From the IMG/VR virus record IMGVR_UViG_3300046737_000215, positions 1 to 57,439 of that record: DNA of 57,439 nt; one strand, given 5' to 3'. The position numbers and the translations under genes were made by a program. This document shows, piece after piece, positions 1 to 57,439 of this stretch. How positions within the stretch are numbered: the first letter of the stretch is position 1; each line of letters begins with the position of its first letter. This DNA is from a virus. Under the pieces are notes generated by a model that had not been told where the DNA came from, ran no database searches, and saw nothing but the letters and a program-made list of their open reading frames with translations.

Positions 1-39
1 TTTGGATGTTCTGCGCCCTTGAGCAGACTCGCAGGTTGG
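1..39. repeat. Terminal overlap, left copy
   Basis: The first 39 bases repeat at 57401-57439 with a single difference (a at 27, t at 57427). In the encoded HNH protein this changes Val to Asp in NLR(V/D)CSRAQ. This is the usual signature of an assembly of a circular or circularly permuted genome, not a biological long terminal repeat. Confidence 0.9.
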
Positions 40-259
40 CCCTGCAGTTATTGCTCCTGTCGCCGTCGATGTGGTCAACATCTTTGCCTTCGATTTCCAG
101 GCCCATGCAAGTGGCAACCACTCTATGTAGGGACCTAACCTTGTGTGGCCTGTCCCTGGATACGTAGCCGGTCTGTCCGATACGCCAAGAAGAGGTCGAG
201 ATTTCCTCGAAGTCCTCTGGAGATACCGTGATTACTCCGTTTCGGACGACCAGCTCCAT
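1..259 (-). CDS. HNH-AP2 homing endonuclease, N-terminal part (gene continues across the contig ends)
   Basis: Encodes the first 86 codons of an HNH endonuclease; the rest lies at 57204-57439. The start is the ATG at 257-259, one base after the stop of the upstream gene. The HNH core is visible as VDHIDGDRSNN followed by NLRVCSRAQNIQ. Frame and sequence match the other contig end through the 39-bp overlap, giving a 151-residue protein in total. Free-standing HNH-AP2 endonucleases are common mobile genes in phages; they cut DNA and spread by homing. It follows the ssDNA-binding-like gene on the same strand. Partial only because of where the circular map was opened. Confidence 0.85.
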   Translation of the reverse strand, partial: MELVVRNGVITVSPEDFEEISTSSWRIGQTGYVSRDRPHKVRSLHRVVATCMGLEIEGKDVDHIDGDRSNNCRANLRVCSRAQNIQ

Positions 260-260
260 G

Positions 261-1022
261 TCAGCCCCCGAACTTGGCGCGAAGTGCAGCCTCTTTCAGC
301 TGCTCCTTCGTGCCCTTCAAGTAGAAGTAGCCTGGAGCGTTGGGGTTAGGCTTCCAACCTGCCTGAACGGCCAGCGCGAGTGCGTCGACCGCGGGCTCTT
401 CCGACTCCTCCTCGACTGGAGCCGGCGGGGTCTCATCATCTGAAGGCTCCGAGCCCTCAAACGTCGTGCTGATTTGGAGATTGGCGGAGAGGGGAAAGAA
501 CTCGTAAGTGACTGACTTCTGGCCCGTCTTTGGGTTCGACTTGCGAAGGCCCGTGCGCTTATCGAAGTACGGCGAGACCACCAAGAATGCCTCGGCGCCT
601 GACTGGACGAGCGGGAGCTCGCTCTTTTCGCGCGACGAGTTGGCGATGGTGTTGCCAGCGTACGAGACGTTGCGCGAGTTGGCCGAGAAGAACTCGTTGT
701 CAACGCGAAAGCCTGCCTTGTCCCTAGAAAAACCCGCGAATGCGCCGACGACCGTCGCGATGGTGCCGCGAGCCTTCTCGGCCATCCATGCCTTCGAGTA
801 GCCGGAATGCATGATGAGTTCGGCTGCCGTGCGCCCGGCGAGGGGGCCTGCTGTCACCACTAGATCTACCTGAGTACGGTCACCGCCATTTGCACCGAAG
901 TGGTCGCAAATGTCAGTTACACGGACACGGTAGACTGCTTGATTGCCATTGTTGCCGGCGGGGAGTTTGTCGCGGTTGACTCGGCTCGTATCAACGCGCC
1001 CGGATGAGAAGAAGCTGGACAT
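261..1022 (-). CDS. Putative ssDNA-binding protein
   Basis: A 253-residue protein. Residues about 30-180 look like a beta-rich OB-type domain (VYRVRVTDICDHFG, then a segment resembling the DUF669-type phage proteins with AGPLAGRTAAELIMHSG). An acidic Pro/Glu linker follows (about 195-215), then a short C-terminal domain ending KGTKEQLKEAALRAKFGG. An acidic tail region is typical of ssDNA-binding proteins that recruit partners. The ATG follows AGAGAT at good spacing. The neighbours are a helicase and a RecB-like nuclease, which fits replication or recombination. The family assignment is inferred from shape and context, not from a clear motif. Confidence 0.5.
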   Translation of the reverse strand: MSSFFSSGRVDTSRVNRDKLPAGNNGNQAVYRVRVTDICDHFGANGGDRTQVDLVVTAGPLAGRTAAELIMHSGYSKAWMAEKARGTIATVVGAFAGFSRDKAGFRVDNEFFSANSRNVSYAGNTIANSSREKSELPLVQSGAEAFLVVSPYFDKRTGLRKSNPKTGQKSVTYEFFPLSANLQISTTFEGSEPSDDETPPAPVEEESEEPAVDALALAVQAGWKPNPNAPGYFYLKGTKEQLKEAALRAKFGG

Positions 1023-1067
1023 GTTTATCTCTTTGTTTTTGGAGTTAGGGGTTTCGGTGACTGTTCT

Positions 1068-1096
1068 AAGGTACCTGACGGCCTAGTGCCCGTCAA
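1068..1096 (-). promoter_or_regulatory. Sigma70-like promoter for the ssDNA-binding-like gene
   Basis: On the minus strand TTGACG (1091-1096) is followed by a 17-base spacer and TACCTT (1068-1073). The leader to the ATG at 1022 is about 40 nt. The -35 is the same as those at 8212 and 12352. Confidence 0.55.
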
Positions 1097-1102
1097 CATC
1101 TT

Positions 1103-1489
1103 TTATTCGAGGGTCAATATAGGCTCAACCCTTACGACGGCTCGACCGTCCGACGACAACCCTACCGCGCATGCATAGGGAGAGTCAACACCCGCGACCT
1201 TGACGAGCCCGGAGGCGTCGTCGAAGCGGAGAATCCCGCCCCACTCCAACGGCTTCGAGCCGGTCACCGCGAGCGTCAAGAAGGCGTGGTTTAGGGTATC
1301 CCACTTCGCCGACAAGAACCCGACGGGCTTGCCGGTTAGGCGGTGCTGGAGCTCGCACGCGGTCGTATCGCCCCGAGCCGAGCACTCGCCGACCGAGAGG
1401 TCGTGTACGGCCGCCGCGCATCGCACCAACGCCGCCGTAGGGTGCTCTTGGAGGAGGAAAATCACTTCGGCTAGGAGCAGGAGGTTCAT
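1103..1489 (-). CDS. Hypothetical protein, 128 aa
   Basis: The start is the ATG at 1489, preceded by GAG and just after the stop of the helicase gene (1500), so it is probably coupled to it. The sequence begins MNLLLLAEVIFLLQEHP and holds several Cys residues (CAAAVHDLSVGEC, TACELQ). The second half reads like a beta domain (WGGILRFDDASGLVKVAGVD). I do not recognise the family. Position between the helicase and the ssDNA-binding-like protein suggests an accessory replication protein. Confidence 0.6.
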   Translation of the reverse strand: MNLLLLAEVIFLLQEHPTAALVRCAAAVHDLSVGECSARGDTTACELQHRLTGKPVGFLSAKWDTLNHAFLTLAVTGSKPLEWGGILRFDDASGLVKVAGVDSPYACAVGLSSDGRAVVRVEPILTLE

Positions 1490-1499
1490 CTCGTAGAGA

Positions 1500-3362
1500 C
1501 TACGCGTCGCCGTCCGAAGAGTCAACGCTTCCGACGACAGTCGACCATCTTCGGCCTTCCTCGGGTAGCCGTTCAGGCATCTCGTTCTCGAAATAGCAAA
1601 GCTTAGACGCCGAGCCGCTTAGGCGCTGGGCGAAGTTCTGGGCGAGCCCGACTTGGCGCCAAAACCTAGCCAAACAGCTCCCAGAGCCGCAGTACACGAA
1701 GTTCTCTACCTTCTCGCCGGTGAAACCTGGGCGATGTACGCGGGCTAAAGCCTGTTCTTGCGGAGCGCAAAGCCACAGCTGCCTGGAAATCCCTTTCGCC
1801 TGGAGTCCGTCGGTCCCTGTCCCGACCGCGGCCATCGACAACACCGCCGACTCGCCGTTCTTCAGACGAGTCACGTGACGCCCCGAGGCGTCGGTCTTGC
1901 CCCCGGAGAAGTACGGCAGCCCGAGGTCTTTAGACAGCCGCTCGCCGAGAGCGCGCCACGACACCCACACGTACGCGGGGCCGTCCTTGAGGAAGCGACG
2001 GACTTCCTCGACGACTTCGTCTGAAATCCACACCGGCTTAGACGGCGGCTCTCGAAGACCCGTAGCCGCCGAGTAGTCGAGCTTCGCTTGGCGCCACGCG
2101 GCTAGGGTCTCGGCATGCTCCGGGAGTATGCCGCGCTCGACGGCGTCGCGGACCATAAACTCGCTGTCTAAGTTCAACCCCGGGAGGTATTTGATGGTAT
2201 TGCGAACGGCGGACGCCCACGCACTCGACGCCTGCTTATACTCCTCTGGAGGTGCTGGGTCCTGGATTTGGTAGAAGCCGAAGGACAGCGTGTTCAACGG
2301 CCTGGCCAAAGATTGAGCGTCCGCGAGCAAAGTGCCATCGGCCAACGCCCACGCGGGCCGGTCGTTCTCTTCGTCGCCCTCCAGCAGCCGCACGTATTCT
2401 TGCTCGATGGCCTCGTCCTCGTTCTGGACGTAGTAAGGTTTTAGGTCCGCCGGTATTTGCAAGGGCCCGTCGGCGGACCCAACGACGCCTGCCGTTTCGA
2501 GGATTCGCTGCCCGATGAGCTCGCAAACCGCACCCCGGGCGTCTTCCGAAAAGTCGGCGGTTTCGTACGCGGTGCGAAGCCCAGGCGGCATGTGCGACAG
2601 CAGCGCCCCCGGGTCCGTGCGCTTGCCCTTGGACGGGCGCGGGTCCGTGGCGTCGGACCACGCCTGAAGCTCCTTCCACTCCCTTGGGAGCGGCGAGCGG
2701 TCGCGTAGGGCCCAGTACATAATGTGCGCGGCGTCTGACAGCGAGCGCCGGATAAGCGTCCCGGACATCGCCACTACGATGGTCTCTGGGTGGCCTTCTA
2801 GGTACCTCCCGACTCGTCGAGTGCCGGCGGCCGACACGTCGCCAAAGCGATGCGCCTCATCTAGTACCACCATATCGGGGCGGAGCCGTTGGATGATATC
2901 CGGGTAGATTTGCTGGCCGTCCGGGAGCGTCTTTGCCCCCGAGCCCGGGGAGGATATCTTCTCGTACGACAGCACCGAGACGTCCTCGAATGTCGGGATG
3001 CGCCAATGCTGGTGCAACCGGCGCCATGTCTCCTCGGCGTCCACGAGCATTGACGCGGGTACCACCAGCAGCGGGCGCTTCGGGCGCATAATCGCGATGG
3101 ACGCCGCCGCGATGAGCGTCTTACCGCCGCCGGTACGCACCGGGAGAACCGCACCCCGACTCTCCCACATCTCCTTGAGGGCGAGAGCTTGAGTCGGGTA
3201 CAGCGCCCCGGGCCAAGGACTGTCCGAGCGCGCCAGGAGCTTAGTCAACTCGGCGGCGAGCGCCCGAGACTCGGCGGAGTTCGGGTCGGGTACCGCGCGG
3301 CGCGGCAAATCAAATATCCGATTTAGCTCGGGTCCGTCCGAGACGCTGTGAAACACGGGCAT
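1500..3362 (-). CDS. SF2 DEAH-box helicase (SNF2/restriction-helicase-like)
   Basis: A 620-residue superfamily 2 helicase. Motif I is RTGGGKT (76-82), motif II is DEAH (168-171), motif III is SGT (about 200-202), and the C-terminal half carries QALARVHRPG, which fits motif VI. An ATP-dependent DNA translocase or unwindase is expected. It is encoded directly downstream of the RecB-like nuclease; a helicase plus PD-(D/E)XK nuclease pair suggests end processing or recombination during replication. The intergenic gap is about 40 bases and the downstream small gene starts just past its stop. Confidence 0.85.
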   Translation of the reverse strand: MPVFHSVSDGPELNRIFDLPRRAVPDPNSAESRALAAELTKLLARSDSPWPGALYPTQALALKEMWESRGAVLPVRTGGGKTLIAAASIAIMRPKRPLLVVPASMLVDAEETWRRLHQHWRIPTFEDVSVLSYEKISSPGSGAKTLPDGQQIYPDIIQRLRPDMVVLDEAHRFGDVSAAGTRRVGRYLEGHPETIVVAMSGTLIRRSLSDAAHIMYWALRDRSPLPREWKELQAWSDATDPRPSKGKRTDPGALLSHMPPGLRTAYETADFSEDARGAVCELIGQRILETAGVVGSADGPLQIPADLKPYYVQNEDEAIEQEYVRLLEGDEENDRPAWALADGTLLADAQSLARPLNTLSFGFYQIQDPAPPEEYKQASSAWASAVRNTIKYLPGLNLDSEFMVRDAVERGILPEHAETLAAWRQAKLDYSAATGLREPPSKPVWISDEVVEEVRRFLKDGPAYVWVSWRALGERLSKDLGLPYFSGGKTDASGRHVTRLKNGESAVLSMAAVGTGTDGLQAKGISRQLWLCAPQEQALARVHRPGFTGEKVENFVYCGSGSCLARFWRQVGLAQNFAQRLSGSASKLCYFENEMPERLPEEGRRWSTVVGSVDSSDGDA

Positions 3363-3403
3363 TGGTCGAACCTTATCCTATTCGTGTCTGAGATGCGAGA
3401 GAA

Positions 3404-4780
3404 TCAGCGGGGCGCGAGCAGGCGGTCGAGCTTCGCTTCGATGCGCTCCAGCGTCGTGCGCAAATCGGAGTGGTAGAAGACGCCGGGGTCGGTGGGCTGC
3501 TGGACGACGGGCGCCGCGACGAAGGACATAGGCGCCTCTTCGGCCACGAACACGTCCTGGGGCTCGGCAACGAATGCCGGCACTTCGACCACTTCGACCT
3601 TAGCCGCCTTGACCTTTTTGGCCTTCGGCGCCTTGACTGGCTTTTCGACCACGACGACGGGCTCAACGCCTTCGCCTTCGGCCGCTGCTTCCGGGGTGGC
3701 GTAGGGCGCTTTGCCGGCGGCTTCCGGGGCGTTGATGAATCCGGCTTCGACGGTAGCCGGCGCCGGGCGCGCGGGCCTACGGGCGGCTAGGTACTCGGCA
3801 ACCAGCTTCTCCGCTTCGAGTTCCTCTTCTTCGGGCGGCGCGGGCGGGGCTTCGTCTAGCTCGCCAGCAGCCTCAACGGCGGCCCAACCTTCCGGTGCGG
3901 CGGGCTCTTCGTCTGCCGGCGGCGCGGGGGGCGCTTCGTCGTCTACGGGGGGAGGCGGCGGGGCGTCGTCGGTTTCGAGGGCGAGGGCGGAGTTGCGGAT
4001 GGAGTCGAGGAAGTTGCGCATTGATAGCTCCTGGTTGTTGTCGAGGTTGAGAGGATCAGATTGAAACACGCCGCGAGCCTTAGTGCAACGTTCTGCTTGT
4101 CCGCACGGACGATTGAATGCGTTGCAATACGAGGCGCGATACGGAACGTCGTTAGCTTTCGGGCGGATAGCGTATAGCTCGTTCATCTCTTGCGCGTGGC
4201 CGTGCATGGTGGCGTAGGCCGCCTCGGTGGCCTGGCGGTCGAAGTTGCACTCGACCAACCGAGTAGTGAACGGGGCCTTCGATTGGATGTACGCCCAATG
4301 CCCGGTCACCGTCTCGGCGCCTTCGCAAAACTCCCTCGTGGCGTACAAAGTACTTTGCGGGTCAATCTTGCCGTCCGCGTCCACTAGCAGCCCACCCGAC
4401 TCCCGGAGCGCCCACTTGAGGTCGTTAGTGGTCTTAGCGTCGCCAACGATGCGATGACTGGGCGCGTCGCCTGCGCGGCGCCAGTCCGTGTAGCCCAGCC
4501 AGTTCACGCCTTGGATGTGTAGGCGGAACTCCTCTTCCGAAGCGGAGGTCTCCTTGCTGGGAAAGTGCGGATGGTCCGAGAACATCGCCAGCCACTTCTT
4601 GGTCACCGGATGCTTCGGGAACGTGCCGTTCTTGATCCACTCCTCTATTTCGGCGTGGACCTCGGTTCCGAGCGTCGTTGCGGCCGTGGACTCCTCGCGG
4701 AAGCCCTCGATGCGCTCGAACACCCATCGGCGAGGGCAGCCTAAATATGTCTTCAATGAGGACGCTGACAAGGGTTTCAT
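3404..4780 (-). CDS. RecB/Cas4-like PD-(D/E)XK nuclease with probable Fe-S cluster and long acidic tail
   Basis: A 458-residue protein. Residues 1-260 match the RecB/AddB/Cas4-type nuclease layout: SASSLKTYLGCPRRW with Cys15, His42 in GTEVHAE, Asp99, and Asp114-Ala-Lys116 in VGDAKT. The later cysteines in CNAFNRPCGQAERC together with Cys15 would supply the four ligands of a [4Fe-4S] cluster. Residues about 265-400 are a Pro/Ala/Glu-rich tail, then a short predicted coiled coil (LERIEAKLDRLL). The ATG at 4780 is preferred to the upstream in-frame GTG. It is the first gene of the leftward replication operon, diverging from the primase gene. Confidence 0.8.
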   Translation of the reverse strand: MKPLSASSLKTYLGCPRRWVFERIEGFREESTAATTLGTEVHAEIEEWIKNGTFPKHPVTKKWLAMFSDHPHFPSKETSASEEEFRLHIQGVNWLGYTDWRRAGDAPSHRIVGDAKTTNDLKWALRESGGLLVDADGKIDPQSTLYATREFCEGAETVTGHWAYIQSKAPFTTRLVECNFDRQATEAAYATMHGHAQEMNELYAIRPKANDVPYRASYCNAFNRPCGQAERCTKARGVFQSDPLNLDNNQELSMRNFLDSIRNSALALETDDAPPPPPVDDEAPPAPPADEEPAAPEGWAAVEAAGELDEAPPAPPEEEELEAEKLVAEYLAARRPARPAPATVEAGFINAPEAAGKAPYATPEAAAEGEGVEPVVVVEKPVKAPKAKKVKAAKVEVVEVPAFVAEPQDVFVAEEAPMSFVAAPVVQQPTDPGVFYHSDLRTTLERIEAKLDRLLAPR

Positions 4781-4783
4781 GTG

Positions 4784-4800
4784 TCCCACTCTAACCTACC
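4784..4800 (-). promoter_or_regulatory. TAGGTTA element upstream of the RecB-like gene
   Basis: Minus strand GGTAGGTTAGAGTGGG lies 11 bases before the ATG at 4780, in the divergent gap to the primase gene. The same (T/A)AGGTTA word is found upstream of several other genes (13935, 30420, 37335, 48773, 48834, 53617). The -35 here is poor, so a -10 role is inferred. Confidence 0.4.
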
Positions 4801-4839
4801 GGCTTGCTCGATGCCAGCGAATAGGGCTATTCTCTGCGA

Positions 4840-5892
4840 ATGCTCGTCGCTGCGCCCAAGAATCTCGGTACCTGGACTATCTCTCTCCACGACGTCGGCT
4901 CAAAAAGCGACGGGGGCATCTACACTTGTGACCTCTCGGGGCGGCTGACGTTCCGGACGCGTGCGGAGCGTCGGGCTTGGCTGAACCCGACTAAGCGGCA
5001 AGGCAACACGAAGTTCGCGCACGGCGGATTCGTCCCGGCGCTCTTTGGCGACTCTCTGGAGCGCAAAAACTGGAACGCGAGGGGCACGGACGCTTGGGTG
5101 GTGCTGGACTTCGACGGGCTGCCTACGGAGGCCGCTAGCCGCTTCGGCGCGCTGGCGCCGCTCACCGGAGAGTGGCTGACGTCTTACTCCCAAGGCATCA
5201 AACCCGGTGGTCGCATCCGGATGGTGCTAGAGCTCGACCGGGCGCTCAAGTACGACAAGTCATCCGGGGTTGACGAGGTGTCGCCTGCCCGCGCGGCGGC
5301 GTCTTATTACGTGGCGGAGCTCCTTGGGCTAGACGCCGAGGCGCTGGCCGAGAGCAACGTAATCGACCGACTTTGCTGGAGAGTCAGCCAGTACTATAAT
5401 ACGCCTTGCCACGACCCTAAGCGCCCCGGAGACACGTACTTCGCGGAGCTCAACGGTGGCCACGTGCTCTCGGTCGACGCGCTGCTCGCGAAAGGCCGCT
5501 CGCTGGTCAAAGTCTTAGCCGGGGCAACGCCGCTCAAGCCGGGCGAATACCCGGCTCCGACCCCCCGAGACCGGGAGCTGGCGCTGGAAGACCTAGAGAC
5601 CGTATGTAGCTGGCTCGAGGCTCACCGGGGCAGCGGCTTCGGCTACTCGTACGTCCACGTCAAGCGCCTCGGGGGTCGCGTCGCCCTCGGGCAGCTGGCG
5701 TTCGACGAGGCGGAGGACTGCCTGCTCTCCGCGGTCGCAGATGGGCTGGACGCTGAGGCAGAGGAGTCCTCGACGAAGCCCGACGCGGATTTGCTCGCTC
5801 GACGAGAGGCGTATGTTAGAGCATGGCTGAACGACCCGTACGTCCACTCGGGCCTAATCGCCTCAAAGCTGGAGTTCTCGCGTGAAGCTTGA
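4840..5892 (+). CDS. Archaeo-eukaryotic-type primase/primase-polymerase
   Basis: A 350-residue protein with primase (AEP) motifs in order: the catalytic DxD in VVLDFDG (90-92), then SYSQ (115-118) followed by GGRIRMVLELDRAL, which fits the basic/His motif segment, and later DRLCWRVSQYY, typical of the last core strand. A helical C-terminal region follows. Expected role: synthesis of primers at phage replication forks. It overlaps the next gene (helicase) by 11 bases, so the two are made together. It is transcribed away from the recombination operon. Confidence 0.75.
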   Translation: MLVAAPKNLGTWTISLHDVGSKSDGGIYTCDLSGRLTFRTRAERRAWLNPTKRQGNTKFAHGGFVPALFGDSLERKNWNARGTDAWVVLDFDGLPTEAASRFGALAPLTGEWLTSYSQGIKPGGRIRMVLELDRALKYDKSSGVDEVSPARAAASYYVAELLGLDAEALAESNVIDRLCWRVSQYYNTPCHDPKRPGDTYFAELNGGHVLSVDALLAKGRSLVKVLAGATPLKPGEYPAPTPRDRELALEDLETVCSWLEAHRGSGFGYSYVHVKRLGGRVALGQLAFDEAEDCLLSAVADGLDAEAEESSTKPDADLLARREAYVRAWLNDPYVHSGLIASKLEFSREA

Positions 5893-7924
5893 TTTCTCGC
5901 CGCCTGCGCGGCGTACGCTCAAGGTCCACCAACCGTACACCGGCACCGGCAAGTCCTACGCCGCGGCTGGGTACTTGGCGGAAGTTGCTGCGTATCCGGT
6001 TCAGGACAACGGCCAGCCGCTTCTGAAGGTCACGTACGCCGCTCCGTCTCACCGGGTGGCCTCGGATATGGAGCGCGCGCTAGCCGAGCGCGGAGTGCCT
6101 TCCGAGACGGTCGTACACCGGTGGTCCGTGCTGATGGCCCGCGAGGACCTCGACGGCACCGTCACGCCGAGTTGCCAGCGCGCTGAGGAAATCCAAATCC
6201 TCATCGAAGCCGGCACGGGGCTTCAGCCGCGAAAGGTTTGCATCTCCTGTCCGTTCCGGCAAGAGTGCCCCGCCCACGCCGCGGCTCTCCGGGACGACGT
6301 CCGGGCGAAGACCGCCGCCATTGAGATTGTCACCCACGCTGCGCTGGGCGGAGACGCCGCGGAGCAGCCGCTGATTTGCGACGAGCCGCCTGGGTACCTG
6401 GACGATGTTTCCGTGTCGAGCGAAGTGTTGTCGTGGATTCGTGGCGACCAGCCCCTTCACGGGGTGTTGGTTCACGAGCGCGAAGTTGCCCGGCAAATCG
6501 CCAGGGCTTGGCTCCGGGGCGCGGACCCGTACGCTCCGGCGGCGGGATACGCCCGCGAGGACGAGGACGGCAACCTCGTCGAGCGGGAGACCATCGGCCA
6601 GTGGTTGGCGCACCGAGATGGCTCGGCGTTCGACGTGGTCAACGGCCACGACCTCCCGCGCGGAGCGTCGGCGCAAACCTTAGCGACAATCCGGGGTGTT
6701 CGAGATGTGCTGCGTCTGGCGGCGTGGGACCTTCGCCGAGGGCACCCACGCCGCAAGGGCACGAAGGCTGTCGACGTGTCCATCCCGGCAGCGGCGATTA
6801 TGCGCCTGCGTGAGCAAGGCGGCATTCTCCTCGATGGAACGCCGTGGCTGACTGCCTTGACCGAGCTATTCGACACCCTCGAAGTGTTCCCGGCCGAGGA
6901 GCCAAACTGGGCTAGCTTGCCGGTGACTCGTCAGTGGCGCGAGTCCAACGGAGTAGCCAAAGTCCGTCTATGCCACTCGTATTGGGACGGTGCGCGGTTT
7001 AACGATGAGCCTGGTTGCCGTCGAGTCGACGACGTCTCGGTGCCCGGGGTGAACTGGCCTCTGGTTTTGAACGAGCTTCGGCGCGCGTTGTCGGAGGTCT
7101 CCGGGACGGTGTTGCTCGGGTCGTTCAAGCTGGTCGTCGATGTGCTCTCCGGGAAGATCAAGGACCACGTCGAACGCGACGGGGCGTTGGCGCCGCTCGA
7201 GAAGGTGCGCCTGAGCGCGCTGGAGGCGTGTAGGCGCCTCGTGACCGAGCGAGGCGTACAGAGCTGCTCCTTCGGCGCCGTACGGTCTAGGAACGACTGG
7301 CAGGACGTCCAGGCGGTGTTGGTGGTCGGGTCTCCGTTCATGTCCGCCCAACGCACGGCGGAGGCGCTAGGCATCGATGAGAGCGACGTCGAGGCGGCTC
7401 GGTGCGAGTACGCCCAAGGCGAGCTCATCCAAACGGCGGAACGCGGTCGGTCGGTGCGCCGAACCGAGGCGAACCCGCTGACGCTGACGATCGTTTGCGC
7501 TTCCAAGTGCCTGCCCAAGGGCTGGGGCGTCAAAACCCGGCGCACTCTCCCGACAACGGCAGACGAACGCCGCCAAGACGCCGCGCTGGCTCTCCACGTG
7601 GCCATCTCGGTGCACGGCGAGGATGGCGTTAAAGCCGCCCTAGTGCCCAACCACGGAGACCGGTCGTGGCGCAAGTGGATGGGCGGGGAGGTCGATTTGT
7701 CATCGGTGGACGGGCTGCTTGCGGAGCTTTGCAAAGGCGAGCAGAAGACGCCCATCCCGAGAGAGTACCTCCGGGAGACGCAAAACGAGTGGAGACGTCT
7801 ACTTGGCGAGGTGTCGGCTGCCGAGAGCCAGGGCGCATATCGCAAACAGCTGAACAAGTACGTAGGAAGAGGCCGACTATGGCTAATCCCGCTTTGTTTA
7901 GGTCAGTACCTGGAAAGCCTCTAA
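5882..7924 (+). CDS. DEAD/DEAH-like replicative helicase with Cys cluster
   Basis: A 680-residue ATPase starting at a GTG that overlaps the stop of the primase gene. Walker A is TGTGKS (20-25) and Walker B-like residues are in LICDEPPG (around 165-172). Between them is CISCPFRQEC, a likely metal or Fe-S site as in XPD/DinG-type helicases. Coupling to the primase suggests a primase-helicase pair that drives the fork. The C-terminal 400 residues do not show motifs I can name. Confidence 0.7.
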   Translation: MKLDFSPPARRTLKVHQPYTGTGKSYAAAGYLAEVAAYPVQDNGQPLLKVTYAAPSHRVASDMERALAERGVPSETVVHRWSVLMAREDLDGTVTPSCQRAEEIQILIEAGTGLQPRKVCISCPFRQECPAHAAALRDDVRAKTAAIEIVTHAALGGDAAEQPLICDEPPGYLDDVSVSSEVLSWIRGDQPLHGVLVHEREVARQIARAWLRGADPYAPAAGYAREDEDGNLVERETIGQWLAHRDGSAFDVVNGHDLPRGASAQTLATIRGVRDVLRLAAWDLRRGHPRRKGTKAVDVSIPAAAIMRLREQGGILLDGTPWLTALTELFDTLEVFPAEEPNWASLPVTRQWRESNGVAKVRLCHSYWDGARFNDEPGCRRVDDVSVPGVNWPLVLNELRRALSEVSGTVLLGSFKLVVDVLSGKIKDHVERDGALAPLEKVRLSALEACRRLVTERGVQSCSFGAVRSRNDWQDVQAVLVVGSPFMSAQRTAEALGIDESDVEAARCEYAQGELIQTAERGRSVRRTEANPLTLTIVCASKCLPKGWGVKTRRTLPTTADERRQDAALALHVAISVHGEDGVKAALVPNHGDRSWRKWMGGEVDLSSVDGLLAELCKGEQKTPIPREYLRETQNEWRRLLGEVSAAESQGAYRKQLNKYVGRGRLWLIPLCLGQYLESL

Positions 7925-8074
7925 GCCCGAATCCGTGAGTTTCCTCCGGTGTGCGTAGGGGCACTTCTGTTGAGGCGATTCGAGCGATTCCAGCTACTTA
8001 GCGAGTCGGCGTCCATCCGGTAAATCCCGAATAGCCGAATGAAAACACTAGGCGGTCTGCGCTTTCTCACACAG

Positions 8075-8123
8075 CGGAACGAGTGCCAATAGAGATATCT
8101 CAGACTCTCTGGCACTCGTTCCG
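8075..8123. repeat. Loop-conserved hairpin element, copy 1
   Basis: A perfect 14-bp inverted repeat (8075-8088 and 8110-8123) encloses a 21-base loop that contains the 10-bp palindrome GAGATATCTC (8092-8101). Copy 2 at 37563-37635 has a loop differing at one base and a stem in which one base pair is changed on both sides (G:C here, T:A there). No T-run follows, so a terminator is not obvious. Confidence 0.9.
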
Positions 8124-8211
8124 ACCTTTGAGATAACTCACACCTCCGGATAGGCGGCTACCGGCGGTCGCTGAGCGAGACTCGGGATGGGCGAGCTTCG
8201 GCGCTTCGGGA

Positions 8212-8240
8212 TTGACGCCCTTCGCCAAACACGATAAAAA
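8212..8240 (+). promoter_or_regulatory. Promoter for a leaderless transcript
   Basis: TTGACG (8212-8217), a 17-base spacer, then TAAAAA (8235-8240). The expected start of transcription (about 8247) coincides with the ATG at 8248, so the mRNA would have no leader. Confidence 0.65.
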
Positions 8241-8247
8241 GTTACTT

Positions 8248-8580
8248 ATGAACTGCCTGCCGCCCCCCGCCCTCGAAACCGCCCTCTGCCACGTCGCCCA
8301 TCCGGGAGATTGCGAGTGCACCCTCTGCCTGCCTACGCGCCGCCTAATCGCCGCCTGGCCCGTCCACGGGACGTTCTGCGGCTGCGAGCATTGCCTTCGA
8401 GCGAAGGTCGCCCGCATCGACGCCTTCGCCGAGGGCTTGCTGGCCGGCCTCGCCGCCGCCCCAGAGACCGTAGAAGGCCCGCAAAGGGTCGGGGCGCCAG
8501 TCAGCTACCCCCAAGACGTTTTCGGGGCTTCTAGCAGCCCTACGCGCCGCCCGCCGCCCCCTCTGCCGTCCAGGCGCTAG
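8248..8580 (+). CDS. Small protein with duplicated zinc-knuckle motif
   Basis: A 110-residue protein. Residues 18-27 and 40-49 repeat the same metal-binding spacing, H-x3-C-x-C-x2-C (HPGDCECTLC and HGTFCGCEHC). The last 50 residues are Pro/Ser/Arg-rich and look disordered. No ribosome binding site is present; the start fits a leaderless transcript from the promoter at 8212. HxxxCxCxxC-type motifs occur in small phage DNA-binding or regulatory proteins. It is read towards the convergent tail gene. No family name is given. Confidence 0.6.
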   Translation: MNCLPPPALETALCHVAHPGDCECTLCLPTRRLIAAWPVHGTFCGCEHCLRAKVARIDAFAEGLLAGLAAAPETVEGPQRVGAPVSYPQDVFGASSSPTRRPPPPLPSRR

Positions 8581-8588
8581 AGGTAGCC

Positions 8589-10064
8589 TCAGAAGCCGTA
8601 CTGAAGGTAGTGGTGCTTGGCGACCTTGTCAGCGTCAAGGTTGCTGAGGAATGCCGAGTGGAGCGTGACGCGCTCGACGGTGCCCGCGAACCGATAGAAC
8701 TGATGACCCAGTTTCAGCGCCGTTGGAGCCGCCAGCGAAGGCGACACGGGATTGAAAAACGGCGCCGACGTCCACGTGCCGCCGTTGGTGCGGGTTTGTA
8801 GGGTTCCCGTTTGCATGCGGTACTGCACCACCAACTTCGTGTTGATGGGCACGGTACGCGGCGTGTTGCCGTTGTACAGCGCACCGCCGCCGACGTAGCA
8901 GTACGGCAGAAGGCTCCCCCCCGTAAAGCGCAACAACAACCCGGCATCCGTACCCAAGGTGGTCGTGAAGAGGTCCGCGTTTGCGGCGGTGTACCGGCAC
9001 GTAATCGTCAAAGTACCACCGAGGCCGTTGTGGAGACACGCCCAGTCAGCCAAGGAGCCGGAATATAGCATCTCGTCGTTGGAGCCGTCGAACGTGGCTG
9101 AAGGCAGGCTATTCCAGGTTGCATCCGACGCCGAGTACGTCGGGCGCGCGGTGCCGGTACCGACGAGCGACTTGGCCCGAATGGTGTCTGCGATAGCGTC
9201 GACCGCTCCCGACGTTTGCTGGATGGTAGCAGCGTCCAAGACCGTCCCAGAGACCGTCGATAGATCCGGCGTGACCATCGCTGGAATGGCGCCGAAGTTG
9301 CCCGCGAACTGCTGAGCCAGCACGGCTGCGGCAGGAGCGGCTTGGTGAACTAGGTAGTCTACTTGCGTGTTGTTGACGGCCCCATTCCCCCACGGTCCAG
9401 CCGGGTCAACCACGAACATAATGCGGTCGGCGGCTGCCCACGCGGCCTGTTGCGTCCGCACGGTGTTCCAGCTCGTCGAGTAGTTGACGTGCGGCGTGCC
9501 CGCGGGGAGCTGGGCGTACAAAATCGGGACGGAAGCGGCACCTGCGATAGCAGCCCGCCACGCGGTGAACGTGGTCGTCCAGTTCGTACCCCACGCCGGG
9601 CTGCCCAGCGAGCCGTCGTTGGCGCCGCCGTACAGCAGGAACCCGCCTAGATACGCTCCGGGCTGGGACAGAGCCAGCGCAGCCGCCGCGATGACCTTTT
9701 GATGCATCGACACGGGGTTTACGTCTGGTAGGTAGTGCGTTGAGTTTGTGCCCGACACGCCGCACTGCACCGAAAGGACTTTCTTGGTCGGGATCTGGCG
9801 CTGGCGGTACCAGGCGAACATCCCGTCCGGTCCCACGCCGCCAGGCCCCGGCTCGGCCAGCTCTGTGACCGAAGCCGCGAAGTCCCGGACCATGTACAAG
9901 GTGCCGTCGGCCGGAGGGAAGAACCCTGGCATTTCGGTGATCAGGCCCGAGCCTTGCATCTCTGAGTCGCCGACCGAGATCCACACCTCCATAGGAGTAG
10001 TCCCAGGGCTTGTACTTCGACGCGCGGGGGGGGCTCGGCGGATGTCACGGCGTAATAGGCGCAT
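8589..10064 (-). CDS. Tail-associated SGNH/sialate-esterase-like protein with C-terminal lectin-like domain (paralogue 1)
   Basis: Up to 491 residues. The SGNH hydrolase blocks are visible: GDSE with the catalytic Ser (about residue 34), LLYGGANDGS as the GxND block, and DYLVH as the Asp-His pair. The C-terminal 200 residues (ATIQQTSGAVDAI onwards) look like a LamG/ConA-type beta sandwich. Expected role: removes acyl groups from surface glycan during adsorption. It lacks the N-terminal domain of its paralogue at 10107-11891; the start is uncertain (10064, or 9992 at MEVWISVGD), and a run of eight G bases at 10026-10033 lies in between. Confidence 0.75.
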   Translation of the reverse strand: MRLLRRDIRRAPPARRSTSPGTTPMEVWISVGDSEMQGSGLITEMPGFFPPADGTLYMVRDFAASVTELAEPGPGGVGPDGMFAWYRQRQIPTKKVLSVQCGVSGTNSTHYLPDVNPVSMHQKVIAAAALALSQPGAYLGGFLLYGGANDGSLGSPAWGTNWTTTFTAWRAAIAGAASVPILYAQLPAGTPHVNYSTSWNTVRTQQAAWAAADRIMFVVDPAGPWGNGAVNNTQVDYLVHQAAPAAAVLAQQFAGNFGAIPAMVTPDLSTVSGTVLDAATIQQTSGAVDAIADTIRAKSLVGTGTARPTYSASDATWNSLPSATFDGSNDEMLYSGSLADWACLHNGLGGTLTITCRYTAANADLFTTTLGTDAGLLLRFTGGSLLPYCYVGGGALYNGNTPRTVPINTKLVVQYRMQTGTLQTRTNGGTWTSAPFFNPVSPSLAAPTALKLGHQFYRFAGTVERVTLHSAFLSNLDADKVAKHHYLQYGF

Positions 10065-10106
10065 AGCCTATACTCGCCGACTAGAGGGCTACTCGGCCCT
10101 TCAACC

Positions 10107-11891
10107 TCAGAAGTAGGCGACGTGGTGGGACTGCGCGACTTGGTTGGCCTCGTAGTCCGTGAGGTACTTGGAGTGCAGCGTGGCCCGCATTATCGTTCCC
10201 GCGAAGCGGTAGAACTGGTACCCGAGACGAGGGGTGAAGGTCGGCGCTGCAACCGACGGCGAGCCCGAGTATGACGGTGCCGGCGTCCACGGCTGTCCGT
10301 CGAGGCGGATTTGCAGGGCGCCGGTTTGCATTCGGTACTGAACCGTGACGCGGGTGTTATTTGTAATCGCGCGCGGTGTGTTGCCGTTGTACGTCAACGA
10401 GGAGCCGCGATAACAATAGGCGAGGAGTTGCCCGCTCGACACGCGCAACAACAACCCCGCGTCTGCGCCCGCGGTCGAGCAAAACACGTCGGAGTTGGTG
10501 TTGGTGTAGCGCATCGTAATCGTCAAGGTGCCTCCAGACCCGTCGTGTAGACACGAGAAGTCCGCGGCGGCACCCGAGTATTGCAACTCGTCATCTGACG
10601 CGTCGAACGTGGCCGAGGGCAACCCGCCCCAAACCGCGTCCGAGGCGGAGTACGTCGGACGAGCGGTGCCGGTGTTGGCAAACGACTTGGTCAGCACCGT
10701 GTCAGCAATCGCGTCCACAGCACCGGCCGTCTGCTGGATGGTGGCAGCGTCCACAACAAGATCGGCGATGGCCGTCAAGTCTGGCGAGGTGAGTTCAGGA
10801 ACCGCACCGAAGTGTTCGGCGAACTGCAGGCCAACCGCGGCTGCCTGGGCGCCGGTACCGTGAACCAAGTAGTCCGGGTACGACGCGTCTATCGCATTGT
10901 TTATCCACGGCCCGACCGGAGACGCCGCGAACATGATCTGGTCGGCGGCTTGCCATGCGGCTTGCTGCGCGCGCACCGTCGCCCAAGACGTGGAGTAGTT
11001 CGTGTGCGGCGTGCCCGAGGGCAGCTGGGCGTACAAGATGGGCGCGGTCAGCGCCGCGCCGCCGATTGCAGTACGCAACCCAGCGAACGCCGTCGTCCAG
11101 TTCGTACCCCATGCCGGGGTAACCAGCGAGCCGTCGTTGGCTCCGCCATAGAGAAGGAAGCCGGCGAACACCGCATTTGGCTCCGCCATGGCCAACGCCG
11201 TCGCGGCGATAGTCCTCTGGTAAGCCGACACGGGGTTCACATCCGGCAAGAACTGCGTGGAGTTGCTGCCCGAAATCGCGCACTGCACGGAGATTACCTT
11301 GTTGGAGGCGCCGAGCTGTCGCTGGCGATACCAAGCAAACAGCCCGTCAGAGCCAACAGAGGACAACTCGTCCACGGTCCCGGAGAAGGCGCGCACCATG
11401 AACGTCCCACCGTCGTACGGCGGGTAGAAGTCCGGCGTTCCGTACCCCACAGCATTCACGTCCAGCCCGTACATCTCGGAGTCGCCCAGCGAGACCCACA
11501 CCTCCGTCGTGTTGACGGGAGCGGGCTCCACGCCATCGTCCACATACACCACAGCGTCAGGGGGAAAGCCGCCCGCCCTCACGAGGGAGTACGTACCGTC
11601 TACGAGGGTCGAACCCTCTAGGTAGTAATACGTGAACTCGCCGTCTCGAAAGGCGGTCTCGGTGTACGTACCGAACGAAACGGAGATGACGTCTCCTTCC
11701 TCGGCGAAGCCCGTCATAGGCTCTTCCGAGTAGCCGAGGTCGTCGGAGCTCGTGAGGAGTCCGCCCGCACGGAGGTTCCGGGCGATGTAGTCCGTGAGCT
11801 CGACTTCAAGGCCGACCTCTAAGGTAGGGTCGGAGGCGGTCGGCACACCTACGGTCAAGGGCGGGTTGGGGTAGACGAATATGGTCGCCAT
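10107..11891 (-). CDS. Tail-associated SGNH/sialate-esterase-like protein with N-terminal domain (paralogue 2)
   Basis: A 594-residue protein. Residues 1-130 are a separate beta-rich domain (MATIFVYPNPPLTVGVP onwards), probably the virion attachment part. Then come the SGNH blocks VSLGDSEMYG, LLYGGANDGS and DYLVH, and a C-terminal beta domain very like that of the neighbour. The two proteins are clear tandem paralogues over about 460 residues. Expected role as a tail fibre or spike that binds and deacylates host glycan. It sits next to the large terminase and the small virion protein. Confidence 0.75.
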   Translation of the reverse strand: MATIFVYPNPPLTVGVPTASDPTLEVGLEVELTDYIARNLRAGGLLTSSDDLGYSEEPMTGFAEEGDVISVSFGTYTETAFRDGEFTYYYLEGSTLVDGTYSLVRAGGFPPDAVVYVDDGVEPAPVNTTEVWVSLGDSEMYGLDVNAVGYGTPDFYPPYDGGTFMVRAFSGTVDELSSVGSDGLFAWYRQRQLGASNKVISVQCAISGSNSTQFLPDVNPVSAYQRTIAATALAMAEPNAVFAGFLLYGGANDGSLVTPAWGTNWTTAFAGLRTAIGGAALTAPILYAQLPSGTPHTNYSTSWATVRAQQAAWQAADQIMFAASPVGPWINNAIDASYPDYLVHGTGAQAAAVGLQFAEHFGAVPELTSPDLTAIADLVVDAATIQQTAGAVDAIADTVLTKSFANTGTARPTYSASDAVWGGLPSATFDASDDELQYSGAAADFSCLHDGSGGTLTITMRYTNTNSDVFCSTAGADAGLLLRVSSGQLLAYCYRGSSLTYNGNTPRAITNNTRVTVQYRMQTGALQIRLDGQPWTPAPSYSGSPSVAAPTFTPRLGYQFYRFAGTIMRATLHSKYLTDYEANQVAQSHHVAYF

Positions 11892-11895
11892 GGCG

Positions 11896-12300
11896 TTACG
11901 CCGGCACTTCGGAAACGAAGATCTCCAAGAAACAGCTCGCCTCGGTCGCGGACCCGATGAAGTTCAAAAAGGTCACGTCTTGCTCGATGAGCGCGTCTTC
12001 CGAGGAGTTCGGGAAGATGGTGCCGCCCGCTGACGCGTGGCCGGTCCCGAGCGCGGAGAGCTGGTTCAGCACGATCGTCTGGCCGGCTGCCGCCTTCGAC
12101 ACGCCGTATTGGACGGAAGTCGTCCCGGCGGGGCTAACGAGCTTCAGCTTCAAAAACCGCGCCCGGAGGGACAGCGGCACCGCGATGGACTGGCTAGCGT
12201 TCGTGACCGCGATGCGGTAAACACCGTTGATGCCCGTGGGGTTCAGCGCGGCGCGGGGGTGCGCAACGCGACATGCTTTTTCTACGCTCTTGCCGCTCAT
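11896..12300 (-). CDS. Hypothetical virion-associated protein, 134 aa
   Basis: Begins MSGKSVEKACRVAHP and continues as a beta-rich domain (VYRIAVTNASQSIAVPLSLRARFLKLKLVSP). It contains no catalytic motif. Its stop is four bases before the start of the SGNH tail protein, so it belongs to the tail-fibre unit; similar short beta proteins often decorate tails or capsids. Function unknown. Confidence 0.6.
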   Translation of the reverse strand: MSGKSVEKACRVAHPRAALNPTGINGVYRIAVTNASQSIAVPLSLRARFLKLKLVSPAGTTSVQYGVSKAAAGQTIVLNQLSALGTGHASAGGTIFPNSSEDALIEQDVTFLNFIGSATEASCFLEIFVSEVPA

Positions 12301-12351
12301 CCAGAAAGCTTATCGCGACGGGTAGGGCGGCGGCCTCGGCGAAAATAATCC

Positions 12352-12380
12352 TTGACGACGAGCCGGGTAGGCGCTAGGTT
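12352..12380 (+). promoter_or_regulatory. Promoter of a candidate small RNA
   Basis: TTGACG (12352-12357), 17-base spacer, TAGGTT (12375-12380) on the plus strand, where the flanking genes all run on the minus strand. A terminator follows at 12414. Confidence 0.55.
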
Positions 12381-12386
12381 AGCTCA

Positions 12387-12445
12387 TCTGGTCGTGATGG
12401 GCCGGGTCAATCGCCCCGGTCGGCAATGGTGCTGACCGGGGTTTT
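12387..12445 (+). ncRNA. Candidate phage small RNA, about 59 nt
   Basis: Bounded by the promoter at 12352-12380 and the intrinsic terminator at 12414-12445. It contains no reading frame of note. It would be antisense to the gap between the large terminase and the small tail gene, with its 3' end abutting the terminase stop codon. Structure: a GC-rich hairpin before the terminator (GGGCCGGG...CCCCGG). Inferred from signals only. Confidence 0.45.
12414..12445 (+). terminator. Rho-independent terminator
   Basis: CCCCGGTC (12414-12421), 12-base loop, GACCGGGG (12434-12441), then TTTT. It points along the plus strand although neighbouring genes are on the minus strand. Confidence 0.75.
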
Positions 12446-13921
12446 CTATTTCCGGCCGCCCTTCCGCCACTGGGCTTTCGCCGCGGCGATTTCGTCCGCT
12501 TCGCGGTCGGCATCGGTCTTGACCACGGCGGGCTTGGCGAGGAAGGCGCGGTGTTCGCGCCACGCATACAGCGTCGCGTCCGAGCAGTGGTTCGGATACG
12601 CAGGGTGGGCCTTGGTCTTGGCTTCGTCCGCCCACGGGAGCGCGTTCCACTCCTCCACTACCGGCGCAGCGGAAGGCACGAAGGCTTTGACCCGCCCCAA
12701 CCGTAGATCCGAGTTGAACATGCCGATGGCCTCGGACCGGTTCATCTTCTTAGCCGGAATGGCGGCCCCGCCGGCCATCTTGCCATAGCGCTGCTGGAAC
12801 TCGGCGAATACGAGCTTGCCCTGGCCGCCGACGTCGATAACCGTCCTAGAGGCACGGTACTTGTCGCGGAACTCCTTGAGCTTGAGCGCCTGCTCGTCGG
12901 CTCGGAGACCGGCCTGAGTGAAGGCGTCCAGTACGTAGACGTCGGTCGAGCCCGGCGGCGAACCCAGCGCCACCACGGCGCAAGCGTCAGTAAACCCGAC
13001 GTCGAGGGCGCACGTGACCAACCACGACTCCCTAATCCACTGGTCGAGCGGGATGTTGGCCGGGGCGTCCGGGAGGTCCCGAGCGGTGTTGCGTGTGTTG
13101 TTGGCGGCGTATACCAGCACGGATTCGTCCTGAACCCACTCGCCCAGGTACTCGCGCCGGTAGGAGGGGTCCTCTTCCGAGATGTTCTCTTCCTCTCGGA
13201 TTTTGCGCAGGATGTCCTCGATACTCTTGCACTTCCGGTTGTTCGCCAGCAACAACGGGTTGTCCTTCAAGGTCCACCCGAAGCACTTCCAGCCGGGCTT
13301 CAGTCCCGAGGACACGGAATACCAGTACCCGCGCCGCGAGTAGCCCGGCGTTCCCGCCAAGACGATGCGCCCACCGACGTCGATGCAACCCGGCGAAATG
13401 CAATCCACGACGAGGCGTTCTAGAAGCATCTCGTAGGTCGCGCTCTCGTCGCACACAGCCAGCCGCCACTTCGACCCCCGGACCTTCTCGGCGGCGTTCT
13501 GGTCGTCCACGCCGAGCAGGATGAAGCATGCCCCATCCGGAGTAGTTATCTGACCGATATGGGCGGACATTGTCCAACCAAGGCCGTACTCGTGGTTGAT
13601 CTTGTCCAGAATGGGCCAGATGATCTGGCGAGCGCGGGCTAGCGTCCGGGCCGCAAATAGCGAAGTCTCGTTATGTCCCGACTCCAGGAGCGAGATGGCG
13701 AGCATGCGCCCGGCCAGCTCCGTCTTGCCTGCGCGCCGCGAGCAGCACACCGCGATGCGGTCAGACTCGCAATCCAGCACGTCCAACTGGAGCTGGAACA
13801 AGTCCGCACGCAATTGCCGGATGACGTCCGCCTTGAACTCGGGGGTCTCCCGGCGCGTGGCCAACTCTTCTTGTGCCCTACGGGCTAGCTCGCGCTTAGC
13901 GTCAAGTGCCGTAAAGGCCAT
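12446..13921 (-). CDS. terL: Terminase large subunit
   Basis: A 491-residue packaging motor. The ATPase domain has Walker A SRRAGKTE (61-68), Walker B LAVCDE (Asp158, Glu159) and the coupling motif LAGTPG (188-193). The RNase H-like nuclease starts at ALDVGFTDA (Asp307), continues with VIDVGGQGK and ends near NHCSDATLY. Packages DNA into the prohead and cuts concatemers. It is unusually far (about 19 kb) from the small subunit at 32684. Confidence 0.95.
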   Translation of the reverse strand: MAFTALDAKRELARRAQEELATRRETPEFKADVIRQLRADLFQLQLDVLDCESDRIAVCCSRRAGKTELAGRMLAISLLESGHNETSLFAARTLARARQIIWPILDKINHEYGLGWTMSAHIGQITTPDGACFILLGVDDQNAAEKVRGSKWRLAVCDESATYEMLLERLVVDCISPGCIDVGGRIVLAGTPGYSRRGYWYSVSSGLKPGWKCFGWTLKDNPLLLANNRKCKSIEDILRKIREEENISEEDPSYRREYLGEWVQDESVLVYAANNTRNTARDLPDAPANIPLDQWIRESWLVTCALDVGFTDACAVVALGSPPGSTDVYVLDAFTQAGLRADEQALKLKEFRDKYRASRTVIDVGGQGKLVFAEFQQRYGKMAGGAAIPAKKMNRSEAIGMFNSDLRLGRVKAFVPSAAPVVEEWNALPWADEAKTKAHPAYPNHCSDATLYAWREHRAFLAKPAVVKTDADREADEIAAAKAQWRKGGRK

Positions 13922-13956
13922 GCAGAATAATAACCTTGACGTTCACCGTACGGCCG

Positions 13957-16900
13957 CTACCTCGCCATAATCGAGTCGGAGCGGGCCATGAGCGCATCCG
14001 GGTTACCGTCGAACTGGATAGGCGCCCTGGCGGTGACGCCGTCCGATCCGTTGGCGCCTTGCCCTTCCGGCGCCCCGGCGTCCTCCGCCCCCTGAGTCGC
14101 CGCCTGGGCGCGCTTCTGGCTATCCGCCAGCCGCATAAGCGCCGGGGTCAGCGGCTGTCCCGTAACTCTGCTGAGGTACATCCTCAACGAGTTGGACTTG
14201 ACACGCTGCGGGTTCTTCTGCACCTCGGCCATGATAGTGTCGGTCAGCTGCTTGTACTGTTGCGGGTACAAAGTTCGGCACATATCGAGGTCTTCCGCCG
14301 TAGCGGCACCTGTCACGATTCGCTCGAAAGTCTTTCGGGGTCCGTTGACGGCCAGAATCGTGCGGTCCAGCGACGTCGCGGCGGCTGACGTCAACCGCGG
14401 CGGCGGCGAGAAGACTGCCGATGAGGGGGGCTTCGGGAGTTTGTTGACTAGATACTGCGCGGTCTCGAGGCGGTGCTGAAGCGCCGCGTCGCCCAGCCCG
14501 GGCGACAGAACGTTCATCTTCTCGGCCTCGATGGCCGCCTCGACGAACTCAGGCGAGCGCTGGTCGAGGATCGCGTTCGACCGAGCGATGGTCTCGGCCC
14601 GAGAGTTGCCCGGCTTCGAGAGCTCTCGCTCCCGAGCCGCCGAGCCTGCCTGCTTCGCGAGGAGCCTAGCGCCGCCCTTGGCTACGGGGGCGATCGCTTT
14701 GCCCGTGCCTGACAGCAGCCCCGAGACGCCCTTGGCGATGGTCTGGGCGACGTCGCCCTTATACTGCCCGAGGGTGTTCAGCAACCAACGCGCCGAGATG
14801 AACGGCACGCCCGCCGCCGCCAGTATCGGGTTGCCGGTGGCCAGACCCACGCCAGAGGCCGCCGCGCCGACCGTGGCGAGCAGCGCCCCGTTCTGGATGC
14901 GCTGCCTGCCTTGGGCAGCCAGGCGGCTTTCCAGCGCGGCGTGGTCCATCGCGTCTTCGAGATGTGTTTGGATCTTCGCCATCTTCGCCGGGATGTGCGC
15001 CGTGGACTCGTCGCCCCAAGCGGCCTGCCGGTTGGTGTAGTCGAGGGTGTCCGCTCGAAGTGCGTTGCGGGTGCCGACCTCGGTGGTCTCCCCTTCGAAC
15101 TTGCCGATGTTGTTCAAGAAGCCCGCGATGGGTCCAGAGTTGCCGGTCTGGCGCTCGCCGAAGCCGCCGCGACCTGCCACACCGGAGTTGGTGTGCAACG
15201 ACCGGTAGCCCGAGTTCTTGCCGGCGTGGATGGCATCCGACCAACTCCTATTCGCCAGCACGTTGCGGCCCGCGATGTCGTCGCCCCAAACCTGCGCGTT
15301 CTCCAGGAAGCCTTGCGGGGCCCGGTAGAGGTTCATCGCGAAGTCTTGGACTTCCGAGCTCTTCGCCCCGTTGACGAGGTCGCCCACGGCGCCCTTCAAG
15401 CCTTGGTCTATCAAGTTGTGTGCCGTGCCGTAGTCGCCGGCTCGGTACGCGTCGATGACGGCCGTGCGGTGCGCGGCTACGCGCTTCATGAAGTTCTCGA
15501 CGACGTCCCGGTCAGGGCCGGCCACGGTCGGGAGGAACTCGCGCGCGGCAGCGGACATACCCGAGAATAGGTCGCGGGAGTCGGCCTCTAGGCGAGTCAT
15601 CGGGCGGGCGGCGGGCAGGCTGGCCGCTTCTTTGGCGAGGGCGTCGGCGGCTGCTCGTCGCGAGCCGACGTCGCCGCTTACGCGGTCGAACTCCTTGGTG
15701 GCTTTCTTCAAATCCTCACGGGCGGCTTGGAAAGCCTCCTTGTAGAGGCGCATCTCCGACTTCGGGAGCTTCTTCGGCTTGCCGGCAGCCGCCGGGGCGG
15801 CCTTCTCGAACGACTCCGTAAGCGGACGGTTCAGTACGTACCGATTGACGGTCGGGTCGAGCTCTGCGCGCCCGGCGGCTACTTGCTTCTTCCACCAGCC
15901 CGCCGACTCGGGGGTCTGCTTATCGAGCGAGTCCGACGCGAGCTTGAGGCCCTTGCTGCGCGCGAACTCATCCGCCTTTGCGTAGAGCTTGGACCCGATG
16001 CCCTGGCGGCCCTTGGACGGCGGGACTTGGATGTGCGCCACCGAGGCATAGCCCGGTAGCTCGTTCGAGTTGACCTGGATTCGGCTGTCGCCAAGGTCGA
16101 AGGTGTCCGCCCGGAAGTCGGGCATATCCCTAGAGAACTTCGCGTTGGGTACGATCTCGCCGAGGTCCGCCGCGTTGACGGCTGGCGCCACGACGGTCGG
16201 TGCGATACGGCCCGCTTCCGCGTTGTCGAGCGCCTTACGGGCGGCTGCCTCGGCGTCTACAGCGGCTTGGCGACGAGCGGTCGCGTCAGCTACGGCCGAG
16301 TCGTACTGGGCGAGTTCTTGCGCGGCTAGGCCGGCTCGGTCCTGGGCGACTTGCTGACGAACGAGGTCGTCCGGGTCGACTCCGGCGATGTTGTCGGCGA
16401 AGCCTTGCTGGAGAGCGACCTCGTTGACGCGGCGCTTCTGGGCGATGCCGAGGGCGTCGTGGGCTTCGATGGCGAGAGCTTCCTTCTCGTCGATGCCGCG
16501 CACCAACGCCCGGCCAACCTCGGCCTTGACGTTGTCTTCGGAGCCCATCGCGCGCGTCTCGGCGAGCCGGGTGCCTGCCCAAGTCCGCTTCTCGTCTGGG
16601 AGCTTAGCCGAGAAGAGCTCGCGGGTCGCGTTCGCTTCGACGGCTTGCTCGGGCAGGATGTCCCGAACGGCCGGAACGAGGGGCTTCGGCGCCACGGCCG
16701 CATCGAGCGCCGGGCGAAGTGCGTTGCCGGTGGCCCGGATAGCGCCCTCGGCGAGCCCGAGCCCGCCACCCAGCACCGCGCCCACGCCGCCGCTTACGGC
16801 CGTGCCGAACGCGATGTTCTTGGCGGCTTCGATCGGGTCCTTCAGCGCGGTGTCAACGTTGTCCGTGGCCGCCGAGAGGGCGCCCTGCCCGAGGTTCTCT

Positions 16901-17574
16901 ACGAGAGCCCCGGTGGCGCGCGCGGCGGCGGTCTTAGCGATAGACGCCTTGACGGCCTCCTCGCCTAGCATCTTGGTGGCGACCTTTGCGCCGTACTTCT
17001 CGAAGAGCGCGACCGGCGAGAGGGCTAGCGCTTTGGCGCCGAGCCCGGCGGCCGTACCCGCTCCGAGTGTCGCGATCGTGCCGATGCCCTGCCCGATGAT
17101 GTCGCCGGCTACGCCGAGCTTCTCCTGCCGGTCGCGCCGGTCGGCCTCAGCCGCCGCGAAGTCCTGGCCGAAGGTGGCCTCGGGGGCAAGCGGGGCGTCG
17201 AGCCCAGGGGCTGCCGCCACCCCCAGGTCGCCGCCCGCGGGGGCCAGTTGCCGGACGCCTGCCGACGCAACCGAGCCCGCCAACCCGCCGATGCCCCCTA
17301 GGGCGCCGCGGTCAACTGCTTCGCCAAACGCCAGCCCGCGCTCTGCCACGCCCGCCAAGCCGCCCGCGAACGTCGGGTTGAACTCGCCGCCCTCGGCGAA
17401 CCGGGTGTCCTCGTAGCCCTGGCCGAGGTAGTCTATGTGCTCGGACTCCGGGACTTCTACGGTCTGGCCGTCCTTGACCATCTTCACGGTCGGCTCGGCG
17501 GCCGGCGGGGGCGCCGAAGCGGCTCGGCGGTCAGAAACGGACTTCAGTACGGCGAGCTCTTCGGGTGTCGGCAT
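13957..17574 (-). CDS. Large internal virion protein with embedded GNAT-like domain
   Basis: A 1205-residue protein, probably ejected into the host with the DNA. N-terminal 300 residues are Gly/Ala-rich with hydrophobic stretches (GIGGLAGSVASAG, TIATLGAGTAAGLGAKALAL) that could insert into membrane. Around residues 490-570 there is an acetyltransferase-like segment: SVAHIQVPPSKGRQGIGSKL with the RQGIGS acetyl-CoA loop, then YAKADEFARSKGLKLASD. The rest is mostly helical. Starts MPTPEE like the upstream gene. Its 5' junction is one copy of the 51-bp direct repeat (17563-17613). No clear Shine-Dalgarno. Confidence 0.75.
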   Translation of the reverse strand: MPTPEELAVLKSVSDRRAASAPPPAAEPTVKMVKDGQTVEVPESEHIDYLGQGYEDTRFAEGGEFNPTFAGGLAGVAERGLAFGEAVDRGALGGIGGLAGSVASAGVRQLAPAGGDLGVAAAPGLDAPLAPEATFGQDFAAAEADRRDRQEKLGVAGDIIGQGIGTIATLGAGTAAGLGAKALALSPVALFEKYGAKVATKMLGEEAVKASIAKTAAARATGALVENLGQGALSAATDNVDTALKDPIEAAKNIAFGTAVSGGVGAVLGGGLGLAEGAIRATGNALRPALDAAVAPKPLVPAVRDILPEQAVEANATRELFSAKLPDEKRTWAGTRLAETRAMGSEDNVKAEVGRALVRGIDEKEALAIEAHDALGIAQKRRVNEVALQQGFADNIAGVDPDDLVRQQVAQDRAGLAAQELAQYDSAVADATARRQAAVDAEAAARKALDNAEAGRIAPTVVAPAVNAADLGEIVPNAKFSRDMPDFRADTFDLGDSRIQVNSNELPGYASVAHIQVPPSKGRQGIGSKLYAKADEFARSKGLKLASDSLDKQTPESAGWWKKQVAAGRAELDPTVNRYVLNRPLTESFEKAAPAAAGKPKKLPKSEMRLYKEAFQAAREDLKKATKEFDRVSGDVGSRRAAADALAKEAASLPAARPMTRLEADSRDLFSGMSAAAREFLPTVAGPDRDVVENFMKRVAAHRTAVIDAYRAGDYGTAHNLIDQGLKGAVGDLVNGAKSSEVQDFAMNLYRAPQGFLENAQVWGDDIAGRNVLANRSWSDAIHAGKNSGYRSLHTNSGVAGRGGFGERQTGNSGPIAGFLNNIGKFEGETTEVGTRNALRADTLDYTNRQAAWGDESTAHIPAKMAKIQTHLEDAMDHAALESRLAAQGRQRIQNGALLATVGAAASGVGLATGNPILAAAGVPFISARWLLNTLGQYKGDVAQTIAKGVSGLLSGTGKAIAPVAKGGARLLAKQAGSAARERELSKPGNSRAETIARSNAILDQRSPEFVEAAIEAEKMNVLSPGLGDAALQHRLETAQYLVNKLPKPPSSAVFSPPPRLTSAAATSLDRTILAVNGPRKTFERIVTGAATAEDLDMCRTLYPQQYKQLTDTIMAEVQKNPQRVKSNSLRMYLSRVTGQPLTPALMRLADSQKRAQAATQGAEDAGAPEGQGANGSDGVTARAPIQFDGNPDALMARSDSIMAR

Positions 17575-17613
17575 GTGCTTATATTACTCTACCAGCTCCA
17601 GCTTCGACCCCGT
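17563..17613. repeat. 51-bp direct repeat, left copy
   Basis: Identical to 18108-18158. On the minus strand it carries the last codons of the upstream gene (GSKLELVE, stop), the leader TAATATAAGCAC, and the start ATGCCGACACCC. Here only the start is used; the stop-side codons are a remnant. Confidence 0.95.
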
Positions 17614-17630
17614 AGAGTGCATTTTATAGT
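17603..17630 (+). promoter_or_regulatory. Promoter of the inserted gene
   Basis: TTCGAC (17603-17608), 16-base spacer, TATAGT (17625-17630), 35 bases before the ATG at 17666. The -35 falls inside the direct repeat and the -10 is in the unique insert. Confidence 0.5.
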
Positions 17631-17665
17631 GGATCGTTGGTGTCAAGTTGCGCGAGGATTGCCGG

Positions 17666-18070
17666 ATGACCAAGACCAAAGACGCTTCGAGTGACCAGAA
17701 CGGCGCTGAATGGGACGACGGCGACAGCTGGCACGACCTCAACGCGAAGCCCGCAGAAGACCAAGTAGCCGCCCTCGAAGCCGAACTGGCCGCCACCTAC
17801 GCCAAGCTGGCGCGCACCGCCGACCTGCTCCAAGCCGAGCGCGACAAAGTAGCCGAGCTCGAAACAGCCAACGACAACGCCCCACTGCGGGAGCTGTTGG
17901 CCCAGTGGGACTCGTCGTCTGACGAGATGCGCCTGGACTGGGCGGCCGACCAGGTACGCGCAGCGCTCGCCAAGGAGCTGTGGTCGGTCTACGGGCAGCT
18001 GGCCCAGCAGCGCGACGCCCCGGCGTACGAGGAGGGTCGCGCGACGTTGGAGGAGTGGGAGCGCCGATGA
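17666..18070 (+). CDS. Inserted (moron-like) acidic coiled-coil protein, 134 aa
   Basis: On the opposite strand to the virion genes on both sides, with its own promoter and a GAGGA ribosome site 7 bases before the ATG. The protein is acidic, with heptad-like helix EDQVAALEAELAATYAKL and a second helical part (LRELLAQWDSSSDEM, WAADQVRAALAKEL). It lies inside the 494-bp segment bounded by the 51-bp repeats. No family recognised. Opposite orientation, own promoter and flanking duplication suggest later acquisition. Confidence 0.6.
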   Translation: MTKTKDASSDQNGAEWDDGDSWHDLNAKPAEDQVAALEAELAATYAKLARTADLLQAERDKVAELETANDNAPLRELLAQWDSSSDEMRLDWAADQVRAALAKELWSVYGQLAQQRDAPAYEEGRATLEEWERR

Positions 18071-18107
18071 GCCCACGCGACCGTTTCGGACGGCGCCTCG
18101 GCGAACC

Positions 18108-18158
18108 GGGTGTCGGCATGTGCTTATATTACTCTACCAGCTCCAGCTTCGACCCCGT
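18108..18158. repeat. 51-bp direct repeat, right copy
   Basis: Identical to 17563-17613. Here the stop-side codons (GSKLELVE, stop) are the real end of the gene at 18129. Just left of it, CTCGGCGAACCGGGTGTC (18097-18114) also occurs at 17394-17411 within the next virion gene, so the junction is a mosaic. Confidence 0.95.
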
Positions 18159-20087
18159 TCGCTGAAGCGCCTCTACGTCGTCGGGCGAAAGGGGCTGCTC
18201 GACGCCGTCCGAGAACCGGTAAACGCGCTTTGCCGGGGTGCCGCCCGCCGGCGGGGCCGCGCCGCCCTTGGGCTCCTTCGTGAAGCGCATCTTTTGCATG
18301 TAGTTCGCGTAACCCTGCTGGGTGTCTGCGTACTGCTGACGGAGCTGGTTGTACGAGTCGCCGCGCTTGAAATACTCTTGCGGGTCCGCGGTGATACCCA
18401 TGAAGCGGTCGAACTCGCCAGCGTTAGGGGCGCCAGCGCCGGCCGCTTGGGTGCCCATCGGGACTGCCAGTACGCGCAACCGGTCGACGCGGGCTTTCAC
18501 GTTCGGGTCTGTCCAATCGAGCTTGTTGCTCTTGACTTGCTCCGCGATCTTGAGAAGTTCGCCTTGGACGTACTCTAGGTTCGCGACGGGTTTGACCTCG
18601 TCCGCCACCTTCGCAAGGATTTGCGGCGTCAACCCCGGTGGAGCGACCCAATCCTGGGGCGCCCACGGAGCTTCCTGGCCCTTGGCCGCTGCCGCTTCGA
18701 CCTTCGCGCGGTCTAGGTCGGCCTTAGCGCCCAGCGCGTTGGTCTCCGCGATCGTCTTCGGCTGCGACAAGAGCTCCGAGCCGAGCTTCGCTTCGGTGGT
18801 TTGGTTCTTGAGGTTCCTGGCGAGTACCCGGTGACCGACTGCGCCGTGGGACTTGGCGATATAGTCCGCCTCTTCTTGGGTCTTGGCGTTCGCGATGAGC
18901 GAGGTGACCTTGCGCTCGTATTCCGCTTGAGCGGCTTTTGCGCGGACTTGAAGCGTGTGGTCGACAAGCTCTTTTTGAAACCCCACACGGGCTTCTGCGA
19001 TGTTGTTTAGTTGCTGAGCCGTAGTGGCCTGCTTGGCGCCCTCCGCCAACGCCGAATCGAACTCAGCCACGGCGGCTTTGTGGACTGCCAGCGCCTTTTC
19101 GTCTTCGTCCGCGGCGTTTAGGCGGTCCATATTCAGCAACTTGCCCATACCGTCGAGGTGCTGCTTGCCGCCCTCAACGTCGCTCTTCCAGCGATTGAGC
19201 CGCACCGACATCGCCGGGCCAATGACGTTGGCAAGGATGTTGCCGGTGGCCTCTTTGCCGCCCGCTGCCGCAAACGCGCCGAGCAGCCCGAAGATGAGCT
19301 GCGACGTGTTGAAAGGCGGGTTGCCCATCTTCTCTTGGAGCTGCTTCTGCTCGTCTTGCCACTGCGCGCGGGTCTCTTCGAAACGCCTATGCTGCAAGTC
19401 TCCGCGCTCTTTGGTACCACGGATGTGCTCGGCGCCTTCGGTGGCAGAAGCTTCGTAGGTTTTGTGCCGCTGGGCGTCAGCTGCTTTGATAATGTCGCCT
19501 TTCTCGCCGAGAAGCTCGCCGCTGCGGACGTCCAATGCCGCCCGGTGGGCTTGAAGCTTGCGGGTCGGGTCAGACGGGTTGTGGGCCAGCGTCTCGATTT
19601 CGGGCTCGCGCGGCGGGGCTGGGGGCGCCGCGTGGCCCTGGCGGGTCAAGCCCAAGATATCCGCGTCGGTCGGCTTCTCGGCGGGGGCAAGCTCGCGCGG
19701 CGGGGCTTCGGTCGGCCTAGGCGCCGCTTCGCTGGCCGCCGCGGCGACTTGCGGAGACGCTTGACGCACGGCGCCGGCGGTCGCCTTGGGGCGCGGGGCC
19801 GACTCTTCGGCTACCGGCGGCGGGGTCGGCATTGGCTCGGGGGCGCTAGGCGCCGGGGGCGCGGGCTGACGAGTCGGCTCGGGGGCCGCCGGCTCTGCCG
19901 AACGCGAGTACGCGATAGGCGTCTGCATAGCCAACTTTGCGTACTCGTCTTCGAGGGCTGCCGGCGCGGCTGGCGCAGCGGGGGCCGGGGCAGCTTGCGG
20001 AGACATAGACATGGGGCCTTGGGCACCGAGTTGGTACGGGCTGCCCATGGCCCGTAGGGCCGCGTCGATTTCTTCTGGAGTCGGCAT
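18129..20087 (-). CDS. Internal virion protein, Pro/Ala-rich and coiled coil
   Basis: A 652-residue structural protein. Residues 1-150 are Ala/Pro/Glu-rich and disordered; then long helices with ALDVRSGELLGEKGDIIKAA and EHIRGTKERGDLQHRRFEETR, likely coiled coil. Starts MPTPEEIDAALRAMG at an ATG overlapping the stop of the previous gene (TAATG), after GAGGGG. Ends TGSKLELVE within the right direct repeat. By position it matches the internal core or ejection proteins of podoviruses. Confidence 0.65.
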   Translation of the reverse strand: MPTPEEIDAALRAMGSPYQLGAQGPMSMSPQAAPAPAAPAAPAALEDEYAKLAMQTPIAYSRSAEPAAPEPTRQPAPPAPSAPEPMPTPPPVAEESAPRPKATAGAVRQASPQVAAAASEAAPRPTEAPPRELAPAEKPTDADILGLTRQGHAAPPAPPREPEIETLAHNPSDPTRKLQAHRAALDVRSGELLGEKGDIIKAADAQRHKTYEASATEGAEHIRGTKERGDLQHRRFEETRAQWQDEQKQLQEKMGNPPFNTSQLIFGLLGAFAAAGGKEATGNILANVIGPAMSVRLNRWKSDVEGGKQHLDGMGKLLNMDRLNAADEDEKALAVHKAAVAEFDSALAEGAKQATTAQQLNNIAEARVGFQKELVDHTLQVRAKAAQAEYERKVTSLIANAKTQEEADYIAKSHGAVGHRVLARNLKNQTTEAKLGSELLSQPKTIAETNALGAKADLDRAKVEAAAAKGQEAPWAPQDWVAPPGLTPQILAKVADEVKPVANLEYVQGELLKIAEQVKSNKLDWTDPNVKARVDRLRVLAVPMGTQAAGAGAPNAGEFDRFMGITADPQEYFKRGDSYNQLRQQYADTQQGYANYMQKMRFTKEPKGGAAPPAGGTPAKRVYRFSDGVEQPLSPDDVEALQRTGSKLELVE

Positions 20088-20491
20088 TATCCCCTCACCG
20101 AGTTAGCGCTCTTTGCGGCGCCCGCATAGTTGCCCATGTACAGATTCGCAACGGTTCCCACGATCCCGCTAATCTTGTCCATCCCGGACTTCTGACCAGA
20201 GCCATCATTCGACCCCAGCGCCTGGAGGCTGCCCTGGATGCCGTTCACGACGTCCGAGCCAGTGACGCCGTCTTCTTCGTCCTTCTTGGCCTCGGTTTCA
20301 ACGCCAGGCATGCCGGCGCCAGCCGACGTGTTGACTCGTGGCGGCGGGGCCGCCGACTCGGCAGCGGGCTTCGCCTCTGGGGTAGAGGCCTGCTGGGCGG
20401 CGGGCGCCGCGCCCAGCGTCGGGAGCTGATACGAGCTTCCGGTGGCTTGGAGCGCCTGATTAGTGGCGTAGGGGTCGTACTGGAAGGCCAT
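20087..20491 (-). CDS. Small internal virion protein, 134 aa
   Basis: The start is the ATG at 20491 (MAFQYDPYATNQALQ). Residues 10-25 (ALQATGSSYQLPTLG) resemble the beginning of the next protein (ALRAMGSPYQLGAQG), suggesting a shared binding motif. Ala/Pro-rich linker, then a short helical end with GIVGTVANLYMGNYAGAAKS. Coupled by TAATG to the 652-residue gene. Probably part of the internal core; not assigned to a family. Confidence 0.6.
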   Translation of the reverse strand: MAFQYDPYATNQALQATGSSYQLPTLGAAPAAQQASTPEAKPAAESAAPPPRVNTSAGAGMPGVETEAKKDEEDGVTGSDVVNGIQGSLQALGSNDGSGQKSGMDKISGIVGTVANLYMGNYAGAAKSANSVRG

Positions 20492-20528
20492 TCCAAGAGG
20501 ATATCGCACTTGGGGCCAGAGCGGGCGG

Positions 20529-21884
20529 TTAGCCCCCGGGCATCAGGAACTTGGCGAGCATCGGGCGGTCTTCGGCGGCGCGGTCCTTTTGTGCCCCGTA
20601 CTTCGCCCCGAGGACGTCCGACTGATAGCCAAGGTCCGTGTGGGCTGCCTGAGTGGCGTTAGTGGCGTTGCCCGTCGCGACGTTGGCGCGCTGCGATTGG
20701 AGCTGCAAGTTCGACTGGTTGCTTTGGTTGGCGCGGGCCTGGGCCGCCTGCGCAGCCTGAGCACGAGCCGCTTGGTCGGCCGCCGCTGCTTGCGTGCCCA
20801 TCTGGGCTTGAGCCCCAGCAACGCCGAGTCCGGCTTGCGCCCGCGCGGCGGCGGCGGCTTCGAGACTGCCGGCGTTCTGCCCCGCGATGTTTAGCTGGTT
20901 GGTGCGCTCCTGGCCGGCAGCGCCCAGTCGAGTCTGGAGCCCAAGGTTCGCTGAGTCCACGGTCTCTCCGCGTGTCGCCATCGCCGCGGCGTACCGCTGC
21001 TGAGCGACTTGGTCGGCCAGCTGCAGGTTCTGCTGGGCCGCGAGGTCGCCCGACGCTGCGCCGGCCGACGCCAACGCTTGTTGCATCGCCAGCGCTCCGC
21101 CTTCGCCTTGTGCCGCCGCGAGCCCTTGGGCTTGCCGGTTAAGCATCTGGGTCGAGCGGTTCTGGTTCGCGGCGGCGTTTACTTGGTTGGCCGCGATGTT
21201 GGCCTCGGCGAGCGACCCGATGCTGGGGGCGGCGGCAAGCGCCGACTCGCGCTGGGCAAGAATGCTTTCGCCCGAGTCCCGGAGCGACCCGTTGTTGTAC
21301 GCCTGGTTGCGTTGGTCGAGTGCTGACTGGGCGCCTTGGGTGTACTCGTTGCTCGCGGTCGAGCCGGCGGCGCCAAGGCGGTTCGAGCCTTCGCGCGCGG
21401 CTTTGTTGATTTGGTCGATGGAGCTGTATGCCTCCATATCCCGGGTGTCCGCCGCGTAGCGGTCATTCCGGTAGTCACCTTCGGCGCTCTTCTGGGCGTT
21501 GCGGGCACTCTGGAGCTCTTCCTTGACGTACCCCGCCGCCGCCGAGCGCTGCGCGCGCGCCTCGCGAGAGTTCTGTTTGGCCTCCTCGTAGAGAGCGGCT
21601 TCTTCCTTCTGGCTGCCGCCGAGGGACTTATATTCCAGCGCCTTTTCGGTGCGCGCGTTCTTGCGCGCGGCGACGTTGTTGGCGATGCGCTCGATCGGGC
21701 CGCCTTTGAAGACCCCTTTGTACTTGCCTTTTTCCTTAACGCCGGCGGCCGTGGCCCCAGACTGGTCAAGAAGACTTTGAAGCTCCGAGTCTGAGATTTT
21801 CTTCCCGGGGTTCTCAGCCTGCCAGGCCGCTGCGAGCTGCTTGGCCTTTGCGACAGCCGCCATTTGTTCTTTTTGACTAGCCAT
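20529..21884 (-). CDS. Internal virion protein, Ala/Gln-rich coiled coil
   Basis: A 451-residue, almost wholly helical protein rich in Ala, Gln, Asn and Arg (QAARAQAAQAAQARANQSNQ). It sits between the tail nozzle and the other internal proteins, the position of gp14-like internal core proteins in T7-like phages. Lys/Arg-rich N-terminus (MASQKEQMAAVAKAKQL). Role inferred: part of the ejectosome that forms the DNA channel through the envelope. Confidence 0.65.
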   Translation of the reverse strand: MASQKEQMAAVAKAKQLAAAWQAENPGKKISDSELQSLLDQSGATAAGVKEKGKYKGVFKGGPIERIANNVAARKNARTEKALEYKSLGGSQKEEAALYEEAKQNSREARAQRSAAAGYVKEELQSARNAQKSAEGDYRNDRYAADTRDMEAYSSIDQINKAAREGSNRLGAAGSTASNEYTQGAQSALDQRNQAYNNGSLRDSGESILAQRESALAAAPSIGSLAEANIAANQVNAAANQNRSTQMLNRQAQGLAAAQGEGGALAMQQALASAGAASGDLAAQQNLQLADQVAQQRYAAAMATRGETVDSANLGLQTRLGAAGQERTNQLNIAGQNAGSLEAAAAARAQAGLGVAGAQAQMGTQAAAADQAARAQAAQAAQARANQSNQSNLQLQSQRANVATGNATNATQAAHTDLGYQSDVLGAKYGAQKDRAAEDRPMLAKFLMPGG

Positions 21885-21923
21885 GCCCCTAGTCTAGCTC
21901 GTTCGGGCGGCCCCTAGCCCCGG

Positions 21924-24900
21924 TTACTTATAGGAGCCCTGTATTCGGGAAGCCTCGTGCACCTGAGCTTGGACGGTGTACCGGAAGGTGAGGCAAATCG
22001 GGGCTACGCCGTGCCTTACCGGCCACTCGTCATACGGCACTTCTGGGTCGGCTAGCGGCGCGGCCTCGGTGATGCGGACCTTTATCGCTTTCGTGTCTTG
22101 GCGCTGCGGGGAGACGTGGAGCGTGTAGCGGTCGTAGCCGCCGAGTAGGCCGAGGATTTCCGTCTCGGTCCAACTTCGCGAGGTGTAGCCGGTCGACGAC
22201 TCAGACTCTTCGTAGTTGGTGAACACCTCGACCGTGATGCCGTGGGCCGAGCCCCAGCGCGCCGAGAAGATGGTCTCGTGCAGCAACACGGAGTCTTGGA
22301 AGTCTCCGCCCAGCACAACCCAGTCGGTCTCCCAGCTCATATCCGCGTCGTATGACAAGGTCTCGGCGTCCATCGAGTAGAACGTCTGGGGCGGATCTCC
22401 CTCGACGTCTGGGTCGTTCGAGCCAACGATGAGCGTCGCGCCGGGGTCAAACCCGAGGGGGTGCACGAGTGAGCCCAGCGCGGGCGCGTCCCACATCGTC
22501 CACCGGTTGAGCGCGTAGTTGTGAACCTTCCACTCGCCATCGACCAGGAACGCCACCTCGTCTTGGTTCCGGAGCAACGTCGCTCCGGAAACGGGGGTCT
22601 CGGGCTGGACGCCTTGTAGGGCCGTGGGCTGCCCGCCCGCGAAGACGAAGAAGTCGCTACCGCGCTGGAAGTAGATCCCGGCCGGCGTCTGGATGACGGA
22701 CTCGCGAGACGTCGTGCCCACGTACGCCAGCAGCTGGGGCGCCGAGAATGAGCCGCCCGACGGGTTGCCGACTAGGTTGTCCGGCCCCGAGCCCGAGATG
22801 CCGTAAATGGCATATTCCGTGAACACCACCACGGAGCCTTGCCACTCTCGGACGGCCATCGTGCGTCCAGCGCCTGCCGGTAGGACGATTTCGTACGCGG
22901 GGTGGAACTCGAACCCGACACCGGCGATGCGGTGCTTTGAGTGAACGACGCGCGACCGCATTTCCGCGTCCAGGATCCAGCACCGATCGCCAATGATGGC
23001 GATGTCGTGCGCGGGCGGCGGCGGCTGGGGGGTCTGCTCCTCGTTGGCTGTGCCGCGCGAGTACAGCTGCTTTAGCGCCGTGTCGGGGTAGGATAAATCG
23101 CCGGCTAGCTGTACTATGTTGGCAAACGTGAAAGGCCGTTCCGGGAGAAGGTGCGCCGTCGCCCCGTTGGTCTCGGTCGTGTAGATAAAGGCGTCCAGGG
23201 TCGACTGGCGTTCGCCGTCCCGCATGGAAACCGGCCCGGTGATGTAGACTGTGATCGGTGTGCCTGTGCCCGTGAAGTTAACCACGGCAGGCGCCGTACG
23301 GTGCTCCAACCCCGAGGCGTCGTGCCACGTGTAGACGCAAGCCATCGAGTAGGCGCCCACGGGGTAGATGTCCCCGGTCCCGGCTCCGGCGTTAATGGTT
23401 ATGTGCGGCGCGTACAAGGGGCCGCCCATTTCGACGATTTCCGTGCCGTCCCATTGGACTGGCAACGCCGCCGCCACGTAGGCTGAGCCGTCCTTGTCGT
23501 GGGCCACTGGCGGCTGAAACGGGGCGAAATCCAACTCGACGAAGCGCACCGGATGGTCCGTTTGCAAGCTCGAGCCAACTGTGTCTTTGAGATAGGTTGC
23601 GTACAGCTTGGTGCCGTAGTTCAACGTTGAGTTGTTGAGGGGCATGGCTAGCCCGATGTATGCCGGGGCCAACGTGAAGCGCACGCACCCGTATCTGGCC
23701 ACGGGCGTGAACGACGTCAGGTCGCCGATCAAGTACACCGTCACCGAGGGGTCGACAACGTGGTCAGGGTGGTCAGGGGCTTGGGCGTCGATGCCATAGC
23801 GTGGCACCATATCAAACAGCGGGTACAGCTCGTCGTCGGCGAACCGAATGGTGGCGCCAGTGGAGCTTAACCCCATCCACGGTATGTACATCCGTTGGGT
23901 CAGCACGTTGGTGGTCATCGGGAGCGAGTACAAAATGCACCCGTTGTACGTAAGCGAGTCGAACGAGCCGTCCGTGTAGGAGTTCGCCACGATCAAGTGG
24001 GTTCCGAGCGCGGGCGTAGAAAGGAACTGAACCGCCGTATCCGAAAAACGGTCGGCGCCCCCGGAGGTGCTGTCGAAGTTTATAACCGCCAGAGTGGTGG
24101 GGTTTAGGATTGCCCCGGCGACGTAGTCCCCGGTGTACCCGTTCCAGCCAACCCCCACGTAGTGCGCGCCGTCTATCTTCTCGAAAACGATATCCGTGGA
24201 CCCGCCGCCGCCCATGGATAGAAAGGTAGCCGGAGATGTGACGACCGCGTAGGTGTTTACGTCGATGCGGTGCACCTTTCCCTCAAAGGGTGCCCCGCTC
24301 CGTTCCGTGGTGACGTACGCGTACTGCTCGAAGGTGCTGTCGGCAACGCCGTCCGCGCCGAAGGTCAACCCGGTGTCGATCCCCATGGCCGCGCCTGCGT
24401 TGATGGTTAACGCAAACATGACGGTGCCCGAGACCACGACGGTGTCTACCAAGGTCAACGCCGCCGACATGAGCTGCGTGTTTAAGGAGTACCAGATGCG
24501 AACCCCGCTGGCACCGTGCGCCGTCAGCCCCAGCCAAGGTTGGGTCGCGCCGTTGCGGAATACCACAACCGGGGGCGCAATGACTGCGCCATCTTGGTCA
24601 GATACCGTGACGAAAACGTCGCCGCCACCGATGGAGCCGTCCTTGGTATAGGCCAGGTACGCGGTCCAAATGTAGCCGGTCGTGTGGTCTAAGCAGGTGC
24701 TCGCGTAGTTGAGTGAAGCCGCGGACGGGACCGCGCCCGCCCGGGTGATTTGACACGGGATGTAGGAGTTCTGGGGGAGCGTTGGGTCCAAAGGCGACAC
24801 CAGCTGGCCAGTGCCCGGCAAGCCGATAATGCCCTCGGCCGTCAGCACCGAGTTGCCGGTCTGTCCCGGGCGTCGGAAGGTCACGACGTTGCGCCCGGCA

Positions 24901-25121
24901 GCCGCCGAGACCATCCCGTGGACCTCACCGCCCGACAGCGACGAGCCTTCGGACTGGTAGGGCGCGCGTACGCACGTCCCGCGCCGTTCCGACAATCGCG
25001 TATTACGCGACGCCCGGAGCGTGAGGCTGGCGCCTTGCGACGCCACTGGGCCGCCGAGTTCGGTAGAAGCTTGTTCGTCTACGCCGCCGTTAAGGAGCAC
25101 CGACACTTTCGACATGGCCAT
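21924..25121 (-). CDS. Tail tubular protein B (nozzle)
   Basis: A 1065-residue beta-rich protein starting MAMSKVSVLLNGGVDEQ (a second ATG lies two codons later). The opening pattern (LNGGVDEQAS, LRASRNTRLSERRGT) is typical of podoviral nozzle proteins, where a short N-terminal segment contacts the adaptor. Length is above the T7 protein (about 800), so extra beta domains are likely. It is encoded next to the adaptor and a 102-residue protein, all overlapping. Confidence 0.8.
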   Translation of the reverse strand: MAMSKVSVLLNGGVDEQASTELGGPVASQGASLTLRASRNTRLSERRGTCVRAPYQSEGSSLSGGEVHGMVSAAAGRNVVTFRRPGQTGNSVLTAEGIIGLPGTGQLVSPLDPTLPQNSYIPCQITRAGAVPSAASLNYASTCLDHTTGYIWTAYLAYTKDGSIGGGDVFVTVSDQDGAVIAPPVVVFRNGATQPWLGLTAHGASGVRIWYSLNTQLMSAALTLVDTVVVSGTVMFALTINAGAAMGIDTGLTFGADGVADSTFEQYAYVTTERSGAPFEGKVHRIDVNTYAVVTSPATFLSMGGGGSTDIVFEKIDGAHYVGVGWNGYTGDYVAGAILNPTTLAVINFDSTSGGADRFSDTAVQFLSTPALGTHLIVANSYTDGSFDSLTYNGCILYSLPMTTNVLTQRMYIPWMGLSSTGATIRFADDELYPLFDMVPRYGIDAQAPDHPDHVVDPSVTVYLIGDLTSFTPVARYGCVRFTLAPAYIGLAMPLNNSTLNYGTKLYATYLKDTVGSSLQTDHPVRFVELDFAPFQPPVAHDKDGSAYVAAALPVQWDGTEIVEMGGPLYAPHITINAGAGTGDIYPVGAYSMACVYTWHDASGLEHRTAPAVVNFTGTGTPITVYITGPVSMRDGERQSTLDAFIYTTETNGATAHLLPERPFTFANIVQLAGDLSYPDTALKQLYSRGTANEEQTPQPPPPAHDIAIIGDRCWILDAEMRSRVVHSKHRIAGVGFEFHPAYEIVLPAGAGRTMAVREWQGSVVVFTEYAIYGISGSGPDNLVGNPSGGSFSAPQLLAYVGTTSRESVIQTPAGIYFQRGSDFFVFAGGQPTALQGVQPETPVSGATLLRNQDEVAFLVDGEWKVHNYALNRWTMWDAPALGSLVHPLGFDPGATLIVGSNDPDVEGDPPQTFYSMDAETLSYDADMSWETDWVVLGGDFQDSVLLHETIFSARWGSAHGITVEVFTNYEESESSTGYTSRSWTETEILGLLGGYDRYTLHVSPQRQDTKAIKVRITEAAPLADPEVPYDEWPVRHGVAPICLTFRYTVQAQVHEASRIQGSYK

Positions 25122-25122
25122 T

Positions 25123-25431
25123 TCAATACACTCTCAATCGGACGGTTAGGTCGGCCAACGGGCCAACGAGGAGGGAAACGGTTAGGTGGGTCTGGGCGTC
25201 GGTGCCCGGCAGCGAGACGGCGGGCGCGCTGGCGGTCGAGGACTGGCCCACGACCGCCGCTCCGGTGAATGCGCGACCGAGGCCGTGCGGCACCGTCACG
25301 GACGTCTGGCCGGCGGGGATGACCAAGGTCAAGTCGACCGACCGGAAGAACGCCGAACGTTGCAGATCGCGAAGGAGCGACGCCGCCGTGAACACGGTCA
25401 ACGACGCTTGGCGCAGGAGCTCGTCCAGCAT
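25123..25431 (-). CDS. Small tail-associated protein, 102 aa
   Basis: Begins MLDELLRQASLTVF; the second half has the phage-typical segment TVPHGLGRAFTGAAVVGQSS and ends with a beta strand LTVRLRVY. The start overlaps the stop of the adaptor gene (TAATG) and its stop is just before the nozzle start, so all three are one unit. Similar short proteins with an HGLGR motif occur in tail operons. Function unknown. Confidence 0.65.
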   Translation of the reverse strand: MLDELLRQASLTVFTAASLLRDLQRSAFFRSVDLTLVIPAGQTSVTVPHGLGRAFTGAAVVGQSSTASAPAVSLPGTDAQTHLTVSLLVGPLADLTVRLRVY

Positions 25432-26147
25432 TAGAAGCTCCAGGGGTCGCGTCGGGCGTTGCGGCCACGGCGCGACCGAACGTCCCGGATAGTCTCGGTG
25501 ACGTGCGGGTCGCGGGTCCGGGCTGCCGAGAAGAGGTTAGCCTCCAGCATCGCCTTTTCCTGAACGAAGACCTGAGCTTGGTCGTGGCGCCCTTGGGCGT
25601 TGAGAATCCACACCACGAGGTCCAGCGTCAGCCACCTGTCCGCATCAACGCGGCTAAGGAAGTCCGTCTGGCCCACTCCGCTCAAGTCCAAGTGGTTCGT
25701 GTAATACACGACCACCGTCTCGGCCACGGACGACGCCGGGAGGAACTGAAGCACGTTGCCCTGGATTTGGTAGTACGGCTTCGGGCCCTGAGCCCACGGC
25801 TGGAGGAGCTCGAGTTGGCCTTGCTCCAAGTCTTCGTGGGTCGCCGAGTCCATCAGCTGCCAGTTGCTGGACGAACGCACCCAGAGCACCGCGGATACCT
25901 CACCGCAGTTGACCGGCAGCGAGGCGAAGCCCACGCCGGCTTGGACCGCCAACGTTGCCTGCTGGATGAAATCCTTGTCCGCGCCGCGGAAGTGCTGGCG
26001 AAAGAGCGCGCTTAGGCTCCGGGCGGACTGGACCAGACGGTAAGTCACCTGAGCGGTGGTGACGTTGGTCGTCGAGGTGAACGTCGGGACGTTAGCCGTT
26101 CGGGCCACGTCTGCCAGGATTTCCGCCATTTGGAAGGTCGTTGCCAT
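25431..26147 (-). CDS. Tail tubular protein A (head-tail adaptor)
   Basis: A 238-residue protein starting MATTFQMAEIL (a TTG two codons upstream is less likely). The mostly helical fold with VDADRWLTLDLVVWILNAQGR and a basic C-terminus (RSRRGRNARRD) fits the podoviral adaptor that joins portal and nozzle. First gene of the tail unit; the divergent capsid-type gene starts about 94 bases away. Confidence 0.7.
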   Translation of the reverse strand: MATTFQMAEILADVARTANVPTFTSTTNVTTAQVTYRLVQSARSLSALFRQHFRGADKDFIQQATLAVQAGVGFASLPVNCGEVSAVLWVRSSSNWQLMDSATHEDLEQGQLELLQPWAQGPKPYYQIQGNVLQFLPASSVAETVVVYYTNHLDLSGVGQTDFLSRVDADRWLTLDLVVWILNAQGRHDQAQVFVQEKAMLEANLFSAARTRDPHVTETIRDVRSRRGRNARRDPWSF

Positions 26148-26240
26148 TGACAAATGTTACGTCACGGGCCGTCCGGGCGGCCGGGGCGCTATTCTTTACC
26201 TAATCGCCCACGAGGGTGGGCCCTAACGTAAGGTTATTCT

Positions 26241-26618
26241 ATGGCGCTTCGCAGACATCTCAACACCTCCGGCCTCATCCCCAACTCGCTAATGGCAGCT
26301 TGCCGTTTCGTTCCCGGCGCCTCCACGGCCGCGATCGTGACGCAGGAACAATGGGGCATCAAGTCCATCACCCGTGACAGCACCGGCGTCTACACCATTG
26401 CCATCTTCGGCAAGGTGAAGGGCATGGTTGCCGTTGCAGTCGCTCAGTCCAACGACGTCACCGCGTACAACTTCGTCCGCGTTGAGTCGCAGTCGGATTC
26501 GGCCGGCACCGTGACGATCTCGCACAAAGCCGTCGCTTACGCGTCGGTGGCGACGGGCCCCTCGGTCTCGGATACGGTCGACGGCATCTGTGTGATGATC
26601 TACGGCCGGGGCGAGTAA
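26241..26618 (+). CDS. Virion-like protein, 125 aa, plus strand
   Basis: MALRRHLNTSGLIPNS then a beta-rich domain (GVYTIAIFGKVKGMVAVAVAQ, VSDTVDGICVMIYGRGE). An AAGG is 8-9 bases before the ATG. It is one of two plus-strand genes embedded in the minus-strand structural region. It resembles the small beta proteins that decorate capsids or tails, and is similar in style to the 134-residue product at 11896. Followed with TAATG overlap by the next gene. Confidence 0.65.
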   Translation: MALRRHLNTSGLIPNSLMAACRFVPGASTAAIVTQEQWGIKSITRDSTGVYTIAIFGKVKGMVAVAVAQSNDVTAYNFVRVESQSDSAGTVTISHKAVAYASVATGPSVSDTVDGICVMIYGRGE

Positions 26619-26914
26619 TGGCTAAGACCACGCTGATGATCGGCATCGGTGCCCCTAAGAAGGGCGGCGAGATGGCCGAAGAGATGTCAGAGAAGATGCC
26701 CGGCATGGCGCCCGAGGAGTCCGAGATGGACCCCCGTACCGCTTCGGCGAAGGCCGTCATGTCGGCTATGAAGACCGGCAACGCCGCCAAGTTCGCGGAC
26801 GCGCTCGAAGAGTTCGTCATGAACCTCGTGGGCTCCGAGGACGAGCACGAAGGCGAGCGCGAGATGGAAGAGGCCGCTCCGAAGGCCGAAGGCGAAGAGC
26901 CCAGCCCGTTCTGA
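26618..26914 (+). CDS. Small acidic Met/Glu-rich protein, 98 aa
   Basis: MAKTTLMIGIGAPKKGGE then a Glu/Met-rich linker (EMAEEMSEKMPGMAPEES) and an amphipathic helix (AKAVMSAMKTGNAAKFADAL), ending in an acidic tail. Coupled to the upstream gene by TAATG. Looks like a virion assembly or capsid accessory protein. Ends just before a strong terminator. Confidence 0.6.
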   Translation: MAKTTLMIGIGAPKKGGEMAEEMSEKMPGMAPEESEMDPRTASAKAVMSAMKTGNAAKFADALEEFVMNLVGSEDEHEGEREMEEAAPKAEGEEPSPF

Positions 26915-26931
26915 TTCTAGCCGTTCCGTAA

Positions 26932-26968
26932 AAAGGGCCCGTTCTGCTTACCGCGGAACGGGCCCTTT
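26932..26968 (+). terminator. Strong intrinsic terminator (probably bidirectional)
   Basis: AAAGGGCCCGTTC (26932-26944) pairs perfectly with GAACGGGCCCTTT (26956-26968) around an 11-base loop. A-run on one side and T-run on the other let it work in both directions, separating the plus genes from the minus small membrane gene. Confidence 0.85.
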
Positions 26969-27001
26969 ACTTTGGCCGTCCACTAGTAACGGACAAGGCG
27001 C

Positions 27002-27169
27002 TTAGCTGGACAGCCCGCACCAAATCAGCCCGGCTACCCCGACGACTAGCGCCAAGGCGCCTAGCCGGCCGTGGAGGACCGTCAGGGGGTCAGTCGCTTC
27101 GGCGAACACGAAGTCGATGCTGGGGACGAGGCCGATTAGGGCGAGGGCTAGGAAGGCGAGCTGGAGCAT
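27002..27169 (-). CDS. Small two-helix membrane protein, 55 aa (holin candidate)
   Basis: MLQLAFLALALIGLVPSIDF forms a first membrane helix and ALALVVGVAGLIWCGLSS a second, with a short polar loop (EATDPLTVLHGR). The ATG follows the HNH stop by four bases. The leader TAATATAAAGAC resembles the leader of the 1205-residue virion gene. Size and layout fit small holins, but the endolysin is 20 kb away, so this is only a candidate. Confidence 0.55.
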   Translation of the reverse strand: MLQLAFLALALIGLVPSIDFVFAEATDPLTVLHGRLGALALVVGVAGLIWCGLSS

Positions 27170-27173
27170 GTCT

Positions 27174-27716
27174 TTATATTACCTTAGGCGGGTAGTAGGT
27201 GGCGTGGTAGTTCTTCTTGGCGGAGTTGCAGGACTTGCAAAGCGGCTGGATGTTCCAAATCCAGTTGGTGCCACCCCAGCTCAACGGCACAATGTGGTCG
27301 ACGCTTAGCTTCTTGGGCAGACCACAGCAGCCGCAAAGCCAGCCGTACTCCGCCTTGCGGTCAGCCCACTCTTCGGTCGAGAACTCGCCGGGCGTGCCAA
27401 GAAGCAGTGCCTTGCGCTTGGCGGCGTAGGCCAGAATCTTATCGTGGTTGGCTCTCGACCACTCCCGGATGAAGGCGGTAATCTTCGGCCTGTTCCGGTC
27501 GTAGTAGCTCTTGCGCTCCGCTTTGACCTTCTCAGGTTCGCGCTGCTCCCTCGCCCTAACGGCGGCCCGGCGCTTCGCCTTGTCGCGCTGGTACCGGGCA
27601 CGGTCTCGCCTACGGTGCGCCTCAGGGTCTTTGGCTTTCGATGCCGCCTGGTAGTGCTTGTGGCACATACCTTTGCCGTAGAACTTCCCTGGGCAACCTT
27701 CTATGGAGCAGACTTT
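27174..27716 (-). CDS. HNH endonuclease with two zinc-finger parts
   Basis: A 180-residue homing-type endonuclease starting at a GTG (27716). N-terminal CSIEGCPGKFYGKGMCHKHY is a small zinc finger; a basic linker follows; the HNH core is CGCCGLPKKLSVDHIVPLS with WNIQPLCKSCNSAKKN. Such genes sit between essential phage genes as selfish elements. It is placed between the terminator of the capsid gene and the small membrane gene, with its coding start inside the post-terminator region. Confidence 0.85.
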   Translation of the reverse strand, partial: KVCSIEGCPGKFYGKGMCHKHYQAASKAKDPEAHRRRDRARYQRDKAKRRAAVRAREQREPEKVKAERKSYYDRNRPKITAFIREWSRANHDKILAYAAKRKALLLGTPGEFSTEEWADRKAEYGWLCGCCGLPKKLSVDHIVPLSWGGTNWIWNIQPLCKSCNSAKKNYHATYYPPKVI

Positions 27717-27731
27717 CACAGCTCTAAACGT

Positions 27732-27762
27732 AACAAAACCCGCCTGCGTTAGCAAGCGGGTT
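27732..27762 (-). terminator. Terminator after the major capsid gene
   Basis: On the minus strand AACCCGC...GCGGGTT is followed by TTGTT, about 30 bases past the capsid stop. It would limit transcription into the HNH gene. Confidence 0.7.
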
Positions 27763-27791
27763 CAGTCGAGTTAAGCTAACTGCGCGTTATC

Positions 27792-29021
27792 TTAGAGAGA
27801 ACGGGTGCTGAGCTTCAAATGTCCGAGCTGGGCAACGCGCTCCGAGTAGCAGTTTCCGAGGGTCAGGATCGTGAACGCCAGGAGACCGGTCGTGGGCGAG
27901 TAGGTGAAACGGTCACCTGCAGGCTTGAACAGGTCCGCCATGGGGCCAGCGGTTCCGAGCGTGAACGCGTCGGCGGGGACGAGGTACGCGTTGCCGATTG
28001 GGCAGTGGCGATCCTCGGCGAGCGTGTATCCGAGCACGGTCTTGGTCTTGATACCAACGTTGTACTTGGAGGGCATCTCGCCGTCCACAACGCGGATACC
28101 TTCGATCGAAGACTCGATCTCGGCCACGTCGAGGGGGTTCATGAAGATCGGCGCCTTAGCGTCGAAATTGTTACCCAAAGCGAGCTTGAACTTCGCGAAG
28201 CCACGGATGAAGCCCTCGCGGACGCCATAGGACGAGACGTCCACGTACGTACCGGAGATGCGGCCCGGGGCAACCGTCTGGTCGACTCCGAGGAAGGTCG
28301 TCGGGACAGCAGGCGCCCAACCGTTGAGGCCATCGAGGTACGCGTTCAGCGTGTCCTGACGGAGCAAGCCGTCAAGGTTCGTGATGCCCGCGATGTTCGA
28401 CCACGCGGCGTCAGCCGTGATGGTGCCCGCGATCGGGTCCACCTTGGTGATCGTGACGAAGTCGCCCGAGTCACGGAGCGCGAACGCTGCCGCGGGGTCG
28501 CCGGCCACAACGCGCATTCCTGGCTCGAAAAGCGTCACTGCTTCCGGGGTCAGGTTGCCCGCTGCGTCGGTCAGCGTCGCGACGGTCGTCGAGAACGTGG
28601 CGAAAGCGCGAACGCCGTTGTTCGAGCGGTAAAGAGCTTCGTTGAGCTCCTGGCCGAACGCCTCGGTCGCACCGTCGATGTCGTTCGCAACGGCGTCGAT
28701 CAGCTGGCTCTCGTCCGTGCCGTACTGTGCGTTCTTGACGACGTCGTCGCTAAGCTCGCCGAAGTACCGAAGCGTGCGCTGCGGAACAACGTAACGCACA
28801 CCCTTGTTGCCCACGCGGTTGGCGTATGCGCCAGCTGCCGTGGTTCCGATGCCCTGGCCGTTGCTCAGGGGCGTCGAGATATAGACGCCGTTCTGCGAGG
28901 AGAACGTCGACTCGTGCTTCACATGCTTGAGGAGCGCGTTACCGGAGGTAAGTGCGTCAACCGACACACCGTTCCTGTAAAGGCGCTTTGCGGTCCATTC
29001 TACGTCAGCTTGCGCGGTCAT
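27792..29021 (-). CDS. Major capsid protein
   Basis: A 409-residue protein with the general make-up of HK97-fold capsid proteins of podoviruses: N-arm (MTAQADVEWTAKRLYRNG), central region with GQELNEALYRSNNGVRAF, and C-terminal domain (KAPIFMNPLDVAEIESS, RVVDGEMPSKYNVGIKTK). Located downstream of scaffold and portal, with its own leader of about 295 bases and terminators on both sides, as expected for a highly made structural protein. Confidence 0.85.
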   Translation of the reverse strand: MTAQADVEWTAKRLYRNGVSVDALTSGNALLKHVKHESTFSSQNGVYISTPLSNGQGIGTTAAGAYANRVGNKGVRYVVPQRTLRYFGELSDDVVKNAQYGTDESQLIDAVANDIDGATEAFGQELNEALYRSNNGVRAFATFSTTVATLTDAAGNLTPEAVTLFEPGMRVVAGDPAAAFALRDSGDFVTITKVDPIAGTITADAAWSNIAGITNLDGLLRQDTLNAYLDGLNGWAPAVPTTFLGVDQTVAPGRISGTYVDVSSYGVREGFIRGFAKFKLALGNNFDAKAPIFMNPLDVAEIESSIEGIRVVDGEMPSKYNVGIKTKTVLGYTLAEDRHCPIGNAYLVPADAFTLGTAGPMADLFKPAGDRFTYSPTTGLLAFTILTLGNCYSERVAQLGHLKLSTRSL

Positions 29022-29214
29022 GATAGTCTCTTTGAATCAAAATCTGCCGGGTCAACTAGCTAGCTTGTCGTGACCCAGGTGCCTCGTGACTAAGTAAGTT
29101 GGCTCGTACCGGGAACGTCCCTCGGCGACCGAATGTGGGTCCCGACGTCCGTCGCCTCGCTCGTGGGGTAACCCCGATTCATTTACGATAACTCTTGCGT
29201 TCTGGGGGCGGCCC

Positions 29215-29253
29215 AAATAAAATCGGCCGGCTAGGCGCTACCCCGGCCGGCCG
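29215..29253 (-). terminator. Terminator after the scaffold gene
   Basis: On the minus strand CGGCCGG, a 12-base loop and CCGGCCG, followed by ATTTTATTT. It lies between the scaffold stop and the capsid leader, so the capsid needs its own promoter within 29022-29214, where I could not pick one with confidence. Confidence 0.7.
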
Positions 29254-29316
29254 TACGCCGTGCTCTCTTCTGGTCCTGCTCAGGCATCCAGCCCGTTCGG
29301 CGGTCTTCTCCTACTA

Positions 29317-30405
29317 TCAGTCGTCGTCCGAGTCGGCGGCCTTGCGACGGCGAGCCTTCATCTCGGCCGCGAGCTCTGCCTTGACGTCTTCGCGGGTCTT
29401 CTTCGTGGTCCGAGCAGGCGGGTCGCGGGTGAGATCATCGAGTCCGCGGATTTCGACCTCTTCGTCGTCACCCTTCGACTTCTTCGCCTTGGGGGCATCT
29501 TCCTCGAACATCTTCTTGAAGACGTCCTTGAGGGCCGGGTTCTTCTTAATTGCAGCACGCATGGCTTTGTCGGAAGTGATGAGCTTCTCGGCGTTGTTCG
29601 CGAGGTTCTCTTCGAGGCGCTGCATAATCGGCATGACGTCTGTCACACCCTTCTCGTTCGCCTGGGTGAGGATTTCCTGAGTCGCCCACGGGACCGATGC
29701 CAGGAAAGGGAAGTCGTCCGAGTTCGCATCGAGGAACGCCGAGACCTTCTTGGTGTCAGCGGCCATGCGGGCTTCGGACTCGGCCTTCAGGGACTTCGCC
29801 TGCTCGGCGGCTTCGCGGTCGGACTTGTCCTTCTTGAGCTCCGCGATTTGGTCGAGGATCTCTTGGGGGACGGAAGGTTTGGCGCCGGGCGGCGCGTACT
29901 TCTTAGCGTTGATGCCCTTGACGAGGTCTTCGAAGGAGACGCCCAGGTGCTCCAGGATCGTCAGCGGGTTGGCCTTGCCGGCCTCGATGAGCTTGACGAG
30001 CTTGGCTGTCTCCTTGGTTGCTTTGTCGGCGGTCTGGATGGCTTCGTTCTTCTCGCGAAGGAGCTTCGCCAGGCGGAGGTCGTAGTCCGCGTCCGACTCG
30101 GACTTCCGCTGGTCGGGCACGTCAACGCCTGCGCGTTCGAGCTTCTCTTCCTTCGCTTCGATCTTCTTCTCGATGGCGGTTTCGGCCTTGGCTTCTACCT
30201 TCGGTTCCACCTTCGCCTTGGTCGCCTTCGGCGCCTCGTCGGCTTCGTCGTCCGATGCGTCCGCGGCAGCCGCCTTAGACCGTCGAGCGGCGAGCTCCGC
30301 GACGAGCTTGGCTCGGGCGTCCTTCGCTTTGACGGGGGTGTTCGCCGAGGGTACGTCTTGCTCGGGGGTGGTTACGTTGCTTGGCTCTTTTTGGATTTCG
30401 TCCAT
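29317..30405 (-). CDS. Capsid assembly scaffold protein
   Basis: A 362-residue, highly charged, helical protein: acidic/Ala-rich N-terminus, Lys/Glu coiled coil (EAKAETAIEKKIEAKEEKL), several more charged helices and an acidic end (KAADSDDD). This composition and the place between portal and capsid genes are typical for scaffolds that are removed during maturation. A TAGGTTA element lies just upstream (30418-30424). Confidence 0.8.
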   Translation of the reverse strand: MDEIQKEPSNVTTPEQDVPSANTPVKAKDARAKLVAELAARRSKAAAADASDDEADEAPKATKAKVEPKVEAKAETAIEKKIEAKEEKLERAGVDVPDQRKSESDADYDLRLAKLLREKNEAIQTADKATKETAKLVKLIEAGKANPLTILEHLGVSFEDLVKGINAKKYAPPGAKPSVPQEILDQIAELKKDKSDREAAEQAKSLKAESEARMAADTKKVSAFLDANSDDFPFLASVPWATQEILTQANEKGVTDVMPIMQRLEENLANNAEKLITSDKAMRAAIKKNPALKDVFKKMFEEDAPKAKKSKGDDEEVEIRGLDDLTRDPPARTTKKTREDVKAELAAEMKARRRKAADSDDD

Positions 30406-30441
30406 GAGAGTTAGAGTAACCTAGACGTTTGACGGGGGGCC

Positions 30442-32349
30442 TCAGACCGGCGGGGCTCCGATGCCCGGGGCGAGGATTTGCGTGGGCAGTTCAGCGCCCA
30501 TCGGTGGCGCTCCCGGAGGTGCCATTCCGGGACCGGCGCCGGGGGCTGCGGGCGGCGGGGCTGCCTGGGCAGCGGCCTGGTCGAGCAACTCCTCGCAGAA
30601 AACCATAAAGTCTTCCAGGCGCTGGAGATCGTCCTCGTCCGCGCCCATGGTCGTTGCTTTGAGCTTGGCCTTCGTGACCAAGTCAACCGCCATCGCGAGG
30701 TCCTGGCGCGGGTCGGGCATGGGCTCGAAACCGTCAAGGAGCTGTTCGATCTGCCACCTGACGATGTCAAGGTGCGCAAGCTCCTGGGACGCATACGCGT
30801 CGAGGTCCGGGAACTGCAAAAGTTGCATCGAATACTGACGACTGACGAACCCTGCCTGTATCCACTCTTGCACTGCGGCCCACTTGCCTTGCGGGGTCGT
30901 GGGGAGCGCGGACAGAGCGGCCATCGTAAGCCGAGCGTCGCCTTGTGGTGGGCGAATCTCCAGCCAGTTCGAAGTCTTGAGGAAGCGAGACGACTGGGTC
31001 GTGCGCCCCTCGACGGCGATCTTGTAGTTCTCATCTCGGCTGGCCATGTCATCGTTCATGCGCTCGAAGAGCCTGGCGACACCCTGCATAGACGACTGAA
31101 AGCGAGTCACGTACTGGACCAACCGGCGAGACTGGACGTCGTCTGCGGCTCGGACGGCGACGCCCGAGTCCAGACCCTTACCCGCCCCCTGGCCTCCCAT
31201 CTGGGATGCCGAGAGGCCCTCGGACATCATCCAGCGCTCTGTTTCGAGCTCCACTTGTTGCTGAAGGTCGCCCAGGGTGCCTTCCCACTTCGCGAGGGTC
31301 GGCGGCCCGAATGCGGGCTCGTAGTTGAGCACTAGGCCGATGTCATTCGTGAACTTGGCGGGGGCAATCGAGCCGTCGCCGTTCGGGTTAAAGATGATGA
31401 TGTTCGACGCAAGGTCTTGCGCGCGCGCGATGCGGGTGATGAGCTGGTCGATACGGAGCTGGTGGGGCTCGCACGACTCGCCGAGGCCCGCGCCGTAGTA
31501 CCCCATGTCGCGCTCTCGAAACCGGAAGACCGAGCAGGGGAAGTCTGTGTGCGAGTAGCCCGTGTCAAGCAGCGTAAGCCCGTCGAGGCAAAGCACGTGC
31601 CGGCCCTTGCCCTTAGCGGTAGGTTTCAAATAGTAGGCGTCCACGCACTCTACGAAATCCTTGTGTGAGTAGCCCGCGCCGAGGCCAGCGGTCAGGATAT
31701 CGGACTGATACTCTCGGGACACTGCCGGCGCTCGCATAATCTCGGCGGCGTACTTCGGCAGCTGGGCGGCGAGCTGGTGACGCGACATAATGCGCGTTCG
31801 GGCCAGGCAGCGGGGCTTCATCGTCATCCCGTCGAGGTGCTCGACGTAAACCGACTCTGCCACTTCGCGCTCAACTGTCACGAGCCCGGTAACCGGGTCG
31901 AACTTCTGGAACACGAAGCCGGTGCCGATCTTGAGGGCGTCCAAGAGAGCGCGCTTGCACGCCTCCTTGACTTCGTCGGACATTTGACCCTGCAAAACCT
32001 CGGAGGCCCGCTCCGCTTTGCGCATGAGCTTGAAGTCCGCCCCGACAGTTATATATTGTGGAATGCTGGGCGCCTGGCCGATGAGCGAGAAAGCCGTATC
32101 CACGCCCGCCGCGGTAAGATTATACCCGATGTGAGGCGCCCCACCCTCCTGCTCGCGGCCGAACCAATAGCGGCTGGTGCCCTCCGACCGGAGGCCCGTG
32201 GGGTTGCCGCGCGAGTAGAGGTCGCGATGTAGCGCCCAATCCTCTCGCATATCGGCTTGTTGGCGCCGGCAGTGATTGACGAAGGCGAAGACATCTTTGT
32301 GGGCCTGGCCCCTCGGCTCTTGAAACCAGCTACACCCGTTTTGTGTCAT
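30442..32349 (-). CDS. Portal protein
   Basis: A 635-residue protein. The mid region includes the portal-like segments GYYGAGLGESCEPHQLRIDQ and LASNIIIFNPNGDGSIAPAK, then the long helical crown part with SASQMGGQGAGKGLDSGVA and QSRRLVQYVTRFQSSM. Pro/Ala/Gly-rich C-terminus. Forms the dodecameric ring where DNA enters and leaves. Followed by the scaffold. Confidence 0.85.
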   Translation of the reverse strand: MTQNGCSWFQEPRGQAHKDVFAFVNHCRRQQADMREDWALHRDLYSRGNPTGLRSEGTSRYWFGREQEGGAPHIGYNLTAAGVDTAFSLIGQAPSIPQYITVGADFKLMRKAERASEVLQGQMSDEVKEACKRALLDALKIGTGFVFQKFDPVTGLVTVEREVAESVYVEHLDGMTMKPRCLARTRIMSRHQLAAQLPKYAAEIMRAPAVSREYQSDILTAGLGAGYSHKDFVECVDAYYLKPTAKGKGRHVLCLDGLTLLDTGYSHTDFPCSVFRFRERDMGYYGAGLGESCEPHQLRIDQLITRIARAQDLASNIIIFNPNGDGSIAPAKFTNDIGLVLNYEPAFGPPTLAKWEGTLGDLQQQVELETERWMMSEGLSASQMGGQGAGKGLDSGVAVRAADDVQSRRLVQYVTRFQSSMQGVARLFERMNDDMASRDENYKIAVEGRTTQSSRFLKTSNWLEIRPPQGDARLTMAALSALPTTPQGKWAAVQEWIQAGFVSRQYSMQLLQFPDLDAYASQELAHLDIVRWQIEQLLDGFEPMPDPRQDLAMAVDLVTKAKLKATTMGADEDDLQRLEDFMVFCEELLDQAAAQAAPPPAAPGAGPGMAPPGAPPMGAELPTQILAPGIGAPPV

Positions 32350-32375
32350 GCCCCCAGTCTAAAGGGCGGGTGGCT

Positions 32376-32561
32376 TTATCGGCCGCGCCTAGGGAACCGC
32401 TCCAGCTCGTCTGCGGGCGCCTCCCGTCCCGGGGCGGCCGGTCTCCCAGCCAGCCCGGAGAAGGTGGCTTTGCGGTCGCCAGACTCCACGACGGTGGCGC
32501 CTAGCGCCCGAAGCTCCTTGCAAAGCGCGATGAACGCCTCGTCGGCTGGGGTCAGAAGCAT
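32376..32561 (-). CDS. Hypothetical protein, 61 aa
   Basis: MLLTPADEAFIALCKELRAL then a short beta region (GATVVESGDRKATFSG) and a Pro/Arg-rich tail. Its start overlaps the end of the 40-residue membrane gene (ATG within the last codons), so translation is coupled. Sits between small terminase and portal. Not recognised. Confidence 0.55.
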   Translation of the reverse strand: MLLTPADEAFIALCKELRALGATVVESGDRKATFSGLAGRPAAPGREAPADELERFPRRGR

Positions 32562-32674
32562 GACTTGATACCCAGGCAGAAGGATGCGCAGCCGACGGCC
32601 ACGACGCTAACGGTGCCAGGCTCCCAGCCGAAGGCCAACGCGGTAACAACCCCGAGAACTAGACCGATGTACAT
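32552..32674 (-). CDS. Small membrane protein, 40 aa
   Basis: MYIGLVLGVVTALAFGWE and VSVVAVGCASFCLGIKSC give two short hydrophobic helices. GAGGGA lies directly before the ATG. It starts 9 bases past the stop of the small terminase and overlaps the next gene. Function unknown. Confidence 0.5.
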   Translation of the reverse strand: MYIGLVLGVVTALAFGWEPGTVSVVAVGCASFCLGIKSCF

Positions 32675-32683
32675 TCCCTCAAG

Positions 32684-33349
32684 TTACTCGCTGTCCGACC
32701 CGTCGTCAACTATTTCCGCTTCGGCGGGCTCGCCGGCGGTCAACTGGGGCACCGAGTCGACCTGTTGCTTAGCCAGCGCGAGCAGCGTAGCGGTAGGCAG
32801 CGAGGCGATGTCGACCTTGTTGCCCGCGGACGCCTCGACAGATATCTTGCTGGCAAGGTGCCAACGTCGTGCGGCGAACCGCTCAAGCATCCAGGCGGCG
32901 GCCTTCCAGTCGTGAGATGCCGCACTACCTATGCAGGCGATCAAGCTCGCTTCGTACTGGGCCTTCGCCTCGTGGACGCGGTCGAGCCAGTAGATATACG
33001 GCGACTCGCCTTTGTCGAAGCCGCCGATTAGGCCCTTCTCCTTGTGCGCGCGCGCGGTCTTCGACCAGCTCTTCCACAGCTCGCCTTTGATGCCGATGGA
33101 GGCCGCGGCGACGTGCACGGGCACGCCGACCTTGACGAGCTCCGCCATCGCGGCGGCGCGCTTCGGGGTGATGGAGTTGCAGTCTGGGTCGGGGTCCGAA
33201 AAGTCCAGAACGATGCCCTCGTCCGAGTCCAAGCGGTCGTCTTCCGAGTCGACGTGGTCGTACGGAGCCGCAGAGCCCCCACGTCGGTGCTTTCCGTAGC
33301 CGGGCTTAGGCGATCCTTGCCTAGGCGTTTTCGGTGCTCCCCAGCCCAT
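32684..33349 (-). CDS. terS: Terminase small subunit (probable)
   Basis: A 221-residue protein. After a disordered N-terminal part, residues about 60-100 form a helix-turn-helix-like domain (TPKRAAAMAELVKVGVPVHV, AAASIGIKGELWKSWSKTAR), then a helical region with YIYWLDRVHEAKAQYEASL and ASHDWKAAAWMLERFAARRW. This pattern is typical of many phage small terminases, which recognise the packaging site. Upstream of portal as usual. The acidic C-terminus may contact the large subunit. Confidence 0.7.
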   Translation of the reverse strand: MGWGAPKTPRQGSPKPGYGKHRRGGSAAPYDHVDSEDDRLDSDEGIVLDFSDPDPDCNSITPKRAAAMAELVKVGVPVHVAAASIGIKGELWKSWSKTARAHKEKGLIGGFDKGESPYIYWLDRVHEAKAQYEASLIACIGSAASHDWKAAAWMLERFAARRWHLASKISVEASAGNKVDIASLPTATLLALAKQQVDSVPQLTAGEPAEAEIVDDGSDSE

Positions 33350-33350
33350 A

Positions 33351-33782
33351 CTACGCCCCGACGATGATTCTGGCGAACGGCACGCGCCCTTGAACCGTAA
33401 TCCGCGCCTTCGCCGCGGCTAAAGTCGCCTGCTCTCGGCGGCAGAAGCGCGAGGTGACCATCTGCGAGGCGAGCTCCATCCGAAACTCGGCCAACGCGAG
33501 ACGCTCCGAGCGGTCGGTAGCGGAAAAGCCGCCTCGTGCGCCAGGAAACGCGGAATCCGACAACGTTTCCACGCGCCAGAAGCCGTTTTTGTCCTCGAAC
33601 GCCATGACGTCCACGTCGAGGATGTCGGTGGTGCGCTCGGGGCCGTCTATTTCGTGACGACGTGCGCCCTCGACCCAACTCTGGTAGAGCTCCTTGCCCA
33701 TTCCGCGGATGCGTTCACCGGCGTCGATGCCTTCAAGGACTTTCAGCTGCTCGCGGACGCGAGTTTTGCGGTCATCACTCAT
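33351..33782 (-). CDS. Hypothetical protein, 143 aa
   Basis: MSDDRKTRVREQLKVLEGID then a mixed domain (ILDVDVMAFEDKNGFWRVET) and a helical, basic end (SRFCRREQATLAAAKARITV). Stop is immediately before the small terminase start. Its start overlaps the stop of the 93-residue gene. Not recognised. Confidence 0.6.
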   Translation of the reverse strand: MSDDRKTRVREQLKVLEGIDAGERIRGMGKELYQSWVEGARRHEIDGPERTTDILDVDVMAFEDKNGFWRVETLSDSAFPGARGGFSATDRSERLALAEFRMELASQMVTSRFCRREQATLAAAKARITVQGRVPFARIIVGA

Positions 33783-34060
33783 TTGGGGCTCACCTTTTCC
33801 TTCAGTTTCGCCGGTTTTGGTGTCGCCGGGACGACAACTACGGGCAAGGGTTCGGAGGCAGGCGCAGCGAAAACCGCGCCGAAGCAGTTAGAAAGCGCGA
33901 AACGGGATTCGGCCCCGTCAGCCGCGGTGAGAATGACCGTCTGGCCGTCCACTTCGATGCTGAGCGTCGGCGACGCGTCGAAGCGCGCGAAGAGCAACCC
34001 GTTGCGCGGGTCAATGGCGTCTCGGCCAGGCCGTAGCCGCACGTAAGAGCACTTCTTCAT
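33779..34060 (-). CDS. Hypothetical protein, 93 aa
   Basis: The ATG at 34060 overlaps the stop of the acetyltransferase gene (ATGA). Beta-rich sequence (RFDASPTLSIEVDGQTVILT) with a Pro/Lys tail (VVVVPATPKPAKLKEKV). Not recognised. Confidence 0.55.
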   Translation of the reverse strand: MKKCSYVRLRPGRDAIDPRNGLLFARFDASPTLSIEVDGQTVILTAADGAESRFALSNCFGAVFAAPASEPLPVVVVPATPKPAKLKEKVSPK

Positions 34061-34437
34061 AGGTCCCCCGGCACATGGAATCCATAACGGACCGCGGTCT
34101 CTTTCCAACGCTCGGACGGGAAGAAGGACTCCAGCGACGCCTCGGGGCTAATCCGGTCGTAGGTCGCGACGAGGAGCTCCTTGGCGATGCCCTGGCGGCG
34201 TTCGCCATCGCGGACATACACATGCACCAAGACGATCCCGTCCTCTTCCAAGAACATGGAGAAGCCGAGGGCGCGGTGGCCGCGTCGGGCGACGAGGACT
34301 TGGGCCTTGGAGAGGATGTCGTTAACGAGAGGGTTGACGATCGCGTAGGCTTCGAAGTTCGGGCGGTCTGAGAGGAGCGTCGATTTGACGTGCTCCTTGG
34401 CCGCTTTGGCTACGAAGGACGTTTCGTCCAACTTCAT
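34057..34437 (-). CDS. GNAT-family acetyltransferase
   Basis: A 126-residue protein (133 if the GTG at 34458 is used). The acetyl-CoA binding segment is VHVYVRDGERRQGIAKELL with the R-R-Q-G-I-A loop; the C-terminal strand has WKETAVRYGF. Transfers an acetyl group from acetyl-CoA to an amine; the substrate is unknown. Phages use GNATs on host proteins or on DNA modifications. Overlaps the next small gene by ATGA. Confidence 0.7.
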   Translation of the reverse strand: MKLDETSFVAKAAKEHVKSTLLSDRPNFEAYAIVNPLVNDILSKAQVLVARRGHRALGFSMFLEEDGIVLVHVYVRDGERRQGIAKELLVATYDRISPEASLESFFPSERWKETAVRYGFHVPGDL

Positions 34438-34496
34438 GGGGGAAATGGCTTGGCTCACTCGTCAACGGTAACCCAGACCTTTAGCGGGCGGCCTGG

Positions 34497-34691
34497 CTAG
34501 GCGCCGAAAGACGCCCGGAGCGCGCCGATAGCGACGGCCAGCCCGTCCGGGTCGTTCTTCGGCCACTTCCTCCGGAGCTCTTCGGCGCCGGCTTTGGCGG
34601 CGTGGAGCGCGCGCATAAGGCGCGGGACGTTATCCCACGGGGACGCACGTCCACGGAAGATGTCGTCTGCCCACTGGTACGAGTCTTTCAT
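34497..34691 (-). CDS. Hypothetical protein, 64 aa
   Basis: MKDSYQWADDIFRGRASPWD then a helical region (NVPRLMRALHAAKAGAEEL, DGLAVAIGALRASFGA). Its start overlaps the stop of the upstream gene (ATGA). Not recognised. Confidence 0.55.
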   Translation of the reverse strand: MKDSYQWADDIFRGRASPWDNVPRLMRALHAAKAGAEELRRKWPKNDPDGLAVAIGALRASFGA

Positions 34692-34918
34692 GGCCACATC
34701 CCAAATGCGAAGTCGAGTTCCGCGTCTAAATCTTCGCTGAGCTCCAGCACGGGAATGGCGACTGCCGCCGGACACCACGGACAGCACTCCGATTCCGGGT
34801 GGAATTGCTCGTGCTTGCGGCATTGCACCAACCGCGACGGCTGCGGACCGAGGCGGCGGTTCGGATTGGCGGCGAGGTGGTCGCCGAGGAGCTTGAGTTC
34901 TTCTTTCGGATTAGCCAC
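34688..34918 (-). CDS. Hypothetical Cys/His-rich protein, 76 aa
   Basis: Starts at a GTG (VANPKEELKLLGDHL). The middle has CRKHEQFHPESECCPWCP, a possible zinc site. Acidic, hydrophobic end. Overlaps the following gene (ATGA). Not recognised. Confidence 0.55.
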   Translation of the reverse strand: MANPKEELKLLGDHLAANPNRRLGPQPSRLVQCRKHEQFHPESECCPWCPAAVAIPVLELSEDLDAELDFAFGMWP

Positions 34919-34973
34919 GGGGTGCCTTTCGGGCGACGAACGAGAGAGCCCATACCACTAGGTACCTAAGCAT
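34911..34973 (-). CDS. Very small membrane peptide, 20 aa (tentative)
   Basis: MLRYLVVWALSFVARKAPRG: one hydrophobic helix with a basic tail. Its ATG overlaps the stop of the 61-residue gene and its stop overlaps the start of the next, so it could mainly link translation of its neighbours. Confidence 0.3.
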   Translation of the reverse strand: MLRYLVVWALSFVARKAPRG

Positions 34974-35151
34974 CGAGCGACCTCCGCTTGCCGGTCGGGT
35001 CGTAGCGGGTCATGGGGTCGTCTGCCTCGGCGTCGACCCAATCAAGGACCGGCCAGTACATCCCGGACTCTTCGTCGATGAGGAGTTGGTCCGCGTAGTC
35101 ATGCCATTGGCCGAGGAGGAAGTTGAGTACCGAGCGGTCGATGTCGTTCAT
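34966..35151 (-). CDS. Hypothetical protein, 61 aa
   Basis: The start is the ATG at 35151 (MNDIDRSVLNFLLGQWHDY), preceded by AACGAG. Acidic, Trp-rich middle (MYWPVLDWVDAEADD). Just after the 100-residue gene on the same strand. Not recognised. Confidence 0.5.
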   Translation of the reverse strand: MNDIDRSVLNFLLGQWHDYADQLLIDEESGMYWPVLDWVDAEADDPMTRYDPTGKRRSLDA

Positions 35152-35183
35152 CTCGTTAGAGTACCGCCCGGAGGGGCGGCAGG

Positions 35184-35486
35184 TCAAGTCCGAAAGGCCC
35201 CTTGGTGGTGAGCGTCGATGATGGCTGCGCGATGCCGCTTAAACGCGAGCTCCAACCAATATGGGATCGTGTATGCCGGATCTTTAGAGACGACCCAGAA
35301 GAGTTGCTGGGCGGCCTGCTCCGGGTCGCCGTGGTCGGCGAGGGCGGAGAGCCACAGCAACCACAGACACGAGTCGATGGCGGTAGTGTAGTTGGCACGG
35401 ATGGCGCCGCCCAGGGGCAGCGACTGGGCGCGGAGCATTCCCTTGACGCTCATCGGTTTTGGAAACTGGCTTAGCTCGTTAGACAT
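35184..35486 (-). CDS. Hypothetical protein, 100 aa
   Basis: MSNELSQFPKPMSVKGMLRA, then helices with aromatic residues (CLWLLWLSALADHGD, AAQQLFWVVSKDPAYTIPYW). Possibly peripheral membrane. Located four bases after the putative HTH gene. Not recognised. Confidence 0.5.
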   Translation of the reverse strand: MSNELSQFPKPMSVKGMLRAQSLPLGGAIRANYTTAIDSCLWLLWLSALADHGDPEQAAQQLFWVVSKDPAYTIPYWLELAFKRHRAAIIDAHHQGAFRT

Positions 35487-35490
35487 CTGG

Positions 35491-35790
35491 TTACTCGCTC
35501 TCGCTCTCGGTCTCTGAAAAGTTCTCGTCTACGGCGTAGACCACATCCGCGCCGCCTAGGCGCTCGAAGCTCGGTCGGCCGCGGGCCAGATGGTCCAGCG
35601 CGAATCCGCTTTGCGCGAGCCAGCGGCGCACGGTCAGCGGGGCGACCGAGTGCTTGCGGGCTAGGTGGGTGACGATGAGCGCGGTTGGCCCGCGGGCAGC
35701 GACGATTTCGGCGGCCTCGGCGAGGACAGCTCGTCGGGCAATGGACAGCGCCTGCTTGGTGCGGCGCTTCAACTCGTTTAGGTTTTGCAT
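35491..35790 (-). CDS. Putative DNA-binding protein with helix-turn-helix, 99 aa
   Basis: The basic N-terminal helix (MQNLNELKRRTKQALSIARR) is followed by an HTH-like segment THLARKHSVAPLTVRRWLAQ, and an acidic tail (DENFSETESESE). Could regulate the small-gene region. No named family. Confidence 0.5.
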   Translation of the reverse strand: MQNLNELKRRTKQALSIARRAVLAEAAEIVAARGPTALIVTHLARKHSVAPLTVRRWLAQSGFALDHLARGRPSFERLGGADVVYAVDENFSETESESE

Positions 35791-35810
35791 GGCCTTATCT
35801 TACCGTGCCT

Positions 35811-36044
35811 TTATCGGGTGCGGCCGGTCGATGGGTCGGCCCCGTCCGGCTCTTCCTCTTCGTCGCCGCCGTCACCGAAGCCGATAGGCCCCGACGAGCG
35901 GGCGTCCGTTTCTAGGGGCGCCGGGGACTCGACGTGGTACTCGTTGCCGTTGTACTTGACTGACACGTGGGCGTACCCCGCCGCCCGAAGGGCAAGGACG
36001 TGCTGGCGGAAGGACAGTAGGTCGCGGTCGAACTTGGTTGCCAT
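35811..36044 (-). CDS. Hypothetical protein, 77 aa
   Basis: MATKFDRDLLSFRQHVLALR with a beta part (YAHVSVKYNGNEYHVESPAP) and an acidic disordered tail (GDGGDEEEEPDGAD). Begins one base after the stop of the alanine-repeat gene. Not recognised. Confidence 0.5.
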   Translation of the reverse strand: MATKFDRDLLSFRQHVLALRAAGYAHVSVKYNGNEYHVESPAPLETDARSSGPIGFGDGGDEEEEPDGADPSTGRTR

Positions 36045-36045
36045 T

Positions 36046-36489
36046 TTACTTCTCCTCCGGGAGTCCGTTAGCCCAGTCGCGGGCGATCCTCTGAAGGCCG
36101 ACGAGCTGCTTGGCGCGCTCGGCGGCGTAGGCGGCGCAGGCGGCGTCGTAGGCGGCGTAGGCGGCGTCGGCGTAGGCGGCGTCGGCGTAGGCGGCGGCGG
36201 CGTCGTCGGCGGCGTAGGCGGCGTAGGCGGCGTCGGCGGCGGCGTAGGCGGCGTAGGCGGCGTCGGCGGCGGCGTCGGCGGCGGCGCGGCCTTTTGCGCG
36301 CTTGGCGCATACGCGGACGAATCGGGCTAGCCGGAACTCTCGCCCCATCAGCCAAATCAGCCAGTCGACTCGGGGGCAGCTACCGACGATTTCGGCGGCG
36401 TCTTCGGAGAGGTGTTGCAGTACGTAGGTCGCGGCGCTGAGGCACGCACGGTGCTTGTCCATCGTCAGTAGCAGTTCGGTTTTCGTCAT
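36046..36489 (-). CDS. Alanine/tyrosine-repeat protein, 147 aa
   Basis: The N-terminal 70 residues form a helical domain with WLIWLMGREFRLARF; then about 50 residues are tandem Ala-Tyr-Ala-Asp units (AAYAAYAADDAAAAYADAAY), followed by AKQLVGLQRIARDWANGLP. The DNA repeats GGCGGCGTAGGCGGCGTC units at 36120-36290. Proteins with this arrangement are sometimes named putative immunity-like in phage genomes; no function is established here. The opposite strand is also open across the repeat because of its composition. Confidence 0.6.
   Translation of the reverse strand: MTKTELLLTMDKHRACLSAATYVLQHLSEDAAEIVGSCPRVDWLIWLMGREFRLARFVRVCAKRAKGRAAADAAADAAYAAYAAADAAYAAYAADDAAAAYADAAYADAAYAAYDAACAAYAAERAKQLVGLQRIARDWANGLPEEK
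36120..36290. repeat. Short-period GC-rich tandem repeat
   Basis: Units of GGCGTAGGCGGCGTC and variants (GCGTA, GCGTC, GCGGC) run for about 170 bases inside the alanine-repeat gene. Unit order is irregular, as expected from repeat slippage. Confidence 0.85.
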
Positions 36490-36641
36490 TTGCTTAGCTC
36501 CTGGTCTAAGGTAGCGGGTTGGTCGGACAGTAGCTATGGATTTCTTTAGAAGCGGTATCGATTATCGAAAAGCTGAATGACCGCGGGCGTGTTCCGGTTG
36601 TGTCTAGTAGAGTAGCGACCTAGCCCTCTTAGGTCAGTCGC

Positions 36642-37322
36642 CTAATCTCTCGGCCCGAAGCCCCCGCGATCGTATGGATCGGCGGGCATGCGGAAGAGCT
36701 GGTCCAGCCCGCGGCCGTGCCAGTCCTCTATGTGCCGAAGCCCGCGGTAGCTAGGGACGTCCAGGACCTCCGCCCACTCGGGCCATTCGCGGTCCGGGAT
36801 GTAGACAATCGCCTTGTATAGGAGCTGCCATCGCACTTGGCGTCGCTGCTCTCCGGTGAGGCCGTGGTCGAGCTTAGGCGGCGGCTCCAGAATCCAACGC
36901 AACACTGCGTGAAACGTAGTCGCGTATTCGTCCGAGATGGCTTCCAACATATTCGCCTCCTCTTGGGTTAGGCGCACTTGCAAGCGAACCGAGCGGGCCG
37001 CGTTCGTTGCTTTGACGGCTCGGGCGTGGGCGGCTTTGCGGACCCGGTACTCAGGGTCGTACTGGGCGGCGCCGACCCGGGCCCGTCGACGTTGGAGCTG
37101 GATGATCTCCTGCTCGACGCCGTCAGGCGTAGCGTTCTCGGGGACGACCATCCAAACCTTCAGAAGCTCTGATACGGACGCGCCGGTTTTGGCGGCGAGC
37201 CGGAGCAGCCGAGAGTGCTCGTCAGGCGTCATGTTGACTTCCTGGTCGAGGGCGGGGCCGTCGTCCGAGATGTCGGCGGAGTCCATGATGGGGTCGAGGA
37301 AGGTGTCTAGATAGTTTGCCAT
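36642..37322 (-). CDS. Putative DNA-binding protein with two ribbon-helix-helix-like segments
   Basis: A 226-residue protein. Segments VNMTPDEHSRLLRLAAKTGA SVSELLK (about 29-55) and VRLQVRLTQEEANMLEAISD (about 115-135) each have a strand-helix-helix pattern like RHH/MetJ-Arc proteins, as in plasmid copy or partition regulators. The C-terminal part is Arg/Trp-rich. Its promoter (37331-37359) is at the edge of the 1.5-kb origin-like region and the mRNA would be almost leaderless. A regulator of the adjacent region is inferred. Confidence 0.5.
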   Translation of the reverse strand: MANYLDTFLDPIMDSADISDDGPALDQEVNMTPDEHSRLLRLAAKTGASVSELLKVWMVVPENATPDGVEQEIIQLQRRRARVGAAQYDPEYRVRKAAHARAVKATNAARSVRLQVRLTQEEANMLEAISDEYATTFHAVLRWILEPPPKLDHGLTGEQRRQVRWQLLYKAIVYIPDREWPEWAEVLDVPSYRGLRHIEDWHGRGLDQLFRMPADPYDRGGFGPRD

Positions 37323-37330
37323 GACCGAAA

Positions 37331-37359
37331 AAATAACCTTACTCGTGCTCGGGAGTCAA
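37331..37359 (-). promoter_or_regulatory. Promoter of the RHH-like gene
   Basis: On the minus strand TTGACT (37354-37359), 17-base spacer, TTATTT (37331-37336), 8 bases before the ATG at 37322. The spacer ends AAGG, giving AAGGTTATT as in other leaders. Confidence 0.6.
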
Positions 37360-37562
37360 CCGAATAAAAGTCATCCGAGCCGAAGGCGGGGTCGTCGAGT
37401 CGAGTCGAGGTCTATCCCGATTACAGCGTTTCCGTAGAATTGAACAAAGACCCCCTAGAGACGATTCTCCGACGACCGACGAGACCCGATAGTCGGCTCT
37501 CCGCGATAGTCGCTCAGTCCGTGTCCATCCGTGATGCGCCTTACACGAAGTGAGCTAAGTAT

Positions 37563-37635
37563 GCGTCAGGGTGACGGAACTAGTGCCAATAGAGATATCT
37601 CAGACACTCTGGCACTAGTTCCGTCACCCTGACGC
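37563..37635. repeat. Loop-conserved hairpin element, copy 2
   Basis: A perfect 26-bp inverted repeat (37563-37588 and 37610-37635) around a 21-base loop that has one base difference from copy 1 at 8089-8109 and contains GAGATATCTC. The inner 14 bp of stem matches copy 1 except one compensated base pair; the outer 12 bp is additional. Confidence 0.95.
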
Positions 37636-38428
37636 TTTAAGAACGATACATCACAAATCCCAAAACCTCGTCGCGAAGCGCTTCTCGACGACCGTCGACC
37701 GTCGACTAGCCGACCCCCGCTCGCTGCGCTCGCTGGGGTCGGACTCGGATAAAGCAACTCACCCGACCCGGATGGTCGACCCCCGCCTAAGCGTCGACCC
37801 CTAGGTAAAAGTAACCTGTCGCCTAGCCGACCCAACCAAAAAATTGGCCCAGCCGATCTGCGTGCCGATCTTCTCGGGCGCGCCGGATGGGCACTTAGCC
37901 GCTTAGCCGGGCTCGGGCCCCGATGGCTAGTCGCTTAGTCGGCAGCCGCTTAGCCGGTAAAAGCAACTCACAAACACACCCAAGGCAAAATCTCCGACAC
38001 GCTCATAGCGGGGAAATCGGCGCACGCCGTAGGCGCCCAACCCCTCCCCCCTACATGTGGGCAACCGAAAGCTCAACGATTCCGTGCACTTGGCCGTCTG
38101 ACCAGCCAGGTTGCGCCCTCTAGCCCACTGAATCCGAGGCCCTTGCCTACCTGTAGCCCCCGCCTAGGCACCTAGCTGCCCCGCCTAGCCCCGAGGCCCC
38201 CGAGGGCTAGCTGCCTAGCTGCGGTGCCCGCTCCGGGCCGCCTAGGGGCCTCAGCGGCGCCGCCATGGCCTTCGGGGAGGCTCGGGGCCCGGGCGCCTAG
38301 CCGCTTAGTCGGCCTTCGGACCGAGGCAAGGTACTGGTTTCCGAGGTATCAATGCGACCTAGCGCACCGGAACGAGGGCAGGTCGATTTCTCAGCGAGGC
38401 GATGTCTGTGCGGGGGGCGCGGTAGTAC

Positions 38429-38485
38429 CTGCCGTCTAAGCGCCCCATCGGCTCGGCAGCTGCCGTCTAAGCGCCCATCGGCTCG
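38429..38485. repeat. Tandem repeat of about 27 bp in the origin-like region
   Basis: CTGCCGTCTAAGCGCC(C)CATCGGCTCG occurs at 38429-38455 and again at 38460-38485, differing by one C. Confidence 0.9.
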
Positions 38486-38798
38486 TGGCCTCGCCGCCCC
38501 GAAGCCCCGCCGCTCTGGTCGCCGCTAGCGGTCGGCTAAGCGGCTCGGCAGCCAGTCGCCTGGTCGACGTGCCGAACCGTCCCTCGCGGTCCCCGCATTG
38601 CTCTGGTTATCTTTTCCACAGACCCTTGAAAACAAGTGTTTCAATTTCCGTGCCCGCCGCAAAGCGCTTCTCAGGCACCTCGGAGAGCCCGACTTACGTT
38701 CAGCCATGGTCCCACGTTCTCCTGGGCTCCACATCGAGCTACCTCAGCCGACGCTTGTACGTAGTCCCACTGTAGGGCCTTTGTGGTACGTTCAGCCC

Positions 38799-39020
38799 AT
38801 GAACGAAAAAGACCCGTCAGACAGTTGGGGCGACGTCAAACCCCCGAAGCCGCGTAGGCCCCATCCGAACAGCAAGGTGCAACGCGACTTGCTCATCAAG
38901 CTTTACGCCGCCGCGCCGGTCAAAGCAGCATTCGATGCAGCGAGACTCCCGGGAGAGTCGCTGTCAGCGTGCGTGCGTAGGCTGGCGTGGACGGCATTGC
39001 AAGCACAGGTGAAGCCGTGA
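38799..39020 (+). CDS. Hypothetical protein, 73 aa
   Basis: MNEKDPSDSWGDVKPPKPRR then a helical domain (VQRDLLIKLYAAAPVKAAFD, SLSACVRRLAWTALQAQ) that may be RHH-like. First gene of a three-gene plus operon leaving the origin-like region; its stop overlaps the next start (GTGA). Not recognised. Confidence 0.55.
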   Translation: MNEKDPSDSWGDVKPPKPRRPHPNSKVQRDLLIKLYAAAPVKAAFDAARLPGESLSACVRRLAWTALQAQVKP

Positions 39021-39337
39021 CCGAGTGTTGGTTCTGCAATGAGCACGCATCCGTCAAGCTGGCTAGTGGGCGCGTCGCTCTGCCTGCGTGCCGGTGCTGT
39101 CGTCAGCTGGCGGGTTGGGATGGCCGCGAGGGCTTCCAGAAGCCCAGGGAGCTTGCGGGAACGATACTGCGCGCATTCGATGTGCGCTATCGCAAACTGC
39201 TCGACATGCCGTTGTGGTCCGAAGATGAGCTAGACGAACTGGACTATCACTTGCGCACAAGCGTGGCCGCTACGGTGGCAGCAGCGCGCATAATCCACAT
39301 CCGAAGGGCAGCCATCATGCTGCGAGTGAACAGCTAA
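39017..39337 (+). CDS. Hypothetical zinc-finger protein, 106 aa
   Basis: Starts at GTG overlapping the previous stop. CWFC (res 4-7) and CRCC (about 29-32) form a likely four-Cys zinc site; the rest is helical (LDELDYHLRTSVAATVAAAR). The next gene starts within its stop (TAATG). Not recognised. Confidence 0.6.
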   Translation: MTECWFCNEHASVKLASGRVALPACRCCRQLAGWDGREGFQKPRELAGTILRAFDVRYRKLLDMPLWSEDELDELDYHLRTSVAATVAAARIIHIRRAAIMLRVNS

Positions 39338-39654
39338 TGGACTACCTATCGGTCACTCGGGCGCTAGCCGCCCACGATGATTGCCACGCCGCGGTGATGG
39401 CAGCATTCCGCCTAGCCGCTCGCAAGGGCAACCCGGCAACCCGATGGAACAGAGCCGACCGCGAGACGATGGCGCTAGCACTAACGGCCGCTGAGGATTG
39501 GTTGGACTCTCGCCGCGAGCCTACCGCCTCAGCAGCGTACCGTCGCGCGCGTAGGGCGCTAGAAGACTCGCTGAGCGTCGGAACCGGCAAGGGCGCGGCG
39601 CCGGATAGCTGGCCGCTCGTGCGGGCCGCGGTGCGTAGCCGACTGGCCGCCTAA
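39337..39654 (+). CDS. Hypothetical helical protein, 105 aa
   Basis: MDYLSVTRALAAHDDCHAAV and further Ala/Arg-rich helices (RETMALALTAAEDWLDSRRE). Last gene of the plus operon, directly before the terminator at 39661. Not recognised. Confidence 0.6.
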   Translation: MDYLSVTRALAAHDDCHAAVMAAFRLAARKGNPATRWNRADRETMALALTAAEDWLDSRREPTASAAYRRARRALEDSLSVGTGKGAAPDSWPLVRAAVRSRLAA

Positions 39655-39660
39655 ACGCCG

Positions 39661-39693
39661 AACGCCCCGCTGGATTGCCAGCGAGGCGTTTGG
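39661..39693 (+). terminator. Terminator of the plus small-gene operon
   Basis: AACGCC-CC-GCTGG, short loop, CCAGC-GA-GGCGTT followed by TGG; the stem is GC-rich with an internal bulge and a weak T tract. Confidence 0.6.
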
Positions 39694-39713
39694 TAGGCGG
39701 AGCAGTTCCCCGC

Positions 39714-39735
39714 GGGTATCCTAGGTAGGATACCC
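39714..39735. terminator. Near-perfect hairpin between convergent units
   Basis: GGGTATCCTA, two bases, TAGGATACCC: a 10-bp inverted repeat between the plus operon and the convergent minus gene at 39769. A transcription barrier role is inferred. Confidence 0.5.
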
Positions 39736-39768
39736 GGCTTGCCGGCCTAAGCGGCCTAGCGGCTCGCC

Positions 39769-40281
39769 TTAGAACTCCCGGCGTGCGTCCCGCTCCAACA
39801 CCCGCCGGTTGTTCCCCGAGGTATCCGAAACTCGGTCGCCTGCGCCGCAGCCGTACATCGCCTCGGCAATCACGAGCCGTACCGCGTTGCGGTCGCCGAA
39901 CTCCGCAACGACGTCCCCCAAGTAGGGCGCTTCGATGGCCCGGAGACCAAGGTCGAAGCACCCGGGTTCGTGGCCGGTCATGACGAAATCGCTGCTCTTC
40001 AGCGACTCGTGCACCGAGCGGCCAACACCCATGCTGGGGAAGAGCCCGTGGGTGTGTTCATAGGAACCCGCGTAAGGCTCGAAGTTGTCGAACCCGAGCA
40101 CATCTACGTGATGTACCACGGCGTTGTACTTGCCGTACTCGGCATCGGCGTATCCGTAGAGTTCTTCCCGCTCTTGGACGTGGATTACGTACACATCGGT
40201 CCCGCCGGCATCGTAGAACTTGATGGTATCCGAGCCGGTGTAGGTCGAGGTGGCGAGAAGGCGATGGCGATAGCGGGTCAT
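39769..40281 (-). CDS. Hypothetical protein, 170 aa
   Basis: MTRYRHRLLATSTYTGSDTI, a beta-rich N-terminal half (IKFYDAGGTDVYVIHVQERE) and a Gly/His-rich middle (YAGSYEHTHGLFPSMGVGRS). Driven by the GCGCG-type promoter at 40325-40355. No family recognised; position suggests an early, host-directed gene. Confidence 0.6.
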   Translation of the reverse strand: MTRYRHRLLATSTYTGSDTIKFYDAGGTDVYVIHVQEREELYGYADAEYGKYNAVVHHVDVLGFDNFEPYAGSYEHTHGLFPSMGVGRSVHESLKSSDFVMTGHEPGCFDLGLRAIEAPYLGDVVAEFGDRNAVRLVIAEAMYGCGAGDRVSDTSGNNRRVLERDARREF

Positions 40282-40324
40282 TGTTATACCTGTTCTTGTT
40301 TGTGTTGGAGAAGGAATCGAGTGA

Positions 40325-40355
40325 CTAGTACGCGCCCGTTAGGGCCGAGAGTCAA
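40325..40355 (-). promoter_or_regulatory. GCGCG-type promoter E2
   Basis: Minus strand TTGACT (40350-40355), exactly 19 bases ending GGGCGCG, then TACTAG (40325-40330). One of four with the same spacing. Confidence 0.65.
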
Positions 40356-40486
40356 GCGGCTTTGGTTTCGACCGTCGCGGCCTCGTGCTGCGCATCGTAC
40401 TTGGCTGCGAGGCGCGCGCGGTGCGAGACCGGGGCGAGGAAGCCCTCGTGCGTCGCGGGCAAGTAGCGGGGGCGGTCGAAGTTCAT
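40352..40486 (-). CDS. Hypothetical protein, 44 aa
   Basis: MNFDRPRYLPATHEGFLAPV, then SHRARLAAKYDAQHEAATVE. Driven by promoter E1; its stop codon falls inside the -35 of promoter E2. Not recognised. Confidence 0.5.
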   Translation of the reverse strand: MNFDRPRYLPATHEGFLAPVSHRARLAAKYDAQHEAATVETKAA

Positions 40487-40516
40487 CGCGGTTATGTTCT
40501 TGTTCGCCACTCCTAA

Positions 40517-40547
40517 AGAGTACGCGCACGCCCCCGGGCCCGGGAAA
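40517..40547 (-). promoter_or_regulatory. GCGCG-type promoter E1
   Basis: Minus strand TTTCCC (40542-40547), 19 bases ending GTGCGCG, TACTCT (40517-40522). The -35 is weaker than in the other three. Confidence 0.5.
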
Positions 40548-40551
40548 GAAT

Positions 40552-41130
40552 CTACTCGTTCGGTGCGGACTCTCGCACAATCGCCCGAACTGAGTAGTCC
40601 GACACCTCGACTAGGCGCGCGGTTTCGGCGACCGAAAGCCCGTCCGCCAACGCGGCGAGCACTGCTAGGCGCCGCTCCGGCGAAATCGAGCGCGGGCGAC
40701 CGGTCTTGACGCCGCGCGCTTTCGCCGCGGCAATCCCGGCGTGGACGCGCTCTAGCGTCGTCTCGCGTTCGAGCTGGGCCAACACGGCCATAATCCCGAG
40801 CATCGCGCGACCCATCGGCGTGGACGTATCGAATCCTTCGGTCAGCGACCGGAGCGAAACGCCGCGCGCTTCTAAGTCCCGCACTAGCGTAAGCACGTCC
40901 AGCGTGTTGCGCCCCAGGCGCGAGAGCGAGTACGTCACGAGGGTATCGCCCCGGCGCAGGTGCACAAGCAACGCGGCCATGGCGGGCCGTTCGCGGGCCG
41001 GCAAGGCGCCCGATACGCCCTCGTCCGTGAACGTCGCCTCGGGGCTCACGCCGGCCTTGCCGAGGGCATCGAGCTGCAACGCGATGCTTTGGGCATCGGT
41101 GCTAACGCGAGCGTACCCATAAGTAGTCAT
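40552..41130 (-). CDS. Serine recombinase (resolvase/invertase family)
   Basis: A 192-residue small serine recombinase: MTTYGYARVSTDAQ with catalytic Ser10, then YSLSRLGRNTLDVL, PMGRAMLGIMAVLAQLERE and a C-terminal HTH (LAALADGLSVAETARLVEVS). It cuts and rejoins DNA at short paired sites. The ATG at 41130 overlaps the stop of the small membrane gene. No integrase is present, so roles could be dimer resolution of a circular form or inversion; no crossover site could be assigned. Confidence 0.9.
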   Translation of the reverse strand: MTTYGYARVSTDAQSIALQLDALGKAGVSPEATFTDEGVSGALPARERPAMAALLVHLRRGDTLVTYSLSRLGRNTLDVLTLVRDLEARGVSLRSLTEGFDTSTPMGRAMLGIMAVLAQLERETTLERVHAGIAAAKARGVKTGRPRSISPERRLAVLAALADGLSVAETARLVEVSDYSVRAIVRESAPNE

Positions 41131-41243
41131 TCGACCACCGTGGCCTTTCGCCAAGCATAGCCCACGAGTATCACTAGCCCAACCCATACGCCGATGCCGG
41201 ACGTCAGCGCGATAGTTGCTGTGGCGATTTCCGAGTAAGACAT
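41127..41243 (-). CDS. Small membrane protein, 38 aa
   Basis: MSYSEIATATIALTSGIGVW then a single membrane helix (VGLVILVGYAW) and a basic end. Overlaps both neighbours (TGATG and ATGA), so it is co-translated with the serine recombinase. Function unknown. Confidence 0.5.
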   Translation of the reverse strand: MSYSEIATATIALTSGIGVWVGLVILVGYAWRKATVVE

Positions 41244-41437
41244 CACTTGGCCCCTCTACTCGCGCGGATGCCTTCTCGGAACGCGGCGACCGCTTCGGCC
41301 AACGTATCGCCTTTGGCAATGACGCTGCGCCCGAAGATGTAGACCGGCGTGCCCAACCTAGTACGTGTCGTGATCCGCAACGCGGAATACCCGAAGTGCC
41401 TCGCGCCTCGTGTGTGGCGAAGAGTGTACTTGCCCAT
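41243..41437 (-). CDS. Hypothetical protein, 64 aa
   Basis: Start ATG at 41437: MGKYTLRHTRGARHFGYSAL with a beta-rich basic body (RLGTPVYIFGRSVIAKGD) and a short helix. Next to the recombinase operon. Not recognised. Confidence 0.5.
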   Translation of the reverse strand: MGKYTLRHTRGARHFGYSALRITTRTRLGTPVYIFGRSVIAKGDTLAEAVAAFREGIRASRGAK

Positions 41438-41439
41438 GA

Positions 41440-41592
41440 TCAACACTCCTCGCATTCGAGCAACGCGGCAACCGTCTGCAAACCCAGCAAGCGGATGAAG
41501 CCATCTAGCGCATGCGTGAGTACGTAGACTCGGCGTCCGGCGCCAGCGGACAGATGGAGTACGATTAGTTCAGATGCTTTGTACGTGTTCAT
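41440..41592 (-). CDS. Hypothetical protein, 50 aa
   Basis: MNTYKASELIVLHLSAGAGR with RVYVLTHALDGFIRLLGL and a Cys-containing end (LECEEC). AGGAG lies 9 bases before the ATG. Stop is just before the next start. Not recognised. Confidence 0.5.
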   Translation of the reverse strand: MNTYKASELIVLHLSAGAGRRVYVLTHALDGFIRLLGLQTVAALLECEEC

Positions 41593-41637
41593 TTTGGTTT
41601 GCTCCTATTGGGTGCGTTTTTGAGAGGCGAGGTAAGT

Positions 41638-41922
41638 TCAAACGCTCACGTCGAACTGGCTGTTCAGGTCCTCGCAACCACCGGCTAGTTCCTGGGTGCA
41701 GACGAACACGTATCCCGTACTGTCCGCGTTCCCGCCTCCGCGCCATCTACCGCCCCAACCCATCTTTGTGGCGAACACTCTCGCCGCTGCGAGGTGGTTC
41801 TGTTCGCGGCTCAGCGCGTGGTCCCATGCAACGGTCAAGCGTCCGGCTTGCGCCTTCACTAGGACGCGTGAGCCGCGTGAGTTGGTTGGTCCGGCGAACT
41901 TGGTTTCGATTGCTTGGTTCAT
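41638..41922 (-). CDS. Hypothetical protein, 94 aa
   Basis: MNQAIETKFAGPTNSRGSRV, basic helical part (ALSREQNHLAAARVFATKMG) and a Gly-rich loop (GWGGRWRGGGNADSTGY). AGGAA precedes the ATG. Not recognised. Confidence 0.55.
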   Translation of the reverse strand: MNQAIETKFAGPTNSRGSRVLVKAQAGRLTVAWDHALSREQNHLAAARVFATKMGWGGRWRGGGNADSTGYVFVCTQELAGGCEDLNSQFDVSV

Positions 41923-42008
41923 GTGAATGTTCCTAGGGGCGGGGCGGTTGCGGACTCTTCAGCGCTGGCCTTACCAGCGGACGGCTAGTCGCCGTTTCGT
42001 CCTAAGTA

Positions 42009-42257
42009 TCAGATTCGGGTCCATTCGCTGGATTGTGTAGGGTATGTCCACACTCCACGCTGGCCAACGATACGTTGCACCTTGCGTGCAGTGCCTTGAG
42101 CTAGTGTCACACCTGCCGCATGTTCCGGGAAAAGGCGACAGAATACCTCCAAACGGGCGCCCGCAGCGAGCTTATCCGAAGTGGGTCCAGCATACGGCTG
42201 TCCGCAAGCCTGTAGTACTGTGTAGACAGTCGCTGTGTTTTTGTTTGGTCTAGCCAT
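42009..42257 (-). CDS. Hypothetical protein, 82 aa
   Basis: MARPNKNTATVYTVLQACGQ with a basic C-terminal half (TARKVQRIVGQRGVWTYP). The leader has GATACTTAGAAC, also seen (GATACTTAGGAC) upstream of the 94-residue gene. Not recognised. Confidence 0.5.
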   Translation of the reverse strand: MARPNKNTATVYTVLQACGQPYAGPTSDKLAAGARLEVFCRLFPEHAAGVTLAQGTARKVQRIVGQRGVWTYPTQSSEWTRI

Positions 42258-42311
42258 GTTCTAAGTATCGTCTTTTCGGGAGAGACCTGTAGCGGAAAGT
42301 TTCGTGCCAAA

Positions 42312-42461
42312 TCAGCCCGCCAGGGCCGACTCGATGGCCATCGCGATTTCGACTCGCGCAAGGACGGCGCTTTGTACGCGGCGACCTGCCTCGGTCTTCG
42401 CGGGGCGCATGATCAGCAAGAGGGCGATTTCGGCGTTGGACTTGCAGATTGACTTAGACAT
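42312..42461 (-). CDS. Hypothetical protein, 49 aa
   Basis: MSKSICKSNAEIALLLIMRP then AKTEAGRRVQSAVLARVEIA. Preceded by AAAGGGG and by promoter E3. Not recognised. Confidence 0.5.
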   Translation of the reverse strand: MSKSICKSNAEIALLLIMRPAKTEAGRRVQSAVLARVEIAMAIESALAG

Positions 42462-42492
42462 CGGTGGGCCCCTTTGGTGCCGGGTGACTTAG

Positions 42493-42523
42493 CTATTACG
42501 CGCTCGTTCGCGCCCGAATGCAA
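42493..42523 (-). promoter_or_regulatory. GCGCG-type promoter E3
   Basis: Minus strand TTGCAT (42518-42523), 19 bases containing GCGCGAACGAGCGCG, then TAATAG (42493-42498). Leader of about 30 bases with GCACCAAAGGGG. Confidence 0.65.
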
Positions 42524-42533
42524 GCTTTTCTTT

Positions 42534-42929
42534 TCAGACGTAGATTAGGCCGTCATCGCCAACGTAAGGGTATACCTCGCCAGCTCGCTTGCTCGCGGCC
42601 GTTAGCCGATCACCCAATGCCTCCGGCAAACCGCGGTCCCAAAAGCCCACACCGTGCCCGTTGCGCGTCAACGCGAAGTCATGGCCAGCCATCTCCATGC
42701 CCGGCCACTCACTCGATGGGTATTCAATGCACGCCTCGATCAAGTCATCGAGATTCGCCTCAAAGAAGGCGGCGCAATCGGCCTTGCACTTCGCGTCAAA
42801 CGCGTCGCTGGTTTCAAACCGCGAATCGTCAAGATTGACGTCCTCGCCGTCCACAACATCGACAGACGACCACAATAGTGTTTCAATGTACGCGGCCGTG
42901 AACTGTTCGAGATCGGTTTGTTTTGCCAT
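42534..42929 (-). CDS. Hypothetical acidic protein, 131 aa
   Basis: MAKQTDLEQFTAAYIETLLW, acidic with a likely helical core and the segment GHDFALTRNGHGVGFWDRGL, a pattern common in small early phage proteins. Ribosome site AAAGGGAG. Driven by promoter E4. Function unknown. Confidence 0.65.
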   Translation of the reverse strand: MAKQTDLEQFTAAYIETLLWSSVDVVDGEDVNLDDSRFETSDAFDAKCKADCAAFFEANLDDLIEACIEYPSSEWPGMEMAGHDFALTRNGHGVGFWDRGLPEALGDRLTAASKRAGEVYPYVGDDGLIYV

Positions 42930-42967
42930 GGTAGCGGCTCCCTTTGGTGCGGTTCGCGGGTGTCAGA

Positions 42968-42998
42968 ACATTACGCGCTCGTTCGCGCTGAGAGTCAA
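42968..42998 (-). promoter_or_regulatory. GCGCG-type promoter E4
   Basis: Minus strand TTGACT (42993-42998), 19 bases containing GCGCGAACGAGCGCG, then TAATGT (42968-42973). Shares the leader word GCACCAAAGGG with E3. Confidence 0.65.
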
Positions 42999-43288
42999 CC
43001 TTCGAAGTTCGCGGCCGCGGCGAACGTCCGAGCCAGAGCCATCCGCAAATCGGGGCGTGAGACCTCACCTTCCGGCAAGAGGCCATCGAAGATTAGTGAT
43101 TGGTTGTTTCGGCTCTCGAATGCCTCCTGCAGTGCCTTACGCGCCAGTCCGCGCGCTTGCGGAAGATTCATCGCGGAGAAGTGTCCTACCGTGCGGCCAT
43201 CGAGTATGACGCGGTAAACGTAGGGCGCGGCCTTAACGCGTGCGTCGAAGTCGAGGCTTGCCGTGATGCGGGTAAGGTCGATGGGCAT
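42995..43288 (-). CDS. Hypothetical protein, 97 aa
   Basis: MPIDLTRITASLDFDARVKA with a beta part (PYVYRVILDGRTVGHFSAMN) and helices (QARGLARKALQEAFESRN). AAAGGA precedes the ATG. Not recognised. Confidence 0.6.
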   Translation of the reverse strand: MPIDLTRITASLDFDARVKAAPYVYRVILDGRTVGHFSAMNLPQARGLARKALQEAFESRNNQSLIFDGLLPEGEVSRPDLRMALARTFAAAANFEG

Positions 43289-43307
43289 GTTCTTGTCCTT
43301 TGTTCGA

Positions 43308-43324
43308 AGAGAGAGAGAGAGAGA
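43308..43324. repeat. AG dinucleotide run
   Basis: About eight AG repeats in the leader of the 97-residue gene, prone to slippage. Confidence 0.8.
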
Positions 43325-43325
43325 T

Positions 43326-43511
43326 TCAGCGGCTAACAGCGTGCCACGCTTCGATGGCCTCGCGTGTGTGGTGGTAATGAGAGCCGGACATGTAGCAAAA
43401 GCTCGTGTCCGCGGCAGAGTCGAGGATAAGCCCCGCGGCCAGCGCGGCGCCGAGCACGAGAGCGGCGCCGAGTTTTGCGAGTCGTTCGATTCGTCGTTCT
43501 GAGTTATTCAT
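43326..43511 (-). CDS. Small membrane or secreted protein, 61 aa
   Basis: Basic start (MNNSERRIERLAKLG), then a hydrophobic helix AALVLGAALAAGLILDSAA and a His/Tyr-rich end (CYMSGSHYHHTREA). Could be anchored in the inner membrane. ATGA overlap with the upstream gene. Confidence 0.55.
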   Translation of the reverse strand: MNNSERRIERLAKLGAALVLGAALAAGLILDSAADTSFCYMSGSHYHHTREAIEAWHAVSR

Positions 43512-43642
43512 GTTCCACCATCCTGCGGCATGGCCGCGAAGAGAGCAAGGGCTTTGCGATCGGACTGTCGTTCCGCAAGCGCCAGCAGCACCCTACGGGC
43601 CGACTCGCCGCGTAGCCATCGGAGCGTCTCGGAGCGGGTCAC
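43508..43642 (-). CDS. Hypothetical basic protein, 44 aa
   Basis: Starts at GTG overlapping the previous stop: VTRSETLRWLRGESARRVLL then ALAERQSDRKALALFAAMPQ. Basic amphipathic helices. Not recognised. Confidence 0.45.
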   Translation of the reverse strand: MTRSETLRWLRGESARRVLLALAERQSDRKALALFAAMPQDGGT

Positions 43643-43707
43643 TTGCCCCCCGATGAGAGCATCGAGAGCAGCACGAACACTACGAGAGCTGTTTCAAAGG
43701 GTGACAT
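43639..43707 (-). CDS. Small hydrophobic peptide, 22 aa
   Basis: MSPFETALVVFVLLSMLSSG and two more residues: a single membrane helix. Coupled to the following gene by GTGA. Confidence 0.4.
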   Translation of the reverse strand: MSPFETALVVFVLLSMLSSGGK

Positions 43708-44032
43708 TCGGCCTCCTGCCTAAGTTGTCGGCCGACTCGGCGCCGAGCTTGAGAACTATTTTCGCGCGCCTCGGAGCGGCATCGAGCGGCGCTAGCCGAC
43801 CCCGCGCTACGCGTTGCGGGAATCGTGCCAGCCTGATTCCCGAGCGATTCCGCGGTGTCGGACAACGCCCACCCGGGGGCTCGTGCCGGAATCCTCAATG
43901 ATTTCGCTGCCGACATGTAGGCAAGCGGTTTTGGCGCCCGGTGCCCGGCCGGGCCGGCGGCGCCCCAGTCCCTTTTATAGAAGAGTTCGGCAAACTTTTC
44001 AATAGTTCCGAGGCCTTACGGCCGGGTCGTCT
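43708..44032. other. Intergenic region
   Basis: About 325 bases. It contains a GC-rich inverted repeat with GGCGCC ends (43934-43966) followed by CAGTCCCTTTT on the plus strand. A 78-codon minus frame (43680-43916) lacks a ribosome site and is not supported. Confidence 0.5.
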
Positions 44033-44377
44033 TTATAGACTCGCCCAGTTATTTTTGGCGGCCGAACGAACCGCGAAAAGCTGGGCCCGGAGGGCATCGA
44101 GGTCCGTCTCTCCGGTGCCCAGCGGCGCGACGGCGTCGAACCTACCCGCCCTAGCGGCTCGCTCTTCGCGACGGGTCGCACGGATTTCGAACCGAGTAGG
44201 CGGCCTTCGAAAGTCGGCCTCGCGCACGCCGTCGTGTCGGCGGGAATGCTTTGGGAGCGGGCGGTTCGAGTAGCCGTCCGGCGTAGCGCGCTTACGCCCC
44301 GAGGCATACCCGGTTTCGAACACGCCGCCTCCGTAGCCCAGGCGTTCAAGCTCTTCGTCTAAGTCAGTGAAGCTCAC
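44033..44377 (-). CDS. Hypothetical protein, 114 aa
   Basis: GTG start overlapping the DNA ligase stop (GTGA): VSFTDLDEELERLGYGGGVF. Arg-rich middle (RPPTRFEIRATRREERAARA) and helical end. May bind nucleic acid. Not recognised. Confidence 0.6.
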   Translation of the reverse strand: MSFTDLDEELERLGYGGGVFETGYASGRKRATPDGYSNRPLPKHSRRHDGVREADFRRPPTRFEIRATRREERAARAGRFDAVAPLGTGETDLDALRAQLFAVRSAAKNNWASL

Positions 44378-45276
44378 GAGAGATCGTCTTCGTGTCGGAA
44401 GGCTACCCACACGGGGAATCGCGGTGCGGCGACTACCCCCGCTGCGGCGAAGTGCCGGAACGTCACCCGCTTGCCGACCAGCTGGTCGCGGATTACCCAG
44501 AAGTCCTTGCGCTGCTGGGCAGAGAAGCCGGTGCCGATCGAGAACTCTACCAGCTGGTCGCCCCGGCGCACTACGCACGTAAGCGCTCCGAGGTCGTTGT
44601 GCCCCGATTTGCCCGCTTGATGGCTAGTCCGCTTGGTATGTCCTAGGTTGTCGACCGTTGGCTCGTTACCGTTGTGCATGCGTTCGACCGTGTCAATGAC
44701 GACGGCCTCTTCATCTTCGAAGCGCTTGAGTTTCGTCAAAATGCCCTCTTTGCTCGTCGCCCTGCCTTGACGATATAGTCCGTGCGGTGAGCGAATCATC
44801 GCTCCCTCGTAGCCGTCTCGGAGAGCGCCCGCCTCGAACGAATCGAGGTCTGCCGCTGAGCCTACGAGCTCCTGGTTGACGACTTCCAGCCGCGCCTCGG
44901 GGTTCGCCCGCACGATCGCCCGCACGACTTCCAACCTGGCCTCGTAGCCCAGCTCGGGGCGGTTGTGGACGTCAAAGACGTAGAACGTGACATCCGGCTC
45001 GCCGTCGTGGCGCATACACCCCGACGTGGCCGCTTGCATCGCGTTCTGCGCGTTGGGCGGGCCGACGATAAGTTCGCCGTCCAAGCCCGAGAGTTCCGGG
45101 CGCCCGAAAAGGGCTCGACAGTGGGCGTTCGGGATGGGCTTGAGCGAGCGCGAGACGAGCTGGCCGTCGATGACGAGCCCTCGGATACCGTCTAACTTCA
45201 CGGACGCATAGACCGGGAACTTGACGGGGTGCTTGGGGTCTAGCTTTGCGGCTAAGAGCGGCTTGAAGGTGGTCAT
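44374..45276 (-). CDS. ATP-dependent DNA ligase
   Basis: A 300-residue ligase. The adenylation motif is SVKLDG (Lys27), followed by FYVFDV, GYEGAMIRS and LTKLKRF as nucleotidyltransferase motifs III-V; the C-terminal part is an OB fold. Seals nicks during replication and repair. The start at 45276 (MTTFKPLL) is preferred because the upstream 49-residue gene stops one base before it. Confidence 0.9.
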   Translation of the reverse strand: MTTFKPLLAAKLDPKHPVKFPVYASVKLDGIRGLVIDGQLVSRSLKPIPNAHCRALFGRPELSGLDGELIVGPPNAQNAMQAATSGCMRHDGEPDVTFYVFDVHNRPELGYEARLEVVRAIVRANPEARLEVVNQELVGSAADLDSFEAGALRDGYEGAMIRSPHGLYRQGRATSKEGILTKLKRFEDEEAVVIDTVERMHNGNEPTVDNLGHTKRTSHQAGKSGHNDLGALTCVVRRGDQLVEFSIGTGFSAQQRKDFWVIRDQLVGKRVTFRHFAAAGVVAAPRFPVWVAFRHEDDLS

Positions 45277-45277
45277 A

Positions 45278-45427
45278 TCAATATGCCTGCCTTCCATCTG
45301 AGGTGTACATCAACCAAGTGGCCAGAACCGGCTGCTTATAAAACGTCGCCCAGCTCTCGACGGCCACGAGCTGGTCCGCGTAGCTATGCCAGCGTCGCAC
45401 TCTCGTAACCCATCTCCAGTTAGTCAC
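45278..45427 (-). CDS. Hypothetical protein, 49 aa
   Basis: GTG start overlapping the RNA ligase stop: VTNWRWVTRVRRWHSYADQL, then VAVESWATFYKQPVLATWLM. Trp- and Arg-rich. It fills the gap between the two ligase genes, coupled to both. Not recognised. Confidence 0.55.
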   Translation of the reverse strand: MTNWRWVTRVRRWHSYADQLVAVESWATFYKQPVLATWLMYTSDGRQAY

Positions 45428-46008
45428 TCGCACGGTGAAGACTCCCCTCGAACCCACTTGGGCTCGTTGTGTTTCTCTGCCAAAAGCTTGAACCTCTGCC
45501 CGGTTTGGTGCAAGAGGATAATGATGCCCTCGGGGCGCATAAACCCAGGGGCCGCGACCGAGCCGGAAGCCATCAAAGGCGCCAACACCGACATCGGGTC
45601 AACTAACAGCCCTTCGTACAGCTTCGGCACGACCGAGCAACAGCTAGGAGTGTTGGGGTTGTGCGCCCCGAAGCGCCGGGTGTCGAAGAGCGAGAACGTG
45701 CGGCCTTCGACGCCGTACCCACGCCCTACGCCCTGCCCCCACCACTCGCCGTAGTGCCAGCCCGCCCCGAGCTTAGCCAACTCGACAGCGTTCTCGGTGA
45801 CCCAAGCCGCGAAGCCGTAGTTGTCCGAGGTCTTGCCGGGAGTCAGCCAGCGGTTACGCGAGCCGGCCAGCACGCGGCCGTCGTCGGTCACATGCACGAG
45901 GGCGTTCGTCCCGTCAAGCTTCTCGGTGGCCGTCATCGCGATGCCGGACCACCTCGGGGTCTTGCCCCAGGGCTGAAACTCGGGCGTGTTTTGGATGTCG
46001 TTCGTCAT
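45424..46008 (-). CDS. RNA ligase (Rnl2-like nucleotidyltransferase)
   Basis: A 194-residue protein with the ligase adenylation motif TEKLDGTN (Lys30), then EWWGQGVGRGYG, TFSLFDTRRF and EGIIILL, as in small RNA ligases and related proteins. Would join nicked or cut RNA; in some phages such enzymes counter tRNA-cleaving defence. The promoter at 46015-46044 places the transcription start at the ATG. Family identity is likely; the substrate is not shown. Confidence 0.75.
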   Translation of the reverse strand: MTNDIQNTPEFQPWGKTPRWSGIAMTATEKLDGTNALVHVTDDGRVLAGSRNRWLTPGKTSDNYGFAAWVTENAVELAKLGAGWHYGEWWGQGVGRGYGVEGRTFSLFDTRRFGAHNPNTPSCCSVVPKLYEGLLVDPMSVLAPLMASGSVAAPGFMRPEGIIILLHQTGQRFKLLAEKHNEPKWVRGESSPCE

Positions 46009-46014
46009 ATGGGC

Positions 46015-46044
46015 AGCGTACCGCCGAGGCGGGTCAGATGTCAA
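46015..46044 (-). promoter_or_regulatory. Promoter of the ligase operon
   Basis: On the minus strand TTGACA (46039-46044), 18-base spacer, TACGCT (46015-46020). The expected start falls on the ATG at 46008, so the mRNA would be leaderless. Confidence 0.65.
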
Positions 46045-46061
46045 GCACGATACGATGCGGA

Positions 46062-46757
46062 ATGAAAGAAGTATCGGCAATCTTCGTGCATGGAGTTGGT
46101 GAGCAAACGCACGACTTCGCCTCAGCGGCGCGCAAACAGCTCAGCGGGGCCTTAGCCGTCAAAGGCGTCAAGCTCCGGGCGGCTAGCGTGCACTGGGCCC
46201 CGCTCGCGGACCAGCTAGAGCACAACTTCCTGCGCAACGCCCAGCTCCGGGGCAGCACGGGCAACCTCACCCAGCGCCTAGTCGTGGGCACCCTGGCGGA
46301 CGCTATCGCGTATCAAGCCTCAGAGCGTCTGCGCGAGCAAATCGCGTACTTGATTGACTACGAGTACACCCGCCTTCGAGTGCCCGAAGTGCACGTATTC
46401 GCTCACTCCTTAGGCGGGTTGATCTCGCTCGACTGGCTGCGCACGCGCAACAACGTACGGCCCGCGCATCTATGGACGCTGGGGTGCAACGTGGGCTTGT
46501 TCAACCTGGGGCGGCAGTTCGACTGCCCGCTCTCCGTTGCTGGCGCCGGCCGCTGGAGCAACCTTTTTTACCCCAGCGATCTTCTGGGATTTCCCTTGCA
46601 GGCCCAGCCAGGCTTCGGGCATGTACAGGACGTCGCTATCCGGTCGGCGGGCTTCTGGCGAATGTCTACGATTGTGCCCGGTCTCCGGCACCTTGACTAC
46701 TGGTCGGACTCGCGGTTGTGGGGCGATACCCTACCGGGGCTGATGCTAGCGAAATAG
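46062..46757 (+). CDS. Alpha/beta hydrolase (lipase/esterase-like)
   Basis: A 231-residue protein (239 from the ATG at 46038). It has an oxyanion-side HGVGEQ near the start, the nucleophile elbow AHSLGG and a late His in LRHLDYWSD. Probably hydrolyses an ester, perhaps a lipid or acylated cell-wall component. First gene of a three-gene plus cassette with the metzincin and the endolysin. Some bacterial proteins of this type act on phospholipids, but the substrate is unknown here. Confidence 0.75.
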   Translation: MKEVSAIFVHGVGEQTHDFASAARKQLSGALAVKGVKLRAASVHWAPLADQLEHNFLRNAQLRGSTGNLTQRLVVGTLADAIAYQASERLREQIAYLIDYEYTRLRVPEVHVFAHSLGGLISLDWLRTRNNVRPAHLWTLGCNVGLFNLGRQFDCPLSVAGAGRWSNLFYPSDLLGFPLQAQPGFGHVQDVAIRSAGFWRMSTIVPGLRHLDYWSDSRLWGDTLPGLMLAK

Positions 46758-46821
46758 AGACGCCAACGGAGACCGGAACCGGCCCGGCCGGGCTATCCTT
46801 GACCTCACGAGGGTGGATGAC

Positions 46822-47628
46822 GTGGACGCGATTCTTAATCTCACAGATGCCGTGGCTCGCATAGAGAGCAAACTGGAGGCGGCACAAGACGCTGAACCGC
46901 AGACACGGGAACTTCTCCGGTTGACGATTCGCGAGGCCGTAAGCGAGGCCCTGAACCCCATAGACGCTCGCCTAGACGCCCTCGAACGCGACGTCGCGCG
47001 TGCCAAGACCGCCGGGGCCGTAATAGCCGCCGCGGTAGCGTTCCTCGCCCCGGTGGCCAGCTGGCTACTCCCCAGGTTGACGGTGCTTTTATCCACGCTC
47101 GCGGTGCTGAGTTGCACTACCTTAGCCGGATGCGCCGCGCTGCCTAGCGACGTGGCCGAGTTGCCCGCCGGCGTGCCTGAAGGGCGCACGGACCTTAGAT
47201 GGTGCGAGCTGGAGCGCCCCGTTTACGTAGTGATTTCCGACGCGGTGCCCGCCGAGACCGCCTTGACGATGCTCAGCGCAATCGAGTGGTGGGCTGCCCG
47301 AGGCGTCGACTACCTCGTGCCCGTAGTCCGCCCCGCCGCCGAGGCGCCCCGCGACGTACCCGGGCACCGGGAAATCCGGGTCGTGCCGTCGGCCTTAGAG
47401 GAGCCGCTGCTGGGCTACACGAGCTACCGGTATTGGCCCGAAGGCTGCCTAGTGTCGGCGCAAATCGAGCTCCGCATCCCGAGGCTTCAATCCGGGGCTC
47501 ACGAACTCGGGCACGCCCTCGGGCTCGGGCACTCGGAAGACCCCTGGAATCTGATGTACTTCGGCGCCTATCCGGAGAAGGACGGGCCTTGGGACTTGAC
47601 ACCCGAGCAGATCGAGGCGGTAAAGTGA
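46822..47628 (+). CDS. Membrane-anchored metzincin-type metalloprotease
   Basis: 268 residues from the GTG at 46822 (271 from the GTG at 46813). Numbering from 46813: residues 1-65 form a coiled coil (ARIESKLEAAQDAE), 66-105 are hydrophobic (GAVIAAAVAFLAPVASWLL, LTVLLSTLAVLSC), with a lipobox-like LAGC at Cys107, then a zinc protease domain HELGHALGLGH (230-240) and a Met turn NLMYF. The N-terminal half resembles XhlA-type phage membrane proteins. The whole is a single open frame, so it is a fusion or has an internal start. The endolysin starts at its stop codon (GTGA). Confidence 0.7.
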   Translation: MDAILNLTDAVARIESKLEAAQDAEPQTRELLRLTIREAVSEALNPIDARLDALERDVARAKTAGAVIAAAVAFLAPVASWLLPRLTVLLSTLAVLSCTTLAGCAALPSDVAELPAGVPEGRTDLRWCELERPVYVVISDAVPAETALTMLSAIEWWAARGVDYLVPVVRPAAEAPRDVPGHREIRVVPSALEEPLLGYTSYRYWPEGCLVSAQIELRIPRLQSGAHELGHALGLGHSEDPWNLMYFGAYPEKDGPWDLTPEQIEAVK

Positions 47629-48080
47629 AGAAGAAGTACGCCAGCGACGACATCGAGCTGCTTCTGCCGTCGTTTCGCCCGATAGCCCGCGCGCTGCTTG
47701 AGCGCATGGCAGCTCGGGGCCACGACGCCTGCCCGTTCGACACCCTCCGGACGCCAGAGCAGGCCCTCCGGAACGCCCAGCGCGGCACTGGGAGCCTCCA
47801 GTCCATACATATGTGGGGCTGCGCCATCGACGTGATTTGCCAGCAGCACGGCTGGGACTGTGCCAAGCATAAGTGCCGCTTCTTCCAAGACCTAGGCGCC
47901 GAAGCCAAGGCGCTTGGGTTGATTTGGGGCGGCGAGTGGGCTCGTCGAGACATGCCGCACTGCCAAGTGATACCGGTCGGCAAGTGGCAGAACGAGATGC
48001 GTCGGCTTCCTATCGGACCTGAGTCCGAAGGCGCCAGGGACGCACTCGTTCGCCGCTACTTGGCTACCTTCAAACGATAA
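47625..48080 (+). CDS. Endolysin, M15 L,D-peptidase family
   Basis: A 151-residue peptidase starting at GTG overlapping the metzincin stop. The M15 signature is SIHMWGCAID (His62, Asp69) and the third ligand is in DMPHC (His112). Cleaves peptide crosslinks in peptidoglycan. The adjacent metzincin and alpha/beta hydrolase suggest an envelope-targeting operon, and small membrane genes lie on the opposite strand just beyond. Confidence 0.85.
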   Translation: MKKKYASDDIELLLPSFRPIARALLERMAARGHDACPFDTLRTPEQALRNAQRGTGSLQSIHMWGCAIDVICQQHGWDCAKHKCRFFQDLGAEAKALGLIWGGEWARRDMPHCQVIPVGKWQNEMRRLPIGPESEGARDALVRRYLATFKR

Positions 48081-48246
48081 CCGCTTCGCTCAAGTACCCA
48101 TCCGGGTCGTCGGCTGACAAGTAGGACGCCAACACCGGCGCGTTGATAGGGCGGGGCTCCAGGTAGTCCAAGGACATCACTGTCCGGTGCCCGTGGCCGA
48201 AGTATTGGAGCTCTCGGAGCGCTTCGATCAACTCGTCAACGGTCAT
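48070..48246 (-). CDS. Hypothetical protein, 58 aa
   Basis: MTVDELIEALRELQYFGHGH with a C-terminal part PINAPVLASYLSADDPDGYL. GGGGCG is five bases before this ATG; an upstream in-frame ATG (48258) is possible. Overlaps the end of the endolysin gene on the other strand by about ten bases. Not recognised. Confidence 0.6.
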   Translation of the reverse strand: MTVDELIEALRELQYFGHGHRTVMSLDYLEPRPINAPVLASYLSADDPDGYLSEAVIV

Positions 48247-48358
48247 AAATCGCCCCATCCCAGGCCGCCACGAACGCGGCGACTAGAGACCAAAACGAAA
48301 TCACGATTAGCGCCATAAGCGCCAACTCGGCGGCGAACTCTTTGACTCGTTCAATCAT
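48236..48358 (-). CDS. Small membrane protein, 40 aa
   Basis: MIERVKEFAAELALMALIVI with a single membrane helix (ALIVISFWSLVAAFVAAW). Overlaps the next gene. It could be a holin or i-spanin-type partner, but nothing proves this. Confidence 0.55.
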   Translation of the reverse strand: MIERVKEFAAELALMALIVISFWSLVAAFVAAWDGAIYDR

Positions 48359-48525
48359 TTTACACTCCCCACTTGGTGAATGACTAGCCACAAAGTCAGA
48401 AACAAGACTCCGACTCCGGGCGCTGCCGGGCCTAGGAGGTAGGCCGCCAGGAGCAGCAGACCGACCGCAGCCCCGGCGGTCATGCACACGAACAAAGTCG
48501 TGATGAAGGACTCTAGGTATTTCAT
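48355..48525 (-). CDS. Small two-helix membrane protein, 56 aa (holin candidate)
   Basis: MKYLESFITTLFVCMTAGAA with helices TAGAAVGLLLLAAYLLG and VGVLFLTLWLVIHQVG. Two helices and small size fit class II holins. It is in the overlapping chain (ATGA) with the lipoprotein and the one-helix protein, opposite the endolysin. Confidence 0.6.
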   Translation of the reverse strand: MKYLESFITTLFVCMTAGAAVGLLLLAAYLLGPAAPGVGVLFLTLWLVIHQVGSVK

Positions 48526-48749
48526 CGGCACGTTGTCACACACACTGACCCGGCGAGGGGCGGCGCGTTTTCCGAGTAGACGATGGGCGGATTGCACTTA
48601 GTCGAGCAGCTCTGGATCGTGACCTTCGTGCCGATGGGCAGCTTAGGCGACGAAGCGCAGCCCGAGAAGAGCGCGACGCCCGCGATGGCCGCTAGCGTGA
48701 TTGTGACGCCCAATGAAAGTCCCACTACCATATCTCTTAGCTCGTTCAT
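48522..48749 (-). CDS. Lipoprotein, 75 aa (o-spanin-like)
   Basis: Signal peptide (MNELRDMVVGLSLGVTITLA, then AIAGVALFSGC) with a lipobox FSGC, then a 45-residue mature part with more Cys (SCSTKCNPP, VCVTTC). Short lipoproteins in lysis regions act as outer-membrane spanins; the Pro content is modest, so this is only a suggestion. Its promoter, ribosome site and first nine codons are duplicated upstream (61-bp tandem repeat). Confidence 0.6.
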   Translation of the reverse strand: MNELRDMVVGLSLGVTITLAAIAGVALFSGCASSPKLPIGTKVTIQSCSTKCNPPIVYSENAPPLAGSVCVTTCR

Positions 48750-48843
48750 CTTTGACTCCTTGGTTCCTAACCTAGCACGTCGCCACTACCATATCTCTTA
48801 GCTCGTTCATCTTTGACTCCTTGGTTCCTAACCTAGCACGTCG
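48722..48843. repeat. 61-bp tandem duplication (two perfect copies)
   Basis: Copies at 48722-48782 and 48783-48843. Each holds, on the minus strand, TAGGTTA, AAGGAGTCAAAG and the first nine codons of the lipoprotein gene. Confidence 0.95.
48772..48810 (-). CDS. 12-residue leader-like peptide made by the duplication
   Basis: MNELRDMVVATC then stop. The first nine codons copy the lipoprotein start, the last three copy the end of the upstream 48-residue gene. It has the same strong ribosome site as the lipoprotein. Probably a by-product of the duplication. Confidence 0.4.
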   Translation of the reverse strand: MNELRDMVVATC

Positions 48844-48859
48844 CCACAGCGATAATCAA
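48830..48859 (-). promoter_or_regulatory. Promoter in the distal copy of the duplication
   Basis: On the minus strand TTGATT (48854-48859), 18-base spacer, TAGGTT (48830-48835). The proximal copy keeps TAGGTT (48769-48774) but not the -35. Confidence 0.5.
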
Positions 48860-48979
48860 ACCCCAAATCCCGATCGACAGGATTATCCCCCAGCGGAGAC
48901 CCCGCGCGATATTCCCAGGCGCCACGGCGTCCCGGGCCTCTTCGTCGATAGTGTCCCAGCATTCGCCTCTAATAATCAT
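48833..48979 (-). CDS. Small membrane protein, 48 aa
   Basis: MIIRGECWDTIDEEARDAVA, then a hydrophobic helix WGIILSIGIWGLIIAVATC. Its start overlaps the stop of the frameshifted gene; its stop lies in the promoter of the lipoprotein. Not recognised. Confidence 0.5.
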   Translation of the reverse strand: MIIRGECWDTIDEEARDAVAPGNIARGLRWGIILSIGIWGLIIAVATC

Positions 48980-49252
48980 GGGTGCATCCCTTCGTACTCG
49001 TACCATTCATAGACCGCGTCGGTCAGGCTGTTGGCAAAGTGGTCGACAAAGCCAACCACCGACTCGTGCGTGTCGCGTTCCGACGCAGAGCGAACGAGGT
49101 CCATAGACAGTCGGAACTCGAACCCCCAGCCAGGTGTGTACGACCAACTCCCGGTGTTTGATGTCCGTGCGTAGAGCCTTCAGCTCGTCTGCGCCGTCTG
49201 AAAGCCGCCGTAGGAGGAAGTCAAAGCAGCGCATACTCTCGTCGGGAGTCAT
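48976..49252 (-). pseudogene. Small gene with apparent frameshift
   Basis: Begins MTPDESMRCFDFLLRRLSDG in one frame; the more protein-like end (WGFEFRLSMDLVRSASE, FVDHFANSLTDAVYEWYEYE) is in the +1 frame, which is open only after a stop at 49170-49172. The span is 277 bases, not a multiple of three. Both ends have normal ATGA overlaps with neighbours, so the gene was probably intact with one base fewer. Sequencing error, true mutation or programmed shift cannot be told apart. Confidence 0.5.
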
Positions 49253-49548
49253 TGGTCGTCTCCTGCTGCCCGGAGAACCGCCAAAGCGACTTCGCGCCAA
49301 CTCTTCTTGGACAGCTCCGACTCGTACTTGAACGCCATATCCGACGTACCCGGGCCGATGGCATAGAACTCGTCATGGGCTGCCGCCGCGCAGCGCTCGA
49401 TGGACTCCGCGAGGCGCTGGGCAGCAGTAGGGGTTGCCGGCAAAGCCGGGGGCGGCGGCAGCAGGGTGTCGGCCAGCGCGTCTTCGAGCTCGAACCCGAG
49501 TTCTTCCCGCAACGCCCTAAGCTGCTCTTCGGTGAAGGTCTTGATCAT
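49249..49548 (-). CDS. Hypothetical protein, 99 aa
   Basis: MIKTFTEEQLRALREELGFE, Pro/Ala-rich linker, and a helical end (SELSKKSWREVALAVLRAAG). Coupled to both neighbours. The central EFYAIGPGTSDMAFKYES is not diagnostic. Not recognised. Confidence 0.6.
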   Translation of the reverse strand: MIKTFTEEQLRALREELGFELEDALADTLLPPPPALPATPTAAQRLAESIERCAAAAHDEFYAIGPGTSDMAFKYESELSKKSWREVALAVLRAAGDDQ

Positions 49549-49875
49549 TTATGACCGCCCCGCTCTGTAGACGAAAGCAATGAGCTTGCCGCCTGAAACA
49601 TCTAAGTCCTTCAGCACGTCACGCTGCTCTGCCATCGCCTCTTCGGCATCCGCCTGGAGGTCAAAGCGCCCGAACTGTTCCATCCATTCCAGCGCGGACA
49701 CTTCGGTCGTGTGGCTCGGGGTAAGAACGGGCGTGCCACCTCGGCGCTGAGAGAAGTAGATGCGGGAGACGCCACCGACTAGGTCGATGAGGACGGCTTC
49801 GGCGGTGATGGACTGACCATCGTTGACGAGTTGGTGCATTTCAGTGAGGTCATAATCGTCTGGGTGCGTAGTCAT
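49549..49875 (-). CDS. Hypothetical protein, 108 aa
   Basis: ATG at 49875 overlaps the RuvC-like stop (ATGA): MTTHPDDYDLTEMHQLVNDG with a beta core (ITAEAVLIDLVGGVSRIYFS) and helical end. Stop is directly before the next start. Not recognised. Confidence 0.6.
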   Translation of the reverse strand: MTTHPDDYDLTEMHQLVNDGQSITAEAVLIDLVGGVSRIYFSQRRGGTPVLTPSHTTEVSALEWMEQFGRFDLQADAEEAMAEQRDVLKDLDVSGGKLIAFVYRAGRS

Positions 49876-50369
49876 TCTGGCCATCCGCATTTCTTGTGTG
49901 CCCTACCCGCTACCGACAAACCGATGCCGACCGCGGAAGTGACTTCCTTGTGAATAGACTTTGGCAGTTTCGAGCATGCCTCGTCTACCACTATCTTTTC
50001 CTCGGGTGAGAGAACGCACCTCGACCGAGTCTGTTCAACGTCCCGTTTTACGCCGCCCTTCCAGGCACTGGGCTTCACCCACGCGTTACCCAGGAACCCC
50101 GCCAGCGTCTGCAAATCGATTAGGTCTTGGGCGGGCACTTTGTATATTTGAATCATGTGCTCAGCCACGACAGGGTAGAGCCCGCACGACATCCGCACCT
50201 CTCTGAAAAGGTCGCCTTGTCCGCGGATGCGCTGACCCATCGTCAGCCAACTCTTATGGTTACGCAGCACGCCGGCCGCCAGTAGGCGCTCGTGGACGAA
50301 CAGCGCCCAGCCGCTACCCCCGACCTTGGCCAAGCCCGGGTCGACGGCGTAGAAGGATGAGGGTCTCAT
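49872..50369 (-). CDS. RuvC-like Holliday junction nuclease
   Basis: A 165-residue RNase H-fold protein: first acidic residue in VDPGLAK (Asp10) followed by GSGWALF, second in VVAEHM (Glu70), and a C-terminal helix HKEVTSAVGIGLSVAGR. These fit phage RuvC-like resolvases that cut branched DNA before packaging. Encoded between the polymerase group and small genes. The C-terminal acidic pair is not distinct. Confidence 0.65.
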   Translation of the reverse strand: MRPSSFYAVDPGLAKVGGSGWALFVHERLLAAGVLRNHKSWLTMGQRIRGQGDLFREVRMSCGLYPVVAEHMIQIYKVPAQDLIDLQTLAGFLGNAWVKPSAWKGGVKRDVEQTRSRCVLSPEEKIVVDEACSKLPKSIHKEVTSAVGIGLSVAGRAHKKCGWPE

Positions 50370-50983
50370 TTCGCCCTCAGCGCGGCGTCAAGCCGGAAGA
50401 CCACGCCCGGCACCACCGGCGGGTTGTCCTTGTCGGCGGCAGAGCAAACCTTCCTAAGCGCGGCTTCATCCGGCATCAGGAACTCTGCGGGCATCTCGGC
50501 GACCACGCACGAGTCGACCTTCCACACCATCCGCACCGTCGACCCGGTCGTTTCGACGTGCTGCGGGACGTGCGCCAGCGCCGCCATGACGCCCGCCGAA
50601 TCGCCGGTGGCTGCAGCGGTCTCCGCCAGCCGGAGAGCGGCGCGTTCGGCCTCTAGGCGCCCGCAAGCGGCCATTCTGAGTTTGTCGCGAATGATAGTCT
50701 CGCACTCCTTCAGCGGCTTCGTGGCCGGGCTGAACATCGCATCGATGCGCTTCTTGGCTTCGAGGAGCGGCTTCGTCAGCGACGTCCGGTTGTCTTCGAG
50801 GACCTTGATAAGCCCACGGACGTCCGAGAGACGCTCCGAGTACCACGCCTCGGCTTCGGGGGTCTTGCAAGGCGTATGCGTCAAGAACTCGACGAGCCCT
50901 ACGGCTTGCTGCTTGTATGACGCGAGCTCCGCCACGTCAACGCCTACCGATTTGACGATGGAATCTGCTTTATCCTTAGACAT
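50366..50983 (-). CDS. Helical coiled-coil protein, 205 aa
   Basis: MSKDKADSIVKSVGVDVAEL followed by long helices (RTSLTKPLLEAKKRIDAMFS, RMAACGRLEAERAALRLAET). MFSPATKPLKECE is similar in style to phage recombination-associated proteins of the DUF1351 type. Starts within the end of the 57-residue gene and overlaps the RuvC-like gene. Assignment weak. Confidence 0.55.
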   Translation of the reverse strand: MSKDKADSIVKSVGVDVAELASYKQQAVGLVEFLTHTPCKTPEAEAWYSERLSDVRGLIKVLEDNRTSLTKPLLEAKKRIDAMFSPATKPLKECETIIRDKLRMAACGRLEAERAALRLAETAAATGDSAGVMAALAHVPQHVETTGSTVRMVWKVDSCVVAEMPAEFLMPDEAALRKVCSAADKDNPPVVPGVVFRLDAALRAK

Positions 50984-51149
50984 TGTACAACCTCGCTACG
51001 GCGCAACACGCCTCAAAAGAACCTCGGGCCTTGAGCTCGTGATTTACGTACAGAAGGAGCAGGCCGGTGTACTTCCGGCGTCCGGACACCTCTCTCGAAT
51101 AGCACGCGCCCGTCAAGTCTTCTTCGCCTACGATGTGAATATTCGGCAT
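50976..51149 (-). CDS. Hypothetical protein, 57 aa
   Basis: MPNIHIVGEEDLTGACYSRE, then SGRRKYTGLLLLYVNHELKA and a Cys-rich end (FEACCAVARLYNV). Its stop overlaps the next start by eight bases. Not recognised. Confidence 0.5.
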   Translation of the reverse strand: MPNIHIVGEEDLTGACYSREVSGRRKYTGLLLLYVNHELKARGSFEACCAVARLYNV

Positions 51150-51155
51150 GTGAAA

Positions 51156-51326
51156 TCACCAAACGCTTATTTCGAGGCCCAACACGCACAAATACCCGAA
51201 GTCCGGGATGAACGAGAACGCCCAAGGTGACTTGTCTTCCCAATCGACCCATTCAGAGCGGGGCTTCCAGGTGACTAGGAGACTGCGGTTGGGTTTGTTG
51301 GAGCGATGTTCGAATAGGACTTTCAT
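51156..51326 (-). CDS. Hypothetical protein, 56 aa
   Basis: MKVLFEHRSNKPNRSLLVTW, Trp-rich (SEWVDWEDKSPWAFSF) and beta-like end. Nine bases after the polymerase stop. Not recognised. Confidence 0.5.
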   Translation of the reverse strand: MKVLFEHRSNKPNRSLLVTWKPRSEWVDWEDKSPWAFSFIPDFGYLCVLGLEISVW

Positions 51327-51335
51327 CTGGGTAGA

Positions 51336-53567
51336 CTACTTGGGTTTAGCCTGAGAGGCAAGCAAGAAGTCCTCGTACACGGCGAGCGTGCCGTCCGGCC
51401 AATAGACGGCGTCGCCGCCCGACTTCGACCATCTTCTAGTGGCGGCGGGCTTCGCCTGGATGAGGACATCCGTGCAGATTTCCTGTGCTCCGCCTACCCA
51501 AAGCTCTTCCAACCGCTTAGCTGCCGCGACGTATGTTTCTTCCGCAGATTCGACGAGGGCTTGGTCGTGGACGAACGCGATCGGCCGCGAGCCAAACAGC
51601 GCGGAAGCCGGCACGGCGTAACACTCAACCGTCACGCGCCACGTGGACTCCTTCGCGCAGTCGGACCCAAGCCCCTGGAACCATGAGTTATTCCCGTCCG
51701 TGTAGCGGCACCCGCCTCGGACGCGCAGAGAGTACGGGTGGGTCATTCGGATACCCGACTCACTCTTGGAGGTCTTGGCGCCTACCTTATTGGGCGGGCA
51801 TACCCCGGAGTTCATAATCTCCAAGTACCGCTCGCGCTGACGGTACTCCTCCTTGACCAAGCCCTTGACGACTACGAACTTGCCCTTGGCGTCCTTGCCC
51901 TTCCAGCCCGCGATGGCCTTAGCGACTTCCTCCGTGACCGTCACGCCGTAGTTGTCCTGGCAGTACCCGATGAGACGAGCCCAGCCCATTCCTCCGGGCA
52001 AACCGTACGCAGGGCCTTTGGCTAAGTTGCGCATCTCCTTGAAACGCTTCGGGTCGGTCGCCTTCATGGCGTAGCCCTCGGCCGCCGAAATCCCGTAGAT
52101 TCTCGCCCCTAGCTCCACGAGCGCCGACCGCTTCGGGTCGTTGAGGATTACCGCTAGGTCCGACTCGCCGAACAGCCACATCTCGACCTGGGCAAGCATG
52201 CACTGCTCTAGCCCGGTGAAGTCGATGTCGAGGATGACGTTGCCCGGGCGGGCCACCATTATCTCGCGCACGCCGGGGACTTCCACCTCGCCGTCGTACT
52301 TGCAGCTCTCGCAGCCCGCTCCGGCGCAACTCGGGCACGGCCCCGTCACGGCCTTCGGCGGGTTCTGGACCTGTACGCCGTACGCCATTGGGGCCTGCCC
52401 CGGCTTGGGGTCCTTGCCTTGGGAGCAGCTCGTGCGCCCCGTGGCCTTCAGCGTAGTGTAGGACGGCTGGAGCACCGGCTTCGACCACCTCTTGACCTTG
52501 GACAGCAGCGTGCCGGCTTGCCCCGAGTCCGTGTACGCGATGAGTGCCGGGGACTTAGTCGCGCGGCACGCCGCGTCGTCGAGCTTGATGTTGCCGGCCG
52601 CATCGGGGTCCTTCTCGATCATCTTCTCGGTCGGCTTGCCCCTCGGCACGGGCAGCGAGTGCTCGGTGCACCACTGAACCATATACGCCTCGGCGGCCTT
52701 CTTGTTCGCCGAGCCGTCGGGGTTGCGCAGCGGCTTAGTCTCGGTTACCTCGTAAGCGACCTTCTGCTTGGCTACCGAGCGGGTCTTGGTCTTAGAGTAC
52801 GTGACATAGGTGCTTTGGCACAACTCCGCCGCCGCCGCGAGCTCGGCAGCGGTCTTCTCGTAGAGCTTAGCCGCTTGGACAGGGTCCGACCGGAAACCGT
52901 AGCATTGCATCAGGTACAGCGCGATGGACGCTCGTACTTGGCGGTGCTGGTCCTTGAGCCACGTCGGGTGCGCGGACTGGGCCAGGTAGAGCTCGTCGGT
53001 GGCGCGCACGTCCTCGGTGACGTACGCCACGGCGTCAGCCGGCCACTCCGACACGTGGGTGCCGTAGAGCGTCCCGTAGCGCTGGCGCCAAGCGTCCGCC
53101 TTATTGGGCTGAGTCGGGGTGCTCCAGCGGGCGCAGCACGCCCCGAGGTTGGTGCGGAAGCCCGATTCTTCGGACATATCGAAGCGCGCCAGCGCGATGT
53201 GGTATAGCGTCTCGCGGAGCTCCGTACAGACGATTCGGTCTTGGTGGGCGGCGCCCAGGAGCATTTGCGCCCACTCGACTGGGCGACCCAGCTGTGCCCC
53301 GTAGGACATCAGCCCGGCCACGTCGTATGCCACTTTATGGCCCACGAAGAACAGCGACTCGTCCCGGAAGAGCGACTCGACGACTCGCGGGAACGCGGGG
53401 TCGCCAGCGCCGACTAGGTGGACCTTGCCGCCGTCGATGGCGAAGGCCAGCACCACCGGAGGAGGTGCCTGGACGCACGGCGCGATCAGCATCGATTCGG
53501 TGTCGAACGTCACGCGGATATGCGGCTTAGGCTTCGAGCGGGTCAGCGAGAAATCGAATGGTTGCAT
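51336..53567 (-). CDS. DNA polymerase, family A (3'-5' exonuclease and polymerase)
   Basis: A 743-residue polymerase. Exonuclease: FDTES (Asp22, Glu24), GHKVAYD (Asp82), YVTED (Tyr182, Asp186). Polymerase: TGRTSCSQ and QNPP (about 376-404), motif A DIDFTGLEQ (Asp447, Asp449), motif B RNLAKGPAYG (Arg513, Lys517, Tyr521), motif C VHDQ (His667, Asp668, Gln669 in place of the usual Glu). An inserted CPSCAGAGCESC (411-422) is a likely zinc site. Main replicative enzyme. The gene runs divergently from the SprT-like gene. Confidence 0.95.
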   Translation of the reverse strand: MQPFDFSLTRSKPKPHIRVTFDTESMLIAPCVQAPPPVVLAFAIDGGKVHLVGAGDPAFPRVVESLFRDESLFFVGHKVAYDVAGLMSYGAQLGRPVEWAQMLLGAAHQDRIVCTELRETLYHIALARFDMSEESGFRTNLGACCARWSTPTQPNKADAWRQRYGTLYGTHVSEWPADAVAYVTEDVRATDELYLAQSAHPTWLKDQHRQVRASIALYLMQCYGFRSDPVQAAKLYEKTAAELAAAAELCQSTYVTYSKTKTRSVAKQKVAYEVTETKPLRNPDGSANKKAAEAYMVQWCTEHSLPVPRGKPTEKMIEKDPDAAGNIKLDDAACRATKSPALIAYTDSGQAGTLLSKVKRWSKPVLQPSYTTLKATGRTSCSQGKDPKPGQAPMAYGVQVQNPPKAVTGPCPSCAGAGCESCKYDGEVEVPGVREIMVARPGNVILDIDFTGLEQCMLAQVEMWLFGESDLAVILNDPKRSALVELGARIYGISAAEGYAMKATDPKRFKEMRNLAKGPAYGLPGGMGWARLIGYCQDNYGVTVTEEVAKAIAGWKGKDAKGKFVVVKGLVKEEYRQRERYLEIMNSGVCPPNKVGAKTSKSESGIRMTHPYSLRVRGGCRYTDGNNSWFQGLGSDCAKESTWRVTVECYAVPASALFGSRPIAFVHDQALVESAEETYVAAAKRLEELWVGGAQEICTDVLIQAKPAATRRWSKSGGDAVYWPDGTLAVYEDFLLASQAKPK

Positions 53568-53611
53568 ATATTCTCCAACGATAACGCACGGTCGGCCGTC
53601 CGTCCAGCCTA

Positions 53612-53624
53612 ATCGCTAACCTAC
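53612..53624 (-). promoter_or_regulatory. TAGGTTA element upstream of the DNA polymerase gene
   Basis: Minus strand CAGTAGGTTAGCG, about 45 bases before the polymerase ATG, in the divergent gap with the SprT-like gene. Same word as in other leaders; -35 unclear. Confidence 0.4.
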
Positions 53625-53628
53625 TGAA

Positions 53629-54018
53629 GTGCTTCGACTAAAAGACATCCGGGCGGCGTTCGCCACCTATAACCGAACGCTCTTCGGCGGGCGCCTTACC
53701 GAACCTCGGTTCGCGGTAAGGAAGATGCGCGACCTGGGGTGCTGGCACGAGCCCGGGCCGAAGTACCCAACCGGGCTGCTCGTGCTGGCGTCGGGCCAGA
53801 AGCACCCGATGTCGTGGCGCGCGACGCTAGTTCACGAGCTCCTCCACATCGCGGTGCCTGACTACGAAGCGGATGACCACGGACCCTTGTTTCTAGCAGA
53901 GGCCAACAAAGTCGGCAAGCTACTAGGACTGGACGAATGCGAGCCATGCGACGCGTGGGTGTGGCCCAGCCACAACGGCTCGTGGGAGCCCCCACCCGAC
54001 GCGAACATCCTCGACTAA
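53629..54018 (+). CDS. SprT-like zinc metalloprotease
   Basis: A 129-residue protein starting at GTG. The zinc site is HELLH (69-73) with a third His at 84 (DDHGPLF). The overall pattern (AFATYNRTLFGGRLTEPRF) is typical of SprT-like proteins, which cleave DNA-crosslinked or other proteins. It starts next to the polymerase gene on the opposite strand; no ribosome site is evident, so the start may be leaderless. Confidence 0.75.
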   Translation: MLRLKDIRAAFATYNRTLFGGRLTEPRFAVRKMRDLGCWHEPGPKYPTGLLVLASGQKHPMSWRATLVHELLHIAVPDYEADDHGPLFLAEANKVGKLLGLDECEPCDAWVWPSHNGSWEPPPDANILD

Positions 54019-54021
54019 GCG

Positions 54022-54597
54022 CTACGCCGACTGAAGCTCGCGAATGGTCTCCAAGCAGTCGTTGTATCCGTTGACGCGCTGCCAGTAATCCCAACTCATC
54101 GCGGAGCGGTTCCACGGCCGATCGAACAGCAGCGCGAAGCCGCCCATCCCGGCGCCGTCTTGCCACTTCGCACAGTTGGCGTTCGAGTCATCTACCAAAA
54201 AGTCCCCAATAACGAGCTCCTTGGCCGAGGTGATGACGATGTCGGACTTGGCAAAGCCGGCTTCGTTCTGCAGCCAGTTCCAGCGCTCCATAGCCCATCG
54301 GCCGCTAGCGGGCGAGGTGCACGCCACAACCCTCCCGAGTTGCCGCAGTTCCGAGAGAAACTGCCGCGCGCCGTCGTACATCGGAAGTTGGTAGACCAAG
54401 CGCGGCGTTGAGTTAATATGGCCCCAAATGTCGGCGTCTTGTTCTTTCGTGGCTACGCACCCGGTGAAGTCGAACGTGGTGATGTCCGTGATGTCACGGG
54501 AGACGCCGTGACGAGCGCGGAGTAGGTACAGATACGTCGAGGCGAAATCGACGATGCAGCCGTCGATGTCGAGGAGGATCGTGTCCGTGCGGCTCAT
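54022..54597 (-). CDS. 5'(3')-deoxyribonucleotidase, HAD family
   Basis: A 191-residue HAD-type phosphatase: nucleophile motif LLDIDGCIVDF (Asp10, Asp12), Thr/Ser motif in VVACTSPA, and acidic motif IGDFLVDDS. Matches the 5'-nucleotidase (NT5C-like) group found in phages, which remove phosphate from deoxynucleotides. Overlaps the dNTP pyrophosphohydrolase-like gene, so the two act together on the nucleotide pool. Confidence 0.75.
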   Translation of the reverse strand: MSRTDTILLDIDGCIVDFASTYLYLLRARHGVSRDITDITTFDFTGCVATKEQDADIWGHINSTPRLVYQLPMYDGARQFLSELRQLGRVVACTSPASGRWAMERWNWLQNEAGFAKSDIVITSAKELVIGDFLVDDSNANCAKWQDGAGMGGFALLFDRPWNRSAMSWDYWQRVNGYNDCLETIRELQSA

Positions 54598-55100
54598 GAC
54601 TTCCTCGCAAAAAACTGTAGGAATGCGGCATTCGTAGCAACGTGGTCGACGTGGAGCCTACCGGACTCGGAGTCTCGCGACGTCAGCCCGTGCTTCTGGA
54701 TCTCTGCGAGGTGTCGCAGCAGCGCGGCCCGGTAGCGAGCCTCGGCATCCGGGACGAGCTGCCAAGAATCGGGCGCGTACTTGGCTGCGCCGTACGCCAA
54801 CACGTCGCCGATGCCCTCCAGGCACTCGCCTGGGATAAGGTCCATGCGGCTCTTCCCGGAGTCAAACTTACGGGAGTGATAGTCGTCGGTTCTGGCGACG
54901 GGCGCTTCGACGACGGGCTCGGTCATGAGCGAGATGTTGTCATTCGAGGCGACCAGGTCGACGTAGCATTCGTCCTCCCCGTCGTCCGGGTCGTAGCCGA
55001 TAGTTTCGGGACGTACGTAAGTGACCGTTGCCGGTCCACGATATCCGGTGTAGCTGTCATGAATCTCGACCCTATCGCCAACTTTGAACTTGCTCGTCAT
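54594..55100 (-). CDS. dATP/dGTP diphosphohydrolase-like protein with KOW-like N-terminus
   Basis: A 168-residue protein. ATG at 55100 after GAAGGAGAAGAT. N-terminal FKVGDRVEIHDSYTGYRGPA is a small beta barrel (KOW/SH3-like). The rest has the DUF5664 pattern: KFDSGKSRMDLIPGECLEGI, YGAAKYAPDSWQ, ARYRAALLRHL, SESGRLHVDHVATN. Related enzymes (MazZ type) remove pyrophosphate from dATP or dGTP. No PurZ is present, so 2-aminoadenine DNA is not indicated. Coupled to the nucleotidase gene. Confidence 0.7.
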   Translation of the reverse strand: MTSKFKVGDRVEIHDSYTGYRGPATVTYVRPETIGYDPDDGEDECYVDLVASNDNISLMTEPVVEAPVARTDDYHSRKFDSGKSRMDLIPGECLEGIGDVLAYGAAKYAPDSWQLVPDAEARYRAALLRHLAEIQKHGLTSRDSESGRLHVDHVATNAAFLQFFARKS

Positions 55101-55149
55101 ATCTTCTCCTTCGGGGGCGCACCCGGTACAGCCCGGCCAGCCCCAGCAA

Positions 55150-55190
55150 CTCGATTGATGTCCCATATTGGATTCTTTCTAGTGGAGGGT
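55150..55190 (-). promoter_or_regulatory. Possible promoter upstream of the dNTP hydrolase gene
   Basis: On the minus strand TTGACC followed after 17 bases by CAATAT, in the 89-base gap after the phosphoesterase gene. The -10 is only partly matching. Confidence 0.35.
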
Positions 55191-56530
55191 CAAGCTCGGA
55201 ACGACGAGCCGATGACGACAACCATCTGCCTTTTGCCGTCGTGGTGCAGAACGCAATGGGCTTGGGTCCACGAACTTGGCTTTTTGTTGTATGACATCTC
55301 CAACTTGGCGGTGACGCCGACCTGGAAGGCGCCGTCCCGGATACCGCACGTATGGCTATGCCCGATCGTCACCTTGCAGCCCAGCTTCGAGTACCCGAGC
55401 AGCGACCCTCGGGAGCCGTTCGTTCCGGCGTCGCCATGAAAAGCGTGCTCTACATCCGCCAACATCAGCGAGTCCTCGCGCCCGAGGAAGCGCACCGAGT
55501 CGGGCACTCCCAGACGTCGACACTCGGTCGCCAAGATGTCTGGCCACTTTTTCGTCTCCCGGAAAGACTCGTACTGGTTGGTCCACAGTCGGTGCCAGTA
55601 CGGGGTGTTGATGGGGTCGGCGGCGGGGTCGTGCTCGTCCAACCAGCGGCCGAGGTGGTCGTGGTGGTTGCTCGCGACAACGTCGACCTCGTCGGCGCCC
55701 CAGCGGCTAAAGGCCCCCAGCATCGCGGCGGTCGACCGGACTTCGTCCTCGACCTCCAGCAGCCGCTTGACGTACTTCGCCTTAGGGGAGCGTTCGTGGT
55801 GCGACCGGGTCGCCCCATCGAATACGTCGTGGAGGACGAGGTGCTGCGGACGCACGCACTCCACGAGCGCCTTGGCGGCCTTCAGCGAGGCGATATCCTC
55901 GTGCCCTACGTGGATGTCACCGAGCACCACGCTGAGGGCGCGCTCAGCCTCGTAGGCGCCTTCCGGGGTGTAGCGGACATCCAAGTCCGTGAACGCCCCG
56001 GACTTACACGCCGAGACGTTTCGGACGTGAAAGCGCTTGCCGACGACTTCGACGACGACGGCGCCCAAGACGTGGTGCTCCTTCGCCTTGACCCCGGCGC
56101 GGGACGCCGAGTAGCGGGGCAGCGTACACGCGCCCGTGGACCAAATAATACGGGGAACGCGGTTGGTGGTCGGCACGACGGTTAGGGCGCGCTTGACGTG
56201 CCCCACGATGGCCGAGGTGCCTTTGCACAGAACCTCTAACCCCGTAGTCGGGTTGCCAGCCGTTGGCTGCACGGGCAGGTCCGCGAAGAGGGTCAGATTC
56301 TCGCCGAGCACTCGACGCTTGCGCGTCAAAAACGGCAGTACGGCTGCCGCATAGGTGGCGTCTTTGATACGCTTGTCTTTACCGCGCTTGGCGGTAGGGT
56401 TGACGTACTTGGCAGCGACCACGATGATCTCGGCGTCGTTGTGCTCAGCGTAAGCTTCGATGGACGCCCAAAAGCCCTTGTGAAGGGGCGACTCGTTCAC
56501 TGCGGTCGTAATGATGTAGTTGCGGGTCAT
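55190..56530 (-). CDS. Calcineurin-like metallophosphoesterase
   Basis: A 446-residue protein. The metal-binding pattern is in the C-terminal half: GDIHVGH (Asp205, His207), LHDVFDG (Asp235/Asp238), SNHHDH (Asn288, His289) and IGHSHT. The N-terminal 190 residues are an additional domain of unknown role. Large phage phosphoesterases of this kind may act on nucleic acids or nucleotides. Overlaps the small upstream gene by ATGA. Confidence 0.75.
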   Translation of the reverse strand: MTRNYIITTAVNESPLHKGFWASIEAYAEHNDAEIIVVAAKYVNPTAKRGKDKRIKDATYAAAVLPFLTRKRRVLGENLTLFADLPVQPTAGNPTTGLEVLCKGTSAIVGHVKRALTVVPTTNRVPRIIWSTGACTLPRYSASRAGVKAKEHHVLGAVVVEVVGKRFHVRNVSACKSGAFTDLDVRYTPEGAYEAERALSVVLGDIHVGHEDIASLKAAKALVECVRPQHLVLHDVFDGATRSHHERSPKAKYVKRLLEVEDEVRSTAAMLGAFSRWGADEVDVVASNHHDHLGRWLDEHDPAADPINTPYWHRLWTNQYESFRETKKWPDILATECRRLGVPDSVRFLGREDSLMLADVEHAFHGDAGTNGSRGSLLGYSKLGCKVTIGHSHTCGIRDGAFQVGVTAKLEMSYNKKPSSWTQAHCVLHHDGKRQMVVVIGSSFRA

Positions 56531-56673
56531 TTGGTCTTGACTTCCTTCATCTTCTTGGCGTCTGCCGCAGCCACGAGGACGTACTGCATAACGTACACGG
56601 CGCCCGAGGGGTCCTTGGATTGAAAGTATCCGAACGAGCCGTCCGGGAGTTCTACCAGCGTGCCGGGTTTCAT
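56527..56673 (-). CDS. Hypothetical protein, 48 aa
   Basis: MKPGTLVELPDGSFGYFQSK then a beta-strand/helix end rich in Lys (ADAKKMKEVKTK). Could be a small SH3-like fold. Overlaps both neighbours (ATGA). Not recognised. Confidence 0.6.
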   Translation of the reverse strand: MKPGTLVELPDGSFGYFQSKDPSGAVYVMQYVLVAAADAKKMKEVKTK

Positions 56674-56921
56674 CCTTCCGGCTCGCTCTTGACGCCGACG
56701 TCCGCCAACGCCTTTTCCAGTCCCGCGACGGTCTCGCGGATGGACTGCTCGACCGTGGGGTTCGCCTGCTTCGCCATCCGGCGGCGGGCGCCTGACAGCG
56801 TGTTGCCGGCGAGGGCCATAGTGGCGGTCGAGCAATCGGGCAGCTTGCCGGAGCCTTCGAGGGCGTCGAGGATGTAGTTCGTGCGGGCGAGTTTGCGGGC
56901 GATTTTACGGGCGATAGACAT
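56670..56921 (-). CDS. Hypothetical protein, 83 aa
   Basis: The ATG at 56921 follows AGGAG. Basic helical protein: MSIARKIARKLARTNYILDA, then GARRRMAKQANPTVEQSIRE and an acidic end. First gene of the rightmost operon; coupled to the next. May bind nucleic acid. Not recognised. Confidence 0.65.
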   Translation of the reverse strand: MSIARKIARKLARTNYILDALEGSGKLPDCSTATMALAGNTLSGARRRMAKQANPTVEQSIRETVAGLEKALADVGVKSEPEG

Positions 56922-57099
56922 TTTAGCTCCTGTATCGGTTAGAAAGTGCCCGTCTTTCCGAGCTGTCCCTGCCGGTACCGCCGGCAGCCGTTCCCTCTTA
57001 CGGGCTGGGTGCATTCCCAAATAGAGGGGCATGGCGACGCGTCTAACGTCCACACTGTGGAAACCCCGAGCGCGTTAAGCCCCGGAGAGTTCATGCCCC

Positions 57100-57174
57100 A
57101 ACTAACCCTCGAAGCGCCTGAACCATTCAGGCGGGCTTTTGCGACACATTAGTGCCGACCTTCGAGGGTTAGTT
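57100..57174. repeat. Nested inverted repeat
   Basis: A perfect 15-bp outer inverted repeat (57100-57114 and 57160-57174), AACTAACCCTCGAAG, enclosing a terminator hairpin (57115-57140). It lies between the HNH gene and the 83-residue gene. Confidence 0.9.
57115..57140 (+). terminator. Intrinsic terminator, plus strand
   Basis: CGCCTGAA, CCA loop, TTCAGGCG, then GGCTTTT. Points along the plus strand, where no gene is evident upstream; it could block antisense transcription. Confidence 0.75.
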
Positions 57175-57203
57175 AGGGCCGCGACCGAAGTCGCGACGGT
57201 GGG

Positions 57204-57439
57204 TTACTTGGTTCTGGCAAAGTCTCCGTGGAGTCTCAAAGCAGCCTCGCAGTAGGCGGTGTGGGCCTCCTCTGGGGCTTCATAGTACCCCAGATAGTGC
57301 AGTTGGCCAAAGGCCATTATGCGAGCTTCCCACTTCTTCATGCCTTTAGACCAAGAGACTCCTTTGAAACCTGACGTGTTGTTTCGCTTTATCCTCTGGT
57401 TTTGGATGTTCTGCGCCCTTGAGCAGTCTCGCAGGTTGG
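57204..57439 (-). CDS. HNH-AP2 homing endonuclease, C-terminal part
   Basis: Continues the gene at 1-259 through the 39-bp overlap. The HNH tail (NLRDCSRAQNIQNQRIKRNN) is followed by an AP2 DNA-binding domain (TSGFKGVSWSKGMKKWEARI, then LHYLGYYEAPEEAHTAYCEA). Stop TAA at 57204-57206. One residue in the overlap differs from the left copy (Asp here, Val there). Confidence 0.85.
   Translation of the reverse strand, partial: NLRDCSRAQNIQNQRIKRNNTSGFKGVSWSKGMKKWEARIMAFGQLHYLGYYEAPEEAHTAYCEAALRLHGDFARTK
57401..57439. repeat. Terminal overlap, right copy
   Basis: Same 39 bases as 1-39 with one mismatch at 57427. Confidence 0.9.

Follow-up and report, generated by a model that had tools for sequence, protein, structure and literature searches.

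A stem-loop is present in two copies, at 8075-8123 and 37563-37635, in the 57,439-bp DNA analysed here (hereafter, the window), which is the whole of the IMG/VR virus record IMGVR_UViG_3300046737_000215, and the pair is clearly more than chance: it is a real, statistically solid two-copy stem-loop. Our tentative interpretation is that the twin hairpins are a stem-loop that replication proteins of the phage itself recognise for the start or the priming of replication; however, a role as a transcript-level insulator is almost as likely. The twin stem-loop stands outside the canonical terminators and the Rfam families, and it is not evidently a resolvase site. The source is an uncultured tailed phage (a bacterial virus) of about 63% GC, the gene set of which includes a terminase, a head-tail adaptor, a polymerase, an ATP-dependent DNA ligase, a T5 A1-like protein and an endolysin; no tRNA genes were found in the 57,439-bp window. 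The first 39 bp of the window recur at its end with 1 mismatch, and the gene order running across the window ends is collinear with that of a relative (L013), so the 57.4-kb map is best read as circular.

Anatomy of the twin hairpins and the matching of their arms

Copy 1 (8075-8123, + strand; CGGAACGAGTGCCA / ATAGAGATATCTCAGACTCTC / TGGCACTCGTTCCG) consists of a 14-bp perfect stem, with its 5' arm at 8075-8088 and its 3' arm at 8110-8123, and a 21-nt loop, ATAGAGATATCTCAGACTCTC, at 8089-8109. Copy 2 (37563-37635, + strand; GCGTCAGGGTGACGGAACTAGTGCCA / ATAGAGATATCTCAGACACTC / TGGCACTAGTTCCGTCACCCTGACGC) has a 26-bp perfect stem (5' arm, 37563-37588; 3' arm, 37610-37635) and likewise a 21-nt loop, ATAGAGATATCTCAGACACTC, at 37589-37609; the outer 12 bp of this stem (37563-37574) are absent from copy 1. 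The loops, which are described together by the pattern ATAGAGATATCTCAGACWCTC, are identical at 20 of 21 positions, and each contains the palindrome GAGATATCTC (8092-8101 and 37592-37601), which is off-centre by 2.5 bp relative to the arms. The common 49-nt core occupies 37575-37623 within copy 2 and is identical to 8075-8123 at 46 of 49 positions; of the three differences, one falls in the loop and the other two make up a single stem pair (G:C versus T:A). This core ends exactly at the outermost pair of the copy 1 stem. Beyond it identity falls to the chance level (7/40 and 8/40), and likeness between the flanks of the two copies is borderline or absent; the core therefore has sharp limits, and in copy 2 the outer 12 bp of the stem arose independently of it. 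The hairpins have the same orientation, are 29.5 kb apart on the 57.4-kb map and lie in regions with a low coding score. The flanks directly after the stem are ACCTTTGAG and TTTAAGAAC on the + strand and CTGTGTGAG and ATACTTAGC on the - strand; the + side has only three T (CTTT) after the stem, and a T-run is lacking on the - side. The bases thus bear out the original prediction in its coordinates, its 14-bp and 26-bp stems, its loops differing at one base, its two-sided change of one stem pair and its placing of both copies in one orientation, in non-coding gaps and without a T-run.

The chance expectation was taken from 60 first-order Markov shuffles of the window, in which perfect stems with a loop of 3-60 were counted. 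The shuffles gave a mean of 0.017 perfect stems of at least 14 bp per window and none longer than 14 bp; the real window has three such stems, of 26, 15 and 14 bp, and copy 2 is its longest perfect hairpin. Both copies form very stable RNA folds on both strands. Copy 2 folds as RNA with a z-score of about -12 and ranks first in folding strength across the genome; copy 1, with a z-score of -6 to -7, ranks third. The chance probability of a 10-nt palindrome within a random 21-nt loop is near 1.6%, and two random stem differences would land on partners and stay complementary in about 1% of cases (1/27 x 1/3, our own arithmetic). This last figure favours something that keeps the arms matched, which is not necessarily selection.

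The conserved loop and the covarying stem pair had been taken as an indication of selection on structure. The departure from chance is sound, and the step to selection is suggestive, as the comparison comprises two copies and one covarying pair. Selection on structure is plausible, resting on one base pair; a single pair that covaries between only two copies speaks for it weakly, because template switching also makes arms match. Switching of template by DNA polymerase is known to homogenise short inverted-repeat arms without selection, and a single event can lengthen a 5-bp arm to 16 bp (PMC8604942). Such switching would yield both the two-sided pair change and the 12-bp extension of copy 2, and with only two copies in one genome it is inseparable from selection. 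The element may accordingly be a duplicated or mobile palindrome that has no present function and is kept perfect in its arms by template switching, with its covariation and extension as mutational products. We consider this unlikely, although the sharp limits of the core (46/49 inside against 7/40 and 8/40 outside), the documented homogenisation and extension of arms and the lack of the element in every relative found are all in its favour. However, a loop identical at 20 of 21 positions would have no reason to stay conserved unless the duplication were recent, no target-site duplication and no host or plasmid source were seen, and the copies number only two.

Further copies were sought with exact and degenerate patterns for the loop, the stem and the whole element, in databases that may leave out near-identical records. 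At the sensitivity used, no copies were found in IMG/VR viral contigs; four loop-only matches there lack the stem and are attributed to chance. The exact and degenerate patterns likewise had no match in GTDB genome contigs, in GenBank phages or in plasmids. Rfam returned nothing at the gathering score for the window, and the matches below threshold were mostly generic microRNA hairpins. Searches with the terminase, the head-tail adaptor and the polymerase gave no relatives; the T5 A1-like protein led to two usable ones, L013 (60,122 bp, 60% identical) and L014 (50,571 bp, 56%), which have replication genes in common with the window phage. A search with a conserved leader motif retrieved just the L013 contig again. 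The hairpin element is missing from both of these nearest relatives, which were examined over 60,000 bp (L013) and 50,571 bp (L014). The original prediction held that such an absence would count against it, but at 56-60% identity in one protein both are too distant to be informative: their lack of the element says little, since intergenic DNA is not expected to persist at such a distance.

Gene context and a possible role in replication

The two copies bracket a leftward structural and late module (8589-37322, - strand) that includes the terminase gene (12446-13921, - strand) and the head-tail adaptor gene (30442-32349, - strand), and the first gene of which is RHH-like (36642-37322, - strand; NikA-like, below the curated cut-off). 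From the stop of a helicase-like gene (5882-7924, + strand), itself preceded by a primase-like gene (4840-5892, + strand), it is 150 bp to the start of copy 1, which is separated by 466 bp from the end of the leftward module. Copy 2 sits 241 bp upstream of the RHH-like gene, in a CGCTTAG-rich gap without clear coding signal (37323-38798) that is part of the largest such gap; 37323-39768 scored as uncoded, and small + strand genes probably begin at 38799. The 37323-38798 interval holds 8 of the 19 genomic CGCTTAG/CTAAGCG motifs, several palindromes and two AAAGCAACTCAC boxes, and it is a candidate control region or origin.

The gene at 4840-5892 is putatively an archaeo-eukaryotic-type primase, as suggested by motifs recognised by eye (VVLDFDG and GGRIRMVLELDRA) and by weak matches of its relatives. 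The protein gave nothing significant in Pfam, PHROGs or NCBIfam and no PDB sequence match. Its structure was predicted with low confidence (mean pLDDT of 41 in both models), and a fold search with the poor model returned mostly small ferredoxin/RRM-like domains, none of them significant, and was given no weight. All three phages have, by eye, a run of hydrophobic positions that includes Asp-x-Asp-like residues and, after it, a strand containing arginine, an order also seen in archaeo-eukaryotic primases. The helicase-like protein has Walker motifs (Walker A GTGKS; LICDE) and is homologous to the helicase half of a fused gene in the relatives; its superfamily-2-like matches are all below threshold, and no winged helix was found in it. 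The primase-like and helicase-like parts form this one fused gene in both L013 and L014, and the primase-like halves of the relatives match phage helicase-primase families weakly (phrog_3228, E 0.004 and 0.11).

This setting is consistent with a cis-acting stem-loop that the phage primase-helicase would recognise, as extruded or single-stranded DNA, by its loop and inner stem, and that would act as a start or priming site. In the plasmid pRN1 and in Bordetella phage BIP-1 a large stem-loop lies directly 3' of an archaeo-eukaryotic primase-helicase gene; that of pRN1 is required for replication, remains functional when moved elsewhere and tolerates one stem mutation only with the partner changed as well, whereas the BIP-1 origin is putative (Berkner et al., PMC4234260). 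The twin hairpins resemble these in that a long stem-loop other than the terminator lies 3' of putative replication genes, and in pRN1 both stem pairing and loop matter; copy 1 has this position directly 3' of the helicase-like gene and copy 2 does not. What is conserved between the copies, namely the loop and inner stem and not the flanks or a U-tract, is what would be expected of a recognised hairpin and not of an intrinsic terminator. The spacing of the copies, 29.5 kb on a 57.4-kb map taken as circular from synteny, also fits this reading. Behind the fused primase-helicase-like gene of L014 there is likewise a 13-bp hairpin, which starts 39 bp beyond the stop, but it resembles copy 1 neither in sequence nor in loop and may be a terminator, and L013 carries the fused gene with no strong hairpin behind it. 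The pRN1 element differs further in having one copy, with a stem of 21 and a loop of 58 nt (here two copies, with stems of 14 or 26, a loop of 21 nt and loop conservation), and its primase is fused to a superfamily-3 helicase and a winged helix, whereas the window has separate primase-like and helicase-like genes.

A second point of comparison is RSF1010, whose ssiA and ssiB are single-strand initiation hairpins read by the primase RepB' (PMC4434180). There, as here, two similar short hairpins occur in one replicon, and a plasmid-encoded primase of archaeo-eukaryotic type reads them single-stranded. However, each strand there carries one ssi hairpin, and the tails of these hairpins are single-stranded and include a conserved GTG motif; the opposite strands and conserved tails were not found in the twin hairpins, which have the same orientation, unrelated flanks (7/40 and 8/40) and conservation in the loop and inner stem. 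In a more specific and less probable form of the replication reading, the window would represent an undescribed phage group with a two-site system, in which the primase-helicase loads on a folded, single-stranded and sequence-specific hairpin with a conserved 21-nt loop to start or prime replication. One stem-loop would lie behind the primase-helicase genes and the other nearly opposite on the circular map.

Several observations weigh against a replication site. The primase assignment is below significance and both structure models are poor, the helicase is not established as superfamily 3, unlike those of pRN1 and BIP-1, and an array of iterons could not be established at copy 2. Neither copy shows the signal of an origin or a terminus in the GC skew at four-fold sites. 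The whole-window cumulative skew maximum at 37410 adjoins copy 2, but it was set aside as origin evidence because the four-fold-site skew is a coding-strand effect, with no switch at the copies. The suggestion of an origin element, one of several options raised for the hairpins, thus gains some support from the place of copy 1 just 3' of the primase-like and helicase-like genes and none from GC skew. Few phage replication starts are known outside the model phages, and stem-loop origins with archaeo-eukaryotic-type primases amount to a handful of cases; if the hairpins were replication sites, they would be a compact cis element by which, in a group of uncultured phages, a defined DNA structure is tied to a primase-helicase.

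Possible action on transcripts, on duplex DNA and in recombination

The bracketing of the leftward module (8589-37322) by copies in the same orientation, together with very stable RNA folds on both strands, also suits an RNA-level hairpin acting as a transcript insulator, or as a processing or stability element, around the leftward structural operon. Read-in would be stopped or trimmed at 37.6 kb and read-out at 8.1 kb, by non-canonical or Rho-assisted termination or by RNase III cleavage. This is a possible function, again held tentatively. Other long perfect hairpins without U-tracts occur in gene leaders and gaps of these phages. The + strand ORF 8248-8580, downstream of copy 1, is an uncertain gene, and its status decides whether the gap around copy 1 is convergent: it is if the ORF is spurious, as the insulator would favour, and it is not if the ORF is real. 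However, the U-tract is absent at both copies although other places in the genome (e.g., 12413-12442 and 27763-27736) look like terminators and do have one, the loops of terminators are not expected to be conserved, and copy 2, instead of marking a gene end, precedes the first gene of the operon by 241 bp. RNase III classically needs about two helical turns, and a 14-bp stem is short for it. A canonical intrinsic terminator was considered and rejected: the stable GC-rich hairpin is present, but no U-tract directly follows the stem. The twin hairpins share with intrinsic (Rho-independent) terminators a GC-rich hairpin in non-coding gaps and differ from them in the missing U-tract, the long conserved loop and the copy upstream of an operon; neither copy was listed by terminator scans of the genome. 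If they were transcript insulators, a phage could fence its late operon without U-tract terminators.

A nascent RNA that modifies RNA polymerase, as in antitermination of the nut or put type with two copies near early promoters, is a very unlikely function. Phage HK022 has exactly two put sites of similar sequence, putL and putR, which are antitermination RNAs present as two similar structured copies per genome (PMC9378689), and in this number and likeness the twin hairpins agree with them. The put sites, however, have two stem-loops within about 70 nt and lie downstream of early promoters; by folding, each copy here has one stem-loop, no promoter could be assigned to the DNA preceding either copy, and the sole sigma-70-like match near copy 2 falls between copy 2 and the gene.

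The hairpins could instead be double-stranded DNA sites at which the RHH-like protein or another phage regulator binds, either to 14-bp half sites with a 21-bp spacer or to the inner GAGATATCTC palindrome, and we regard this as improbable. The RHH-like gene is close, 241 bp downstream of copy 2, and related motifs lie around copy 1 on the same strand over 8065-8143: TCTCACAC at 8065, TCTCAGAC in the loop at 8098 and ACTCACAC at 8136, with spacings of 33 and 38 bp. This motif set is not repeated at copy 2, where no flank resembles the loop, and at copy 1 such a resemblance falls short of significance (15 of 200 shuffles). The inner palindrome is also off-centre from the arms by 2.5 bp, a 26-bp perfect stem exceeds the needs of a dimer site, and no further operator copies were found at other promoters.

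Least probable of the functions considered, and in our view highly doubtful, is a recombination site for the encoded serine resolvase (40552-41130, - strand; Pfam Resolvase match). Its gene lies 3 kb from copy 2, but if these direct copies recombined, the genome would break up into circles of 29.5 and 27.9 kb and essential modules would be parted. On inspection there was no crossover dyad of about 28 bp, the symmetry being limited to the central 10 bp, and L013 has a 49%-identical resolvase without the element. A res site was rejected, as dyad subsites of about 28 bp beside the resolvase gene were not found and the copies lie 3 and 32 kb from it. The original prediction had named a serine recombinase and an RHH-like protein as possible partners of the element; both are indeed encoded, but nothing links either to the hairpins.

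Other structures and repeats in the genome and its relatives

Long perfect hairpins occur in the same syntenic slot in all three phages (57100-57174 in the window, 8975-9044 in L013 and 8685-8770 in L014), immediately ahead of a small gene that itself precedes the T5 A1-like gene. Their stems are 15, 19 and 19 bp and their loops 45, 32 and 48 nt, respectively; they contain inner hairpins, their sequences are unrelated, and those of L013 and L014 closely precede a Shine-Dalgarno-like AGGAG. The hairpin in this slot may be a conserved leader structure. A perfect 10-bp hairpin with a 4-nt loop (CGGGTATCCTAGGTAGGATACCCG) and no U-tract was also observed at 39713-39736, in the convergent gap 39654/39769.

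The interval 42312-42523 is 84% identical over 212 bp to 17402-17613 of a distant relative (L093), far above the rest of the two sequences, and comprises a short gene start, a ribosome-binding site and a leader with GCGTAATAGCTAAGTCACC. This leader recurs before another small gene in L093. A 52-bp exact repeat (17562-17613 and 18107-18158) takes in the opening codons of two adjacent leftward ORFs together with the DNA upstream of each, and a 61-bp unit is perfectly tandem-duplicated at 48722-48847, in a region without clear coding signal. At 36082-36324, a GC-rich repeat of 9 and 12 bp codes for an alanine-rich ADAAYAAYA stretch in ORF 36046-36489. Lastly, two tandem paralogous genes at 8589-11891 are 68% identical in DNA over 1.2 kb; the first matches SASA carbohydrate-esterase, and the pair probably encode tail or receptor-binding proteins.
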